Assembly (NCBI GenBank): GCA_011037195.1
Contig: JAAEAF010002672.1
Location: 1-64,000 of the forward strand
DNA length: 64,000 nt
Source: Triatoma infestans
Taxonomy: Eukaryota > Arthropoda > Insecta > Hemiptera > Reduviidae
Direction of reading: 5' to 3'
This document shows positions 1 to 64,000 of the stretch, in pieces. The stretch's first letter is position 1, and each line of letters begins with the position of its first letter. A model generated the notes under the pieces. It ran no database searches. It was not told the DNA's origin and saw only the letters and a program-made list of their open reading frames with translations. A program made the position numbers and the translations under genes.

Positions 1-59
1 TCTTCACAAAAAATCATTTAAGGGGACTTTTGAGAGAGAGGTGGGGTTATGTTTTCCTC

Positions 60-420
60 TAATGTACTATTTCAGTTTAACAATTCTGCCAACTAAATAA
101 TATTAGTTAGAATTATATAACATGTCACAATTCCCAGTTTGAAGAAAATTGGTTGACCGGAAGTGCGACTATACTGAATCGGTTTTACAGGTTTTTGTGA
201 TTTTTTGTATATAAAAGCCGACGGATATAAATACTAATAAGAATTGTAAGTGTGAAGGATAATTGCCACTCCGCAGTAAGAGAAAGTCTGTGAGTGTTCA
301 CGCTAGATTCTTTTTCTTATTCCGAGAATTTCAAGACGTGTTTCCGGTGTAAACTGAATTTTGGAAATTTAACTCTATCTCCATACATACTTCCTTTTAC
401 TAAGAGAAAGTAATAACAAA
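60..420. repeat. Copy of an unclassified dispersed repeat
   Basis: The stretch contains the recurring block in which a segment about a missing-T 'cccagtttgaagaaaattgg' type line is followed by a 'ccggaagtgcgac' core and, at its far end, an 'actaagagaaagtaa' tail. The same order of blocks recurs near 10.4, 25.8, 27.4, 49.9, 52.5-54.5, 57.4, 59.3, 60.8 and 63.2 kb. No coding capacity is visible. The class is unknown. The rest of 1-890 shows nothing recognisable. Confidence 0.6.
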
Positions 421-898
421 TATTTTGTTCAAAAGATCGATTTCAAATGAAATGAATCATCTATATTAATTTTAACTAAATGCTTTGCTAACCTTCATAA
501 TACGTACTGATAACTTCGTAATAACCTTGTTCTGATTAGAACCAATTACAAATAACTAAGGAAGTTTAAAACCACATATTCTTTTGTTATGTCCGGAAAA
601 TCGATCTTGCATGTATTTAATAACTTAGATTTTTTCTTAGTATTTTATATACATTAGTGATTTAAAAAAGAAAATACTTTCTGATGTAACATATTACTGA
701 CTATACACCATCTAGTGTCAATATTATACAGACCAAACTTGCCAATCAGTTTGGTGGTAGAGATATAATTTCAAACAAACATACAATAATAATATATTTA
801 TTAAACAAGTTCGCGCAGACACTCAGATGGCGACTTTCATCATTTCAAATTTAAATAATTCTATTTGTTGTAACTGTCCATACTCCATCCATATATAC

Positions 899-2189
899 CA
901 GGTGTGGCCAAACTTTAATTCCTTAGGGGCTACTTATTCTGTAAAATATAGTCTGCGGGCGACTATAAATATGGGCAACAATTTTGGGATTTTTCACAGA
1001 TATTTTAATAAATAATTAACAAGAATTTAAATTAAAAAAATATTATGGCAAATAAAGAAAACAATTATATTTTTTTTATTTTATGAAGCACAATAATATT
1101 TATTAAATTAAAAAAATTACAATGTAAAGAAATAAATACACAAATAAATTTTAGCAAATAAAGAAAAAAATAATAATTTTTTTTATTTTTTGAGATGAAA
1201 TACTTATTAACTTAAAAAAAAAATACATTGTAAATAAGCAAATTAATAAAAATGTTTAATTGGACGAAACCTGACATTGCATAAGTGCAGCAACTTTTTT
1301 TAAATTTGGCTCATATTAACTTAAGGCAATTCTCAAACATGATTCCAAATGTTGATCTGTTAATTGAGATCAATTTAATTGAGTTTTGTTTTGATCGCAT
1401 TCATAAATGAAAATGCGGATTCACATAAATATGTTGATCCAAAGAAGGCTTGAAACGTGCAACAATTGTCCAAATATTTGAATGTTTATCTTTATTTATC
1501 AGTTTCAAAAATTACAATCTGAAACCAGTGACTTAAGATTTATGTCGCATTTAATATTTATTATTTCTTCTTCAAGCCTGCTAAATTTGTAGTACCGAGA
1601 AAGTTGTTTAGTTTCTGAGCTACACTTTCAACATCCATGTTGTCATTAAATTGGGCAAGACAAAAAACTGGCAAAATATCTTCAAGTTCACTTAATGTTA
1701 GAAATCTTCTTTCGAATTCTTTTAGAAGCAGTGCAATAATATCGGCATATTTCTTGTAAGTTTTTTTTTTATTTTTAGACTCGTCACCCAGATTTTGATA
1801 ATGCTTTAAATCACGACGTTTTAATTGCATTGCAAGGATATTTAGTTTCTCTTTAAATGACTTCAAAATGCTTATCATATCTATTATTGTTTTACCTTTA
1901 CCCTGTAGTTGCAGATTTAATAAATGAGTGTAATTTTTTCAGTGACATCGCAGAAAAAAGCAAGATCAAGAAGCCATTCTTGATCATTTAAAAGTAAACA
2001 TTCATTTGCATTGTTCACCGGGATAAATACAAACAGTATGGGTACGTTGCACAGACAGTCTATAGTATTGTAAGAATAAATTATCGAATTAAGATTTTCA
2101 AACATTAATTTAAGTGAAAGCAAGTTGTTCAATTTTAGCTTCGCGGGCTACTTTCAGAACCTTTGCGGTCGACGTGTTGGCCACCCCTG
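899..2189 (-). mobile_element. hAT-type DNA transposon remnant
   Basis: The left end begins CAGGTGTGGCCAAAC and the right end, read on the other strand, begins CAGGGGTGGCCAAC, which is the usual hAT terminal pattern. The 8-bp flanks (atatatac on the left, atataatt on the right) are AT-rich and only partly alike, so a target duplication is possible but decayed. Between the ends lie a broken transposase-like frame (1561-2160) and AT-rich filler. The element is too short and too broken to be autonomous. Confidence 0.6.
1561..2160 (-). pseudogene. Broken hAT transposase-like fragment (GTF2IRD2/ZBED-like region)
   Basis: Two overlapping minus-strand frames give a run that resembles the middle of the domesticated hAT proteins GTF2IRD2, ZBED5 and EPM2AIP1. 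Seen directly: 'EWLLDLAFFCDVTEKI', then a lysine-rich stretch ending 'KLNILAMQLKRRDL', then 'YADIIALLLKEFERRF'. In those families the blocks lie in this order, upstream of the hAT dimerisation domain, which is absent here. There is a frame break near 1890-1920. It is a relic inside the hAT-like element and makes no usable protein. The family call rests on motif order only. Confidence 0.55.
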
Positions 2190-2349
2190 ATATAATTAAC
2201 TGATATATAATTATATACTGTCCATATATAGATTTCTTCATCACTATTTAGATGAATTCCAATATATTTTATTTCTAATTACAATATTATACTACAGAAT
2301 ATAAACTAACATTAAAAGGGACTTGATACGGACTTTGTAAAAATTATTA

Positions 2350-2667
2350 TTGTACAGTCTGCAGTACATTCGAAGAAGAAATATTAATTTATTTTTAAGG
2401 AAAATGTTTTTAATCGGCAATTGCCAGAGAAATTCTTTATTTGTTCTACATGTTGAAGACATTAGTGCTCTTCATCAGGAGCTCTTTAGGATAGAAGAGA
2501 GGTGTGTAAATTATGAACTAAAGATTAAATTCAGTGGCGAGATTAGCTCTTTGGTTAACCACGCGGAGATTACAGGATCGGTTCCGACAGTACTGCCCTT
2601 ACATTTTCTCGCTCTAGGAACTTTCCCCGCTTACTATACGAGAAGTATTTTCCGAACTTTAGGGTAA
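2350..2667 (+). other. Unassigned 105-codon open frame
   Basis: The frame has no ATG at its first codon and no domain I recognise. Its residues around 35-50 contain 'LHVEDISAL', which weakly recalls 'LHVEDWLTL' in the Polinton ORF at 34636-35151, so it could be a scrap of a Polinton-type gene. It is more GC-rich than its surroundings between 2540 and 2700, and it contains the left copy of the 25-bp repeat that recurs at 4442. It may be non-coding. Confidence 0.2.
2479..2503 (+). repeat. 25-bp direct repeat, left copy
   Basis: This 25-bp segment, running from 'gagctcttta' to 'agaagagaggt', recurs without a mismatch and in the same orientation at 4442-4466, on the other side of the densovirus NS1-like segment and inside the capsid remnant. 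The bases on either side of the two copies differ. It may mark a recombination or a filler insertion at viral junctions. Confidence 0.8.
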
Positions 2668-3199
2668 CTATAAGGGTCCTGAGGGGATGTGGATAGCATA
2701 GATTGTCCCACCGCACAGACGATAAAAAAAACAATGATTCAAGTAAATGTATGATTATAATAAATTATTACATTCTCTTCCGGTTGAAGAAGGAGGTTGT
2801 TGTAATCATGTCAAAAATTAGAAATTGAGTTTTGAGGTTCCTTAAATATGAAATATTGTTTTCGGTCAAAATCTACCAACCGCCATTAAGACTTTAATGA
2901 TTTTTTTTTCCCAGCTCTTTGCGATTTCCACTAAAAAGCTACAGTGGTTATCTGGAAGTGCCACTAAATACGTTTGTGATGTTTTGAACTTTCTCGATGA
3001 ATTTATACTAACAGGACAGATATTATAATAATAAACTTTATTGGATATAAGGTAACAGCCTTGTAGCAAGCAGTAGGGTACTATTACAATTCCCAAAAAC
3101 AAAATAATGATAATAATAATAAATTGTATACATATTATTCATATTATTATCAATTACTAACACATCCAATTAATAATTAATACCAATTAGTATTATTAA

Positions 3200-3945
3200 T
3201 AATTAATACATACAAATACAGATCCCAAAAATAAACAGATGAGTCGTCCGACAAGAATCCGGCCTCCATTTCCAGCAATATATCGAACATATTCAACATT
3301 AGAAGGGCGCTTCAGGTTGGCACCGATTCTGTCAAAATCCAATATCTAAAATTCCTATGTAAATTATTAAACCATCGAACAGATAAAATGAACTGTTTAT
3401 TAATATCTGGACCTCAAGTGTTGGTAAAACATGGTTTGCAAATATTATTTGGAAACTAATGATCAATACAGGATATATTGGAAATTGTAATAGATATTCT
3501 CGATTTCCGAGAATGTCCACGTAAAAATCTATTAATATTTGATGAACCGAATATAGAGCCAGCTTCCTTGGAAACATTTAAATTATTATTCGCTGGTACG
3601 CCGACACCAACAAATATAAAATATGAAAGAAAGAATTTAATAAACAGAACACCAATTATCGTTACCTGCATTCATGATCCTTCTCCACAAAACCCTGAAT
3701 ATAAAACACGTATCAATCGTTTTAAATGGTCATGTCCCATTGATGCATATATATCGAATTGAATTGTTTATACCAATAACTTTGAAAAGGATGCTGACAT
3801 CGCTCCTTCTACCACGCCAACAGCTATTACTGAAGAGGACTTTGGGGAAGCATATTCACAAACGATGGTTGATTTTGAAGAGGATAATACACTAACGTTC
3901 GAAGACATCATTTCAATAAACGAATGTGATGAAAATTTATTATAA
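3200..3945 (+). pseudogene. Endogenous densovirus-like NS1 (superfamily 3 helicase), broken
   Basis: In parvoviruses NS1 nicks and unwinds the viral DNA. Here only the C-terminal helicase half remains. A Walker A-like 'SVGKTW' lies near 3425-3440, a Walker B-like block 'LLIFDEPNIEP' near 3525-3555, and a motif-C-like block 'TPIIVTC' near 3650-3670. An acidic tail runs to a TAA at 3943-3945, followed by AATAAA at 3958-3963. These lie in different frames, so the gene has at least two frameshifts, one near 3420 and one near 3500, plus a break near 3760. The N-terminal nickase domain is not seen. The layout fits ambisense densoviruses: NS on this strand, capsid on the other, meeting tail to tail at about 3950-3996. 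Confidence 0.75.
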
Positions 3946-3995
3946 ATATTTATACATAATAAATAAAATACTATTTACATTCTTATATATATCTT

Positions 3996-4441
3996 TTATC
4001 CTGGTGCAAATCCTAAAGTACTATTATTATACATTGTATTAATATCATATTGTTTAACACCAAATAGCAGTTTGTTATGCGCATATATGGGATTAAGTAT
4101 ATAATCTTGATAATAATCAATCATCAATACAATTCTAGTTTTTATCTCCCATGTAGCACATGCAGTAACATATTCCTGCAATTCTTTATCAGGAGCATTA
4201 GTTTGAATTGGTAATTTACCAATATGCATAGATGGCTGAGGATGACCAAAATTTGGAGGAGCATGGTCTAATACACTCCAAATGTAAGAAGAACTGTATG
4301 ACAATGTTCTACACATTCACTAATACCATGTGTAACATCACTTTTTAACTGAATTTAATTTATTAATACGTAAAATTATTTCTATCAACCTGCTCTTTAT
4401 ATAATGAAATATGTTCACCACCCATAACAGCTACATGATTA
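3996..4441 (-). pseudogene. Endogenous densovirus-like capsid (VP) C-terminal part
   Basis: The frame from 4316 down to 3996 contains 'GHPQPSMHIGKLPIQ' followed by a beta-rich stretch that ends at a stop 50 bases from the end of the NS1-like frame. The Gly-His-Pro-Gln-Pro block is typical of the C-terminal part of densovirus capsid proteins. Between 4335 and 4441 another frame shows further capsid-like residues (a short 'MGGEHI' block), so at least one frameshift separates the parts. The capsid gene is on the minus strand, convergent with NS1, as in ambisense densoviruses. Most of the jelly roll is missing. Confidence 0.65.
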
Positions 4442-4466
4442 GAGCTCTTTAGGATAGAAGAGAGGT
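4442..4466 (+). repeat. 25-bp direct repeat, right copy
   Basis: Perfect second copy of the segment at 2479-2503. It sits at the junction between the two capsid-like pieces, where the viral reading frame is lost. Confidence 0.8.
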
Positions 4467-4495
4467 AATGCTATATGCATTACCCCAACTATTAA

Positions 4496-4985
4496 TTAAA
4501 TGTACATGTTCAAAAGCAAAAGAGCTATGCCAGCTTTTGCTGCACTTATATATTTTATATCACTATTAATTTTACTATTTGCACTAGACCCTGCATTATA
4601 AGTATCACTGTTACCACTTGTATCACGTTTAGTACGTTCTACTTCCATAGCGTGATTCTCTTCATGGGTACTTCGTGAGCTAATATATTCCCTGTAGTCT
4701 CTTTGCTGTGTATTCTCTTCCTCACTCTCTTCTTCTCCAAGTGGTTGTGGATGAGTGGATGTACTTGGTCGCGGTTTGAGCTGCTGTTGGTGGTTCACCT
4801 TGAGGAGAGTGATAACGTGCTCTTTTAGCTTCTTGTTTCTTTTTTTGTTTTCTTCCAAAACGCGCTTTTTGTTGACCGTAGTACCTTTTATATCCCCATC
4901 GAACATTTGCCTCGGTTTGAGGTTTTCCGTCTTTTCTAAGTTGTCCTGCAAATTAGGATATAAATTACGATTTAATATTCTTTTT
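4496..4985 (-). pseudogene. Probable N-terminal part of a densovirus-like capsid protein
   Basis: A 151-codon frame (4951 down to 4496) is rich in Lys, Glu, Ser and Thr. It has a proline/serine tract ('RPSTSTHPQPLGEEESEEE') and then a Gly/Asn/Ser-rich segment. Low-complexity linkers of this kind precede the jelly roll in densovirus capsids. It lies upstream, in the same orientation, of the recognisable capsid piece, and that position is the main reason for the call. The frame stays open above 4951 towards 4985, where it meets the LINE RNase H fragment. No phospholipase A2 motif is visible. The alternative is a LINE gag linker. Confidence 0.4.
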
Positions 4986-5002
4986 ACTAAAAATGTAAAA
5001 TA

Positions 5003-5531
5003 ATATAGCTCATTGGTAGCTTTGAATAAGCCAACTCTACATCTTCACTGCGTGAGGCACGCTTAGCCAATTTGTCAGCTCTCTCGTTACCACCAATGCC
5101 ATAATGAGCCTTAACCCATGCAATGCACACTCGAAAACCATGACTATCTCTATGCGCTACCAACTTATCCCGAATTTCCTACACAGCAGACTATGAATGG
5201 CTGGGTTGTTTATTGAATCGAGAGTAACCTGGCTGTCTGTCTTTATAAGTGCTGTGTTGGTATTCAAATTATTGCAGCTTGATAGAATCCAATTAAGAGC
5301 TCTAGCTATCGCCAAAAGCTCCGCTTGATTGTTTGAGCATCCATTTCTTAGCCTATATTGTCCTTCAAACACGACCCTCTCATCGATATATACAACGAAT
5401 GCCGCTCCCATATATTCGTTATTCATGCTTCCGTCAGTGTAAATCCCTACCTTATGATGGCAGTCTTCGTCGTGATCGTGCAGCTTCACAATTTCGCCTG
5501 GATGTCTCCAGCTATTGAATGGCAGAGGCAA
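5003..5531 (-). pseudogene. R1-type LINE, RNase H domain
   Basis: The frame 5531-5157 contains 'IYTDGSMNNEYMGAAFV' (first catalytic Asp), 'NNQAELLAIARALNWI' (Glu) and 'IKTDSQVTLDSI' (second Asp). It continues across a frameshift near 5157 into 'AWVKAHYGIGGNERADKLAK' at about 5040-5150, the H-x-G-N-x-x-A-D end of RNase H. This domain sits at the end of ORF2 in R1/I/Jockey-group LINEs. The fragment stops where the capsid-like frame begins, so one insertion has cut the other. Confidence 0.75.
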
Positions 5532-5559
5532 ATCTAAATCCTGTTAGGTGTACTGATGA

Positions 5560-6420
5560 TAGCCTCATTTTCCGCGCTTAAGGAGGTATTTGCTGGAAAT
5601 TTCTTTAATTTTTTGCTCAATTGGTACCACCTTACCAACTACACAAGCTGCAAGTACGCCTAAGGAAAAGATTACGATGACACTTGTGCAGTCGCAATTG
5701 ATTCAGGATTTCTGGCCACCACGCCGCATCAAATGCCCCTTCCACGTCAGCGATATCAACATTACTTTCTTTTTTTTGTTAAGTTTACTTTCTATCGTTT
5801 CTTTTACTTCCAGAATAGCATCCGTCGTGCTTGATTGTGGCCTGAACCCAAATTGGTCGTAATTAAGCTTCCCTCAGAATACAGTTGGTAAATTATCCTA
5901 TCAATCATAAGTTTCTCTAAGACCTTGCCTCCCTCAGGAAGAAATCTGATTGGTCTAAATTTTGTATATCTTTTATTTTTCAGGTTTTCTATCACACTCG
6001 ACTTCGTTTTGTAAGAATGGGATATCGTTTTCAGTGTTGCGCTTTTTCCAATTATTTGATCTAATCAACTCATGCTCCTTGAAGTCATCTGCTGTTTTGT
6101 CTTGAGGTATCAACTTTTTTAATAGATATTCATAAGTCTGCCATCAGATTTCGTTATTGTTGTAACTGTTTATATTTACCCATTATGGTTTTATAAATGG
6201 AATTCCACACGTTATTTTTATCAATGTCATTGCATGCCTCTTTCCATGTTTCAATTTTTGCTTTTCTTATCATATCCGAATATATTTTTTTAAATTCATA
6301 ATATTCAGCTTTTCGCTTTTCTCGTAAACTTACGTTCGAGTAAGTTCTTTGAAATAGTCTTCTTTTTCTGTTCGTCTTTTTCCTAACTTTCGTTAACTCA
6401 CTATTCCACCAAGGTACCAC
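5560..6420 (-). pseudogene. R1-type LINE, reverse transcriptase fragments
   Basis: Seen on the minus strand: a linker 'PWWNSELTKVRKKTNRKRR' (6420-6350), a finger block 'RPIRFLPEGGKVLEKLM' (about 5960-5905), and an 'EGAFDAAWWPEIL' block near 5700-5740. The last matches the A-F-D-x-A-W-W-P signature of R1-clade reverse transcriptases. The frames differ and the palm block with the catalytic YxDD is missing, so there is a deletion between 5560 and the RNase H fragment. Non-functional. Confidence 0.7.
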
Positions 6421-6953
6421 TCTCCTACGTTTCGTACATATCTGACAAAGTTTTGTGTAGACAGAGTAAGGTCTATGTAACTTTCCCCGTTTGAAGTCTG
6501 AAAAGTTGGAATGGAAGTATCCTCATTTAAAACAAAAAGCGATTCTTGCATTAAAAATGTTTCTAACTCCCTCCCACGATTGTTTGACAGTATATCGTAC
6601 CAGTAAGTAGAACGGGAATTAGAGTCCATACATATCAGACTAGGCACCGTTTTATATTCTTGTAAAACATTTCTCAATTTATTTAAGTTTGACGTTATGT
6701 CTGCAGTGTGATCGAAATAAGCACTAATCCCCATTAGTTTAAAACTTCCATATATTAGTTGTACCACTAAATATTCATCAGATACTTGTGAAATCAATAT
6801 TGCATCAATTTTTGGGTTCTTAATGATTATAGTCGCTCTTTTAATACCAGAACCAGACTGAAAAACTCTATAATTATATAGAAAACCTTTTATTTTATTT
6901 TCAAAATTGTAGGGTTCTTGTATGAAAGCCATGTCAATCCTTCTACTTTCCAT
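6393..6953 (-). pseudogene. R1-type LINE, apurinic-like endonuclease domain
   Basis: A 186-codon frame begins near the start of the endonuclease domain. It has 'IDMAFIQEPY' (metal-binding Glu), 'MDSNSRSTYWYD' (Asp-Ser-Asn block), 'NNRGRELETFL' and 'SYIDLTLST' (Ile-Asp-Leu-Thr). These are the landmark blocks of the endonuclease of R1/TRAS-type non-LTR retrotransposons, which nicks the target DNA. The last part before the usual S-D-H motif is cut short at 6393, where the frame shifts into the RT linker. Confidence 0.8.
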
Positions 6954-7141
6954 TACATTACATAAATTCGCAATCGCCTATCGAGATTTTTGAGCATTTA
7001 ATTGAATACATTTAATCAGGTTTGAAATATTTGTATTCATGTCAGATTATAAGTTGAGAAATTTGTTTATTTGCTTGTTTTATGTGTAAAACAAATAAGG
7101 CTCTAAGTAAATGAATATAACCTATATATATGGAATACAAC

Positions 7142-8178
7142 CTATCGTTGCATGATCGTGTTTTCCTTTTTCAACTCTATTAACCTCAATCTGACGGGAC
7201 AGTTCGAATTGAGTGCACTGTGGTTTATGTTGTACATAATTTTGTTTTTAGAAAATTTGTTATGGTTTATACAATTGCTACATTTAAAATGGATGCGGTC
7301 AATGCTACACTCTTGCAATGAGTGTGACTCGCTGCATAAAGGGCATGTAAGTACACTATTGCAATCTTTTTTACTATGATTGTACTTATTGCAATTAAAA
7401 CATTTACGGATGTAAATATAATCTACTATATGGCAAATTGTCCACATTATTTTAATTTTGTAGCTCTCAATCAGTTTAAATCGCACCTCGGGGAAAACGT
7501 CAACTATTAAATTTCTAATTTCCCTCTTTTTATTTTCCAGAATAAATCTTGGTTTAAATCCTTCCTCGTTTAAGTGTAATTCCGGGTTTTACTTTTTTAT
7601 AATAGATAAAACATTATTTATATCAATTTCTTCTGGGATGTTTTTTACCATCATTCTAGGAGTAAATTTTCAAACTTTAATTGCCTGTACTTGATCAAAT
7701 AATTTCGAATTAATATTGTTACATAAAACATCTATATCATCTTTACTATGAGTACATAGCCTTTATTTTTGCGCTGCTTTATTTTTTTATTTTTAGAAAT
7801 ACTTATGTTTAGGTTAGAAGGGTCGACATTATCTTTGCAAACTTTTTTCACATTACAGTTTTCATTTGTAGGCTTTATTATTGCCTTAAATACAGGTCTA
7901 CTTACCGATTTTGGCTTTACTTCCTTCTTCACAGCCTCACTATAAGAATTCGGCGACCGAGTGTTTGCCAACTGGACAGCCCGGCCAGCATTTAACTCTT
8001 CATTCAGAGTACGAGTAAATACTTCTTTTTTAAAGTCTTCAAATATTTCTTGAAGTACATTTACGGCACCAAGAAAATCTTGTCTTAACTCATTTTTTAA
8101 ATTTCCGCTTTTTTCCGTAACTTTTATAAGTTTTTTTATCGCACTGTCAAAAGTCACATCTCTCTCACTTTCCGCCAT
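7142..8178 (-). pseudogene. R1-type LINE ORF1 (gag-like, CCHC zinc knuckles)
   Basis: The ATG at 8178 opens a 148-codon frame rich in charged residues (7732-8178). After frame breaks between 7486 and 7732, a second frame (7486-7142) carries three zinc-knuckle-like units: 'CFNCNKYNHSKKDC', 'CPLCSESHSLQEC' and 'CSNCINHNK'. ORF1 of R1-type LINEs binds the RNA in this way. It lies directly upstream of the endonuclease, in the same orientation, so 8178 down to about 5000 is one degraded element. Confidence 0.7.
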
Positions 8179-8520
8179 CTTGTCGCCCCTGTGTGTGTAT
8201 GTGTTTTTTTTTTAAATATATATTTGTCAGCATGCTCCGTTTAAGTATTACATGCAATTATATACTGATCATTAACTGTTTACTACCATTATTATGAATA
8301 TCTCAATATCATCAAAGATATAAATATATTTGTATACAATTATTCTATTTATTTGTATAAAGTATATGACGTTATTATTTTATTATGATTATTTTATAAT
8401 TTTTATTTTATATTATTTTATTTTATTTTTTATAAGATTTATATGTATATTGATCTTGCAGTTATTTGTATTATTCCGTTAATGAACAGAATTAGCTCTC
8501 TAAAAGACTGAAAATAGCCT

Positions 8521-9140
8521 TTACAGATTTATGATGAATTCCGGCTGGAGTAGCGTTGATTTAGTTGGAGGCCAATGTACACCCTGCGTGACCACATGTT
8601 GCAGGAAATGTTGTCTCGCTTGCATTACGCTATTACATTCCCAGAGGAGATGGTCGACACTTTGGGATGAGACGAGGTCGCAGGAACAGACAGGACTCGG
8701 AGTGATGTTAAATCTATGGAGATATGCAGCTATTTTTCCATGGCCCGTGACAATTTGAGTCAGTCTGTAATTGATTTTAAAGTGCTCCATTTTTAGTCTC
8801 ATCAAGGTTGATGGGAAGAACTCCTTTGTCAGTTTGCCAGTCAATGAGTCACTCCATACCTCCTCCCATTTTTCTATGCTCCGCTGTTCAATTCATTCGT
8901 TAACAGCAGTTAAGGGAAATTTGCAGTAACTAATGGGAATGTTTTTGTCTTTAGAGACATCCTTAGCCAGCTTGTCGGCATGCTCGTTGCCCTCTATCCC
9001 GACATGAGCCCTCACCCCAGAGAAGGAGATGGAGAAATGCTGCTGAAGCCTTAGTAGGGTGAGTCTGGTTTTTTCTGTGAGTGGGAGGTGAATGTTAGCA
9101 TTCCCCATTGTGTTTGAATACAGTACCATATTACTGTTCT
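8521..9140 (-). pseudogene. Second LINE remnant: RNase H end and C-terminal zinc motif
   Basis: The frame 9129-8893 carries 'GVRAHVGIEGNEHADKLAKD', the closing block of RNase H. The frame 8844-8521 carries 'CSCDLVSSQSVDHLLWEC', the C-x-C...H...C zinc motif that ends ORF2 in the I/R1/Jockey group. A frameshift near 8885 separates them. It is a 5'-truncated copy of a different family from the one at 5.0-8.2 kb, since the RNase H sequences differ. Confidence 0.75.
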
Positions 9141-10369
9141 CTTAATTATTACACCGGTGCATTATTCAGTGCTCATCATTGCTTATATTAACGGGTATCA
9201 GCCTCCAGTTTACGCGTAATTAGACGCAAATTAATCATTCAAAAACACTTTTTATTAATAAGTTTGTACACAACACAATTTTACTCTTACCACTGCAAAT
9301 ATGCAGAATTCTCACTGGTACTACCATTGCAGAGATTACTATGAACAAGTAAAATAATATAAATAAGATTTATTACATATATATAAATATAAATAAGGCG
9401 TGTCAATATCTATGGGCATTTGCGCCCGGAGCCTTCTCAGTGCACTGCCCATCACTGGCAAGTGAGCTGAAAGGCTCTTAGGAAGAGAAAATCTAGATTT
9501 ATTGTATATAAATAATTTAATTGTGTACAGATATTATATTGTATAAATATACAAGTCAATAACTCTGATTAAGTTTGAAATATAAAAAAATAATGAAAAA
9601 GAACTATTAAATTATCATTTTAATTTTTAAGCATGTATTTGTGGGTGGCCGCCAACATTTATTGTAAACTATTAGTAATTAGTAATTCTATTTATACTAT
9701 AATCTACAGGTGTACATTTAATTCCATTAGCAGAAGTGAATGTGCTAAGGTTCCTATGATATTAGTGCACCTACTACAATCTAGTGAGTTTATGTGTAGG
9801 TCCATTACATCAAGCAAAATATTTATCTAGAAGTATATCTTCGACTATGAATATTATTGATGGTCCTCTGAACAGCAATTGCTGGTTTCTATGAGAATTA
9901 TTCTTTGATTATAATTCAATTAGCCACTCATTTCTGCACCGCATTCACGACGTTCAAGTAAGAATATGCTGAACTCACGACCTAAACATGTAATTCACAT
10001 TTTATTAATAAAGTTCATATTATGTAAGTTTGATATTCATGTTAATGATGCATTATTACAATTTTATTTTTTGTTAGTTGATTATAATAAATGAAATTCA
10101 TATTTTTTTCTTCCTTTTTTAGATAGTTTCCTTAGTTACTCCAGTAAACTACTACTCCAGCAAACTCTGGAGTTTAACAGGGTCTGGTACTGCAGCAAAA
10201 CGAGAATATGATTGTCCTATAACTGGTGTAACATCGTGCCCCTTTACATTCATAAAAAACCTGTTGTGAAACACTCACCGACTTTCCCTTATTCCCATCT
10301 TCAAACTTACAATTCTTGTAGTGTTTAATTAGTGACGCCATTTTTATGGAGAAAATCACAGAATACTGA
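9141..10369. other. No gene seen; one short dispersed motif
   Basis: The stretch is AT-rich with short spurious frames only. At about 9395-9480 lies a block starting 'aaggcgtgtcaatatctatg' and containing 'gtgcactg', preceded by an (AT)-rich run. A related block recurs at about 59130-59200, so it is probably part of another dispersed repeat. Confidence 0.5.
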
Positions 10370-10660
10370 AAAATCTACTCAGTAAGTCGCACTTCCGCTC
10401 AACCGATTTTCGTCAAACTGGGAATTTTGGCAACTTACATAATTCTAATTGTGTTTAACTTTCCCCAAAGTCCACATAAATAAATTTTCCCGGAGAAATG
10501 TAACAAGTAAAAGTTCATTATATGTGTAGTTAATGTCTAAAATTTCAAGAAAATCGTTGGAACCGTTTTAGAAAAAAATCAGAAAACTGAAAACTATTTT
10601 CAGTAAAACTCTGATGTGAATGCAATAGAAACTTTCTTTTACATCAGTAAGAGTAAGTAA
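10370..10660. repeat. Copy of the unclassified dispersed repeat
   Basis: The order of blocks matches the copies elsewhere: a 'cgcacttccgctcaaccgat' core, 'aaactgggaattttggcaac', 'tttcccggagaaatgt', 'aaaagtt', 'atgtgtagttaat', 'aagaaaatcgttggaaccg', and a closing 'cagtaagagtaagtaa' tail at 10645-10660. Confidence 0.7.
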
Positions 10661-11172
10661 TAACTAAAAACTGATGGCAGAAAACCTGTTGACTTAACTA
10701 CATAAATGTCATAAAGAGACTAGTATTGAGTAACTCGAGTGTTGTGACTGTTGAACAGTATAGACGTGTGTCTAAGTCTGTCTAGTTTTTTTATGATTTC
10801 AGCGTTTTTTTTGCGAGTTTTGTATTGAATTTTTGCAGAGCAGTGCAGTTAGTAACCAGCTATTATACTGTGTGAATAATTTTCTAAAATTGTGGTTAGA
10901 AGTGATAAAATAATTAAAAATAGCTAATTTTTTCTTTATACTTACATTTAAAGATACGAGAGTTCAAGTTCGTTATCAGTGCAAGTGGGGCGACTGATAA
11001 ACAAGCTAAGTGGAGTGGGAGAAAACCATAACTTCTCAGTCGACACGCCCACTCAACCACTTCAATTGAGTACAGAGTAATAGACAGACTTGACATAGCG
11101 AGCAGAAATTAAGAAATATTTTACCCCTTTGTTTTTCTGTCGTTTATCATAATTTCGTTAATGAACTGAAAA

Positions 11173-12044
11173 ATGGCGGATGGATTCAAGGAAATTGTGC
11201 AGATGTTAGACGAAATAAAGTCTGAGCTACAAACTCAAGTACAAAATTTAGATTTAAAGGTAACTAATTTTCAGATCCAAGTTAACTCATTTATGGATAG
11301 AATTGAAAAAATTGAATCTGAGCAAACTGAAATAAATAATGAAATTAAGTTAGTGAAAAGGTCATTATCTGATGTGCAGAATGATAGCAGAGTTAATAAC
11401 CTAATAATCTACAACTTGCCTGAATGTGATAACATAAACTTTTATGAATTAGAAAAGAAAGTAGTGAATTTTTTGCAGGAAACTTTAAAAGTTGAGGTTA
11501 CCTTGAATGATATAAATTATATCAGAAAATTAGGACGAAAAGACTTAATATCTAGGCCTCTTCTGATTAAATTTGTATCATTACGTAAAAAATTGGAGGT
11601 TTTAAAATCAGCAAAAAATCTAAAGGGTAGTAATATGAGTATAAACCAGGACTACTCGTATGAGATAAGACAGATAAGAAAATCCCTACTTCCCTATTTG
11701 CATAAGGCAAGAAGTATACAGTGCAGGGCTTTCTTGAAGTGCGATCACTGATAATTAATGATGCAATGTATACATTACAGCAACTGAAACAATTAGATCA
11801 AGAAGACAAGTGGTCTACGGTATTCACGGGAGCCTCCGTACCTTCAGAAGAATGTGATAAAGATCTCCAAACAAAATTCGATCAAGGAAAGTCTAAGGTG
11901 TTAAGGTCGCGTACTAGAGGAGATAAGAAACATATGGGGAGCGGAAGTGATCGGATGCTGAACTGGCTTCGTAAAGAGGACCAGCCTGGAGGTAGCAAGA
12001 GTTTGAAAAAGAGGAAAGAGGACAGTGCGGTATCGCGGAGTTAG
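11173..12044 (+). pseudogene. LINE ORF1 (L1/RTE-style coiled-coil plus RRM-like), frameshifted
   Basis: An ATG in the context 'aaaaATGGCGG' opens 192 codons. The first 75 residues form a heptad-rich coiled coil, followed by 'RVNNLIIYNLPE' and a beta-alpha domain with 'YIRKLGRKD' and 'RPLLIKFVS', the layout of the ORF1 RNA-binding protein in many insect LINEs. Near 11730-11750 the frame shifts: the frame from 11721 continues with a basic, hydrophilic C-terminus to 12044. About 400 bases of likely 5' UTR lie upstream (from about 10750). Confidence 0.7.
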
Positions 12045-12276
12045 CAATTAAATGTCGGTTTGAATGTAGGCAATGGGACTTCGGCACTGACAATGGCTAT
12101 ATTGGATTCTCCTGGGTGTACTTCATATGGTACTGCCAGCGGAAATATCGCGAATGGAAGATATAAGGATATGAGGAATGTTGAAGGGTCATTACCATCA
12201 CTTGCAGTATCAGTAAAAGGTGAAATAATAATTTCAATTTGTTGCAAATATTATCGTATAATATGCCGGTTTTAAA

Positions 12277-12470
12277 AATAAAGTAGATAATATTGAATTT
12301 CTGAACTATGTGAGCTCATTTGAAATCTTTTTGCTGTTTGAAATGTTTTTGTCTAAGAATGATTTAGGCTTAATTACAAATAGTTTTCCAGAATTTGATA
12401 CTGATCTTATACCTGCTGTAAAAACAAAAACAAATGCGCAGAGTGAGTGGTGGAAATGTGTTTGGAATTA
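12277..12470 (+). pseudogene. Start of LINE ORF2 endonuclease, truncated
   Basis: Reading from 12283, the frame has 'EFLNYVSSFEIFLLFE' and 'FLSKNDLGLI', matching the beginning of LINE endonuclease domains (a ...F-D-I-F-x-L-x-E-type block). It breaks after about 60 residues. The next 400 bases are AT-rich and may be the 3' UTR of an internally deleted copy. It belongs with the ORF1 just upstream. Confidence 0.55.
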
Positions 12471-12966
12471 AAACATTTAAAATTATAACGAAAGTAGCTC
12501 AGTTTGTTATGATATCAGGTGTCCTTCTAATTCGGTTAAATGTACTTAAAGCAGCGTGTACCTCAGAAATATAAATCAAAGTTAGATTCATTTTTACTTA
12601 ATTTTGTAAAGTATTAATTGTTTTTAATATTATTTATCTTTCACATCTATTTATGTTTATTATGGAAATATGTCTTTCTTTCTTTTTAATATAAATATTT
12701 TATATGTATAAGGCACAACAACAATCTCCGCGGATGGTTCTTGACCTTGCGTACGTCTTTTATTTGGACTTGTAATAAATTTATATAAGATGTATTTTTA
12801 GTTTCTTTTTTTAAAATATTTATTAATTGTATATTTCATTTATTTTGAAATGTGTATTTATTTTTAAAATTTGAATAAAAAACTTTACCTACCTTCTTAT
12901 CTATTGAGTAACTCTTAAAACCTCTCCAGGAGACAGGAGGAGATCCCGGGGTTTTGCGAATCTCAC

Positions 12967-13161
12967 TTAACTTAGCACTAATCTCTGAAAGTAACCGAAA
13001 CTTACATCGGAAAATGTTGCGACTTCAATAGTATGAAATCCACCAGCGGTAATCCTACAAGGCATTGCACTTGATGCTTGCATTATCAAAATATCTGTTT
13101 TTATCATTGATGCATATTCTATCCACTCACTGTTGTATACTTCTTCGCCAACTTGCGCGCT
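12967..13161 (-). CDS. Odorant receptor exon 6 (C-terminus, TM7)
   Basis: It follows the acceptor 'ttgcag' and reads in phase 0 with 'EWIEYASMIKTDILIMQAS' and then 'ITAGGFHTIEVATF', the conserved end of insect odorant receptors. A consensus donor (GTAAGT) occurs at 13005-13000, but reading through it gives a plausible short tail ending 'FGYFQRLVLS' and a stop at 12967-12969. No further exon was found downstream, so I prefer the read-through end. Confidence 0.7.
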   Translation of the reverse strand, partial: SAQVGEEVYNSEWIEYASMIKTDILIMQASSAMPCRITAGGFHTIEVATFSDVSFGYFQRLVLS

Positions 13162-13272
13162 CTGCAATAAATTTAGCATTGATCACATTTAAAATAATAT
13201 TCACTATTAATACTAAAATAACGTTTTACTGCGCTTGGTAGCTAATATTAAAATAGATTACACATCTCTTAC

Positions 13273-13380
13273 CAAATCCTTTATCATGCCTCCATACAAA
13301 CAGAACATGAATAACAAATAGAGTTCTCCTAGCAAAAAGATTATGTACAATAAGAATGTGCCAAGAGGCGGTGAATCTTT
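13273..13380 (-). CDS. Odorant receptor exon 5 (TM6)
   Basis: Thirty-six codons in phase 0, between an acceptor 'tttcag' and a GTAAGA donor. They encode one hydrophobic helix followed by 'LYGGMIKDL'. Confidence 0.7.
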
Positions 13381-13458
13381 CTGAAATTGTAAAAAAACAA
13401 AACTTTAATTTTAATTAATTTGCTTAATTATCACTTATAATTAATTAGATATACCAAC

Positions 13459-13558
13459 CATAGTGAATACAACACCGCCGAAACACAAGAGACCTGTCGT
13501 ACATGAAAGCGCGTTAAGAATGAAGTAGCAGTAGAGGTTCTTTAAATCATCCGCAAAT
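13459..13558 (-). CDS. Odorant receptor exon 4 (TM5)
   Basis: One hundred bases between an acceptor 'ttttag' and a GTTGGT donor. The exon starts with one base completing the split codon of exon 3 and ends in phase 0. It encodes 'FADDLKNLYCYFILNA' followed by a Gly-rich hydrophobic helix. The donor is a weaker GT site than the others. Confidence 0.65.
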
Positions 13559-13669
13559 CTAAAACAGATAAATTGTGAAAAACATTGAAATATGACTGTA
13601 AATGTACCGTAATTCTCTAAAAGTAAATTGAATATTAATTTGATATATTCTTTAGGAACATTTATATTT

Positions 13670-13960
13670 TTAATAGTTCCAAAATGAAGTATTATTCATG
13701 TAGAAAATTACACGAAATATTACTACAGGATTCTGCTTCAGGAAATATGATACCAAATTTGTAAAACAACAAATGCGGAAAATAGTTGTTGTGGTTGGTT
13801 CCGCTGAGCTGGAAAACATCAGAGATATTTTCCGTGATAGCCTGCTCCTTTTTGTGGTCATCGACCGGTTTCGGGCGTTCCCCTATCATCAGGATGCTTT
13901 TCGTCAAATAGTGTGATAACATAGACTTATACAGAGCAAATTTAGTAGATACACTGGTTT
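13670..13960 (-). repeat. Copy of the foldback-associated repeat found at 57 kb
   Basis: On the minus strand this contains 'GCATCCTGATGAT', 'CGCCCGAAACCGGTCGATG' and 'GGAACCAACCACAAC' in the same order as one arm of the long inverted repeat at 57066-57300 and its flank to 57400. Only one arm is present here. The element class is not certain. Confidence 0.65.
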
Positions 13961-14131
13961 TAAAAATGTTTTTGTTAGTACCTAACTAGGTTAAGAGGGG
14001 TGTTGGTACCTGAATGGTAAAACACCTGTTTTGGTTTTTAAAAAGGCATATTGTTCCTTTTAAAAATGGAAACATCCAACAAGTGGGAATGTGTAACTTG
14101 AACTACGTTTTGAAGGAGATTTACTTAATAA

Positions 14132-14276
14132 TTAATTATCCATACTATCCTACGATTTGATCTACTTATTTATAACAGAACGAAAGAACACTGTGTCAGC
14201 CGGAGGCTACTGTGAAATAGTTCCATACAAGAAATCATAAAATTCGAGCTGAATGATCGTAAGATAGTATGGATAA
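14132..14276. repeat. Short inverted repeat (MITE-like)
   Basis: 'ttatccatactatcctacga' near 14137 faces 'gatagtatggataa' near 14263 in the inverted orientation, with about 110 bases between. No coding capacity. Probably a tiny non-autonomous element in the receptor intron. Confidence 0.4.
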
Positions 14277-14509
14277 ATAAATATGTTGTTGAACAATTAA
14301 TCATGTAAGCAAGTTGTTTGATCAGACATGTTTTTTCTTGTCGTTGCAAACGTGATCAAGCGTGATGTTTATCAACGTTTATCGACGTAGATTAAAGTTT
14401 ATTATTTTTAATACTTCCTGCAAAATTACCAAATTATCATTGGAATTGGCCTCCTCCGTACAAATCAAGTTTTTTACAACTTGTTTTTATAAAATTTTAT
14501 TTTTATATT

Positions 14510-14870
14510 CTACTCCTTATAATTTCTTTTAATTCGCTATTTAATGAATCAATTTCAGTTTTCATGGTTTCAATTTTATTATTTATTTCAATAACTTTTG
14601 GCGTTCCGTGAACAGTTGATTCAAGTATTAAATTAACACCACACTGTTTCAGTTAAAAGTATTTACTTCAAACTCACACTAAACTCCATCTTAAACAGGA
14701 CACAATAATAATAATAATTATATGATAATAACCTCTTCTCAATACTATCGATTCTTTTGCCGCCACAAACTATTTTATTAGCAGCATCTATTTTACTCTC
14801 ATTATGATGGGTCAATTTGAATTCCAATAAATTCTGAACCAGTTTTACAGCCTGAAGTTTTATTATATAT
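14510..14870 (-). pseudogene. Coiled-coil scrap, probably LINE ORF1
   Basis: Minus-strand reading gives 'NKIETMKTEIDSLNSELKEI' near 14520-14600 and another helical piece, 'LLEFKLTHHNESKIDAANKI', near 14770-14840, in different frames. Heptad patterns like these are common in LINE ORF1 proteins. No start, no complete domain. Confidence 0.3.
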
Positions 14871-14998
14871 TAAAAATATATAAAAACTTTTTTACATTTC
14901 TTACTACGACGTTTCGGCTATTCACTTGCCATTATCAAGTAGTTTATTTTTGATTAGGGTATGTTATTTCTAAATTTCGTCATTTATATATATATATA

Positions 14999-15286
14999 TG
15001 TAGGGAAGTAAAATCGATGTGCTGATAGGAATCGATAGAGGAGGTCACAGATGATTAAAAAAAGATATACCAGGTGATATAGTGCGAGAGGGAAGTGAAA
15101 ACGTGAAGGCGAAGAGTTTTTCGGTGAACCTTTGAGAAGCATATTTAAGTAAGGAGAACGTTTTAAAATCGTAAGCAGAAGCGGTTTATTTGAGAAGAAC
15201 TGTTAAAACCAATAAGTGTAATTCGTATTTAAATAAAGGCTGAGCTGAACCTTGTTGCAATTGACTCAATCTAATTTAATCCTACA
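14999..15286 (+). repeat. 5' LTR (288 bp)
   Basis: Starts TG and ends CA. It contains an AATAAA polyadenylation signal at about 15231-15236 and a TATTTAAG box-like segment near 15141. Same length and, by eye, same sequence as 19164-19451. Confidence 0.92.
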
Positions 15287-15290
15287 ATTT

Positions 15291-15308
15291 TGGGGGCCGC
15301 TCCGGGAT
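15291..15308 (+). promoter_or_regulatory. Candidate primer-binding site
   Basis: 'TGGGGGCCGCTCCGGGAT' begins four bases after the LTR. It agrees with the classic tRNA-Pro primer site at 15 of 18 positions; the three central bases differ, so another tRNA isoacceptor may be used. Confidence 0.6.
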
Positions 15309-15798
15309 TAATTGCAATAAAAGGTACAGCTTAAAGAAGAATATCCAGGTAAAAAATTTTAAAATTGAGTTTAACTAAGAAGAGGTTAAAGGAACAGTTT
15401 TATGTTACATATGTTTATTTTTTTAGACAAAAAATTTAAATTAAAATAAAAAGAATAATATTAAAGAAAAGTCTGGTTACTGCAACCTATTACACCTATC
15501 TAAATTTTCATTTTATATTTCTTCCTTGTGTTACTAAGAAGACTTATTTTACCTTTGCAAGTAAATAAGTTGATTTATAGTTGAAGAGACATTCAGTTAA
15601 GATAAGTTGTTTATATTTAAATGGTTTAGTATTTCATATTATGTTCACCATTGTTTGATGTTGACTTACAGCTTAATTTAATTTTGATATTCTGCTAGAT
15701 TGAATTGAATATTAGTTGCAAGTTAAAGAAAGAAGAAATAATAAAAAAGTAAAAGTTGTTTGATTTTGTTGATTAAATTTGAATTAAATTTAAACAAG

Positions 15799-18700
15799 AT
15801 GAAAGTACTAGGCGACTTTCCTAAGATACAGTTCAGTCTGAAGCTTGCATCTGTTAACGCTATTAGGTTACTGCACGAAATTATTTTTGGAAAAGGAGGA
15901 AAATCAAGATTATTGAGACAAGATCTAAGAAATTTCTGTGGTTTCTCTTTTGACGCAGATTCGGATGAAGGAAAACGAAAAATCAATGAGATAAAAGATA
16001 ATCTCTCATTGCCTGATCTTACGATTGCCTGCCATGTTCTTGATTTATATTATAAAGGAGATGAAACTACACTCGCCACCAGATTGGTCAAATTCTTATG
16101 TAACCTAGAAGCGCCGACAGAGGTTCCGAATTCCCTCGAAATGGGAGAGGATGACTTTGACGAAGAGCAGGATTCAGACAATGAAGAGAAAGTTTGGGAA
16201 AAGCAAAGGGGTAGTTTCGAAGAAGGAACCCAATTAAAAGGCAGGGCCTCAGACATGAGCTTCCGCTATGAAAGAGACAAACCTGAGCGATTTAGCCTTA
16301 CCTTTCGAGACGTGGAAGATTCGATTAGAACGTTTGATGGTAAAGGTGGATACCCTATAAAGAAGTGGATAGACGACTTCGAGGAAATAGCTGATGTGGC
16401 AAGATGGAGCGAATTTCAAAGGCTTATCTATGCGAAAAGGCTACTCAAGGGTATGGCCAAGACTCTTATGCAGGCGGAAGGTGGAATTGTGAGTTGGTCA
16501 CGCTTAAAATTATTTCTAAGGGAAGAATTTAAAGAAACAACTACCGCTACTGATATCCATAAACTGCTCATTAAGAGGAAAAAGAAGAGAGATGAAACTT
16601 TTGAAGAGTACCTAGCAACCATGAAGGAAATAGGGAGCCGCGCAAATTTAGACGCTGAATCAGTTATACAGCATGTTATAGATGGGATTCCAGATGAGCC
16701 CGAAAGAAAGGCAATTCTTTATGGTGCAGAAACTTATAATGAATTTAAGAAGAAATTGAAAACTTATTCAAAAATTAAATCAGATATAGCTGAGTCCAGT
16801 ATGACAAGAAGTAGCCAGGGATCATTCAGGAAAACCAGAACGGACAGCAGTAAGTTTGCACCCACAAAGGACAAGACCCAAGAAAGAAATTGTTACAACT
16901 GTGGGGAAAGAGGCCACAAGGGTAGGGAGTGTCCTTTTAGGGAAAGGGGACAGAAATGTTTCAAATGTAATGAGTTTGGACACATAGCTCCAGCTTGTAC
17001 CAAAATTAGACCATCTGAGAAAGAAAGGAACATAAGTCAAATGACTGTAAATCTTCCAAATAATCAGGTTCCAATCAAGATTGAGAACCACCAAACATCT
17101 GCACTGTTGGACACAGGAGCCGACGTGAGTGTGCTGAGGGAAGATATGCATTCAAGAATTGGTTCACCAAAGTTGTCGCCTATGAAGATATGCCTGAAGG
17201 GGATAGGTGATTCCAATGTGGAAACACTCGGCTCCTTTCAAGCTAATATTAGTCTTCAAGACAAAGAATTTCCTTTACGATTTCATGTCGTTCCTTTGGA
17301 AGCTATACAGACGCCTGTTGTTATCGGAAGAGACATCTTAGACCAAGCAGATATATTTATGACGTCATCGGAAGTTCAAATTAAGAGGAAAGAGGATGAC
17401 AACTTTTTAATACAACTAAGTATTGAGGAAATAGTTGGAGATTTACCTGATGCAGATATTGCTCCACCAGAAAATGTGTTGTTCGTTTGTAAATTGAATC
17501 CAGTTACGACTGATAAAGATTTAGAAATAATCTTTAGTCGTTTTGGCAAAGTCAAAAGTTGTGAAATTATCAGAGATCATGCAACAGGGGAATCAATACA
17601 ATATGCTTTCGTTGAGTTTGAAGAGCAAAGATCTTGTGAACAAGCATATTTGAAAACGGATAATGTATTAATTGACGATAGAAGGATTCATGTTGATTTC
17701 AGTCAGAATGTTTCCAAAATAAAATGGAAAGGAAAGGGCCGTGGGGTTCAATACTTTGTTAAGATTGACGAGAAAGAAAGTAGTCGAAGTAACTCAGAAC
17801 GATATGGAGGAGGAAAGAGAGATCATTGTAGAGAAAGAGATCGAGATAGAGATCGTGAACGAAGTGATAGGAGAAGAGATGATAGATGGGGTTGTGAAGA
17901 TGACCGACGGGATGAGGAAGGTAAAAGGCGATATGATCGAAGAAGGGATGACGAAAGAAGAGGTGATGACAGGAGGCGAGGTAGCATGGATGATGACAGA
18001 GGAAGAGGAGAAGACAAGAAACGAAATGGAACGGAAAGAAGAAGTGGTATTGAAAAAGAATCTAGCCGAAAAACTGAAACTTCTGATTCTAAAGAAGAAA
18101 GATTTAGGGAAAGCAAGAGTTCACTTGAAAACAAAGAAGAAAACAGTAGAAGGGAGTGCTCTAAATCAACAAATCGAGACAAAAATTCCAGTCAAAGAAG
18201 CATCAACACTACCCCGTTCAAACTATTATTTGGAGTCAAGATAAAAAACAAAGAAGACCTCAAGTTGAGGAAGGAAATAGAAGCAGAAGTTGTAAATGAA
18301 TTCCAAGACTTGAGAAAAGAACGAGGAAAACAAAAGAAATTAGCGGAAAAGGCTAAAATAAAGAAACAGATTGCTAGTGCCCCTGAACCACAAGAGCAGG
18401 AAACTGTGGAAGCTGTTCATGAACCACAGGCGAAACCTGATGAATCAAAAGAAAAGTCTGAAGAGCCACAAGAAGGTGACGATGATGATGAAGACGATAA
18501 GAAGAAAAAGGAAGGCGAAAAAGAAGAGAAAGAAAAACCAGGAAAACCTAAGAAGAAAGCAATAACAGCTATGCAGGAAGCTCTAAAGAAAATCAAAGAA
18601 GAAGAGGAAAGATTAGCGGCTGAAGAAGCAGAAAAGTTAAAGAAGGAAGAGGAAGCGGAAAGAGCCAGACAAGAACAGATACGGTTGGAACAAGAACGAA

Positions 18701-19149
18701 AAGAGCGTCGAAAACAGAAAGGAAAAGGAAAAAAAGAGCGTTTAAAAACGGAAGGCAAATTATTAAGTTCCAAACAGAAAGCTGATCAGGCTCGTGCCCA
18801 AGGCCTACTTGAAGCGATGAAAGCCATGCGTATAGCAGCAGCTGGTGGGTCCAGCGATCAGCAAGTGGTAGCACCACCTAAACCTAAACTATCCACTAAA
18901 TTGAAGAGAAAACAATTTGATGGTCCAAAAAATGTTCATGTGGAAATAGTGGACACTCCTGCTTCTGTTGAACAACCTACATTTCCTGTTGAACCAATGC
19001 CAACATCTCCAGTTTTATTGGATGAAAATGAAGATGTGCAAGATTCATGGGATAGAGAATCTGATAAAGATGAAGATATAGCTGAAAGTAGTGTTGCTGA
19101 AAGAAAGAATCAAGAGATACATCCGGACGAATTCGAGGCGAATTCTTAG
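15799..19149 (+). CDS. Gypsy gag-protease / PPIL4 / integrase scrap / eIF5B fusion protein
   Basis: The ATG at 15799 opens 1116 codons with no break. Residues 155-330 resemble a Gypsy gag capsid region ('[19 protein letters not shown]'). CCHC knuckles follow at about 364-400 ('[14 protein letters not shown]', '[14 protein letters not shown]') and an aspartic protease at 435-446 ('[11 protein letters not shown]') with 'VVIGRDIL' downstream. Residues 556-650 are the RRM of cyclophilin PPIL4 ('[19 protein letters not shown]', '[15 protein letters not shown]'), followed by its Arg/Asp/Glu-rich tail to about 800. Residues 802-843 are Gypsy integrase C-terminus ('[13 protein letters not shown]'). 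Residues 843-1100 are the lysine/glutamate-rich N-terminal region of eIF5B ('[20 protein letters not shown]', '[20 protein letters not shown]'). The last residues look like Gypsy again, up to a TAG. PPIL4's isomerase domain and eIF5B's GTPase are absent. The host parts are intronless and in frame, as expected of RNA-level capture. Confidence 0.88.
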
Positions 19150-19163
19150 CAGGATGGCCGAGT

Positions 19164-19451
19164 TGTAGGGAAGTAAAATCGATGTGCTGATAGGAATCGA
19201 TAGAGGAGGTCACAGATGATTAAAAAAAGATATACCAGGTGATATAGTGCGAGAGGGAAGTGAAAACGTGAAGGCGAAGAGTTTTTCGGTGAACCTTTGA
19301 GAAGCATATTTAAGTAAGGAGAACGTTTTAAAATCGTAAGCAGAAGCGGTTTATTTGAGAAGAACTGTTAAAACCAATAAGTGTAATTCGTATTTAAATA
19401 AAGGCTGAGCTGAACCTTGTTGCAATTGACTCAATCTAATTTAATCCTACA
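19164..19451 (+). repeat. 3' LTR (288 bp)
   Basis: Identical by eye to the 5' LTR. No clear polypurine tract precedes it: the 14 bases upstream are 'caggatggccgagt'. After the ORF's TAG (19147-19149) the same frame stays open for eight codons into this LTR and stops at 19174-19176, suggesting that the ancestral polyprotein ended inside the LTR. Confidence 0.92.
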
Positions 19452-19763
19452 TATATATATATATATATATATTTGTTAATCAGTTTTAAATACATCGTTA
19501 TTTTGCATAAATTATATGTTATTATGTTGATTCCTTTGATAAACTTGGATATATAATTGTATCAGCGTAATATATTCTTAAACCACGTGGTTAGTGTTCT
19601 ATTTTAAAGTTTATTTGCTTGTCTGTATTATTGATTATTGTTTTTTCTAGGCTGTATCTTTGAGTTGACCCTTACTTATAGCGTATAAGTTACCCAGATA
19701 TACGCCACAAATAAGTTACGGTAAGTAACAAGACGATTAATTAAATTTTTAAAGTTTAAAATA

Positions 19764-20206
19764 CAGTAAACTCCCGATTATCCGGGGTAATAGTGGGAGA
19801 GGCGGCATGGATAATTGAAAAACACGGATAATCCGAACTATAATTATTCATTTCTAAAATACAACATATTATACAAAGGCAGACAATTATTTTAACATGT
19901 TTAATGCTCATTATTATTAAGAAAATCTGTGATTTTTGTTTGTTTGCAGGAGAATCTTTTTACGATTTTTTTTAATATCAGTTCGAATTTTTCTAAGGGC
20001 TATTCCGTCGTTATACTCGAATTCCCATTGGTCGATGTACGCCAACAAAGTGTCAACATTATTCAGGCCGTGTTGTGATTAATGCGATTGATAATTTCGT
20101 CTTCTCCACTTTCACCTCAACCGAGCAAATACATATACATATAATTATTTTTTTAAATTAAATTCATGCACGAATAATCCGCACATGGATAATTGGGAGT
20201 TTACTA
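19764..20206 (-). mobile_element. pogo/Tigger-type DNA transposon remnant
   Basis: Ends are CAGTAAACTCCCGATTATCCG on the left and, inverted, AGTAAACTCCCAATTATCC on the right, flanked on both sides by TA, the target duplication of the Tc1/mariner-pogo group. On the minus strand the interior reads 'NNVDTLLAYIDQWEFEYND' and 'LRKIRTDIKKN', like the C-terminal end of Tigger/jerky transposases. An internally deleted copy of 443 bp. Confidence 0.75.
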
Positions 20207-20244
20207 TATATGTAAATTTAAATGCTCATCTCACCAACACTTAC

Positions 20245-20408
20245 ATCATTAATTTTTGCTGGTGTTTCACTGAATCTTTGAGAGCCCTTCTCAGGCATCG
20301 TTCAAAAATAATATCATTTTTAAAATCTTTAAATGATTTATCTTTATGATTTCTATAGAATATTGCTTTTGCTCTCTCAACTATTCTCCTAGTCGTGATA
20401 CACAGTTT
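20245..20408 (-). CDS. Odorant receptor exon 3 (intracellular loop)
   Basis: Between acceptor 'tttacag' and donor GTAAGT. It reads in phase 0 from 'KLCITTRRIVERAKAIFYR' to 'RCLRRALKDSVKHQQKLM' and leaves two bases for exon 4. The 'x-C-L-x-x-x-x-x-S-V-K-H-x-Q' block is typical of the second intracellular loop in this family. Confidence 0.7.
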
Positions 20409-20689
20409 CTGTAAAATAAATTAAATGAATCTAGTAAAATTATTTATAATTTCAAAACTTGTAGAAAATTATATTTTCAAAATATTAATACTTTATTGGT
20501 CTCCATTTATTTCGTTATTTGTTTCAATCAGAGCAAAAGCGCTATTTTGAATCACAAAATACTCAGAGCGAAGAAGTTACCCTCTGGTAACACCAACAAC
20601 ACAACACTAATCAGAGAGGATATCGCGAAGCCACTGACTTTTAAGTCGTCTAGAAGGATTGTTTGGAATGGTTCTGAAAGATGGGTGCT

Positions 20690-22560
20690 GTACTAACGGA
20701 TTCGGATCTGAATCTAGGTGGAGATGGAATTTTCTGTAACGGTTTTGAGCAACTTGGAAGACGAAAGGAACAGTAAGATCTTTATGTATAGTTTGATTAG
20801 AGATTAGGTGCTCCGCTCCGCTATGGAGCGGAGAATTTTGGATTGTAAGATTGGATTCATGGGAGATTTAAACCCCATAATTCAATAGACACAGATAGGT
20901 TTTAATCTAGTAATGTAAATTAGTCTTTTGCTGTCGAGGGAGAGTTTTGATCTGTTGACTAGGAGGCTTTTAATTAGTCGGACACGTCGGTTGAGTTTTG
21001 TCCTTTCAAGTCCTGTATGAGGATTCCAGATAAGTCTTAAACCATTAACAAATGGTCAAACTTCGTTGACTAGAAGAATTGGATTGTACTAGACTGCAGG
21101 AATAATACGACGAAGGTTAGTTATTACCGCATCATAATTACTGGCCAAGACATCTGTGTCATCAGCGAGGTAAGTAAGATATTATATTTTTATTTCTGTT
21201 ATCCATCCATAAGTAAGTAAGATAGTGTAGAAATTCAGTGGGATATCTGCAGTTATACTAAAGCAGAGGATGGGACTGCTGTATCAGTTTGATTGAAAGG
21301 GAAGAAGGATGTTCCGATTTGCACTCGAAAATATCTGTAAATCAAGTAGGATTTTAGGACGGAAGGATGCCATCAAGCTCCCAGAACAATTCAAGTTGGC
21401 ATACACGATCGAAGTCGAACAGACTACCAGAACAGACTGTTTCTTCTCAAGGGAGGTCGCAATGATTTCTACAACGCGATGAGACTGTTATATGGTGGAG
21501 TGTTGACGCCTTAATCCAAAATGTGGTAAGAGAGAATGTTAGATGATTCGAGGATGGGAAGAGTTTCTCAAGTATTTTGGCCAGCACTGGCAATAAACTA
21601 ATAGGACAGTGTGATGAAGGAAGATGGTGTGGTTTATTAGGATTGAAAATCGGACGAATTATGGAAAATTTCCATAGAGTGGAAAATAGGCGGTACGGAA
21701 ACTTGCGTTGTAAATACTGGTGAGGAAAATACAGCTATTTTTGGAAGTTTATGCAGGATGGTTGGGGTGATAAGATCGACGTGTGATTTTTTTACGGAGA
21801 GATTTCTAATGTATGTGAACATCTGATGGAGTAAATGGTTTTGTTGGGAGGGAAAAAGGAAGGTGAGTTTCAAAATCTTCTAAGAAGGATTCTTGGAACT
21901 GGAGATCGATAATATCAGTATTTGGAGTGAAAACAAATAAGTGGCAAACAAGTAACCTTTATCTTCGTCGGCTACGGCATTGAGCCATCATCACATCTAA
22001 GTGGAGAGGGTACGGATTTGTAGAAGAAGATTCTTTTGGAAGCACTCCAGAGAGATTTGTCTTCGGTAGTTAAATATAAAGTGTTATGCATTATTCTTGA
22101 AAGCGTTGTTCTCGTAGCTCAGATTTAAGTAAGCCAGTCAGTATGTTATATTTTCGCTTATCAGACAGATGGCGAAAGCAATGCCATTAGGCTCGTGCAT
22201 GCGGCTTGTCCGTCTTCACACGTCAGTCGTGTGAGGACGTTGTGTTTTGTAGTGCGTGTGGATGCCAGATAGAGTTTTGTAAAGACGTGGTAAAGTATTG
22301 TACTACATTATCAGCTCTTCAGTCGTCTTAAGTGAAGTGCGTAAGTTTAATTTGTCTTCCAGTTGCGATTGGAATTGTTTCCAACCTACTAGACCGTGTG
22401 CACGAGATGGCTTAGGAATGCTAGGAAAGGGCCCCGTCCGAGTAATTATAACGGGACTATGGTCTGAGGAGAGCTCAGTTAGTGTTAAAATTTCAAAATA
22501 ATGGCATATTTGGGAAGTTATTAAGATATCGAAGTTATCAGGGAGGGCCAGGTTAACAAG
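20690..22560 (-). pseudogene. Jockey-like LINE remnant (endonuclease to reverse transcriptase)
   Basis: Read on the minus strand from high to low coordinates: 'LSSDHSPVIITRTGPFPS' (end of the endonuclease, about 22430-22480), a linker 'GLVGWKQFQSQLEDKLNL' (about 22340-22400), 'PVLAKILEKL' (about 21560), 'LFDFDRVCQLELFWELDGIL' (about 21370-21430), and 'LADDTDVLASNYDAVITN' (about 21120-21175). The last is the palm motif. These are in order for Jockey/CR1-type ORF2, but the frames are broken many times. No open frame of useful length remains. Confidence 0.65.
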
Positions 22561-22639
22561 AAAGTAGGGCAGTAGTTGGGCTGTTCATGTGAGATATTAC
22601 TGAAGTTGGCATTACTGCAATTCTTCTTTAATTTCTTTC

Positions 22640-23270
22640 ATGTTACGAAGAACCACTCTGGAAGCTTCATCTTTTTCAAATGGTAAGTGCTTTTTATTGT
22701 TAAGAATTGTTATTCAATGCTTTTATTGTTAAGATAGTGATCAACTGCTCTTTCGCGTTTATTGTATTTGTGATACCTTACCGCGCTTTTTTGTTTTACT
22801 TTTTCTGGAAACATCTCAGACCATCTTTTAGATTTATTAATTGGAGACGCAGGTGATTACCAGTATGTTATTTAAGTGTGACTTGTAAATGTGCCGAATT
22901 ATTATCTGCACCAATTACATTTTTGAGGTCCATTATTCAGGCCGATACATAGGTGGTGGCTTATGACCGCTGATGGAAGATCGCTTTCCTCAGGCAAAAC
23001 GCTAATTTATTATGAGTAGGGAACTCTGAGACGTATTATTGTTGTGACAGCAATGAACGTGGTTGTGAAGTTGAGGCCTGAGATAAGTTTACACATCTCT
23101 GGGAAGTTAGTAATGAGGAAGTGACGAAAACAACTTACCGCGCTTTTTTGTTTTACTTTTTCTGGAGACATCTCAGACCATCTTTTAGATTTATTAACTG
23201 GAGACGCAGGTGATAAGTCCCCTGGCGTAGAAGCTCCCCCAATATCGATTTCGCTTTGGCCCATGGCCTA
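22640..23270 (-). pseudogene. LINE-related ORF1 scrap with an 85-bp direct duplication
   Basis: The frame 23264-23010 starts 'MGQSEIDIGGASTPGDLSPA' and continues with 'NKSKRWSEMSPEKVKQKS'. The DNA for the second part (about 23133-23218) is repeated nearly exactly at about 22778-22863. The text resembles the N-terminus of LINE ORF1 but I recognise no domain. Confidence 0.35.
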
Positions 23271-23638
23271 AGTTGGCCGATAGGGTAATAAAATATATTT
23301 ATATTATAAAAGGAAAAACAGAAAATGCTCGAAGAAATTTGTAGGTAGGAAAAAGCAATAGAAGGTACGGTAAGAATTAGCAGTAGAAAGTTGATTTTTA
23401 TCGAAACACTTCGAGGTTATACTGCGAGGTTTGTTCAATAACACCGATTTTAAACTTCTTTTTTTATGAACACAAGAACATCTTAATTAATACTAAGTAC
23501 ACTACCAACTAAATAAAAGTTATGAACTTATAAAGATAATAGTTTTATTCACTGGCTGGACTTAAATAACAGCAAGAAGTTACAAAACGAGTTCGCTATT
23601 TTGGTTACCAGCTGAGAATATCTGGTGCTGGTGTAATG

Positions 23639-23702
23639 TGCGCTCTACCGTCATGATTCTGGTATAGTGTGCGCTCTACCGTCATGATTCTGGTATAGTG
23701 TA
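23639..23702. repeat. Two-copy 31-bp tandem repeat
   Basis: The unit 'cgctctaccgtcatgattct' plus eleven more bases occurs twice in a row without change. The rest of 23271-24156 shows nothing recognisable. Confidence 0.8.
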
Positions 23703-24156
23703 CACTATCGCCAAAAATAAAAATTAAAACTACTTATTTTCAAAACAATTATCACGACTGAACGTTACTGATGGTCACTCCTCATGACGGTAAGCGCACG
23801 AAAATAGATTAGTGATCGACTTATTTTCGAGATTGGCCGGATACGTTTTTTTTTTTATCAAAATCAATTTACGGGCGGCTACCGAGGAATAGATTACTAA
23901 ATAACTTAATCTAGTAAGGTTATACTAGAGAACAGCATATATTTTATACAGTAGATATCAACAGGGTTGGTAGTGCGCACCCGACACCGCTCTAAGGATC
24001 GGAGAGTCTCAGTGAGTCATGTTTTAGTGCATGGTCACCTAAACATTTCGATTACAAAAAAAAATTGTCAATGGGAAATAAAATAATAACAATGATGATA
24101 ATTACAATAATATAAATTTTAAAATAAAAAATGACTTTTTCTTTAAATATAATTAC

Positions 24157-24553
24157 CTGATATTCTCCGCAAAGTGTATGCGCATAAACGATTAACGTCA
24201 CTGCACTACATGTGATTACATTACCACCCCAGAAAAATGCTGATGCCACATTTATATAAGCAAGTACTATTCCAGTAACATTGTTGTATAATTTAACAGG
24301 ATACCAAACTTCCTGGGGCATTAAGTGGGTAATTCCATCGGGATCGTCTGGTTGATACATTCTGTCGTTTGTTAACAGATCAGTCAATGGTCTGATTGCT
24401 GTTTGCGATACACCGGCGGCTATAGTAAAAATGTTGATAAATCTGGTTAAAAGTTTTCTCTGTTTTATGGTTTCTTCTTGAATGTTATTTAATAATTGTT
24501 TGGTCTCTTCATCTAAGGTATCTCCATATTCGTATAAGCCTTCTCCCATAGAT
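24157..24553 (-). CDS. Odorant receptor exon 2 (TM3-TM4)
   Basis: Between acceptor 'attcag' and donor GTAATT; starts with one base completing a split codon and ends in phase 0. It encodes an intracellular 'EETKQLLNNIQEETIKQRKL' stretch, a hydrophobic helix, an extracellular loop, then 'GIVLAYINVASAFFWGGN' and 'LIVYAHTLCGEYQ'. This is the most typical receptor exon in the window. Confidence 0.8.
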
Positions 24554-25199
24554 CTGAATAAAACATGTAAAAATACAAATATAAGATAAAACTATTTATT
24601 TTAGTTTTAGTGATGATCAATCAGTCTCCTTTCAATCAATCTTGAAGATACATGTCACTTTACAGATACATTTCTTCCACTTTTAGAAGAAGGTACCATT
24701 AACGCTCATATCCGCCGGTCCACGTATAATATCCTTTCATTTCATTTCTTTCACTTTCAGCAGAAGGGATCATTAATGTTTATACCGCCGGTATACCGTT
24801 TTTATTTTTGCGCTGCGACAGGTGTGGTCATTAGAGCCTCTCAATATTTTTCGTCATCAACCTTCTCTACGTAGTTTGTTACTTCAATCGCTATAAATAG
24901 TTTTATAAAATTTTTGGTCTTTTAATTATTTAATGAATAACAATGATTTCATCCGAGATTTTTTTGATGTGGATAGTCTTGATATCTATTTCTAACGACG
25001 GGTGAACACCCGTCCATGAACAAAAAAATGAAGCAGCCAATCACAGAAATGCTTTCATCCAGTATTTCTAGTGCACTCACTTTTTGATGTGGAGAAATGA
25101 AGGTTCGATTCCTGTGAGCATTCAATCTATGCTGACTAGCATTAATAAGAAGAAGTATGGAGAGCTCCACTTACTAGTTGTACTGGTAGGAAGGTGCGT

Positions 25200-25640
25200 T
25201 AAGAGATAAGGGAACCGTTGTTTGTAGTCCATACGTGCTCTGCCGTCTGGCACTTCTTACATTTGGTTTTTTCATTTCTTATCAGGGAAAAACTCTGATC
25301 CTTTGCAGCATTATGTACCCAAATATTCTGACTATTACTTTTTTTTGGGTAGTAATTGCATGTCTATTTTGCATGTCTTTTACATAATAATGATATGATT
25401 TCCGGTGACTTCGTAATGGGAAATGGGAAGCTTCGATCAAACGATTTAGCAACACCTAAAGAATGTAAAATTGATAGTTTTTTTTCGGAGCATTTAGTTT
25501 GGAAACTTTTCGTTGGTCAGACAAGCTTGGCTTCATTTTTAGACAGTTATTTCAGCAACTGCTGCTCCTTTTGGATATTAAGTTTATCTTTGTCGGACTC
25601 GATTGCTGTTATCAAATTAAAAGAAAAGCATGAAATGATA
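25200..25640 (-). pseudogene. Degenerate transposon-derived frame
   Basis: Minus-strand pieces read 'SDKDKLNIQKEQQLLK', 'FDRSFPFPITKSPEI' and 'NIWVHNAAKDQSF'. The order recalls an uncharacterised insect transposon ORF family in which a '...F-D-x-x-x-x-L-P-F-P...' block precedes a 'Y-N-x-G-x-H-N-x-x-x-x-x' block. Several stops interrupt it. The match is from memory of motif style only. Confidence 0.25.
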
Positions 25641-25789
25641 CTGTAGAGAAAACCTTGATGTTACCACTCTAAGAATCAATTTCCTGAAAAGCCGTATCAA
25701 ATAAGTAAGCTAAATCTACTTTACTGAAAAGTTATCTATCTTGATTATACATATATTGAATATATGTATGGAAAGTTTAGTGACATGCA

Positions 25790-26010
25790 GCTGGCCGTGA
25801 ATGGTTAAGTAAGGGGAAGTAATGCGATCGTACCAGATTTTCGAAATTGCGTTTTTAACGGAAATAATGATTTGGGGTTCCCCTGAATACGAAAAAAATC
25901 TGGTGTTTCCGGACTTTCTCTCACTTCAGTATTCAAAATTGTAATTGACAAATTTTATAGTCATTGTAACAAAATTAATGAAATTCGTCGTATTGTGAAA
26001 GAAATGGAAT
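25790..26010. repeat. Partial copy of the dispersed repeat
   Basis: Shares 'gaagtaatgcgatcgtacca', 'tggggttcccctgaatac' and 'aaaattgtaattgacaaatt' with the copies at 27.3, 52.5 and 60.8 kb. Confidence 0.6.
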
Positions 26011-26187
26011 GAATAAAAATTTTAAGTACATATACTGACGGATGGAGCCTCCTTCTAAAAGTGAATGAAATGAAGTGACCGGGTATTTTATGTAACTTCA
26101 AGAATGACTCAAAGAACAATGTACAATATTACAATATACTTTATATTGTAATTTTCCAAGTTTTAATCAAAAGTATAAGTTCATTAC

Positions 26188-26513
26188 CTTGAGATCCTCG
26201 TCAATTCTTCTTTATGAAACTGGACATTAATTGGACTAAACATTAGTATTATAACCATAATAATCATATGTATACTCTCTGTAAGTATTTGAAAATTGTT
26301 TGGTCATTGTATAATTGTCTTCACAAGGACATACATCCAGAAAAAGCCATTCAAAAAGTTGTAAATCGTAAAGATCAGCCATGCACCATAGTGGAATGGT
26401 GATCTTTTCAACCAAGGTGCCAAGTAAGCGCCACTGAAGTAGTAACTGAATCTGTAACTCTCTTTCAATCCTTTCCATAAAGACTCTTCTGACTTTTCAA
26501 TGGACACCTTCAA
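26188..26513 (-). pseudogene. Odorant receptor first recognised exon (TM1-TM2) with an internal TGA
   Basis: The frame reads 'GLKESYRFSYYFSGAYLAPW' and a hydrophobic helix, then TGA at 26304-26306. It resumes in the same frame with 'ILTESIHMIIMVIILMF' and ends at donor GTAATG (26187-26182), leaving two bases for exon 2. The frame agreement on both sides shows that the TGA is a nonsense change in a real exon. The 5' limit is uncertain: the frame has no ATG, and a stop lies 27 bases above 26513. Confidence 0.65.
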
Positions 26514-27319
26514 ATAAGTATTACTAATTATTGTTTTTTAAAATAGCGAATAAATGAAGTAAGTTGAAGAAATCTATATTAATTATAATTATTTTGCAAA
26601 CCTTCATATAGAAGCACCTTATTCTTACACAAACCAATTATAAACTAAAGATTTATAAAACAACACTTATTTTATTCTATCCAGAAAGTCGATTTCACTT
26701 AGGTATTAATCATTTCATGTTTTACCCTTGTATTTTGTCTTACATTAATATTTAATTTAAAAAAAACATTCTCGGTTGAGACATATTACTAAATTATACA
26801 CCTGGTGCAATATTGTACAGTCCAGACTTGCTACATCCTATCAGTTCTGTTGTAGAAGTATCATTTCAAATATTCAATAATATATTTATCAAACGACTTG
26901 TCAACCTCAACTTACCGCAGACACTCAGATGATGACGTTATGTATCGCTTTACAACACTAAATAATCCATGCATTTTTCTCATATCTACTACAAATACAG
27001 TTCTTCATTTATTATTTAGGTGAATCCCAATTTAATTGGTTTGTAATTCAACATTATAATGCAGAATTAAGAAAACTGGGAACAAAGAAAAAAAACTTGA
27101 TATTGACTTTATGAAAATTAAAATTGTACGGAGCATATCATCAGGGAAGTAAAATTTATGTATTATTCTTAACCTTTCTTCCTTTTCCTTAACCTCTCTT
27201 TTTCCATGCTCCATTCCATATTTGACCAATCAGCTAGCTCTGATCTCTTTCGCTACTCCCATTCATAGACCTTCCACTCTCCATCAACAATGAGCCATCT
27301 TTACTTTCTCTGATCTAAT

Positions 27320-27650
27320 AAAGAGGAAGTACTGTGATCGAAGCAGATTTTCGAAATCGAGTGTTTCCCAGAGATACATGTTTTGGGGTTCCCTGAATAC
27401 GGAAAAAGTTTTTAGCGAATGGTCTGTAAATGTGTGCGCGCGTGCGTGTGTGTGTATGTGTTTTAACAGAATATCTCATAAATGAAAAGTTGCAAGAAGC
27501 TCTAACTTGGTATTCCATTTAGACACTGCTTCCGCATCAGACTCTGACATCATCAGATATCGGACAAAATCCATCAACCGGAAGTGTGAATTTGCTGGAG
27601 GTTTTACCAGGTTTTTCGTAATTTCATCAAAAACAAATTTTTAAGGAAAA
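27320..27650. repeat. Copy of the dispersed repeat with a GT-rich tract
   Basis: Contains 'gaggaagtactgtgatcgaa', 'ttggggttccctgaatacgg', a (TG)n tract at 27431-27460 and the 'ccggaagtgtgaatttgctg' core. It matches the 60.8-kb copy block for block. The flanking 26520-27320 and 27650-27950 hold no gene I can see. Confidence 0.65.
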
Positions 27651-27949
27651 AGAATTGTTTCGTAGAAATCGGAAATAGTACCCTCAAACGTAGCATATTC
27701 TGCATGTATTATTTGTAAGCAATATCAATCGCTTACCATACTGGCGCATTCTACAATTTTCTCCTTCTCACCAAAAGAAAAATTTTTGCTTGATATGTAA
27801 TTTCCATATTTAAAAATATTTTGCGTTTCACACTAAATGGAATTAGGGGCGCAAGCCCACCTCCGCCCCTAATTTCAATTAGACATGAATTGCAAAACAA
27901 TGTATAAAACCAAAAATAAGATCAAAAGTATTTTTTTTCCTGTTGCTGT

Positions 27950-28900
27950 GTATCAAGGCTTACATTTCCTTTCAGGGACTTCACCCCCGCATCCCAATCT
28001 TTTCTACTAACTGAATTAATTACTTCAATAAACGCTTCCATGACTGGGTGCTTCATCGAGGCAAAGGTCTGCCGAATCTCTTTTACACTGATTACAATTT
28101 CTTTTCTTTCCTCCTGTGTTCTGGTACCAGAAAATATTTCAGTAGGAGTAGGCTTTAAATTGAATGGTTTTTTCCATGTTATGGGCGTCTAAATTTCGAT
28201 ACCTAAAACTTTGGGGGACCTGGTAACGCAGGAATCTCTTCCTCGGTGAGCCCCTTAAACCTGTTGCTTTTGGTGATTTCTAAAAAGGAGTCTCCAACAA
28301 AAGTTGAGCCATACACTGCTTTTTCCTTAGTATTTTATTTTCCTCTATGTATTTTGGACATTTTGCATCCGTTGCAAGGTGATTCCTCTGGCAGTTAATG
28401 CACTCTATTTTCTCCATATCATACTGATCTGCGTTGAACAGTCTCCTACATTTACTGCATCTTGTCTGCCCTTTACACTGGATGCTTGAATGTCAATATC
28501 GGAGACAATTCAAACATGGTCTCCTATGAGGAACCTAGGGCTCCAGTCTGAATCTCGTTTTAATAAAGTGACATGCCTCGGAAGTTTCTGACTATCGAAG
28601 GTCAAGAAACAAGTTCCGGAGGCCTTTTATCGGATTTTTTATATACTCTTTCTACCTTTATCACCGAAATTTCACTGCGAAGGTGATGTAGAATTTCCTT
28701 CTCTGGAAAGGATACTTTCATCCCCCTAATGACCCTCTTCGAATAAATTCATTATTCTGGAACATAAGTTCTAAAGTTTCGTTTATCCACACCACTGTGA
28801 TAGATAGTTAGCCGCTTCAGGTGTTCTGTTATGATTTTCATTCGGTTTTTCCCGACAGCTCTGATATCCACCATATCAATTGAATAGCTGTTGTACTCTT
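27950..28900 (-). pseudogene. LINE gag-like ORF1 remnant with zinc knuckles
   Basis: From high to low coordinates the minus strand shows zinc-knuckle-like units 'CKGQTRCSKC' and 'CINCQRNHLATDAKCPKY' (about 28360-28500), then 'KEIRQTFASMKHPVMEAFI' and 'KDWDAGVKSLKGNVS' (about 27965-28100). This order is typical of ORF1 proteins of Jockey/CR1-type insect LINEs. Stops and frameshifts make it non-functional. No ORF2 follows on that side. Confidence 0.55.
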
Positions 28901-29502
28901 TATATATCCATTTACCGTATGTGACACAATCGATGATTGGTCGTCGGAATAGAAGGGGGAAAGTGGGCGTGGTTTAAGTGTTCATCCAGTTCGATGATTG
29001 GCCGATAGAGAGGCGGTGGGGGAAGGGGGTATAGGCTTAAGACCTCGTCGAGTTCGAGGATTGGTCGGGGGAGAGGGTGGGGAAAAGTGGGCGTGGCTTG
29101 GGAGGGTGAGGATGGAGAGGGGGTCGGGTCAAGGCCGTAACTAAAGGGGGCCGGGGGTGAGGGGAAAGTTGCCCCTCAAAAAAAAGGTGGGCCAGAACCG
29201 CAATTTCTCCCCTACTTTTAGGTAGTGTAAGAAGTAAAGTTAAGTTAGTATAAGGCATAGGTTTAGGTTAGCATTAATTAATCTAGTTTAGGTTTAGATT
29301 AATAATTTAGTCAGTAAATTTAGGATTTAGGAAGAAAATAATTTAGGGATTAGTGAAGGGTTAACGGTGAGAAGAGAACGGCCGAAAGAGGACTGACGAA
29401 GAGAAGGAGGGGTGGAATTGGGAGGAGAGAGAGGAAGGTTAGGACCGATAGCAGCAGAGAGAGGTTGCGCGAGAGCAACACCACAGTAGGGGGCCCCTAA
29501 GT
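28901..29502. other. No gene; GC-richer repeat-like DNA
   Basis: It holds three variants of a block around 'cgatgattggtcg' followed by 'aaagtgggcgtgg' (28930-29100), which look like decayed tandem copies, then 'ttaggttaggtt'-style runs near 29240-29330. No open frame of note. Confidence 0.4.
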
Positions 29503-30485
29503 TGTTAAGTTTGTGTTTTATTTGCTAAAACGTCAGGTCGACGGATTTCCCGGCTGTCGGATAAAGTAACGACACCCCAAAGGGGATAGTGATAGCCGCT
29601 AGGAATATATATAGTAAATACGTAAGCGTAAAGAACTGTTGAGAAGGTGATCAATTTGTGAAGTTAGAGAAGCCAGCAGAAAAACATAAGAGGAAGTGAG
29701 GAATAGAAAAAGAACAGTGAGGTTCAAGAAAGACGAAAACTGTAATTAGTGTAAAAACGAGAGCAGGAATAGGAAATAGGTTAGGTCGGAGATATTTTTC
29801 TTTTTATATTATTTTAATAAGGTTTAATTTTAGTTTATTTCTTATTTCATTGTAATATTTTTTTTATCTTTTCTTTTTATTTTCTTAAAAAAGTGTATTT
29901 GTTGATTTTGTTTAATTATATGTGTGATTTTGTAGAAAAATGTATTCTTATTAAACCCACGTGTTTGTTAGCTTCGATTAGCTGAAACACTAGTAGCAGT
30001 TGGAACTGTATAACTGACATGAGTACAGTGGGCTGAGTGAGACTAGGTGTCAGACTGCCAAGCAGTATATAACCAGATCGATTCCGGTCGGGCCAGCTTT
30101 TTTTTTATTCTTTTTATTTTAGTTGTTTTTTTTATTTTTTTTACTTCCTCTTATTTCTTTTTTTTTGCATTTTTCTTATTTACATTAATTTTTTTAATAT
30201 TTTTTCCGTGTTTTTTGAGTTGCACTTCATTTCTTCTTTTTTATTTCTTTTTTTTTCTTCTCTCTTTCGTTCTTTTTTTTCCCCTCTCCCTCCCTTTTTC
30301 TACCTTTTCTTTTCCTTTAGTTTTATTGTTTTCATTCCCCTTTTTTATTTTTATTTCTATTTTGCTTCTTTTAATTTGCCTGTTTTTCCTTTCGCCCTCC
30401 TTGATTTAGAATCCCCCCTTCTCCACTGTTCTAGCTGAGGTGACTTTGCTCCGGTTTGGGAGCTACTAAGCGGGAGAGTGTAACA
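29503..30485 (+). repeat. Candidate 5' LTR of a Gypsy-class element
   Basis: The right edge is firm: 'GTGTAACA' ends three bases before the primer site. The left edge is a guess. 'TGTTA' at 29503 mirrors the terminal TAACA; 'TGTAAGAAG' at 29226 is another option and would give a 1260-bp LTR. No 3' LTR is in the window to settle it. A long pyrimidine-rich tract fills 30100-30420. Confidence 0.4.
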
Positions 30486-30488
30486 TTT

Positions 30489-30506
30489 TGGCGCCCAACG
30501 TGGGGC
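30489..30506 (+). promoter_or_regulatory. Primer-binding site, tRNA-Lys type
   Basis: 'TGGCGCCCAACGTGGGGC' is the standard primer site complementary to the 3' end of tRNA-Lys, also used by Gypsy-class elements of the Osvaldo/Ulysses type. Confidence 0.85.
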
Positions 30507-30703
30507 TATGAGGAGCAAGGGGAGCCACTAATTTTTTCAAGTTTGTTGCGTCTGTTCCACGGCAAAGCTTGTTTTTCTCTCGTTGTTTGTTTAGTCTGTG
30601 TTTTCTAAGTAACGCAGTTTGGCGGAAAGGAACCATCTTAGGAGAGGAAAACTTTATGCCTTATTGTCTGCCTACCTTATTAAATTTGAGTTTAATGCTA
30701 AAA

Positions 30704-31969
30704 ATGGACGTTTACCGTTTAATTAAAGATGAAATTCAATATGAGTTGAGGATAAGAGGACTCAGGGATGACGGCACTTGTTCCGAGCTAAGGAAAAAGC
30801 TTCATAGTGCGCTAGTTAAAGATATAAAGCCCGATACCGCTATAGTTTCTTTGCTTGACTCCAAAGAGGAGCTGGAGGTTTGTGAGCGTAAATTCCGATT
30901 CCTACACGAGGCCGTTTCAGGTATAGACGAGGACACGGAAGAAAACGAACTAAAGCGCCTAGACGCTCGATTATGGCATTTGTATCACCGATTGGCAAGA
31001 CTCCCGCGCGACGCGCATACAGAAAAGGTTATCGGTAATTTGATAGAACGGGTGCAAGACATGTGGGCCGATGTTCGGGAGGGTTTGCAAGAGTCGGGAA
31101 AGCAAAGAACGGAGCCTTCGTTGTATCAGGAATTAGCCCAAGCGGAGTGCCAGGAGGGTACCTCTCGTCAGCAACCCCTGAAGAAACCAGTACCACTCCC
31201 CCCAGAACGATCTCTATCGCCTCCCAGGGATCCAAAAAAGTATCTACGGGAATCCTTGACTCCCCCTTCTGTGGCGCCAACCCTAGATCAACTGAGGCAG
31301 CAACTTAAGGACATTGAGCGTAACATTAGGGAGAGGGAGCGGAAAGAAGCAGATATTGCTCCTATCGATAGTCGATACCCTACCAGAGACCCTAAGCTAT
31401 ACAAATGGGGCCTCACGTTTACAGGAGATGCGTCCGGCGTGTCGTTGGCTAATTTTCTGAAAGAAGTTGAAGAGCGAATGTTTGCTAGGGGACTTTCGGA
31501 GCAGGACTTGTTTCGTGGAGCTTCGGATCTCTTATCGGGTAACGCGAAGATCTGGTTCCGCGCGAACAAGCACAAGATGTTGTGCTGGAGCGATTTAGTA
31601 AGGGAACTAAAAACCCACTTCCAGGACCCCGATTATGATGAACGGTTAATGCTGGAAATCCGACGGCGTACCCAGGGAACGGATGAACCGCCACATGTTT
31701 ATATATCCAAAATGAATTGCCTTTTCAATCGGCTCAGTGAACCCCTCACCGAGCAACAAAAATTGCGCATCGTGGAGAAGAATATTAAAAGGGATCATTT
31801 GCCTTTTGTCGCCCAGGCTCAGTACAGTAACCTGGAGGAATTAGAACGCATCCTTACACGGCTAGACACATGGACAATTAGAGCCGAGAGGTATAGGGAA
31901 CCCCCAGTGAAAGGATTGCTGGAGCCGGAGTTGGGACACCGCCCCCGGAAACAGTCGACCGCAGTATAA
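30704..31969 (+). CDS. Gypsy-class gag
   Basis: The likely start is the ATG at 30704 ('MDVYRLIKDEIQYEL'); the frame is open upstream, with other ATGs at 30656 and 30692. The N-terminus looks SAP-like, the middle is proline-rich, and the region from about residue 220 is a retrotransposon gag capsid domain with 'SEQDLFRGASDLLSGNAKIW' and 'DERLMLEIRRRTQGTDE'. It ends 'RPRKQSTAV' without any CCHC zinc knuckle, although the capsid domain in this group is normally followed by one. A small deletion before the pol frame may have removed it. The reading frame is intact otherwise. Confidence 0.75.
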   Translation: MDVYRLIKDEIQYELRIRGLRDDGTCSELRKKLHSALVKDIKPDTAIVSLLDSKEELEVCERKFRFLHEAVSGIDEDTEENELKRLDARLWHLYHRLARLPRDAHTEKVIGNLIERVQDMWADVREGLQESGKQRTEPSLYQELAQAECQEGTSRQQPLKKPVPLPPERSLSPPRDPKKYLRESLTPPSVAPTLDQLRQQLKDIERNIRERERKEADIAPIDSRYPTRDPKLYKWGLTFTGDASGVSLANFLKEVEERMFARGLSEQDLFRGASDLLSGNAKIWFRANKHKMLCWSDLVRELKTHFQDPDYDERLMLEIRRRTQGTDEPPHVYISKMNCLFNRLSEPLTEQQKLRIVEKNIKRDHLPFVAQAQYSNLEELERILTRLDTWTIRAERYREPPVKGLLEPELGHRPRKQSTAV

Positions 31970-31991
31970 CAGTCACGGCGCCCCGCCAAGA

Positions 31992-33701
31992 ATGACGCGC
32001 TCTGACGCGGAATGGCGAGATTGGTTAGAGATGGTTCGAGACATGTGCGCTGGCTTGCAATACGGGCTAGGTAAAAGTGAAGAAGAAGCTGATGGCCCGC
32101 CTTATTTACGTGTAAGACTGTATGGAGTACCAGTGACAGGCTTGTTGGTCTCGGGTTCAACTCGCACAGTTATTAACGCGAAACTTTGGGATAAATTAGC
32201 AGCGCTAGGCCAAACTCTCAGCCTCCCTGAGAATGGAAAGATTACACTGGCTAACGGAAAGACATGCGAAGTTCAGGGAATCGCCACCGTACCGGTTGAA
32301 CTGGAGGGTGTCGTAAAGACGTTGAGAGTTCTCATGGTACCGAATCTGAAGGACCAACTTATATTAGGGATCGACTTTTGGCGTGATATGTCATTGGTGG
32401 TCGACCTATCCCAAGCCTCTTACTCATGTGGTGAGGCTCAGATTACAAGTCTGATAGAAGAGCAGGGAATCGTGGGTCAGTCGAAACTTGATGAGGGCCA
32501 GCAGAACCGACTCCAGGCTTTAATTAGCGCTTATTCCCAGAATAATGTGGAGCTAGGCTGCACTCGGCTGGTAGAACACGTGATCGACACAGGAGACCAT
32601 CCTCCGATTAAACAGAGGTATTATCCGGTGTCTCCCTTTATACAACGCATAATGAATCACGAGCTGGATATGATGCTAAGGGAAGGGATCGTAGAGCCCT
32701 CGAACAGCGGTTGGTCGTCGCCAGTCGTTATTGTAAGGAAGAAGGATGGCACGCATCGCTTCTGCGTTGACTATCGCGAGGTAAATAAGGTAACCAAGCG
32801 GGACGCCTATCCCTTGCCATACGTGTCTGCGATTCTAGATCGGTTAAGAAACAGCAGGTACCTATCGTCCTTAGACATTAAAAGTGCCTACTGGCAAATT
32901 CCAGTTGAGCGGAATAGTAGGGAGAAAACCGCATTTACAGTGCCTTATCGTGGACTATTCCAGTTTTGTCGTATGCCCTTCGGCTTACACAATAGCCCAG
33001 CTACGTGGCAGCGATTGGTTGATACCATTTTGGGACCAGCTTTGGAGCCCTATGTTTTCTGCTACCTGGATGATGTAGTAGTGGCCACACCTACGTTTGA
33101 GGAACACCTCCGTGTTCTCGAAGAGGTATTAAAGCGGCTGACAACCGCTGGCCTTACGTTATCATGGGATAAGTGTCAGTTCTGCCGCCAGGAATTAAAA
33201 TATTTGGGTTATGTGGTCAATGAAAATGGACTGGGAGTAGACCCAGATAAGGTGTCTGCAATCTTGAATTTTCCCCGGCCTACGACCATCAAGCAGGTGA
33301 GAAGGTTTATTGGCTTGGCTAGTTGGAACCGGCGATTCGTGCCTCACTTTTGCAGTACCATTGCAGCCTTGACGGAGCTGTTAAAAAAGAATAAGAAATT
33401 CGTATGGGGAACGCCACAGGAAGACGCTTTACTTGAATTACAAAACCGACTTGTTTCAGCCCCCATCCTAGCTTGTCCAGATTTTGAGCGTCCGTTCGTT
33501 TTGCAAACAGATGCGTCGTCGACGGGACTAGGCGCAATATTGAGTCAAGTGTTTAAGGATGGCGAGAGAGCAATCGCGTATGCCAGCCGTGCGCTAACGA
33601 ATGGTGAAAAAAAGTTTGCGGCCACGGAGTTAGAATGCCTAAGCGTGCTCTGGACTATTAAAAAGTTCCGCTCCAATTTAGAAGGCACGAAATTCTGGTA
33701 G
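31992..33701 (+). pseudogene. Gypsy-class pol: protease, reverse transcriptase, RNase H; truncated
   Basis: The frame is open for 569 codons. Residues 51-61 are the protease flap region 'LLVSGSTRTVI', where the family has a catalytic Asp in place of the Val at 53, so the protease should be dead. The reverse transcriptase has 'RFCVDYREVNKVT', 'LDIKSAYWQIPV', 'CRMPFGLHNSPA' and the catalytic 'CYLDDVVV' near residue 357. RNase H starts with 'FVLQTDASSTGLGAILSQ' near 503 and reaches 'ELECLSVLWTIKKF'. The frame then stops at a TAG, and 33702-33749 in another frame reads as the integrase core. About 1.5 kb of coding DNA is therefore missing. Confidence 0.8.
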
Positions 33702-33749
33702 TCTGCGATTACTTTACAAAATATTTGCTCCTGCACCCGTTGAGACAGG
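33699..33749 (+). pseudogene. Integrase core scrap
   Basis: In the frame beginning GTAGTC at about 33699 the DNA reads 'VVCDYFTKYLLLHPLRQ', the block around the second part of the Gypsy integrase core. It is joined directly to RNase H, probably by a deletion at a short 'gtagt'-like homology, and is cut off at 33750 by the Polinton end. I find no continuation beyond 48844. Confidence 0.7.
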
Positions 33750-33961
33750 AGTAGGGTAAATAGGAGGCCTTTGGCTCAGTAAACATGGCGGCCAAGGAGG
33801 AAGAAGATGTGTGATTGGTGGAAAGGAGGGTGGGTAGAATGGTTTTATGAAAAGGAGAGGACCCCTCTCTTCTACTCCCTCTCGCTCAAACGCTCTCTCT
33901 CTCTCAGTCGTTTTTCTGGTTCTCTTCTCTAGCTGTCTGGAGGAAGAAGAGGCGGGATGGG
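33750..33961 (+). repeat. Polinton left terminal inverted repeat
   Basis: Matches the reverse complement of 48631-48844. The only difference I see is six versus seven CT units at about 33889-33902. Confidence 0.93.
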
Positions 33962-34095
33962 CGGGGGGGGGAGGTTAGAATAATTGTATGAAAAGGAGAG
34001 GACCCCTCTCTTCTACTCCCTCTCGCTCAAACGCTCTCTCTCTCTCTGCAAAAAGTCGTTTTTCTGGTTCTCTTTACACTATTTCTCTAGCTATC
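33838..34095 (+). repeat. Tandem partial duplication of the left terminal repeat
   Basis: 33838-33939 ('gaatggttttatgaaaagga' to 'ctagctgtctg') is repeated at 33977-34095 with small changes ('gaataattgtatgaaaagga' to 'ctagctatctg') and two short insertions ('gcaaaaa' and 'tacactatt'). The right end has only one copy. Confidence 0.85.
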
Positions 34096-34279
34096 TGCAC
34101 ATCATGTCTATTTATTAAAATAAATAAATAACAGTTGACTTGCATATTTAAAATAAACATTTTATATCTGTACATCAACCTTTATGCACTAAAAAGCTGA
34201 TAGTCTTTTACTACTATATTACAAACCAAAATTGTTTTTTTATTTCATTTAATGCTCACAGTGTGACGGAGACACAACA

Positions 34280-34591
34280 ATGGCAGATCGTTGGATGGAT
34301 ATTGTAAATAGTGAAAATTATCAAAAGTTTATATCGAAATTATCTACTATTAATCTTCACAACATTGAATTAGCTCAAAGATTTATTGACTTAAATAGAA
34401 AATTATTGAAAATGGAAAAATATGCTGCTGAATTCATTGAAAGAGCACCTAACAAACATTTTAAACAATGCGTTTGGTCGAACCCTGACCAACAGACGGG
34501 GCCAGATACATGTCATTGTGTACTCATATCATTCTTGTCCAAGGATATTGATAATAATTTAAATGGTTTGGTGATAAGTGGGGATCTTTAA
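34280..34591 (+). CDS. Polinton ORF, unknown function (103 aa)
   Basis: ATG in 'caacaATGG', 103 codons. The protein is helical and hydrophilic ('LHNIELAQRFIDLNRKLLK') with no signal peptide or membrane segment. I do not recognise it. The next ORF starts 44 bases on in another frame, in the same direction, so the two may be pieces of one gene. Confidence 0.5.
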   Translation: MADRWMDIVNSENYQKFISKLSTINLHNIELAQRFIDLNRKLLKMEKYAAEFIERAPNKHFKQCVWSNPDQQTGPDTCHCVLISFLSKDIDNNLNGLVISGDL

Positions 34592-34635
34592 ACTTCAAGT
34601 GATGTGAACTTTTTTTGAATCAGTTGCACACAAGC

Positions 34636-35151
34636 ATGGCTAGATGTGAAATGGGTCTACAACTGACTACAAGTTTTCCACTCAACAAAAACCACTCTAA
34701 GGTATTAATAACTGGTCTCTCCCAAGATTATGTGCCTCTGGTAGCGGTGAGGTCGAGAAAAGATGTTATTTATCTACATGTTGAAGACTGGCTGACTCTG
34801 GAGTCAAACATGCAGACTTTCAATGACTTCTTCAACGGAAAACAAGCAATTCCTCCAAATGAAATTAACCTTAAGAATGCAACAATATATTTTCTTAAGT
34901 TTACATACAAAGTGATTTCCATCCAGGGAAAAGCAACTTGGTTGGAAGATCTTCTAAGTTTTCAACCTACCAAGATCAACCTGCTTAGAAATGAATACTT
35001 AAAACTTCAAAGCCTGTTTGAAGATGTAACTTTTCAGTTAAATTATCTGTCAAAACTTTGTACTCCTAATACATTGTTTCCATATTATCAAAAAAAAAAA
35101 CAATTTTACTCACCAACGCAAGTTTTATATTTATTTAAACCTCTAGTTTAA
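34636..35151 (+). CDS. Polinton ORF, unknown function (171 aa)
   Basis: The first ATG of this frame is at 34636. The protein contains 'RSRKDVIYLHVEDWLTLES', a style of block that I associate with small uncharacterised Polinton proteins, then a region with 'ATIYFLKFTYKVISIQGKA' and a Lys/Tyr-rich end. An A10 tract at 35091-35101 near the end could shift the frame. It converges with the integrase gene at about 35150-35213. Confidence 0.5.
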   Translation: MARCEMGLQLTTSFPLNKNHSKVLITGLSQDYVPLVAVRSRKDVIYLHVEDWLTLESNMQTFNDFFNGKQAIPPNEINLKNATIYFLKFTYKVISIQGKATWLEDLLSFQPTKINLLRNEYLKLQSLFEDVTFQLNYLSKLCTPNTLFPYYQKKKQFYSPTQVLYLFKPLV

Positions 35152-35212
35152 AAAAATTGTTAGAATAGTTAAGAAGGAAATCATAAAAAAAATCACATAC
35201 ACAAAGAAATTA

Positions 35213-36136
35213 TTAATTTATTAAGTTTTCTGTTCTTATCCAAGTAGGCTTTTTAAAGCCCAACCATCGTACATAAAGCTTATCATTTTTCCGTTTTAAT
35301 ATTTTTTCTACAAGATATACATCTTTATATTTAGTTTTCTGCAGTTCTTGAGTATAAAATGCTCCTTGAATAGGCTGTCCTGTCAAATCTTCCAACAAGT
35401 AAGTATATGGAATAGTCTCACGAACATTTTTAATTTTAAATATTTCAGTACTCCAATTGGGTGTATATCCTCTGCTAAATAGAGTTCTTCTTTTCGAAAT
35501 TCGTACATAGTCACCTTTATTAAATCGCTGTTTATCTTTTCGTTTTACTTTGGAAGAGTAAACATTAGCTAGTAAGAATTCTTCGTTATCAGAATTTACT
35601 TCTGATGGTGTCATACCCACCGTACGGTGTACTTTGTTGTTGTAGCTATTTATGAGATCTGATAAATGTTTTGTATAATTGTAGTTACCTTGAAGACTAA
35701 ACAATCGATACATCATAGATTTAAAGGTTCTATTAAATCTTTCAACAATTGAACTTTTAATTTGGCTGTAAGTACTGTAATGATTTATGTTGTGCTTTTT
35801 CATGAGCTTCTTGTAGGAAACATTGTAGAATTCTTTTCCATTATCAGTCTGAATATTTTTTGGTACTCTTCCAGCTGAATTAAAAATACTTTCCATAGCT
35901 TGAGTGATATCTTGAGCGCCTTTGGATTTAACAGGTTTCACCCAGGCGTATTTTGAAAAACAATCAATCACTGCTAATATGTATTTGTAACCATTATTTT
36001 GGCGAGCATATGGTATCATTTCCATTAAATCAGCCTGCCATAAGTCATCACCACCTTTGAGCAATGTACGTCTTCGAGGGTAGCGTGAACGTGCTGGCCT
36101 ATGAAGTTCAGCAACTACAGCCTCCTTGAAGGACAT
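35213..36136 (-). CDS. Polinton integrase (rve, with chromodomain)
   Basis: It inserts the element's DNA. The frame is open to 36172, but the first ATG is at 36136, giving 307 residues and a start just before the conserved 'RPARSRYPRRRTLLKGGDDL'. The catalytic triad is D36 ('WQADL'), D98 ('IQTDNGKEF') and E132 ('SIVERFNRTFK'), close to the D,D(35)E spacing. A C-terminal segment (about 265-307, 'YLVEKILKRKNDKLYVRWLG') is chromodomain-like, as in other Polinton integrases. A zinc-binding N-terminal domain is short or missing. It heads a minus-strand cluster with the next three genes. Confidence 0.9.
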   Translation of the reverse strand: MSFKEAVVAELHRPARSRYPRRRTLLKGGDDLWQADLMEMIPYARQNNGYKYILAVIDCFSKYAWVKPVKSKGAQDITQAMESIFNSAGRVPKNIQTDNGKEFYNVSYKKLMKKHNINHYSTYSQIKSSIVERFNRTFKSMMYRLFSLQGNYNYTKHLSDLINSYNNKVHRTVGMTPSEVNSDNEEFLLANVYSSKVKRKDKQRFNKGDYVRISKRRTLFSRGYTPNWSTEIFKIKNVRETIPYTYLLEDLTGQPIQGAFYTQELQKTKYKDVYLVEKILKRKNDKLYVRWLGFKKPTWIRTENLIN

Positions 36137-36228
36137 AGTTTTTGGTACTTTATCCTTTACGGAATCTCTCACATCTGATCTTTATTTCTAAAGATTAAAT
36201 CTTATATTTAACCACAACCCTTAAAAAC

Positions 36229-36663
36229 TTAATCGAAAATTGTTTTAAGTTGATGGGCTGTTAAAGGAATATTCGGATTCAATGCACTCAGTCTGTTTTT
36301 TATTGTTTCAAATAAACGATTTACATAATTCTGAGTCACTAGTTTTCTAGCCTGATCATATGTTTGTAAAAGATAATTTTTTGTTATGAAATGTTCATCT
36401 AGATAGTTCTGAAGGTACAACTTGCTTACCAAATCTAACTGATCTATATAACTTTCCAAGTAGGTTTTAGTAATAAATTCATTTTTTGTAGTAACATACT
36501 TTTCCAGATATCTCTTATTTACAGCATCGGAACCACTTAAAGGATCACTCACTCCCACTAACCGTTTATTTTCAAAATCAATATAATCACCATCTTCATC
36601 ATCACTTGCATGAAATACTTTCTTGATTTGGGGTAATGATCTACCAAACTTGTCAACAGGCAT
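36229..36663 (-). CDS. Polinton fibre-like protein (144 aa)
   Basis: Starts at the ATG at 36663 with 'MPVDKFGRSLPQIKKVF'. Residues 31-57 contain 'RLVGVSDPLSGSDAVNKRYL', the Gly-V-x-D-P-x-x-x-x-D-A-V-N-K-x-Y-L pattern found in trimeric phage tail-fibre and other viral fibre proteins. It is followed by repeated short units with aromatic spacing ('TKTYLESYI', 'SKLYLQNYL', 'TKNYLLQTY', 'TQNYVNRLF'), so the rest is probably a trimeric coiled or beta-fibre shaft. Role in attachment is inference. It lies between integrase and the PX-like gene. Confidence 0.6.
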   Translation of the reverse strand: MPVDKFGRSLPQIKKVFHASDDEDGDYIDFENKRLVGVSDPLSGSDAVNKRYLEKYVTTKNEFITKTYLESYIDQLDLVSKLYLQNYLDEHFITKNYLLQTYDQARKLVTQNYVNRLFETIKNRLSALNPNIPLTAHQLKTIFD

Positions 36664-36716
36664 GTTATTCTGTGGTGGTTAAGCTAGCAATGAACAATTC
36701 CCCATACCATACCAGT

Positions 36717-37826
36717 TTAATAAATAATATTAGCCTCTCTCAGCTCTTCAATTACGGATTGAATTTCATTTTCATGTCCTGTATGACCTGCACTGGTTGA
36801 AGCATATAGTAGCCTAAGTCGATCTACCAGTTCGTTGGGATCATCCCAATATTCATAAATACTTTGACCTTCCCACATGCCTTTACCAATTGTTTCCCTC
36901 GATCTTAGCGGGTATTTACCAGGTCTTGTTGCAATCAAAGTCAGAGGTGTTTGTCTGTTTGAAGCAGTTGCTGGTGGAGTATACCTAGTTTGTATTGAAA
37001 TTTGTTCCGGTGATTTGGAGGGGGGCTTGAAAAGAGGAGCGATGATATTTCTGTATTTCCATCCTCTGCTGGAACTCATTCCTTTTTCTTCACTAAACTG
37101 TCGCTTATGCGCATTACTTCTAATTAAAATGTCTTTATAACTGTCTAAATCATTTTCTGAATATTCTGTCGGTTGTTTTAAAAATAACAATTGTAACAAA
37201 CCTGGTGTACCTTCATACCATTTTCCATTTACATTAATATCATCACCATCTATGGTTACCTGAGCATTTCCAATGGTCATCCCACCTTTTGGTAGGATTC
37301 TAATTCCATATCTATCATCAAAATCTCTAGGATCGGCACTAATTATTTTCAGTAAATATGGTTCTATTAAAGAGCCAATATCTTCTTCCCCTCTTAAAGT
37401 TTTCTCCAATTCCTGTTTATCAATTTTTCTTACGTACTCTAAAGGAGTGATCTCTTCTACATTTTCAAACGTTTCTTCTTGTTTTATTGGGGCAGTATAC
37501 CTTTTCAGGTGCACAGGAGTAGAAGCTTTAATTGGTGAGTGTAAAGGTTCTTTAATTAGAGATTCTGTTTCTGTTGAAACATCTTTAGTAGAAGGTTTAA
37601 CCAGTGATTCCATTGCAGTTGAACCCTCCTTTTTCACTTTCAGAGGTAGATAATCTTGTTTTACCCGTTTTCCCTGTTGAATCAGCTCTTGTAGTGGTTC
37701 TGTTATAGGTTTCAAACTCTTTTCTAGTTCTTCCTGAGATGATTGAAGTCCACGCTTCATACTTTTGAATTTGTTGCGTAGAGATTTAGAAGTTTCAATA
37801 AGTTGTTTAGTAACCTTGGGATCCAT
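36717..37826 (-). CDS. Conserved Polinton protein (PX/PW-like), 369 aa
   Basis: The first 130 residues are charged and low-complexity. The middle (about 160-250) has 'YGIRILPKGGMTIGNAQVTI' and 'WYEGTPGLLQLLFLKQPTEY', and the C-terminus has 'DDPNELVDRLRLLYASTSAG' followed by 'GHENEIQSVIEELREANII'. I recognise these blocks as a protein conserved in animal Polintons, but its function is not established; the usual provisional labels are PX/PW. Start is the ATG at 37826. It lies between the fibre-like gene and the ATPase. Confidence 0.7.
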   Translation of the reverse strand: MDPKVTKQLIETSKSLRNKFKSMKRGLQSSQEELEKSLKPITEPLQELIQQGKRVKQDYLPLKVKKEGSTAMESLVKPSTKDVSTETESLIKEPLHSPIKASTPVHLKRYTAPIKQEETFENVEEITPLEYVRKIDKQELEKTLRGEEDIGSLIEPYLLKIISADPRDFDDRYGIRILPKGGMTIGNAQVTIDGDDINVNGKWYEGTPGLLQLLFLKQPTEYSENDLDSYKDILIRSNAHKRQFSEEKGMSSSRGWKYRNIIAPLFKPPSKSPEQISIQTRYTPPATASNRQTPLTLIATRPGKYPLRSRETIGKGMWEGQSIYEYWDDPNELVDRLRLLYASTSAGHTGHENEIQSVIEELREANIIY

Positions 37827-37857
37827 AACGGAATGAGAAAACTATTCTACTACCAAC

Positions 37858-38562
37858 TTATATATAGATAAATGTGTCCAACCCCTTCCGAAACCTACCA
37901 TTGTTAGAATCTCTTGTTTTGTCCAGAGTTATAAATCCATGCGGTTCCTCCCAGCATATATAACACATTTGTTTAAATTTATCAAATGGTACGTTGGGAG
38001 AACTTATATGATCACTGTAAACATGTTTTAAATTTAAATCATCCTGTTTGAACAATAAGATAAATTTGGCGTTGTCACGAATAAGATGTTTAGGGATCCT
38101 GGCATAACTTTGGCAAAGATAGAAGCAGTCAATGTTCTTGTGACGGCCCATACTAAAATATTTCCTAATATTTTCTTGCTCATCGATTGAAATATCATCA
38201 AATACTATGACAGAGTTTGGTTCTGCGTTATCAGGAGTAATTATTTGTTGAGTGGTGTTTACTGCATGGAATCCTATTTCTGGAACTAGTTTAAAAATCT
38301 CTTCTAAATATAAATATTTCTCTTGTTGAAGCGACTGACTGCATATGTATATGTGTGTGAATTTCAGCCCATTTGGTTGTAAAAGCAAACAAGCCATAAG
38401 ATTGGTTTTACCAGAGCCTGAACTTCCGCAAATAAGTGCTCGGATATTATCAGGCAGTAATGCTCCATGACGATTAATTTTCACATGGTCACCAATTGAA
38501 TTATTCAGGAGATTGCAGATAGGTAAACTTTCGTTTTGCTTCTCTAGACGCATATTGAACAT
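37858..38562 (-). CDS. Polinton DNA-packaging ATPase (FtsK/HerA type)
   Basis: It would pump DNA into the capsid. The frame is open above, through a (TA)n tract, to 38709, but the ATG at 38562 is the sensible start and gives 234 residues. Walker A is 'GSSGSGKT' at 46-53, Walker B 'VIVFDDI' at 118-124, followed by a sensor-like 'CFYLCQSYARIPKHLIRDNA'. Length is normal for Polinton ATPases. A 76-bp divergent spacer holding about 15 AT units separates it from the PLA2-domain gene on the other strand; promoters for both probably lie there. Confidence 0.9.
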   Translation of the reverse strand: MFNMRLEKQNESLPICNLLNNSIGDHVKINRHGALLPDNIRALICGSSGSGKTNLMACLLLQPNGLKFTHIYICSQSLQQEKYLYLEEIFKLVPEIGFHAVNTTQQIITPDNAEPNSVIVFDDISIDEQENIRKYFSMGRHKNIDCFYLCQSYARIPKHLIRDNAKFILLFKQDDLNLKHVYSDHISSPNVPFDKFKQMCYICWEEPHGFITLDKTRDSNNGRFRKGLDTFIYI

Positions 38563-38577
38563 GTTTGGTAAGGGGGT

Positions 38578-38579
<2 letters not shown>

Positions 38580-38611
<32 letters not shown>
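38580..38611. repeat. (AT)n microsatellite in the divergent Polinton promoter
   Basis: About 16 AT units between the ATPase start (38562, -) and the minor capsid start (38639, +). Its length may change spacing in the shared promoter. Confidence 0.85.
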
Positions 38612-38614
<3 letters not shown>

Positions 38615-38638
38615 TCAGATCCCACTAATGCCATCATT

Positions 38639-39364
38639 ATGAGAAGAAAAACTGTTGGAAGAGGTCTTATAAATTCAGTGATTAACAAACTACCTTTTGA
38701 AGTGCACATACCCGGTTATAGATTTTGCGGTCCAGGAACTAAATTACAAGAAAGATTAAAACGAGGTGATAGAGGCGTTAATCCTTTGGACGAAGCCTGT
38801 AGGGAGCACGACATTGCATACTCTCAACACAGAGATCTAGATTCACGGCATAAGGCTGACCTTATACTCGCTGATAAAGCTTGGCAAAGAACAAAGGCTA
38901 GTGACGCATCTTTTGGTGAGAAGGCATCAGCCTGGGCAGTTACAAACGCAATGAAAGCTAAAGTGAAATTGGGTGGTGGGGGGAAAAAGGTAAAAAAAAC
39001 TATTAAAGATGTTATAAAAGCAGCACGTGTGACTTCACCTTTATCGATTAGTGGTGCATCAAAGAAGGCTCTAAGAAAGGCAAAAATTTATTTAAAAAAT
39101 TCAAAACCATCGAAAATACCGAGAGTTTTACCAATACCAAGAACTGGTGGAATTCTTCCGTTTATAGTCCCATTATTTGCGGGATTATCTGCATTAGGAA
39201 GTTTAGCTGGTGGAGCATCAGCAATAGCAAAGGCAGTAAAGGACACCCAAGTTGCAAGGGATCAGTTAGAAGAAATGAGAAGACATAATAGAAAAATGGA
39301 AGAGCAGCAAATTGGTCAAGGATTTTATCTTAAACCATATAAAAGGATATGGACTTTACATTAG
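38639..39364 (+). CDS. Polinton minor capsid protein with phospholipase A2 domain (pVI-like)
   Basis: Residues 24-80 form a parvovirus-type phospholipase A2: calcium loop 'YRFCGPGT' (27-34) and active-site helix 'DEACREHDIAY' (51-61, with H57-D58). Parvoviruses use this domain to leave the endosome. A basic linker with a Gly4 run follows, then a long hydrophobic, glycine-rich helix ('ILPFIVPLFAGLSALGSLAG', about 171-190) and a C-terminal 'GQGFYLKPYKR' block. The second half matches the style of adenovirus pVI-like membrane-active proteins in Polintons and adintoviruses. Starts at the ATG at 38639 and heads a plus-strand capsid cluster. The domain call is firm; the role in membrane entry is inference. 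Confidence 0.8.
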   Translation: MRRKTVGRGLINSVINKLPFEVHIPGYRFCGPGTKLQERLKRGDRGVNPLDEACREHDIAYSQHRDLDSRHKADLILADKAWQRTKASDASFGEKASAWAVTNAMKAKVKLGGGGKKVKKTIKDVIKAARVTSPLSISGASKKALRKAKIYLKNSKPSKIPRVLPIPRTGGILPFIVPLFAGLSALGSLAGGASAIAKAVKDTQVARDQLEEMRRHNRKMEEQQIGQGFYLKPYKRIWTLH

Positions 39365-39413
39365 AAAAAAACACTGACTACTTCCTAACAGAGCACTCAC
39401 AAACATAGAATTA

Positions 39414-39728
39414 ATGAAATATGCTAAAAATGTTCCACACTTTAGGGGTGTATATATGCGTGACACGCTACCAAAATTTCCTAAAGCTGAAGAATGTGCT
39501 GTTGTAAATCTAGATTCAGCGTACAATGTTGGAACTCACTGGGTAGCGTATATTAAAAAAGGTAATCAGGTTATGTATTTTGATCCATTTGGGAATCTTA
39601 GACCACCATTAGAAATATTAAGTTATTTTAACAACTGTGAAATCATGTACAATCGTGAAAGATATCAAGACTGGAATACGCCTTACTGTGGACATTTATG
39701 TTTAGAATTTCTCTATAATAATGCATAA
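39414..39728 (+). CDS. Polinton maturation protease (adenain-type cysteine protease)
   Basis: It would cleave capsid precursors. The 104-residue protein has the adenain order of catalytic residues: H42 ('GTHWVAY'), D57 ('YFDPFG'), Q85 ('YQDWN') and C92 ('PYCGHLCLEF'). Length is normal for Polinton proteases. It starts 50 bases after the PLA2-domain gene, in the same direction. Confidence 0.9.
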   Translation: MKYAKNVPHFRGVYMRDTLPKFPKAEECAVVNLDSAYNVGTHWVAYIKKGNQVMYFDPFGNLRPPLEILSYFNNCEIMYNRERYQDWNTPYCGHLCLEFLYNNA

Positions 39729-39749
39729 CAAAGTTTATGGACATTAGTC

Positions 39750-40439
39750 ATGTCTTACACTTTTACCTTAACAGGTACATCCAGCATCCTTAGCGCTGAT
39801 ATATTTCCACCAATTAGTTTACTGGACGGAGCTGACTATAAGATTGGCTTACTTAGCTTCCAATCTTATAACTCAATTCCAAATATTATTGAAAATGTAA
39901 ACAATAAATTTTATTATGGTGACAGAGTTATTAGTATTCCTACTGGGAACTATGAGGTTGAAGCTATAGCAGATTATCTAAAAAGAAACATGGAATCACC
40001 TGATTCAATTAAAATGAAAGGAAATGTTAATACTTTGAAAATTGAGTTCAAGTGTACACAACCTGTTGATTTCAACAAAGAGTATTCAATTGGTCCTTTA
40101 CTAGGATTTACTCAACATAAAGTGTTGGAGGCAAACATTACTCATAAATCAGATGAGCTTGTAAAAATTCACGGTGTAAATGCAATTGCTGTAAATTGCA
40201 ATATAGCTGCAGGTTCATATAGAAATGGCAAACCTGGTCATACGGTATATGAGTTTTCTCCTACAGTCCCACCAGGTTATAAATTGGTACATGAACCTGC
40301 ACCAGTCATTTATTTTCCAGTCATTGGTGAGAGAATTGATAATATTACGCTGTCTCTTACAGATCAAGATAATAATCTGGTGAACTTTTGTGAAGAAGTA
40401 ATTACTATTCGATTACATTTGAAGAAAAATGGGTATTGA
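39750..40439 (+). CDS. Polinton minor capsid (penton) protein
   Basis: A 229-residue, beta-rich protein without membrane segments. It begins 'MSYTFTLTGTSSILSADIFP' and includes 'LGLLSFQSYNSIPNI'-style text (here 'IGLLSFQSYNSIPNI') and 'IRLHLKKNGY' at the end. These features and its place between protease and major capsid match the single jelly-roll penton of Polintons. It would form the capsid vertices. Confidence 0.8.
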   Translation: MSYTFTLTGTSSILSADIFPPISLLDGADYKIGLLSFQSYNSIPNIIENVNNKFYYGDRVISIPTGNYEVEAIADYLKRNMESPDSIKMKGNVNTLKIEFKCTQPVDFNKEYSIGPLLGFTQHKVLEANITHKSDELVKIHGVNAIAVNCNIAAGSYRNGKPGHTVYEFSPTVPPGYKLVHEPAPVIYFPVIGERIDNITLSLTDQDNNLVNFCEEVITIRLHLKKNGY

Positions 40440-40565
40440 TTTTAAAAGGTATAAAAGCAGTAACACTGGAGTTAAACCATCCAGTATTCAACGTTCCCCC
40501 CACAGAGTGTTAACACCTTCAAACGTTTACTTTCTACAACAAATAGGGCTTTTAGTTAAACCACA

Positions 40566-41776
40566 ATGGAAGAAGTATTAAATGTAAGTGATGGGGTGAT
40601 TTTCGAAGAGAGGATAACCAACTATGAATATCACACACACCAACCTTATACACAATCGCTGAACAATTCGGATGAGATAATTATTTCAGTACAACAACAA
40701 GACATTTTTACAGTGCCATCAAAGAGTTTTCTTTATATTCAAGGAAAAGTAGAAAAAGAAGAATCTTCAGCAAGTTTAGATGTGAGATTAGTGAGGAATG
40801 CTTTTATGTTTCTCTTTGATGAAATCAAATATCAGTTAAATGGAGTTTTAGTTGACCAGGTCCGTAACCCAGGAATTGTCAGCACCCTTAAAGGTTACGT
40901 ATCTTTCAACAGTGATAAAGTTAAAGCACTGGAAATTGCCGGTTGGATGTCTCCTAATACAGATGTCAAGCTTATTGATGATGATGGTAATTTTGATTGC
41001 TGCATTCCACTAGACACATTTATGGGCTTCTTTGAAAATTACAATAGAATAATACTACAAGGGAAACATGAATTAATATTGCATAGAAGTAGAAGTGATA
41101 ATGATTCTATTTTCACCGTTGGAGCAGCAGTTAACGCTTCTGTTAAACTTAAATCCGTGCAATGGAGAATCCCATATGTAAAAGTGTCTGATCAACAAAA
41201 ACTGAAGTTCTTGAATGTTATCAATAAGGGGAAGACCATACACATGGCATTTCGATCATGGGATCTTATCGAATATCCAACCCTACCTGCTACAACTAAG
41301 CATACATGGACATTGAAAACTACAACAAATTTGGAAAAACCCCGTTATGTGATAATTGCATTTCAAACCAACAGAAAAGATAACAAACTAGCAGATCCAT
41401 CAATTTTCGATCAAAACAACATTACTAATGTTAAACTACACCTAAATTCAGAGATCTATCCTTATGACGCTTAAATGTAAATTTTTCCAAGAATTATTTC
41501 AGTTTTCTGTATTATATGTATCAAAATTTTCAACATAGTTACTATGGAAAAGCAAACCAACCTCTTATGTCTAAAAATCATTTTAAAGATTATGCACCTA
41601 TTATTGTAATAGACTGTTCTCGTCAATCGGAAGCCATAAGATCATCTTCTGTTGACATTAGGTTAGAGATAGAATGTACTGAAGCTTTCAAGGCTAATAC
41701 CACAGCATATGCCTTAATTTTACATGACAGCCTCGTGGAATATAACCCTTTATCTGGCATCGTCAGAAGAATATAA
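40566..41776 (+). pseudogene. Polinton major capsid protein (double jelly roll), frameshifted
   Basis: The ATG at 40566 opens 302 codons with 'KSFLYIQGKVEKEE', 'AFMFLFDEIKYQLNGVLVD' and 'IPYVKVSDQQKLKFL', the order seen in Polinton major capsid proteins. The frame ends with TAA at 41472-41474. The C-terminal part continues in another frame, visible as 86 codons from 41519 ('MYQNFQHSYYGKANQP') to 41776. The frame change falls in a short A/T stretch near 41470-41476 and looks like a single-base loss. The capsid C-terminus is separated from the rest, so this copy probably cannot make particles unless the frame is corrected during translation. Confidence 0.85.
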
Positions 41777-41843
41777 TTGGTGATGTGGTGGGGTGGAGTG
41801 GATATAAATTAAAGTATTGTAAAGGAGATATTTACAGTCCATC

Positions 41844-42536
41844 ATGTGTGCTGTAGTGATAGATATACAAGGCTATCAAAGTGTTGATCACACATTTATC
41901 GTAAAGGAGCTGGCAATTGTTGACTTTAATGATATAGAGAAGCACTGGATATTCAAACCCCCATCTTATGGAAATCCAGACTCATCACCCAATAGATGGG
42001 TATACAGAAACCTTCATGGAATTGGATGGGGGGCTGGTGATATTGACTATTCTGAATTTGATGGTATTTTGAAGACTGCAACCGTCAATTATACTTACCT
42101 ATTTGCAAAAGGAGATGAAAAATGTAAATTCTTGGGTAATATAATTGGAAAGACTGTGTTTAATCTTCAAGATTTTGGCTGCCCCAGTATAAAACATCTA
42201 TCTCTATATCATCACTTCAACAAGTGTAACTATCACGCTGATTCTAAATACAATTGTGCTCTACAGTTTGGTCGAATGTTAGCTAATTGGATACTTCAGA
42301 ACTCTTCCAAGGTAGATTTTACCAACGCTAGTGTTAGGGGGAATACTTTTAGAACCTCCTATAAACTACCACTGAGCCCGGAGTTGCTGGCTTTTAATGG
42401 GTTTATCCAAATAAGAAATAAATGTCTTCAGTGTGTGTACTGTGGAATGATACTTTTAGAAGAAGTAATAAAAGAATGTCCTTGTAAATTACATTATGAT
42501 AACTGTACTTGGTGTAAAAAACATGGAATTAAATAA
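41844..42536 (+). CDS. Polinton-associated protein, possible exonuclease-like fold
   Basis: A 230-residue protein starting 'MCAVVIDIQGYQSVDHTFIV' and 'KELAIVDFND'. This type of opening is common to an uncharacterised family seen in arthropod Polintons and hints at a DEDD/RNase H-like core (Asp in 'IDIQG', Glu in 'KELAI'). The C-terminus has a Cys cluster, 'CLQCVYCG' plus 'CPCKLHYDNCTWCKKH', that should bind zinc. It is last in the plus-strand cluster. Function not established. Between its stop and 42914 there is only AT-rich DNA with polyadenylation-like signals. Confidence 0.5.
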   Translation: MCAVVIDIQGYQSVDHTFIVKELAIVDFNDIEKHWIFKPPSYGNPDSSPNRWVYRNLHGIGWGAGDIDYSEFDGILKTATVNYTYLFAKGDEKCKFLGNIIGKTVFNLQDFGCPSIKHLSLYHHFNKCNYHADSKYNCALQFGRMLANWILQNSSKVDFTNASVRGNTFRTSYKLPLSPELLAFNGFIQIRNKCLQCVYCGMILLEEVIKECPCKLHYDNCTWCKKHGIK

Positions 42537-42914
42537 AACTCTTTTTTTAAATTATTTCTTGTATTATTATTTCTCCTAAAACCAGATATATAGGTCAATA
42601 ATTAAGGCACAATTATTATTTTTAAAGTTTTATATTTCTACTTAATGAGTGGGGGTAAAATTTTTATACATATTAGTAAAGAACATAATTTTTATTTTTT
42701 AATTATTACAATATAATAATATAAGGGTGAATTAATATTTTATTAATATGATTACAAGCATTACATACAAAACAGAAAAGGGTATATAGAAATTATTTTC
42801 TATACATTATTATCAAAACTGAAATACATGTCATCAATAAACAAATAAATAAATATGTAATAAACAAATAAATTATTACAATCATAGATAGTTACATTAG
42901 CTGTTTCTATTCAT

Positions 42915-45900
42915 TTAAAAAATGTCCCAGAGCCCGATTGAATCAATTATATACCTTTTATTATCTAGAGGACATAAACTTACTTTATTCTGTTGTACAG
43001 TCATCATGACGCGCTGCTTACTTCTAAACATAACCATTGAATGCCTAATTGCTTCGTTTGTCAATAAGCAAGCAACATAATCATCAAATGTTATGGAATG
43101 TTTTAGAACAGATTTTTTTACCCCTTTTGCCTTTTTTATTATTTTGGAACCTCCCAGTCCTAGCGAATACATTTTCGGGCGGAGTCCAATAAACTCTGTT
43201 ATTATTCCCCCTGCGGCTTCATCCTTAAATTTACCTACAGCTGCTTTATTCTTTTGTAATTCAGTAATGATATCACATGATGCCGTATTGAATTCCTGAC
43301 ATAAGATTTGGATCAATGGGTGGCCTGCTGAGGGATAGTTGGACAAATCTAAATAATTTCGCATCTGCAGTAAATCATTAAATAAATTATCTGTTTTAAT
43401 TAGATAAATGAATGAATCAGTGTCCATATAACACAACTGCAACCTATCAGCCCCAAAATATGGACGCATCACATTATAATGGTACCAGTATAAATGTAAT
43501 TTTGATAATTCCAAAACGCAAAGACCTGTGTAAATAGGTTTATTAAACAGAATGCTATTCTTGGCTAAATGTATAGCTGCCAGAGATTTGTTATATATAA
43601 CATAATCTAGACAGTCAGGTCGAGCTGTTAATTTTTCTAACTTCAATGGATTTGACACAAGTTTGATAGAAATTCTATTACGCACATTTTCCATAGTTTT
43701 ACCAAAAACTGAATTATTAAACAATTTGTATAAGTCCTTTTCAAATTGATTTGTAGCTTTCTTACGCAGTTCGGTGTTATGCTGTATATATGGTGCTAAC
43801 CATGCCGACTGTTTGAATTGCAAAACTTTATTGATTCGTATTAATTTTAAACCATGTGCTAAAGCCTGTTTTAATATCATGTAATGACATACATAGTTTT
43901 TGCGAGGTCTAAAGTGTGGTATTAATTTAGTTTCACCTTCTACTGAAATATTTTCAGCTAAGAATGGCAAATCATTATGACTGTTATGGAGTTCAGGTGG
44001 ATACTCGATATCAACGTCTAATATATATCCAGTTTCATCACATTCTCCTAAACAATCCAGATTCAAACTGCCCGGTTCAACCCATTTGAAATCACCATAA
44101 GGGAGGAAGTTATTCATTGCAAAACCGTATAGATTGTTGCAATCTTGGTATGCTATAAAAGTGGATGGTAACGAAGGATTATAATCATCCATGAAATGAT
44201 TATTAGCCTCGGCAAATCTGCGTGATACCTGACAGATTCCACCCCTTACCCCTCTCTCTATCATCAAAATTTGATCATATTCAGTGAGGAGCTCTAATTT
44301 ACACTGAGTTAGCCGCAACATTGCATCCCAAGACAAACCTGGTAAAGTGAAATAATAAGCGGGGTCAAGTTTATGAGATCCAATAGTTACCGTTCTAAAA
44401 TGTTCAAATATGTCGGAGAGAATTAGTACATCAATTTTCAAATATAAATCACTATATTCTCCTAGAGTTTTGCATGAAAATGCATCCCAAACGTTGAGGG
44501 CGTGTTGATAATCGTCTTCACTTATATCCTCCCCCTTAACACTACTATAAAACATTTCTTTGGAGGGTAATGAACTATCTCCTAGCCTGTCCCAACATGA
44601 AATATACTCGTAGGGAAATACACCTTTCCTAGTTACCAGATGCATCACATCCGGACTGAAGAATTTTGACGTTTCTGTTAAATTTGCAAGATTTTTCACT
44701 AAATTGTCCAAACTGGAGGCCATAAATCGAAATGTGTCTACAAACCTTAACTTCATGTTTTCACTAATACTTTTTGTAAAAGAGATATACCGCTCCCCTG
44801 AAGTGGGGATAACGAATATTTCTTTATCATCATACCCCAATTGGGTAATTAAGAAATGTGCGTCATAACCACTAAGATTGTGACAGAATACTGGTACAAA
44901 ATTTAGTTTTTTACACAGCAAATTACATTTATTATGTGCTGGGCCTCTATAAGCGCCTGAAATGTGTGAATGATCTTTTACCTTTCCATTTTCATCAGTA
45001 AAAAATCTATCACACATGTAACAAGTATTGGCGCAGTTGAAATTTTCTTCTTCTTCAGGGGTTAGGGGTTTCATAGCTATGTTAATGTTGTACAGATCCT
45101 CCACAGCTTCTGCAATGCTCTTTAAGTATAGAATGCATTTTTTAGCTGCATCAGGCCCTCTGTATATAAATGGTTCTTTAGGAAGACTATGGTCAATTAT
45201 ATCTAATTCATCACTTATTTTTATGTACAAGCCGAAACTCATTGGAGTGTGTAGGTGAGTATTTATAGTGAATGAATCATCGGGGTTTGGGCTACAAGTG
45301 CTCACTGGTTCCAATATACTTTCAAAATCTAAGTAAATTACGACGGGGACCCTCTGTATGTACCCGCCATGTTCAAATTCAATAAATGGTTTTTTTGTTG
45401 GTAACTCAACTCTCGTAGGTTTGTGTGCGCAACAGAATAATTTATGGTTTTGGTACCGAGATTCTCCATTATAACGTTCATCAAAATGGGTGAAACATCT
45501 TTTACATATATATTTTGATGATTTACGTTTGGATATTTGCTTACTGACAAGTCTATTAAAATTTTTTTTATAAACATAGTGGTAATTGTTATTTGAATAT
45601 AGTAGTAACAGATCGCGATGGTCATCTAATTCTCTGTAAACCACTTTTAGAGGATACACGTCATTGTTATCATCCAGTCCAAATATATTGATGGAAATAT
45701 TATTAACGTATTCAAATTTGTCAACATCTTTAAGAGAGGTCGGGAAATTTACACACGAAAAATCATATTTATTTTCCAATGATTTGTATTTATTTGGTCG
45801 TTCTGAATTTTTTCCATCAATAAATTTGGCGAGTATGGCATACACAAAACATTTATTATCAAAATTTTTTATATTTATACATGCCTTTTTGCTTTCAATA

Positions 45901-46782
45901 CACCTAGGCAAAGGTAAATATGTTGAAGCTTTTAAAGGGTTGTGTTTGCTTACCCTCACTCTTAGCCCATCCACTGAAACCAGTGACCAGCCACTCTTGG
46001 TCATAGCCGCTTCTTCTAGTTCTTTCTTTAATTTGGCAAAGGCTGCATCTAGAAAGCTGTTGACATCATCAGCTAGGTAGACTGCTTTGTTAGTTGTTTT
46101 CAAGGCCTTTTCCATTTTTTCTCCATGTACATTTTCAAAAGTGCAGTCCACCCACAGATTAAATTTTATGGATGAGTGTGTCACCACACTTTGATGAATG
46201 ATGTCTAGAATTTTGGAACGTACACTTTCTAAAAATATTGGAAGATCCATACAACTTGGTGAGCGTACAAAATATGATGCAAGTCGTCCCTGAAAAGCTG
46301 TCTCATACGGGGTTATATTATTCAACCCTGTGGATAATGCCAAGAGCTCCTTCCTGGAAGGTTCCCCTAATCTTACTCTTTTACTTCCACAGACAGCTTC
46401 ATGTAAACGGCCATTGTGTATATCGGGTTGTATACATTGACAATGCCTACACCTAAGAAGAAAACAAATTAATAATACTTAAATAATTACAACTTCATAA
46501 ATATATATATATTTACTTACAGGTAGCGTCCTCGAGCTGTACACTTCTTCTTATGAATTTGAAGATCTTTTTTATAAAAATATGTTTTTCCGCAAGTGCA
46601 CCCATATTTTGTACGCTCACCATGGTTTAAGGCTCTATGTATTTTGAATTGATGTGCCTTTTCAAAATTAATGTTACACTCTTTGCACTGAAAAAAAAGA
46701 AAAGAAAAGAAGCTTTGTTTTTATTTTATTTTTACTGGGATACAGTAATGTAGGTAATAATGGTAAAACTTACATAAACCAT
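42915..46782 (-). CDS. Polinton protein-primed DNA polymerase B, three exons
   Basis: It copies the element from its ends. Exons: 46782-46774 (three codons), 46687-46521 and 46452-42915; both introns have GT/AG borders and keep the frame (total 1237 codons plus stop). Exon 2 encodes two C2H2 zinc-finger-like units. In the large exon, counting from 46343, the exonuclease motif 'YLDFES' lies at 337-342 and Exo II 'CHNLSGYDAHF' near 487; an HNH/EndoVII-like insert, 'CYMCDRFF' with 'KVKDHSHISG', at 441-463; then polymerase motif A 'QDCNNLYGF' at 733, 'KLFNNSVFGKT' at 873, and catalytic 'YMDTDSF' at 972. All key residues are present and no stop interrupts it. The 5' exons are my gene model. Confidence 0.85.
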
Positions 46783-46900
46783 GATGATGATAGCTGTGTT
46801 GTCAGCAGTGGTGGAAAAAAGGATGTTTATTTGTTTATTTATTTATTTAATTAGTTACTTTTTTAGTGATTGCTTAAATTATTCTTATATGAACTTTTAG

Positions 46901-47519
46901 TTAAATGCGCAAGGGGTAAATTATTGTCCAACCTTCTTTATCGCACGATCTACACTTTTTTTTTATGCAATTGTACCTATTACATCTTATATAATTGTAT
47001 GAAGGCTTTAGGTTAATAAAAAAATTAAATATTATAAAAATAAGACAACTAATTACAGCAAAAGTTTTGTTTTTGCACCAGTAACGGAGGGATTTACTTA
47101 ATTTAAAAGAAACTAAATTTATTGGTTGAAGTGTCCATATTTCATTAAATTGGTGTCCAGTAGAAATTTCGAACCGACCTAGCGCAGCTATTACAACGTA
47201 CAATTGGCCGGTATTCAAATAAATGTTTTAAACAATTAAAACACTTGTTTTGTTCTCTGTGAAGATTTTTATTTTTTTGTTCTATTACTTTGTGCTCTTT
47301 AGAGAACACGACGCTCCTCCCCGGTAAAAGATCCTGATGAATTACAAGAAATGCACACTCCAAACACAATTTAATTGATTCGTCAAGTGAATGATCTGTG
47401 TCATAATTATGGCTTACAGTGGAAAAGGTTGTTGTAATAAAGGATGATTGAATACAGATATACCTATTGTAGGGTACTTCATCAAGTTGACTGCCAAGAC
47501 TACTATTAAGTACAGGCAT
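46901..47519 (-). CDS. Polinton zinc-binding protein, unknown function, possibly two exons
   Basis: The ATG at 47519 opens 124 codons with Cys pairs 'CLECAF', 'CFNCLKH' and 'CNSCAR', which look like zinc ribbons or a RING-like domain. A second frame (47218-46901) overlaps its end and carries another cluster, 'CNRYNCIKKKCRSCDKEGW'. They may be joined by a frameshift or an intron that I cannot place with confidence. No family recognised. Confidence 0.4.
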
Positions 47520-47660
47520 ATTAATTATTTCTTTTATCTACTGAAGCCAATATATAAGATTTTTACAAATGTGGTTTCAAAAAAAAAGGGTAAAAAATAA
47601 AATAAATAAATTAAAAAAAACCTCTAGTTACTGGTTAAAAAACAATTCAACAATTAACAG

Positions 47661-47957
47661 TTAATGAAATTCTAAAATAAAGGCGTTATTTGACGCCACC
47701 CCTTTATATATTAGGACAATTGACTCGCTTTCGTAATTTTCTATCATTTCTTTGTCTATACAATCTGAATATTTCTTAGGGAGGAAACAATTAAACCTGC
47801 AACCTTCGTCAACCAATGTTAGAATATACGTTTTACCATATCTGGTTTCTAGTAGTTGAAATTTATCAATCGGGTAATGTTTTAATTTTATTAGCTCTTT
47901 TATTGATTTAGTACCTTCATGAGTAACTGAATTTAAAGCTGCTTTCAACTTGTTCAT
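47661..47957 (-). CDS. Small conserved Polinton protein (98 aa), OB-fold-like
   Basis: Starts at the ATG at 47957. It has 'SIKELIKLKHYPIDKFQLLE' then 'YGKTYILTLVDEG' and 'FLPKKYSDCI', a beta-barrel-like pattern shared by a small ORF in many insect Polintons. A single-strand DNA-binding role is a guess from pattern and from its place next to the polymerase. The 680 bases from here to the right terminal repeat are AT-rich, with no frame of note. Confidence 0.5.
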   Translation of the reverse strand: MNKLKAALNSVTHEGTKSIKELIKLKHYPIDKFQLLETRYGKTYILTLVDEGCRFNCFLPKKYSDCIDKEMIENYESESIVLIYKGVASNNAFILEFH

Positions 47958-48630
47958 CTATGAGGGAGTAAGAAAAAAAAAGGTAAATTTTACCAAAAAA
48001 AGAAAAAAAAAATAGTTCACAGTATAAATCTAAGGAAGCAACGTACCAAATAAAAGTACTTACTGTGGAAATTGTCGTACAGCTGGAACTAAAATCAGAA
48101 GAGTCCTGCTGCTAGGTAAAATTCTAGTATATATACGCTTTGAAATACTCCCACCATCACATTTAAATTGTAAAATTAAAAAAAAAATTTCCCCAGGATA
48201 GTTTCATGCTAAGAAATTCATAAACAGAATTACCATAAAGATGCAGTTTGTTTTTTCCGAAAAAAATGATAATGTAAGTGCAACTTAAATATTTTTTAAA
48301 GATAATGGGTAAAACTAGCTAATAAATTAGAAAAAAAACATTGTATCATGACAACATAAATACGAGAGCATTTATTATTGTAAGAATAAGATGCATTTAT
48401 TGTTTTATTCCTGCGTCAATAGAGGATGGTAAACTTTATATTACATACGTTTCTTACTTTAATTGATATACTTATAGAGAATACAGTCATGTTTGCTACG
48501 TAGCTAGTACAAAAAAGGATTGCTGGTCATGCAATAAATGTGGAACAGGTGGTCTGTTGAGGACCGTAATAGTAAATATTAAACACAAACGTATGCAATT
48601 ATATCAAAACTTTAAAAAATTATGAAGCCC

Positions 48631-48844
48631 CCCATCCCGCCTCTTCTTCCTCCAGACAGCTAGAGAAGAGAACCAGAAAAACGACTGAGAGAGAGAGAGA
48701 GCGTTTGAGCGAGAGGGAGTAGAAGAGAGGGGTCCTCTCCTTTTCATAAAACCATTCTACCCACCCTCCTTTCCACCAATCACACATCTTCTTCCTCCTT
48801 GGCCGCCATGTTTACTGAGCCAAAGGCCTCCTATTTACCCTACT
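48631..48844 (-). repeat. Polinton right terminal inverted repeat
   Basis: Reverse complement of 33750-33961 apart from one extra GA unit. The outer end is '...CTATTTACCCTACT'. Confidence 0.93.
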
Positions 48845-49890
48845 GATAACATATATCACGTTAACATTGTTTTCAATGAACAAGAGTTTGTGTGGCAAAG
48901 AAAAAAAAAAAAGTGTATTAATTCAAATACCTTATATAGGCTATTTCGCAATTTCGCCAACGGTTAAATGGAATAATTATTGTTACTAAAATGCCCTGCA
49001 ACAATGCAATTTTCAGTAAGGGCAATTTAATTAACATTCTCTTTGCCCTTAAATAGCTTTGTTCATTAATGAAATACTTTTACATGGTTACACCTTTTTG
49101 ACCCCTTTGAAGGTAATCCGGTCAATAGTACAAATTTAATCACTGTTACTAATAGCTGATCGTGATTGTAGTTCAGTTATGGAAAATTGAACATTACCAT
49201 ACTTATTATGTTTTAAATTTTGAGAATTTATCTACCGCATAAGAGAGAGTATGCAAGCTAGCAAAGCAAGGTCAAAATGTTATTTCATTAACTTCAAATA
49301 AACTTTAGAGAACGGTATGAATGTTTGGGTTGTATTATAAATTTAGCCCCAATTTCACTGTGTAAACAGTCTCACATAAGGGAACAATATATACATTATC
49401 AACAATACATATACTAATAATTTTCAGTATAAACTAATATTATTCAAGGTAAATACAGCATTATTATCTAATTTGAATGATTCTCACAGGCGAGATTAAT
49501 TAATTACTATTATTAATAATATATATTATGTTATGACAACTGTGAACGATGTTACTCTGAAATTAAAATTAAAATAAACCTCTGGAAATTACAATGGAAC
49601 GGAAGACCCAAGCGTTTTGATTATTAGCATGGCGTGTTTCCTTGTATTTAGTATAATTCTCGTATTCGCAGACTAATTGAGTATTAAAGTAAGTAGATTG
49701 ATGTGCTGATTGGTATCGAAGACTCTTGTAAAACTTTTCTGAACTGTTGTTCTGGAGCTCTATACATATATGAATTTTGGCCTAGGTAGCGAGTCACTAG
49801 ATTCTTTGGATCCTCACGAATCTACACTGCGAAATGGCAAATTTTATAATTAGTGTTTAGACTATAGAGAAAAACAAAAAAACTGAACAA
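48845..49890. other. No gene; one LTR-like scrap
   Basis: AT-rich DNA without coding frames. At about 49690-49725 the block 'gattgatgtgctgattggta' resembles the beginning of the LTR at 14999 ('aatcgatgtgctgatagga'), so a decayed related LTR may be present. No continuation of the Gypsy integrase broken at 33749 is seen. Confidence 0.35.
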
Positions 49891-50220
49891 TCCACAAATT
49901 AAAGTCGCACCGGTCAACCGATTTTCTTCATATTGAGAATTTTGGCAACTTATATAATTCCAGTTAATATTATTTAGTTGATAGAATTGTATAATGAACT
50001 GAAATAGCACATTAAAGGTAAACATAATCCATCACGCCCCCCAATAATTCTCCTTAATTGAATTTTCCCGCAGAAATGTTTCAAATAAATGTTGTGACTC
50101 TTTATGTTGTTTAGTTAATACCGCTCTCTAAAGAAAGTAGTTGGTGCCCTTTTAGAGAAAATAGCAGAAATCTGAAAACTACTTTCATTACACCGTATGG
50201 TTCTGCCACTTCTATAATAT
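49890..50220. repeat. Copy of the dispersed repeat
   Basis: Carries 'gtcgcaccggtcaaccgatt', 'gagaattttggcaac', 'tcccgcagaaatgtttcaaa' and 'aactactttcatta' in the family order. Confidence 0.7.
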
Positions 50221-50560
50221 TAATCTATATTAGAAGCAGATGTTCCTCTTCATATTATTTATAGAGGAGGTAATGAAGGAGTGCTACCAGAGAATGAAGC
50301 CACTCTCACTAACACATAGACTGCTGTAAAGAACAGAGCATATTTGCATTCGCAGATGATATTCTCATTTTCTCAGAGGGTGAATTTAACCTCAAGAATA
50401 ATATGCAATTGGGTGGGAAGAGCTGGGAAAAGTGGCAAGAAGCTGCAGACGAATCCAGAGAAGATTAAAACCAAGATGACATCAGAAGAAAGAAAAATGC
50501 ATCATATACAGGTTAGTGGGACACGAATAGAGCACGAATACTTTTAAGTATGTAGGAGCC
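50220..50560 (+). pseudogene. LINE reverse transcriptase scrap
   Basis: Plus-strand pieces read 'IFMEEVMKECYQRMKPLSL' (about 50260-50320) and 'FAFADDILIFSEGEFNLK' (about 50345-50400), in different frames. The second is the palm motif with F-A-D-D. It belongs to an RTE/R2-like or related LINE and is broken on both sides. A shorter repeat copy covers 50890-51090. Confidence 0.55.
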
Positions 50561-51089
50561 CATCTGTCCCAAAAAGATACCTAGGAGAAGTGATAACAGA
50601 AAGGGTGGATTGAAATAGCAATATATTCTTGTCTAATCTCACACATTCTCGCGAGTCTTGGATCCTCACGAAAGGACATAAAAGTGCGATTCAAGAGACG
50701 CGATACTTGAGGAAAATAGAGGCGGAAACAAAAAGGGACAAAGTCAGGAATATGTATATCAGGAGGAATTTCCCCCAGCGGAGATTTCAACATTTGCCCA
50801 GGAAAATTGAACTTTTGGGCGATTCTAGGGGAACAGTAGCGCTAAGCTAATGTACCTCATCAGTACAACATGTAGTTCTAATATCTAAATAATATTTAAT
50901 ATACATTAGAGGTATTCCTAGAATTGCAAATTTGAAGAAAATCAGTTAACCGTAATTGCACCTGTACAGAATAGGTATTTAAGTTTTATTGGAGTTTTCT
51001 CGGAAAAGGCTACAACAATTTTCTTTATAGTTGCAATGCTCATTGCTTTATATAACATATCATTTATTTGAAACATTTGTCTGAGGAAA

Positions 51090-51800
51090 TTGATTTTAGA
51101 GGTTTGGGGGGGAGGGGTTCTCTCAGATCGTCTAGCCCGGGAAGGTTCCATTGGGACCTTCATCGGACCTGAACCGTTCTGCGGTATTGCAAGATGCCTC
51201 AGGTGTGCATCCATCAGAACATGGATGCACGGTCGATCACGAGAATGGTGGGCTAGAACTCCAGGCCAAAGGCAGGCGAAAACGTTCATTCATAGCAACT
51301 CGCCCAGGCTAACTGCAGAATTACTCCAACTAGGCCGGAGGGCCATAAGGATAGCACTTGGCGTCTTGACTGGCCATTATAGACTTAATAAGCACATGTA
51401 ACGCATGGTCCTGGCAATGGATGGACTGTGTAGGCCTATACCTTGGAAGAAGAGGAAACAGCATTGCACGTTTTGTGTCAGCGAGAGGGGCTCGTATGGC
51501 TGAGGTTTCGCCACTTTGGAGAGGAGAAGCTGACGCCTGCAAGCCACAACCAAGGACCTCTCTCGGGTCTATTAAGTTTAATAAGGCAGACAAGATTCGA
51601 GAGGAGGATGCTCTGAATGAGTTACTCTTAACCGACCACCTAGAAGCCTCCCCGGATTCCAAAGTACAGACAAAGGACAGGAATGGAAAGCGGACTCCAA
51701 CTTATGGGTGCCACATTTAACCCTTAGAGGTCGCGGTGCGTAGGCTGAAGAGCCAACCCCCTCCCTCGCAGAATCTAATCTAATCTAATTACTTAGATTG
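51090..51800 (+). pseudogene. LINE 3' end (C-terminal zinc region and A/T-repeat tail)
   Basis: Plus-strand text includes 'SIGTFIGPEPFCGIARCLR', 'PGQRQAKTFI' and 'LGVLTGHYRLNKHM', the region after RNase H in Jockey/I-type LINEs, then in a shifted frame 'ETALHVLCQREGL', the last zinc-motif part. It ends with a GC-rich 3' UTR and a 'tctaa' repeat tail at 51775-51790, as expected at a LINE 3' end. Nothing else is seen from there to 52490 except a (TA)n tract at about 52131-52162. Confidence 0.65.
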
Positions 51801-52124
51801 AAATTGCTTTGTTTGTTTTGACATAGGGCGCTCCATACAAGTCCGCTCAGGTATACATGTATAACCTCTACGACACTTTTTTTTATGACCAGTCCAATAA
51901 AACTGTAAACGTTGGAATTTTAATGAAAATTTGTTAATTGAAGTGAGAGAAAGAAGTTTGAAGGTTTCTCACCACATTATTTTTATTTATTTCTGTGTCC
52001 AATAAAATACGCAGTAATATTAAACTGTATAATAATAATTAGACTAAATAATATTAAAATAATGATACCTCACACTGACTGCACTTAATTGAAACAGCTG
52101 ATATTCAAGAAACCTAATATGTAG

Positions 52125-52167
<43 letters not shown>

Positions 52168-52489
52168 ATATACTATGTCTGCTTTCCTGACCTATCATAT
52201 GTTGAGAGGAAGTGAAATGCAGTCAGATAAAATTTCGCTTCCTGTTTCCAACAGAATATTTTTTAATTGAACAGATATAGGCAGGTGAAGGAACTTGTGG
52301 CATGTTGAACAATAGTATGCGCAGAAATGAAATGAATTGTTACACAAAAAACAAAACAGCGAAAATTGTTTCGTTATTTAAAAAATCGGAATTCCATAAA
52401 GTATCGATCCACAGATGGAATCCAGAGCTATCTCTTTTATTGTTTTTTTTTTTTTAAGTTTCAGTTGATTAATTTTCAATTTATTTCAA

Positions 52490-54480
52490 CGGGAGAATAC
52501 CTTGGATTACTCATACCACTTTCTCTTACTCCAGTTTCCAAAATTGTAATTGACAAATTTTATAGTAGTGTACCAAATTTAATGAAATTCGTCGGTGTTT
52601 ATACGAAGAAAATCGCGAAAAATGTAAAAAACTGTTCCGTAAAAGCGCACTTCCAGTTTATTAATTTCCTCGAAATTTGAAACAGGAATTTCGGCCATCT
52701 ATTTATTTCTTGAAGTAATTGGATGGTAGAATTGTGTAGTAATTAGCTATGATAGCACTTTAGAGAAAAACATAACTCCACCTCTTCCCCAAATGCACCC
52801 TTAAATGACTTTAACAGGAGAAATGTTTCAAATAAAAGTTGTAGCTCTTTATATGTGTAGTTCACATTTCTAATTTAAAGAAAATCGTTGTGAGCCGTTT
52901 TCGAGTAAATACCAGAAAACTGAAAAATACATTTCAGTAAAAACGAACGTTCGGTCATCCGATTTTTCAAACTCGGAATTTCAACAATATATTTAATTCT
53001 AATTAATATTATTTAGATGACAGAACTGTATAGTAAACTGAAATAGCACTTTAGTGAAAAACCTAACCCCACCCCTCCCCCAATAGTGCCCTTAAATGAG
53101 TTTTCCCAGAGAAATGATTTAAATAAAAGTTGCAGATTTTTGTATGTGTAGTTGTTATGGCAAGTTTGAAGAAAATCGTCGGAACTGTTTATGAGAAAAT
53201 CGCCAGAAAGTGAAAAAAAACATTCAGTTGAGTGGCACTTCCGGTCGAGGAATTTTGACGAATGACATATTGTCGAATTCCATGGTAATACCTAAAATGA
53301 ATATCAAATTTAAACTTTTACGATTTTTCGTTTTGATCTATGCTGCTCACATACATACGTACACACATAACCATGTTCTAAAAACCACTTTTTGGACTCA
53401 GGCGACCTCGAAACAGGTTTTCCGGCGAAAATTTCGCACGATTACAAAAAAGACTTCCTCTTATTAGGAGTAAGCGATAGTAAAACTTCTGGTGTAAAAC
53501 ACTCACACACCTTTCTCTTACTCCAGTTTTCAAAATTGTAATTGACAAACTTTATAGTTAATATACAAAATTTAATGAAATTCGTCTGTGTTTTTATGGA
53601 GAAAAATCACAAAAACTGAAAAAACTTCATTAAAAACGCACTTCCGGTTTACTAATTTTCTTCAAACTCGGAATTTCAACAGTATATTTAATTCTAATTA
53701 ATATTATTTAAATGATAGAATTGTGGAATAAACTGAACTAGCACTTTAGAGCAAACCCTAACCCCACCCATCCCCAAAAGTGCCCTTGAATCAATTTTTC
53801 CCAAAGAAATGTTTCAAATAAAATTTCTGAGCGGCCTTATGTAGAGCGCTCTAGGCCAAAACTAAGAAAGCTTGTGCAAATTTGAATTTAAACTAACTGA
53901 TGGACCTCCGATACCCTACCAGAAATTAATTTTTTTGAAAAATATTTCAAATAAAAGTGATACGTTTCTATCGATGCAGCTTAGCAAGTTTAAAAAAAAA
54001 AAAAAATCGTCGTTGTCAACGTTGTCGAGAAAATTCCAAAAAAAAAAACTCAAAAACCTATTTTGTAAAATTGCATTTGTGATTAACTAATTTTCTTAGA
54101 ATTTGAAATTTCATCAATGCTTCTAATGTGTATTAAAATATTAAAACCCTTAGCAGGAAGAGGCCGCTAACAAAATTTCATATTATTAAGTTGGCATTAC
54201 TTAAACATACAAAATTACGTAAAACTTAGTACCTTCTTATTGGTTATCCGTAATTTTGGATGTGATTTTTTTATAGTTAATAAATTTAAAAATTATTTCA
54301 AATAAAAGTTGTACTTCTCTATATATACAACAAGTTTAAAGATAATTGTGTTTAAACGTTTTTGAAAAATATCAGAAAAATTTAAAAAAAAAAAAAATCG
54401 ATTAAAGCGGTACTTCCGGTTGTTGGATTTTACCGAAAGTTTATTTTCGCCTAGTTAAATTTAAACGTATGATCAAGTTT
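52490..54480. repeat. Tandem-like cluster of the dispersed repeat (unit near 295 bp)
   Basis: The core 'cacttccggt' with a neighbouring 'aaactcggaatttcaac' recurs near 52650, 52950, 53230, 53640 and 54410. The first three are about 290-300 bases apart, and the blocks between ('aatattatttagatgaca', 'cctaaccccacccctccccc', 'aaataaaagttg', 'aagaaaatcgt') return in the same order. This is the longest cluster of the family in the window. Short open frames inside it are not conserved between units. Confidence 0.75.
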
Positions 54481-54524
54481 AAACTTGCTGCGATTTTCTA
54501 TTTTTTGAATTATGACTAAAACGT

Positions 54525-54760
54525 GTTATTTGGGGCTAGTGTTGGTGTTTTGGTTATGAGCATGGATTTGTAAGGGGGAGGACCCCAGTTCGAGTCCAGC
54601 GTATAACTAAATTTTATATTTGTTTAAAAAAAATGTTAATAGTAAAGTAGGTGTTTCCGCCCCCGTCCGCGACACCTAATTTGGTAGTTGGACGTTAAGC
54701 CCGCCTGAAAAAATAGGCATTACTTTACTTTTTTACGTGTTATTTCCGGTGAAAACAGAA
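54525..54760 (+). mobile_element. Possible tRNA-derived SINE
   Basis: 'agTTCGAGTCCagc' at about 54590 fits a pol III B box, and 'tggttatgagcatgg' about 35 bases upstream could be an A box. The downstream body 'gacgttaagcccgcctg' has no coding capacity. No flanking duplication was found. Confidence 0.4.
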
Positions 54761-54789
54761 ATAACGAAAATGTTTACACGTTCCCAGTA

Positions 54790-55859
54790 CTTCCTCTTAC
54801 CAGCAGTAAGACAAGTAAGTAAAAATACTAGATATTAATATTCCTTACTATAAAACTACAATCGTTTTACTGGCTACGATGACGTATGAAAAAGTTTAAA
54901 CAAATAATGAATCAGCTGTTTGTCATCGATTAAAACGTTTGGAATGTTCTGCTACATTAATAACATTAAGAACATAACATCGCGATAATAAATCCCAGTA
55001 AACCCATTAAATAAATTAATAAAATGAAATAACAATAATACTGTATCCATTAATGTAAGTAATAATAATATTATAACTTTCCCACCAGCGTAATACAGTA
55101 TGGTATGTGAAATATTTTAAACTGTTATGTACATTATAAATTTCATGGTTTGTACCCCTGGATAATTTACTAGTAAGGTAAATTCACATACGTAATGTAT
55201 ATATGTAGATAAAACATACCATGTTTTCGAGTTAATTTACTTGATTTTAGATGTATGGGGTGTTTACTTAATTATTTGTTACTTATAAATATTTACTTTC
55301 TCTTACTTATTATTAGAGAAAGCAATGCTTTCCAGGCACATTTGTTTTTTCCTATCGGAAATACATATTTTATGGTTAATTATCTGAAACCGGAAAAATC
55401 TGGTATGAAACACTTTCTCTTGCTGCATCCTACATAGTTTAAAATTTACTAATTCTCCGCACATTTACTAATGCACAACGTTATGTAGATTTAATATTAC
55501 ATAAATTTTGAAACTTCATTCTAGGAATATATGTGCATTAATAGTCATTAACAATTGCAATAAATCATGCAATATATTATATTGCAGCGATATGTATATA
55601 CATATATATAATTACAGTTCAATAATATCCTATTATTGTGTTACAGAATAATTAATTAATTATTTATGATTTCAACAATTTAGTATCAGTTGATTTCTGT
55701 GTTTTTAACAGCTGATTTTTATAATTTGATTTAATTTTTATAGCATTCTTCTTAGGGCAGTGTTTATTAATTAGTACGAAAACAAAATGAACCTGGTGCA
55801 GCCTCTTGTTGAAGTTATTAGCAGCAATTGTTATTAATTAAGTATCTGCCCGATTTCAT
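54790..55859. other. No gene seen
   Basis: AT-rich DNA with many short spurious frames and no recognisable domain, repeat end or RNA gene. Confidence 0.5.
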
Positions 55860-56660
55860 CTATTCATTCGTCCTTCCATGGCCTAAGGGTCCTAGGCTCC
55901 TCAAGAAACTTCTTCCACTTCTCAAGATCCTGAGCTGATAGACACCAGTTCTGGATACCCAGACCTCTAGCATCTTACCCCTCTTACCACCTGAGCCTCT
56001 CTTTCCATCAGCTTTCGTAGTCATAACTTTTGTCGACATTTCATTTTCTGCCATAGACAACAGGTGTCTCAGCCTTACGGAGTCTCATCACTTTCATAAG
56101 CCTAACTATATCTGCCTCCTTATACAATGCCTTTGGTCCTTGATTGTTTCTGATCCTACTGAATCCACCATCCAAACATTTTTTGGACAGGAAGACAAGG
56201 AATTCCATCAAATTTTTTTTTTTTTTTGTGAGCTACATTTCGGCACCATAAGTTAGAATCGGACGTATAGCGATCGCTCTCGTCAATCTTGATGGCACAA
56301 CTTGCTCTTAAAGTGTTTTTAGAAATAGCAATAAAAACCTCTATTAGCGGCAAACTGACTCACTTGTTCAAAACTCCAATCCAATAGCTGGTTATTTTGG
56401 CCGTTTGGATACTTCCAGACGGGCGTGTAATTTGTCTTCCCTTCATTTATTGACAGCCTCATGTTATTTTTGCTATAACTCTAAGAGCCTGGTAACCATT
56501 TTAATTGGGCGGAAAGTTCTTTCGATTATAACTTCGACATCGGCATATGTACCGATTTATTAAATATTGTTACGGATGTCTTTATTCAAGAATCTCTGAC
56601 CAGTATCTCTCTCAAGAGCAACATTGAACAAAAGACGCTTTGCCCTGCACGATTTCCAAA
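55860..56660 (-). pseudogene. LINE reverse transcriptase scrap (thumb/connection region)
   Basis: Minus-strand pieces read 'NEGKTNYTPVWKYPN' and 'LLDWSFEQVSQF' (about 56350-56450), then 'LTRAIAIRPILTYGAEM' (about 56230-56280), in different frames. The order matches the region after the palm in RTE-like LINEs ('...R-P-x-x-x-Y-G-A/S-E...'). Confidence 0.5.
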
Positions 56661-57065
56661 AAAAAAAAAATCCGCGAATTCTCCCAAACCCGTGAGAGAT
56701 ATTTGTCCAGTTTTCCTTTTTTAGCCTGCAAGCACTCATATCTTAAATTACTTCATTGAAGAGTTAGGCGTCTCTGTTTATATTCCAAACCCAAGAACAT
56801 TTACAGAGGGACTACTAGTTCTGTGGGGTTTATGTCAATAGTAGTTGCTATTTCTTAGAAAAGTTTTTACGTAGGTGCACTCGATTGAAACTGTTACATT
56901 CACTAAGCGAATGGCAATTTGTAATAGGTCTGCTCTTTTAGAGTGATATAATACGGGGAACAATGAACAGTTCGTTGGGTGTAAAAGTAAGAGATCTCTC
57001 AAAATTCAATTCAACTTTGATTTATAATAAATCATCATTTCAGAAACTATTTCATATTTCAGAGA

Positions 57066-57300
57066 CATTTTCCGTGGTAGCCGCTTCATTTTGTGGTCAT
57101 CGACCGGTTTCGGGCGTTCGCCCATCTTCCGGATGTGTTTTTCAGACAGTGTGACAACACAGACTTACACATACACACTCCACAAATTTGCTCTGTGCAA
57201 GTCTGTGTTGTCACACTGTCTGAAAAACGCATCCTGAAGATGGTCGGACGCCCGAAACCGGTCGATGACCACAAAATGAAGCAGGCTACCACAGAAAATG
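57066..57300. repeat. Long near-perfect inverted repeat (foldback)
   Basis: Two arms of about 100 bp (57066-57166 and 57199-57300) with a 32-bp spacer, only a few mismatches. Each arm contains 'CCCGAAACCGGTCGATGACC' and a 'CATCCTGAAGATG'-like block. One arm plus flank (to 57400) recurs at 13670-13960. It would fold into a strong hairpin. Class unknown; ends of Penelope-like or foldback elements are candidates. Confidence 0.85.
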
Positions 57301-57399
57301 TATCTGATGCTTTCCAGCTCTGCAGAACCAACCACCACAACTATTTCATATTTCATAGATACTATCCTGAAAGTCTCCGGCTCCTCAGGACCCTTTAAA

Positions 57400-57600
57400 A
57401 ACAATTTTTTCATCAAATATTACAAATAAAAGTGATAAGTTCCTATCTGAGCACTCAGTATTCCCAATTTTAAAGAAAAACGTTACAATAGTTTAGAAGA
57501 AAATTTCAAAAAAAAACTTCAAACTTCTCAGAAACGATGCACTTCCAGTTAACCGGTATATTTCAAATTTGGAATTCTATCACTCTATTCTTTATATATT
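57400..57600. repeat. Copy of the dispersed repeat
   Basis: Contains 'aaataaaagtgataagttcc', 'aagaaaaacgttacaatag' and 'gcacttccagttaaccgg' in family order. Confidence 0.6.
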
Positions 57601-58220
57601 GTAATGTGTACACCTTTGGAAGAATTAATAAATATAAATTGTATCGAAATATATTCTTGTTATATATTTTATGATTTTAAAGTAGGGAATTTTTCCGATG
57701 CATATATGTATAAATTTGGGTTTTTTGAAGGTTGGAAGGCACAAAAGGAACAGTTAGTTGAGTCAGAGATACCTGGCCTACGCTTATCATTACATTTATT
57801 TAGGACAAAAGGGAATTTCCTTCTTCTCACTTTCTCCGGGGTGGAGGTAGAATATATAAGATGGACCCTTTTAGGGAAGGGGGTCAGTTCAAAATTTATA
57901 CCACAAAACAAAAAACATTATTTAAATAAATAAATAAATAAAATATAAACATATTTCATTTGTATAAAAATTACATTAGATACATTTTGGAGAAATTAAA
58001 ACTTACAAATTAATGGAATATCCGATTTGAAGGTTCGGCCTTAGCACTTACATCACTTGACTATGAACACTCTTTTTCTGAACCATAACAATTTGATCCT
58101 CACTATTGAAGGCACTACATTTATATAATCCCTCCCTATATTCAAGAGAGAAAGGAAGGGAACTTCCCTTTTATTGTACTAAAGGTATTCTACCTTTCTA
58201 ACTGTTTATTATTATTTTCA

Positions 58221-58433
58221 CCCAACCTTCGTAAAAACCCAATCTTGAAATTGTACTAAGTGATAATAAATCAATATTAACATTATGTAATGTGCAAATC
58301 TTGGGGAGAAATGACGAAAAAATACAAATTATGATTTTGTAATTATAAGTAAAATATATTGGTAGAAATATATTTAATATTGATTTATTATTACTTAGTA
58401 AAATTTCAAGATTGGGTATTTACGAAGGTTGGG
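58221..58433. mobile_element. MITE with 60-bp terminal inverted repeats
   Basis: The left arm starts CCCAACCTTCGTAAAAACCC and extends to 58280; the right arm (58374-58433) is its inverted copy with only a few mismatches. About 213 bp in total, no coding capacity. A target duplication is not obvious. Confidence 0.75.
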
Positions 58434-58509
58434 CCTTGAATTTCGTATAGCACTTTAAACACATACATCAATCGACAATGAGCACTCTTTCATGAACCAC
58501 AAAAACTAA

Positions 58510-58558
58510 GCCTTCTAACAATCTTAAAAGTCAAACAGTTTTAAGATTGTTAGAAGGC
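58510..58558. repeat. Perfect 20-bp hairpin
   Basis: GCCTTCTAACAATCTTAAAA (58510-58529) is followed by nine bases and its exact inverse (58539-58558). It sits at the start of the second copy of the direct duplication. Confidence 0.9.
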
Positions 58559-59126
58559 ACAAAAGAAACAGTTAGTTGAGTCAGAGATACCTGGCCTACC
58601 CCTATCACTACATTTATTTAGGACAAAAGGGAATTTCCCTCTTCTCACTTTCCCCGGGATGGAGGTATAATATATAAGGTGGACCCTTTTAGGGAGTAAG
58701 GTCAGTTTAAAATTTGTACCATAAAAAGAGTGAATCCGTCATTGGAAAAAGCCATGTTACAGTAGTGAGTGGTGGAAGTGCCCCAAGAAACCCAACCTTC
58801 TTCAAGTCAAAAATATGTAATGTCTGTAAGTTTTATAAAAAGCAATTATTCCCAAATGACACTTATAACAAGACACTTATGTTGTTCTATCACAATATTC
58901 TGATATTTACTTATTTTGACATATATTGTTTATATTAATTATATATTTTTTGAATCTATATATTTAGTTGTTTTTCATCCTCTCCAACTTCTCTATAAAC
59001 ACAGACCTCACGAGATCCCTTTTGAAAAGATTCCAAACTTTAATTATAATAATGAATTGTTAATTCACATATTTAATTTAATTTACCCCCCAATACAAAT
59101 CATATTACAATATATATATATATATA

Positions 59127-59670
59127 TAATTTAAGGCGCGACAATATCTATGGTCATCAGCTTTCCCCGTGCACTGCTCGCGTCCGGACAATGTTTCTCA
59201 TGTTTCTTTTCTGGCTACAGACAACACTGTCCATCACCGGACATCTAATGTATATTGGTGCCACCCCCCCCAAGAATCCTCCAAAAAGTAATTTTCCCGG
59301 AAAAATATTTCACATAAAAGTGATAGAGGTAGCATATATATATATTTATATATAAGAAGTTTATAGAAAATCGCTGGAGCCCTTTCGAGTAAATCGTGAA
59401 AAACTGAAAAATATCATTCAGTAAAGGCGCATTTTCGGTAAAGATGGGTTTTGCCCCAAACTTAGGCCCGAAATGCGGTGTAGTTCGATCTTCCAGCGAT
59501 TTTTCGATTTTGAGATATTTTGTTACACACACGCACACCCAGAGAAAGAGAGAAATTCTATGTAGATTTTCTCAGAAGATTTGCTATAAACATTTTTTTT
59601 CATACTCAAAAGCCCTCAGCCTCAAAACATGTATTCTCTTACTAGGAGTAAGAGAAAGTAAATATGGCAG
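59127..59670. repeat. AT tract, short motif and a dispersed-repeat copy
   Basis: The (AT)n tract at 59110-59128 is followed by 'aaggcgcgacaatatctatg', related to the motif near 9395. From 59270 a dispersed-repeat copy runs to a palindromic 'tctcttactaggagtaagag' at 59632-59651. Confidence 0.6.
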
Positions 59671-60769
59671 GTGAAAAGAAGCATTTATGGGTGTGAATAT
59701 GTGTTAGACTGACGATGACATATTTTTAGTTTCCAATCACCTATTTCCATCTGTAAGCCTATTCACGTCCAAACTTCAAAATGTAATTTTAATGAAGTGA
59801 AAATAATAATAATTTTTGTTTTATTTATATACATAAAACTTTTTTCCAGAAAAAATTCCACATATACATACAATATATATATATATACATGTATTTTTCC
59901 TGAAATTTTATTAGATGGTAGATAAAATGAAAAATATATCAGAGGAAGATATTATGTCTTCCGATTCTAAGAGAGCTTGTAGACCTACTCTTACTTTTCC
60001 TTTCAACGCAACTTTTCCGGAGAAGGATGTGTGTGTGAGTGTGTGTGTGTGTATTTGTTTATGTATGAGCAAGTTTCCCATGTTTCCTTTCTCTAAAACG
60101 AGACTTCCAGAACAATTTCCCTTCTCATATATTCTTTTATTTTTCATGCTTTTTTTTTTTCCTCCCCTCGGAACGTTAGCAATATTCCTTTAGGGGAGAA
60201 AAAGAAAAAAAAAGGAGAAGTGAGTAAAATGAGAGAGTTTGGAACAACGACGTCAGACGACAACAGTATGAAGTTACAAGGTTTTTCAGAACGGCCTACA
60301 GATGAGGAGGCACGAGTTGGTTAGAGTTAGTGGTACAAGTTGTTATATAAGGTAGGTATATACTGTGTATCTCTTTCAAAAGTATTGTCTTTTATGTGTT
60401 CGTACCTATTCTCTCATCGTCATCGTACTCGTCAACATTTGGATAGGGTGGAGAAAGACAGAAGAAGAAAAAAAAAAAGAAGAAAATAAAAAGGAGTTAC
60501 ATAGCAGCGTTCACTGTGCTTAGGGGATGAGACATGGCTGACGGAACTAAGTTATAATACAAAAAAAAAAAAAAACTTACAAAAGAGAAAGATCAACAAA
60601 TATAGAACTCAAAAAGCAGAAAAAGAATGGAGATAAACTTTTGAGCTTTATGTTTTTAAATCTTTAATTGTAGTGTAATCTGAGAGTCGGTAGGCTGTTT
60701 CGTCTTCAGCCCTTTGGATCACTGCGCGTACACTTGCCTATATAACAAGAAAGTGCAGTCTTTTTACTA
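59671..60769. other. No gene seen
   Basis: Low-complexity DNA with a (TG)n tract at 60030-60055 and several A-rich runs. Short frames lack any recognisable domain. Confidence 0.5.
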
Positions 60770-61260
60770 TCTTTTATAATCCTATTAAGAGGAATTATTG
60801 CGATCGTCCCAGATGTTCGGCAGTAAGTTTTCACTGAAAATACATGCTTTTTGGATCCACTGAATATGAAAGAAATGTTTTTAGCGAATGAACAGAATAT
60901 AACAGAAATAGAAAATTTGAAAGAAGCTCAAATTTGGTAATCAAGTTAAGGTATTACCACCGCATTGGACAAGAAGATTTCGGACAAAATCCTTCCACCG
61001 GAAGTGCGACTTTACTGAATGTTTCTATTTATCCACTTTTTCGTTATTTTCTCGAAAATGGTTCCATCAATTTTCTTTAAAACTTCCTGTACCATCCGAT
61101 CACTTTTATTTGCAATATGATTCCAGGAAAATTCACTTTTTCCGTGCACCCACCGTTGAAAAAGACGAACTGTACCGAATGACAAGTAATAGGAAATTTC
61201 CAAGAAAATTCATGAAAAATGGTGTGAGAAAAGTTGAAATCCTAAAGATGTGATTGGCGG
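60770..61260. repeat. Copy of the dispersed repeat
   Basis: 'gaggaattattgcgatcgtc', 'ggatccactgaatatgaaag', 'tcggacaaaatccttccacc' and 'ggaagtgcgactttactgaa' match the 27.3-kb copy in order. The stretch from 61261 to 62290 shows no gene; a 'ccgaattacccgggg' block near 61670 may be a DNA-transposon end. Confidence 0.65.
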
Positions 61261-62289
61261 AAATAATTGAATAACTTTTGTCATTCAATTCACCTTGGAC
61301 GTCCCTGGTTTGGGGAAATGGCAGCTCCAAGTTGGAAAAGAAAAAAATAAATAAAACTGGCTGGTCTCTGCTGATAAAAGTGCCAACCGAAGAGGTCGAA
61401 GATTTAGTTGTGAAACCATTCATTGACAATTGTATAAAAATAACTTCCGCTAATATTCTATCCACAAAAATTTGTTCCATAACTGTATGCTAAATTAGGA
61501 AAGTCTAGAAATATTTGCTTGCATCATCCATATATGTGAAACTTAAATTAAAAATTAAGTTTTAACTTTCAGCGATTTCACACACACACACACTTTTTTT
61601 ATAAATTAATATTTTTCTTTTGGTTTTATCACTATTTGAGAACACATAATGCTATGGTGATCAGACGTTCCGAATTACCCGGGGTAGACCCGAATTTCAA
61701 CTGTTAATTCTAAATCTATAAAATTATTTTTAACCATAATATTAATATATATTATTATTTACGAAACGTTAACTAAAACAACTACCTAATTTGATACTTA
61801 AATTTCCATTAAAAAAACCCTCCTTTGTCTTCCAACTGTACATCAACGATGCTATCCCAACGATATATCGGAAATATCGATATTTCCTACCAAAAATATC
61901 AATATATTGCCATACATTTCGATATACTACTTTCGATATTTTACGATTATTGTGTAATAATAATATTATATAAAATAATAATAGTATGCCGCTGTATTTT
62001 CATGATACAGACATTATTGCGATTGTTATCCTCTGATTTTACCATATAATCAAAGATTTATAGTAATTATATGCACAATATTTTTTATACTACATACAAT
62101 TTTATTTTAGGGTTTCAATTATTATTGTTAATAAAAAATTATTGTAAATAATATTTTCAATTTATTTTAGCTTCACCTTGTCCCTATAAGAAAAAAACAA
62201 TAAAAAAAATCGCCGTTGAACATTCCAACATAAATAAAAATTGAGCATACCGGAATTTTAACATTTTATTTCGTGTACTCTACTCCATT

Positions 62290-62660
62290 TATGAAGATGT
62301 ATGCGAATGACAGAATTGGGTCGATTGGGTTTGTTTCGTGTAGAGTGAGAGTATTATTAGGAAAGATGTATTTATGGGAGATAAAAGAACTATATGGTGA
62401 ACAGGACCTGGTGAGAGGTTGAGATGGTTGGGGCACCTGAATATAATGGAGCAGGACAGAATATCGAGGAAGTGTGTACTGGCCATCCGGGAGAAGGAGA
62501 AGTAGAGGAAGACTACGGATGGGATGGCTGGATGATGTGGAACAGGACCTCAGGTTGTTGGGAGTAAGAAGGTGGAGGCGGGTGGCTCGAGAGAGAGAGG
62601 AGTGGAGGAATGTAGTTGGGCCCTTACATGGACTGTAATGCCAAGAAAGAAGAAGAAGTA
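62290..62660 (+). pseudogene. RTE-like LINE 3' end
   Basis: Plus-strand text reads 'RLRWLGHLNIMEQDRISRK' and, in a shifted frame, 'RGRLRMGWLDDVEQDLRLLG' followed by 'RRWRRVARERGEWRNVVG', the basic C-terminus of RTE/related LINE ORF2, with a stop at about 62637. An 'aagaaagaagaagaag' tail follows, as expected for a LINE 3' end. Confidence 0.7.
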
Positions 62661-64000
62661 TTTATTAGCGAGCATGAAAAAGGTACGATAGATTATGAAC
62701 AAAGATGTGAATGGAGACAGAAATGAATGCCGGTCAGGGGTGGTAACATGATTTGATCGTCAAAATGTCGTCTGTACTTGGGAGTCACTGAATTTTCGGC
62801 AGGGTGGGTCTGAAGCGGGGTTTGGCACCGCAGCACTTGTGCAGATGGATGTGTGATTGTTTTGAGTGAATGCTTTAGAGAATATGGAAATTAAAAATAC
62901 ATGACATATTAGAAATGTTCGTGCAAATAAATATACTCGCATTAGTCCAATAGGTGCAAAGAAACTTAGCCGTTGGGCAGCTTAAATTAAACAAAAAAAT
63001 ATATATTTCTGGTGACTTTAGTCTATATTACATAGTCTATTAATTGTTCAGTTATACTAATTTATATGTGCAATGTACGACTGTAATGCAGATTTAGTTT
63101 GAAGCGATCGACATTTTTTTTTCTGCTGCTCATATCCGTTTGTTTCACGTTTTCTTACTTTCTGTTGAATGATTTTCGGAAGTTCGCCGATCTTCAAAAC
63201 GGACAAATCTAGAATGAAACACTGCGACTTAATTTTCTTCAAACTTGGTATTTTTACTAAAACTATTAAATGGCCTCATTATTACATTATAATGTAGGAA
63301 TATTTTGTTGCTACTCGCATGACAATATATTGTAGATTCAAAACTTGTGTTCTGATAAAAACTCAATATCGAAAATTTGTCACGATTGCAATCATTCCTC
63401 TTATAGCTGAGGCTGGCGAAAACGCCAGGTTGGACAGTTTCGTCTTTATTTTTATTTCGTCCATATGAGTTACTATGGGAATGCCGTGAGAGTTTATTCC
63501 CACAGCTGATTGATTCCCCCCCTTTTTTTTTAAATAAAAAACATAAAAGCGAGCTAATATATATCACACAGTTGTTAATCGCTCTCTATATACTAAAAGG
63601 ATTAAATATATAATTTGTTTTATATATTCAATAAATTTCCGGCTGAATGAACATGTGTATACACTCGTCTCTTTGGAATATTTACATATATTAAAGGAGC
63701 CAACTTTGAATTTTTTTTTTATATTTTAATAAAAAAAAAAAATTGATTGAGAAAAAACCTTTTTTCATAGAAAGTCTGGGGGGAGGGTTGGTCCTTGAAG
63801 TAGTAGGGATGAGGCAGTAGTCCTTTGATGGTAGACTACTGAACTACGTTGGGGTCCTTCAAGAGTGGTGTGGGATTGTCCAAGGGCATTTAGTATTTTG
63901 AGAGAGGTTGCTGTGCGATATATAATATACCGAGAGCAGACAGGACTTTTTTCGTATGTTTTAGTGTATAATAAAATTTTGCCATTCAACACAATAAAGT
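62661..64000. other. No gene; short repeat copy near 63.2-63.4 kb
   Basis: AT-rich DNA. 'cgacttaattttcttcaaac' at about 63225 and the 'tcacgattgcaatcattcct' block near 63380 look like a decayed dispersed-repeat copy. The frames towards the right edge are not recognisable. Confidence 0.4.

Follow-up and report, generated by a model that had tools for sequence, protein, structure and literature searches.

Does the genome of Triatoma infestans contain an LTR retroelement that took up pieces of two host genes into one reading frame, and has such an element moved again since then? The question is raised by a 4.45-kb Gypsy-type LTR insertion with both ends present, located at 14999–19451 of the window. 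The window is the whole stretch of DNA that was analysed, namely 64,000 nucleotides of contig JAAEAF010002672.1 (assembly GCA_011037195.1; positions 1 to 64,000, forward strand).

Organization of the element and its reading frame

The features of the element are given in Table 1. A reading made from the letters alone, hereafter the sequence-only reading, had described one uninterrupted frame of 1116 codons between two identical-looking LTRs, and both points stood. The frame runs from the ATG at 15799 to the stop at 19149, or over 15760–19149 (1129 aa) from an upstream TTG, and the LTRs show 0 differences in 288 bases. Their TG...CA ends are as in Ty3/Gypsy LTR retrotransposons. By the rule of three, the divergence between the LTRs is at most about 1.0% at the 95% level, i.e., approximately 0.5% per LTR. 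The repeat search of the 64-kb window listed no further LTR copies.

Table 1. Features of the LTR element, with positions in the window
Feature	Position	Strand	Basis
5′ LTR, 288 bp	14999..15286	+	TGTAGG...CCTACA ends; same as the 3′ LTR over 288/288 bases
Primer-binding-site-like stretch	15291..15308	+	Begins 5 bases beyond the end of the 5′ LTR; read by eye
Gag N-terminal and capsid part	15799..16599	+	Likeness to gag-pol P0218
Two CCHC zinc knuckles and aspartic protease (LLDTGAD)	16600..17427	+	Pfam, sequence
Captured PPIL4: RRM and RD/RE-rich tail	17428..18192	+	Pfam, structure-chain and homologue matches
Gypsy integrase C-terminal scrap, about 40 codons	18193..18315	+	tblastn with P0218 residues 1295–1355; joint comparison
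Captured eIF5B N-terminal K/E-rich region	about 18316..about 19095	+	Structure-chain and homologue matches
Tail of the reading frame, including the stop	19096..19149	+	Differs from host eIF5B from here on
Candidate polypurine-tract position before the 3′ LTR	19150..19163	+	Read by eye
3′ LTR, 288 bp	19164..19451	+	Same as the 5′ LTR

The stretch that follows the 5′ LTR resembles a primer site which we take, as a putative label, to be of the tRNA-Pro type; a tRNA search of the 64-kb window for a primer match returned 0 tRNAs. The candidate polypurine tract has, by eye, a weak likeness to the end of P0229. Both flanks of the element consist of (TA)n, a context in which a target-site duplication could not be told apart.

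The reading frame starts with a Gypsy Gag, two CCHC knuckles and an aspartic protease, as had been proposed, and continues with the PPIL4 part, the integrase scrap, the eIF5B part and a short tail. Pfam matches were obtained for zf-CCHC (5.2e-10), RVP (1.5e-8) and RRM_1 (1e-15), and the LLDTGAD motif of the protease is intact. Gag and protease together (15799–17427) are 38% identical to residues 1–553 of P0218, a gag-pol protein of 1440 aa, while the N-terminal and capsid piece of Gag (15799–16599), when taken alone, gave no Pfam match above the cut-off. These parts are related to gag-pol of the Gypsy order, with integrase after RT, as seen from the motif order in P0218. Among viral contigs, eight stretches fitted the pattern of the CCHC-protease part, and none was confirmed as a relative. 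The end of the frame had been assigned to Gypsy as well. It is indeed not eIF5B from 19096 on, but no pol relative matched 19096–19149; this tail is likely the end of the coding region of the parent element.

It had also been proposed that RT, RNase H and the greater part of the integrase were replaced, and their loss was borne out. No match to RT, RNase H or rve was found in the five pieces of the reading frame scanned by Pfam (15799–19104). Residues 554–1294 of P0218, which include the RT motif YxDD (755–758), the integrase zinc motif (1096–1133) and the end of the integrase core (1253–1256), have no counterpart in the element. Only residues 1295–1355 remain: tblastn with this stretch matched 18193–18366 (E 2.4e-9), and the 3′ end of the match reaches into the eIF5B-like part. 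Thus, the integrase scrap reported between the two host pieces is present and starts near 18193. Judged by sequence, the element is a Gypsy derivative and not an autonomous Gypsy element, because neither RT and RNase H nor the integrase core is encoded.

Captured segments and their joints

The PPIL4 segment starts just before the RRM, covers most of the RD/RE tail and does not include the cyclophilin domain; relative to Rhodnius, the tail is also shorter by one block of about 30 residues. Its start, previously placed at 17464, lies near 17428. The assignment itself was upheld by a match to residues 229–328 of the solved PPIL4 chain 7qtt_V (E 3.5e-51) and by a best homologue match to PPIL4 of Rhodnius neglectus (E 6.3e-118; 224 of 260 aligned residues identical). 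The second-best match was from Rhynocoris fuscipes. Both species belong to Reduviidae, and Rhodnius neglectus also to Triatominae. In a structure model based on 20 sequences, the RRM is predicted to have the order strand-helix-strand-strand-helix-strand, with pLDDT 64–84 over residues 11–80. Overall the model is a weak one, with a mean pLDDT of 53.7, values of 51–56 over residues 81–100 and none that reaches 90; it also predicts the tail after the RRM to be disordered.

The eIF5B segment does not include the GTPase domain. It matches residues 294–508 of the solved eIF5B chain 8pj3_0 (E 4.3e-17), in agreement with the N-terminal eIF5B sequence recognised earlier, and its limits are corrected from 18325–19095 to about 18316 and about 19095. 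The best homologue match was P0124, with 82% identity over 87% of the queried part, and the next was from Rhodnius prolixus, with 70% over 87%; the element is thus closer to P0124. Taken with the PPIL4 matches, the Rhodnius hits point to a likely reduviid host, perhaps a kissing bug. Both the PPIL4 and the eIF5B segments align to host proteins without intron-like inserts.

The claim of a double host-gene capture fused in frame with Gag was supported. Its route had been ascribed to two template-switch events, but two captures make four joints, which were found at about 17428, 18193, 18316 and 19096. At the first three joints, where both sides are identified, each donor keeps its own frame; at the fourth, the tail is without a matched relative. 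At the second joint, 15 residues of the element correspond to RDKNASVRK of the host protein and to NSTIQRSI or NSSSHRSI of the pol relatives. At the third, 13 residues of the element correspond to a host stretch of 13 residues and to REEGKKQI of pol. At both places the host protein is similar to pol, as would fit a template switch from one packaged RNA to another, the route that PMC5408686 gives for LTR-mediated retroposition. The first joint is less clear, and the fourth is not open to judgement. The template switching proposed earlier is still a matter of inference.

We suggest the following route for the formation of the element. Pieces of PPIL4 and eIF5B mRNA would have been taken up when the reverse transcriptase switched templates inside Gag particles. 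Once complete, the chimera would have transposed several more times, its captured parts diverging along the way, until the last of these moves left the present copy. In these later moves, the chimera was likely copied in trans by enzymes of intact relatives, as predicted from its composition. It is possible that the fusion protein is still produced with a functional Gag and protease, and the RRM and charged tails might lend Gag added RNA binding.

Change since capture and competing explanations

The change in the captured parts was estimated from private changes, counted in trimmed segments at positions where both of the closest host proteins have the same residue, with joint residues excluded. 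The element differs at 16 of 200 sites in the PPIL4 part (reference pair P0004 and P0005) and at 19 of 207 in the eIF5B part (P0124 and P0125), that is, at 35 of 407 sites (8.6% of residues). Untrimmed counts that include joint residues were higher (18/204 for PPIL4 and 27/220 for eIF5B), and the smaller trimmed counts were used. A similar count for the nearest host proteins themselves gave 4 changes for P0004 and 5 for P0124. The 35 changed residues need at least 37 base changes, or 3.0%. The captured parts therefore carry about six times the change allowed by the age of the insertion, barring gene conversion of the LTRs or changes shared with the host genes. Indeed, the identity of the LTRs could stem from gene conversion, and some private changes may predate the capture, since the nearest host proteins stood in for the host's own PPIL4 and eIF5B.

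The RRM was compared with the best 120 of 3885 PPIL4 homologues. The element has I, T and N at sites where L, M and S occur in 120/120 of these homologues, I where V is found in 119/120, and K where D or E is found in 119/120.

The capture likely predates the present insertion, because the captured parts are changed by at least 3.0% and the LTRs by 0/288. Since the element is without RT and the integrase core, the re-transposition of the chimera after capture was likely carried out in trans. We place at roughly 0.8 the probability that this is a Gypsy-type element with a Gag-protease-PPIL4-eIF5B frame which was likely copied in trans and re-transposed after the capture of mRNA.

A first competing explanation is a one-off retrocopy, in which a single reverse transcription both captured the host pieces and made this insertion, with no movement afterwards. 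Identical LTRs would be expected from such an event, as would the finding of no other LTR copy in the 64-kb window. However, the RRM departs from residues that are fixed across all 120 homologues in the comparison, and a base change of at least 3.0% exceeds what a single reverse transcription would introduce, unless the host genes share it. On these two grounds the one-off retrocopy was rejected as improbable. A still smaller probability is given to a domesticated gene, i.e., a locus that works for the host as a fusion of Gag and RRM and has ceased to be mobile. The long open frame with host domains speaks for it, and maize Bs1 yielded an expressed chimeric gene according to reviews (PMC8616336, PMC13317346), but the lack of any LTR difference speaks for a very recent insertion and not for an old fixed gene, and this explanation was also rejected. 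Least credible of all is a misassembly of unrelated sequences: the three joints open to judgement keep the frame and lie between LTRs without a difference, and no host protein seen is identical to the captured parts, which therefore look unlike misplaced pieces of host genes. It was rejected for these reasons.

Of greater weight is the explanation that an old chimera re-transposed with the host segments as inert cargo. Here, only the LTRs, the primer site and a packaging signal would matter, and the frame would have stayed open by luck. When random substitution of the captured part was simulated in 2000 runs, the frame stayed free of stops in 2.95% of them at 4% per base (mean residue change 9.0%) and in 7.25% at 3% per base (6.7%), the observed residue change being 8.6%. 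Hence the chance that an unconstrained frame stays open is about 3–7%, which is not negligible. In addition, compared with random changes, the private ones are more conservative by a small margin, which does not clearly exceed chance (P 0.051) and does not demonstrate purifying selection on the captured parts. Against inert cargo stand the three judged joints in frame, the lack of any stop in the 573 codons of the captured part, and a total of no more than 6 private changes over the 105 codons of the RRM part (17428–17742), where an RRM-like fold is still predicted. Overall, we rate the inert-cargo explanation as a serious candidate whose chances fall somewhat short of even.

Returning to the trans-copied chimera as the preferred reading, we note that the frame has stayed open at a chance of about 3–7%, and this suggests that the fusion reading frame is in coding use. 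A stronger version, in which the captured RRM and charged tails were retained through repeated transposition as an aid to RNA packaging or translation in competition with the helper, is tentative and rather unlikely.

Known gene-capturing elements and other elements in the window

Acutely transforming retroviruses have Gag fused to a captured host oncogene, have lost replication enzymes and need a helper. In these viruses, captured host domains became working parts. In contrast, the present case is a retroelement of an insect genome, with no env and no oncogene. An animal element with recent mobility and measurable change after capture would let one ask whether captured domains become working parts here as well. 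With the autonomous Gypsy-type gag-pol proteins, P0218 and its kin, the element has Gag and protease (38%, residues 1–553) and the same integrase stretch in common, whereas P0218 holds the RT, the integrase zinc motif and the core end that the element lacks, and its listing shows neither a PPIL4 nor an eIF5B part.

For the maize element Bs1, Elrouby and Bureau reportedly used the words "hybrid open reading frame" in the title of a paper of 2001. According to reviews, Bs1 is the best described LTR element that fuses several host genes into one hybrid frame (PMC5408686, PMC8616336, PMC13317346). It contains segments of three host genes, for a proton ATPase, a xylan endohydrolase and a beta-1,3-glucanase, fused to a gag domain. 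Two features are shared with the element described here: several host gene segments lie in one LTR element (here PPIL4 and eIF5B), and they stand in one reading frame with gag (here open over 1116 codons). The differences are that Bs1 is a plant element with three captured genes, whereas here an animal Gypsy element has two, with an integrase scrap between them. By analogy, the element is likely an animal counterpart of maize Bs1.

Captured genes in LTR elements are known in large numbers from plants, with 672 in rice and 1,343 in sorghum as stated in PMC3726574. For animals, LTR-mediated retroposition was described by Tan et al. (2016, as summarised in PMC5408686), in which mRNA enters the cDNA of an LTR element by template switching at short similarities. 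The retrocopies described there come from one parent gene, whereas here two genes are joined in frame with Gag and protease and have changed since. Titles and abstract openings of openly licensed literature on PPIL4, eIF5B, Triatominae and gene capture in Hemiptera mention no such element. The statement in the sequence-only reading that this is not a standard annotation is therefore fair for insects within the literature searched, but a multi-gene hybrid frame was already known from maize Bs1. Gene-capturing LTR elements are thus not new in themselves; new, as far as searched, are an animal Gypsy-type element, two captures in frame and the signs of re-transposition.

Other elements were found in the same window. 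A second LTR-type retroelement at 30569–33701 consists of a gag frame (30569–31969) followed by protease, RT and RNase H (31992–33701). The minus strand at 6393–6953 carries an endonuclease-reverse transcriptase fragment (Exo_endo_phos_2, E 3.6e-17), likely from a LINE. The block at 33750–48844 is likely a polinton/adintovirus-like element with its ends, which are perfect inverted repeats of 156 bp (33750–33905 and 48689–48844). It includes an integrase core (35213–36172, minus strand), a Pox_A32-like ATPase (37858–38709, minus strand), a phospholipase A2-like gene (38639–39364, plus strand, E 6.7e-13), a gene for a double-jelly-roll-like protein (40566–41474, plus strand, E 1.6e-75) and a frame of 1142 aa (42915–46343, minus strand). 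Furthermore, near-perfect inverted repeats at 57083–57282 (89-nt arms at 94%) and 58221–58433 (60-nt arms at 95%) are perhaps small inverted-repeat elements.
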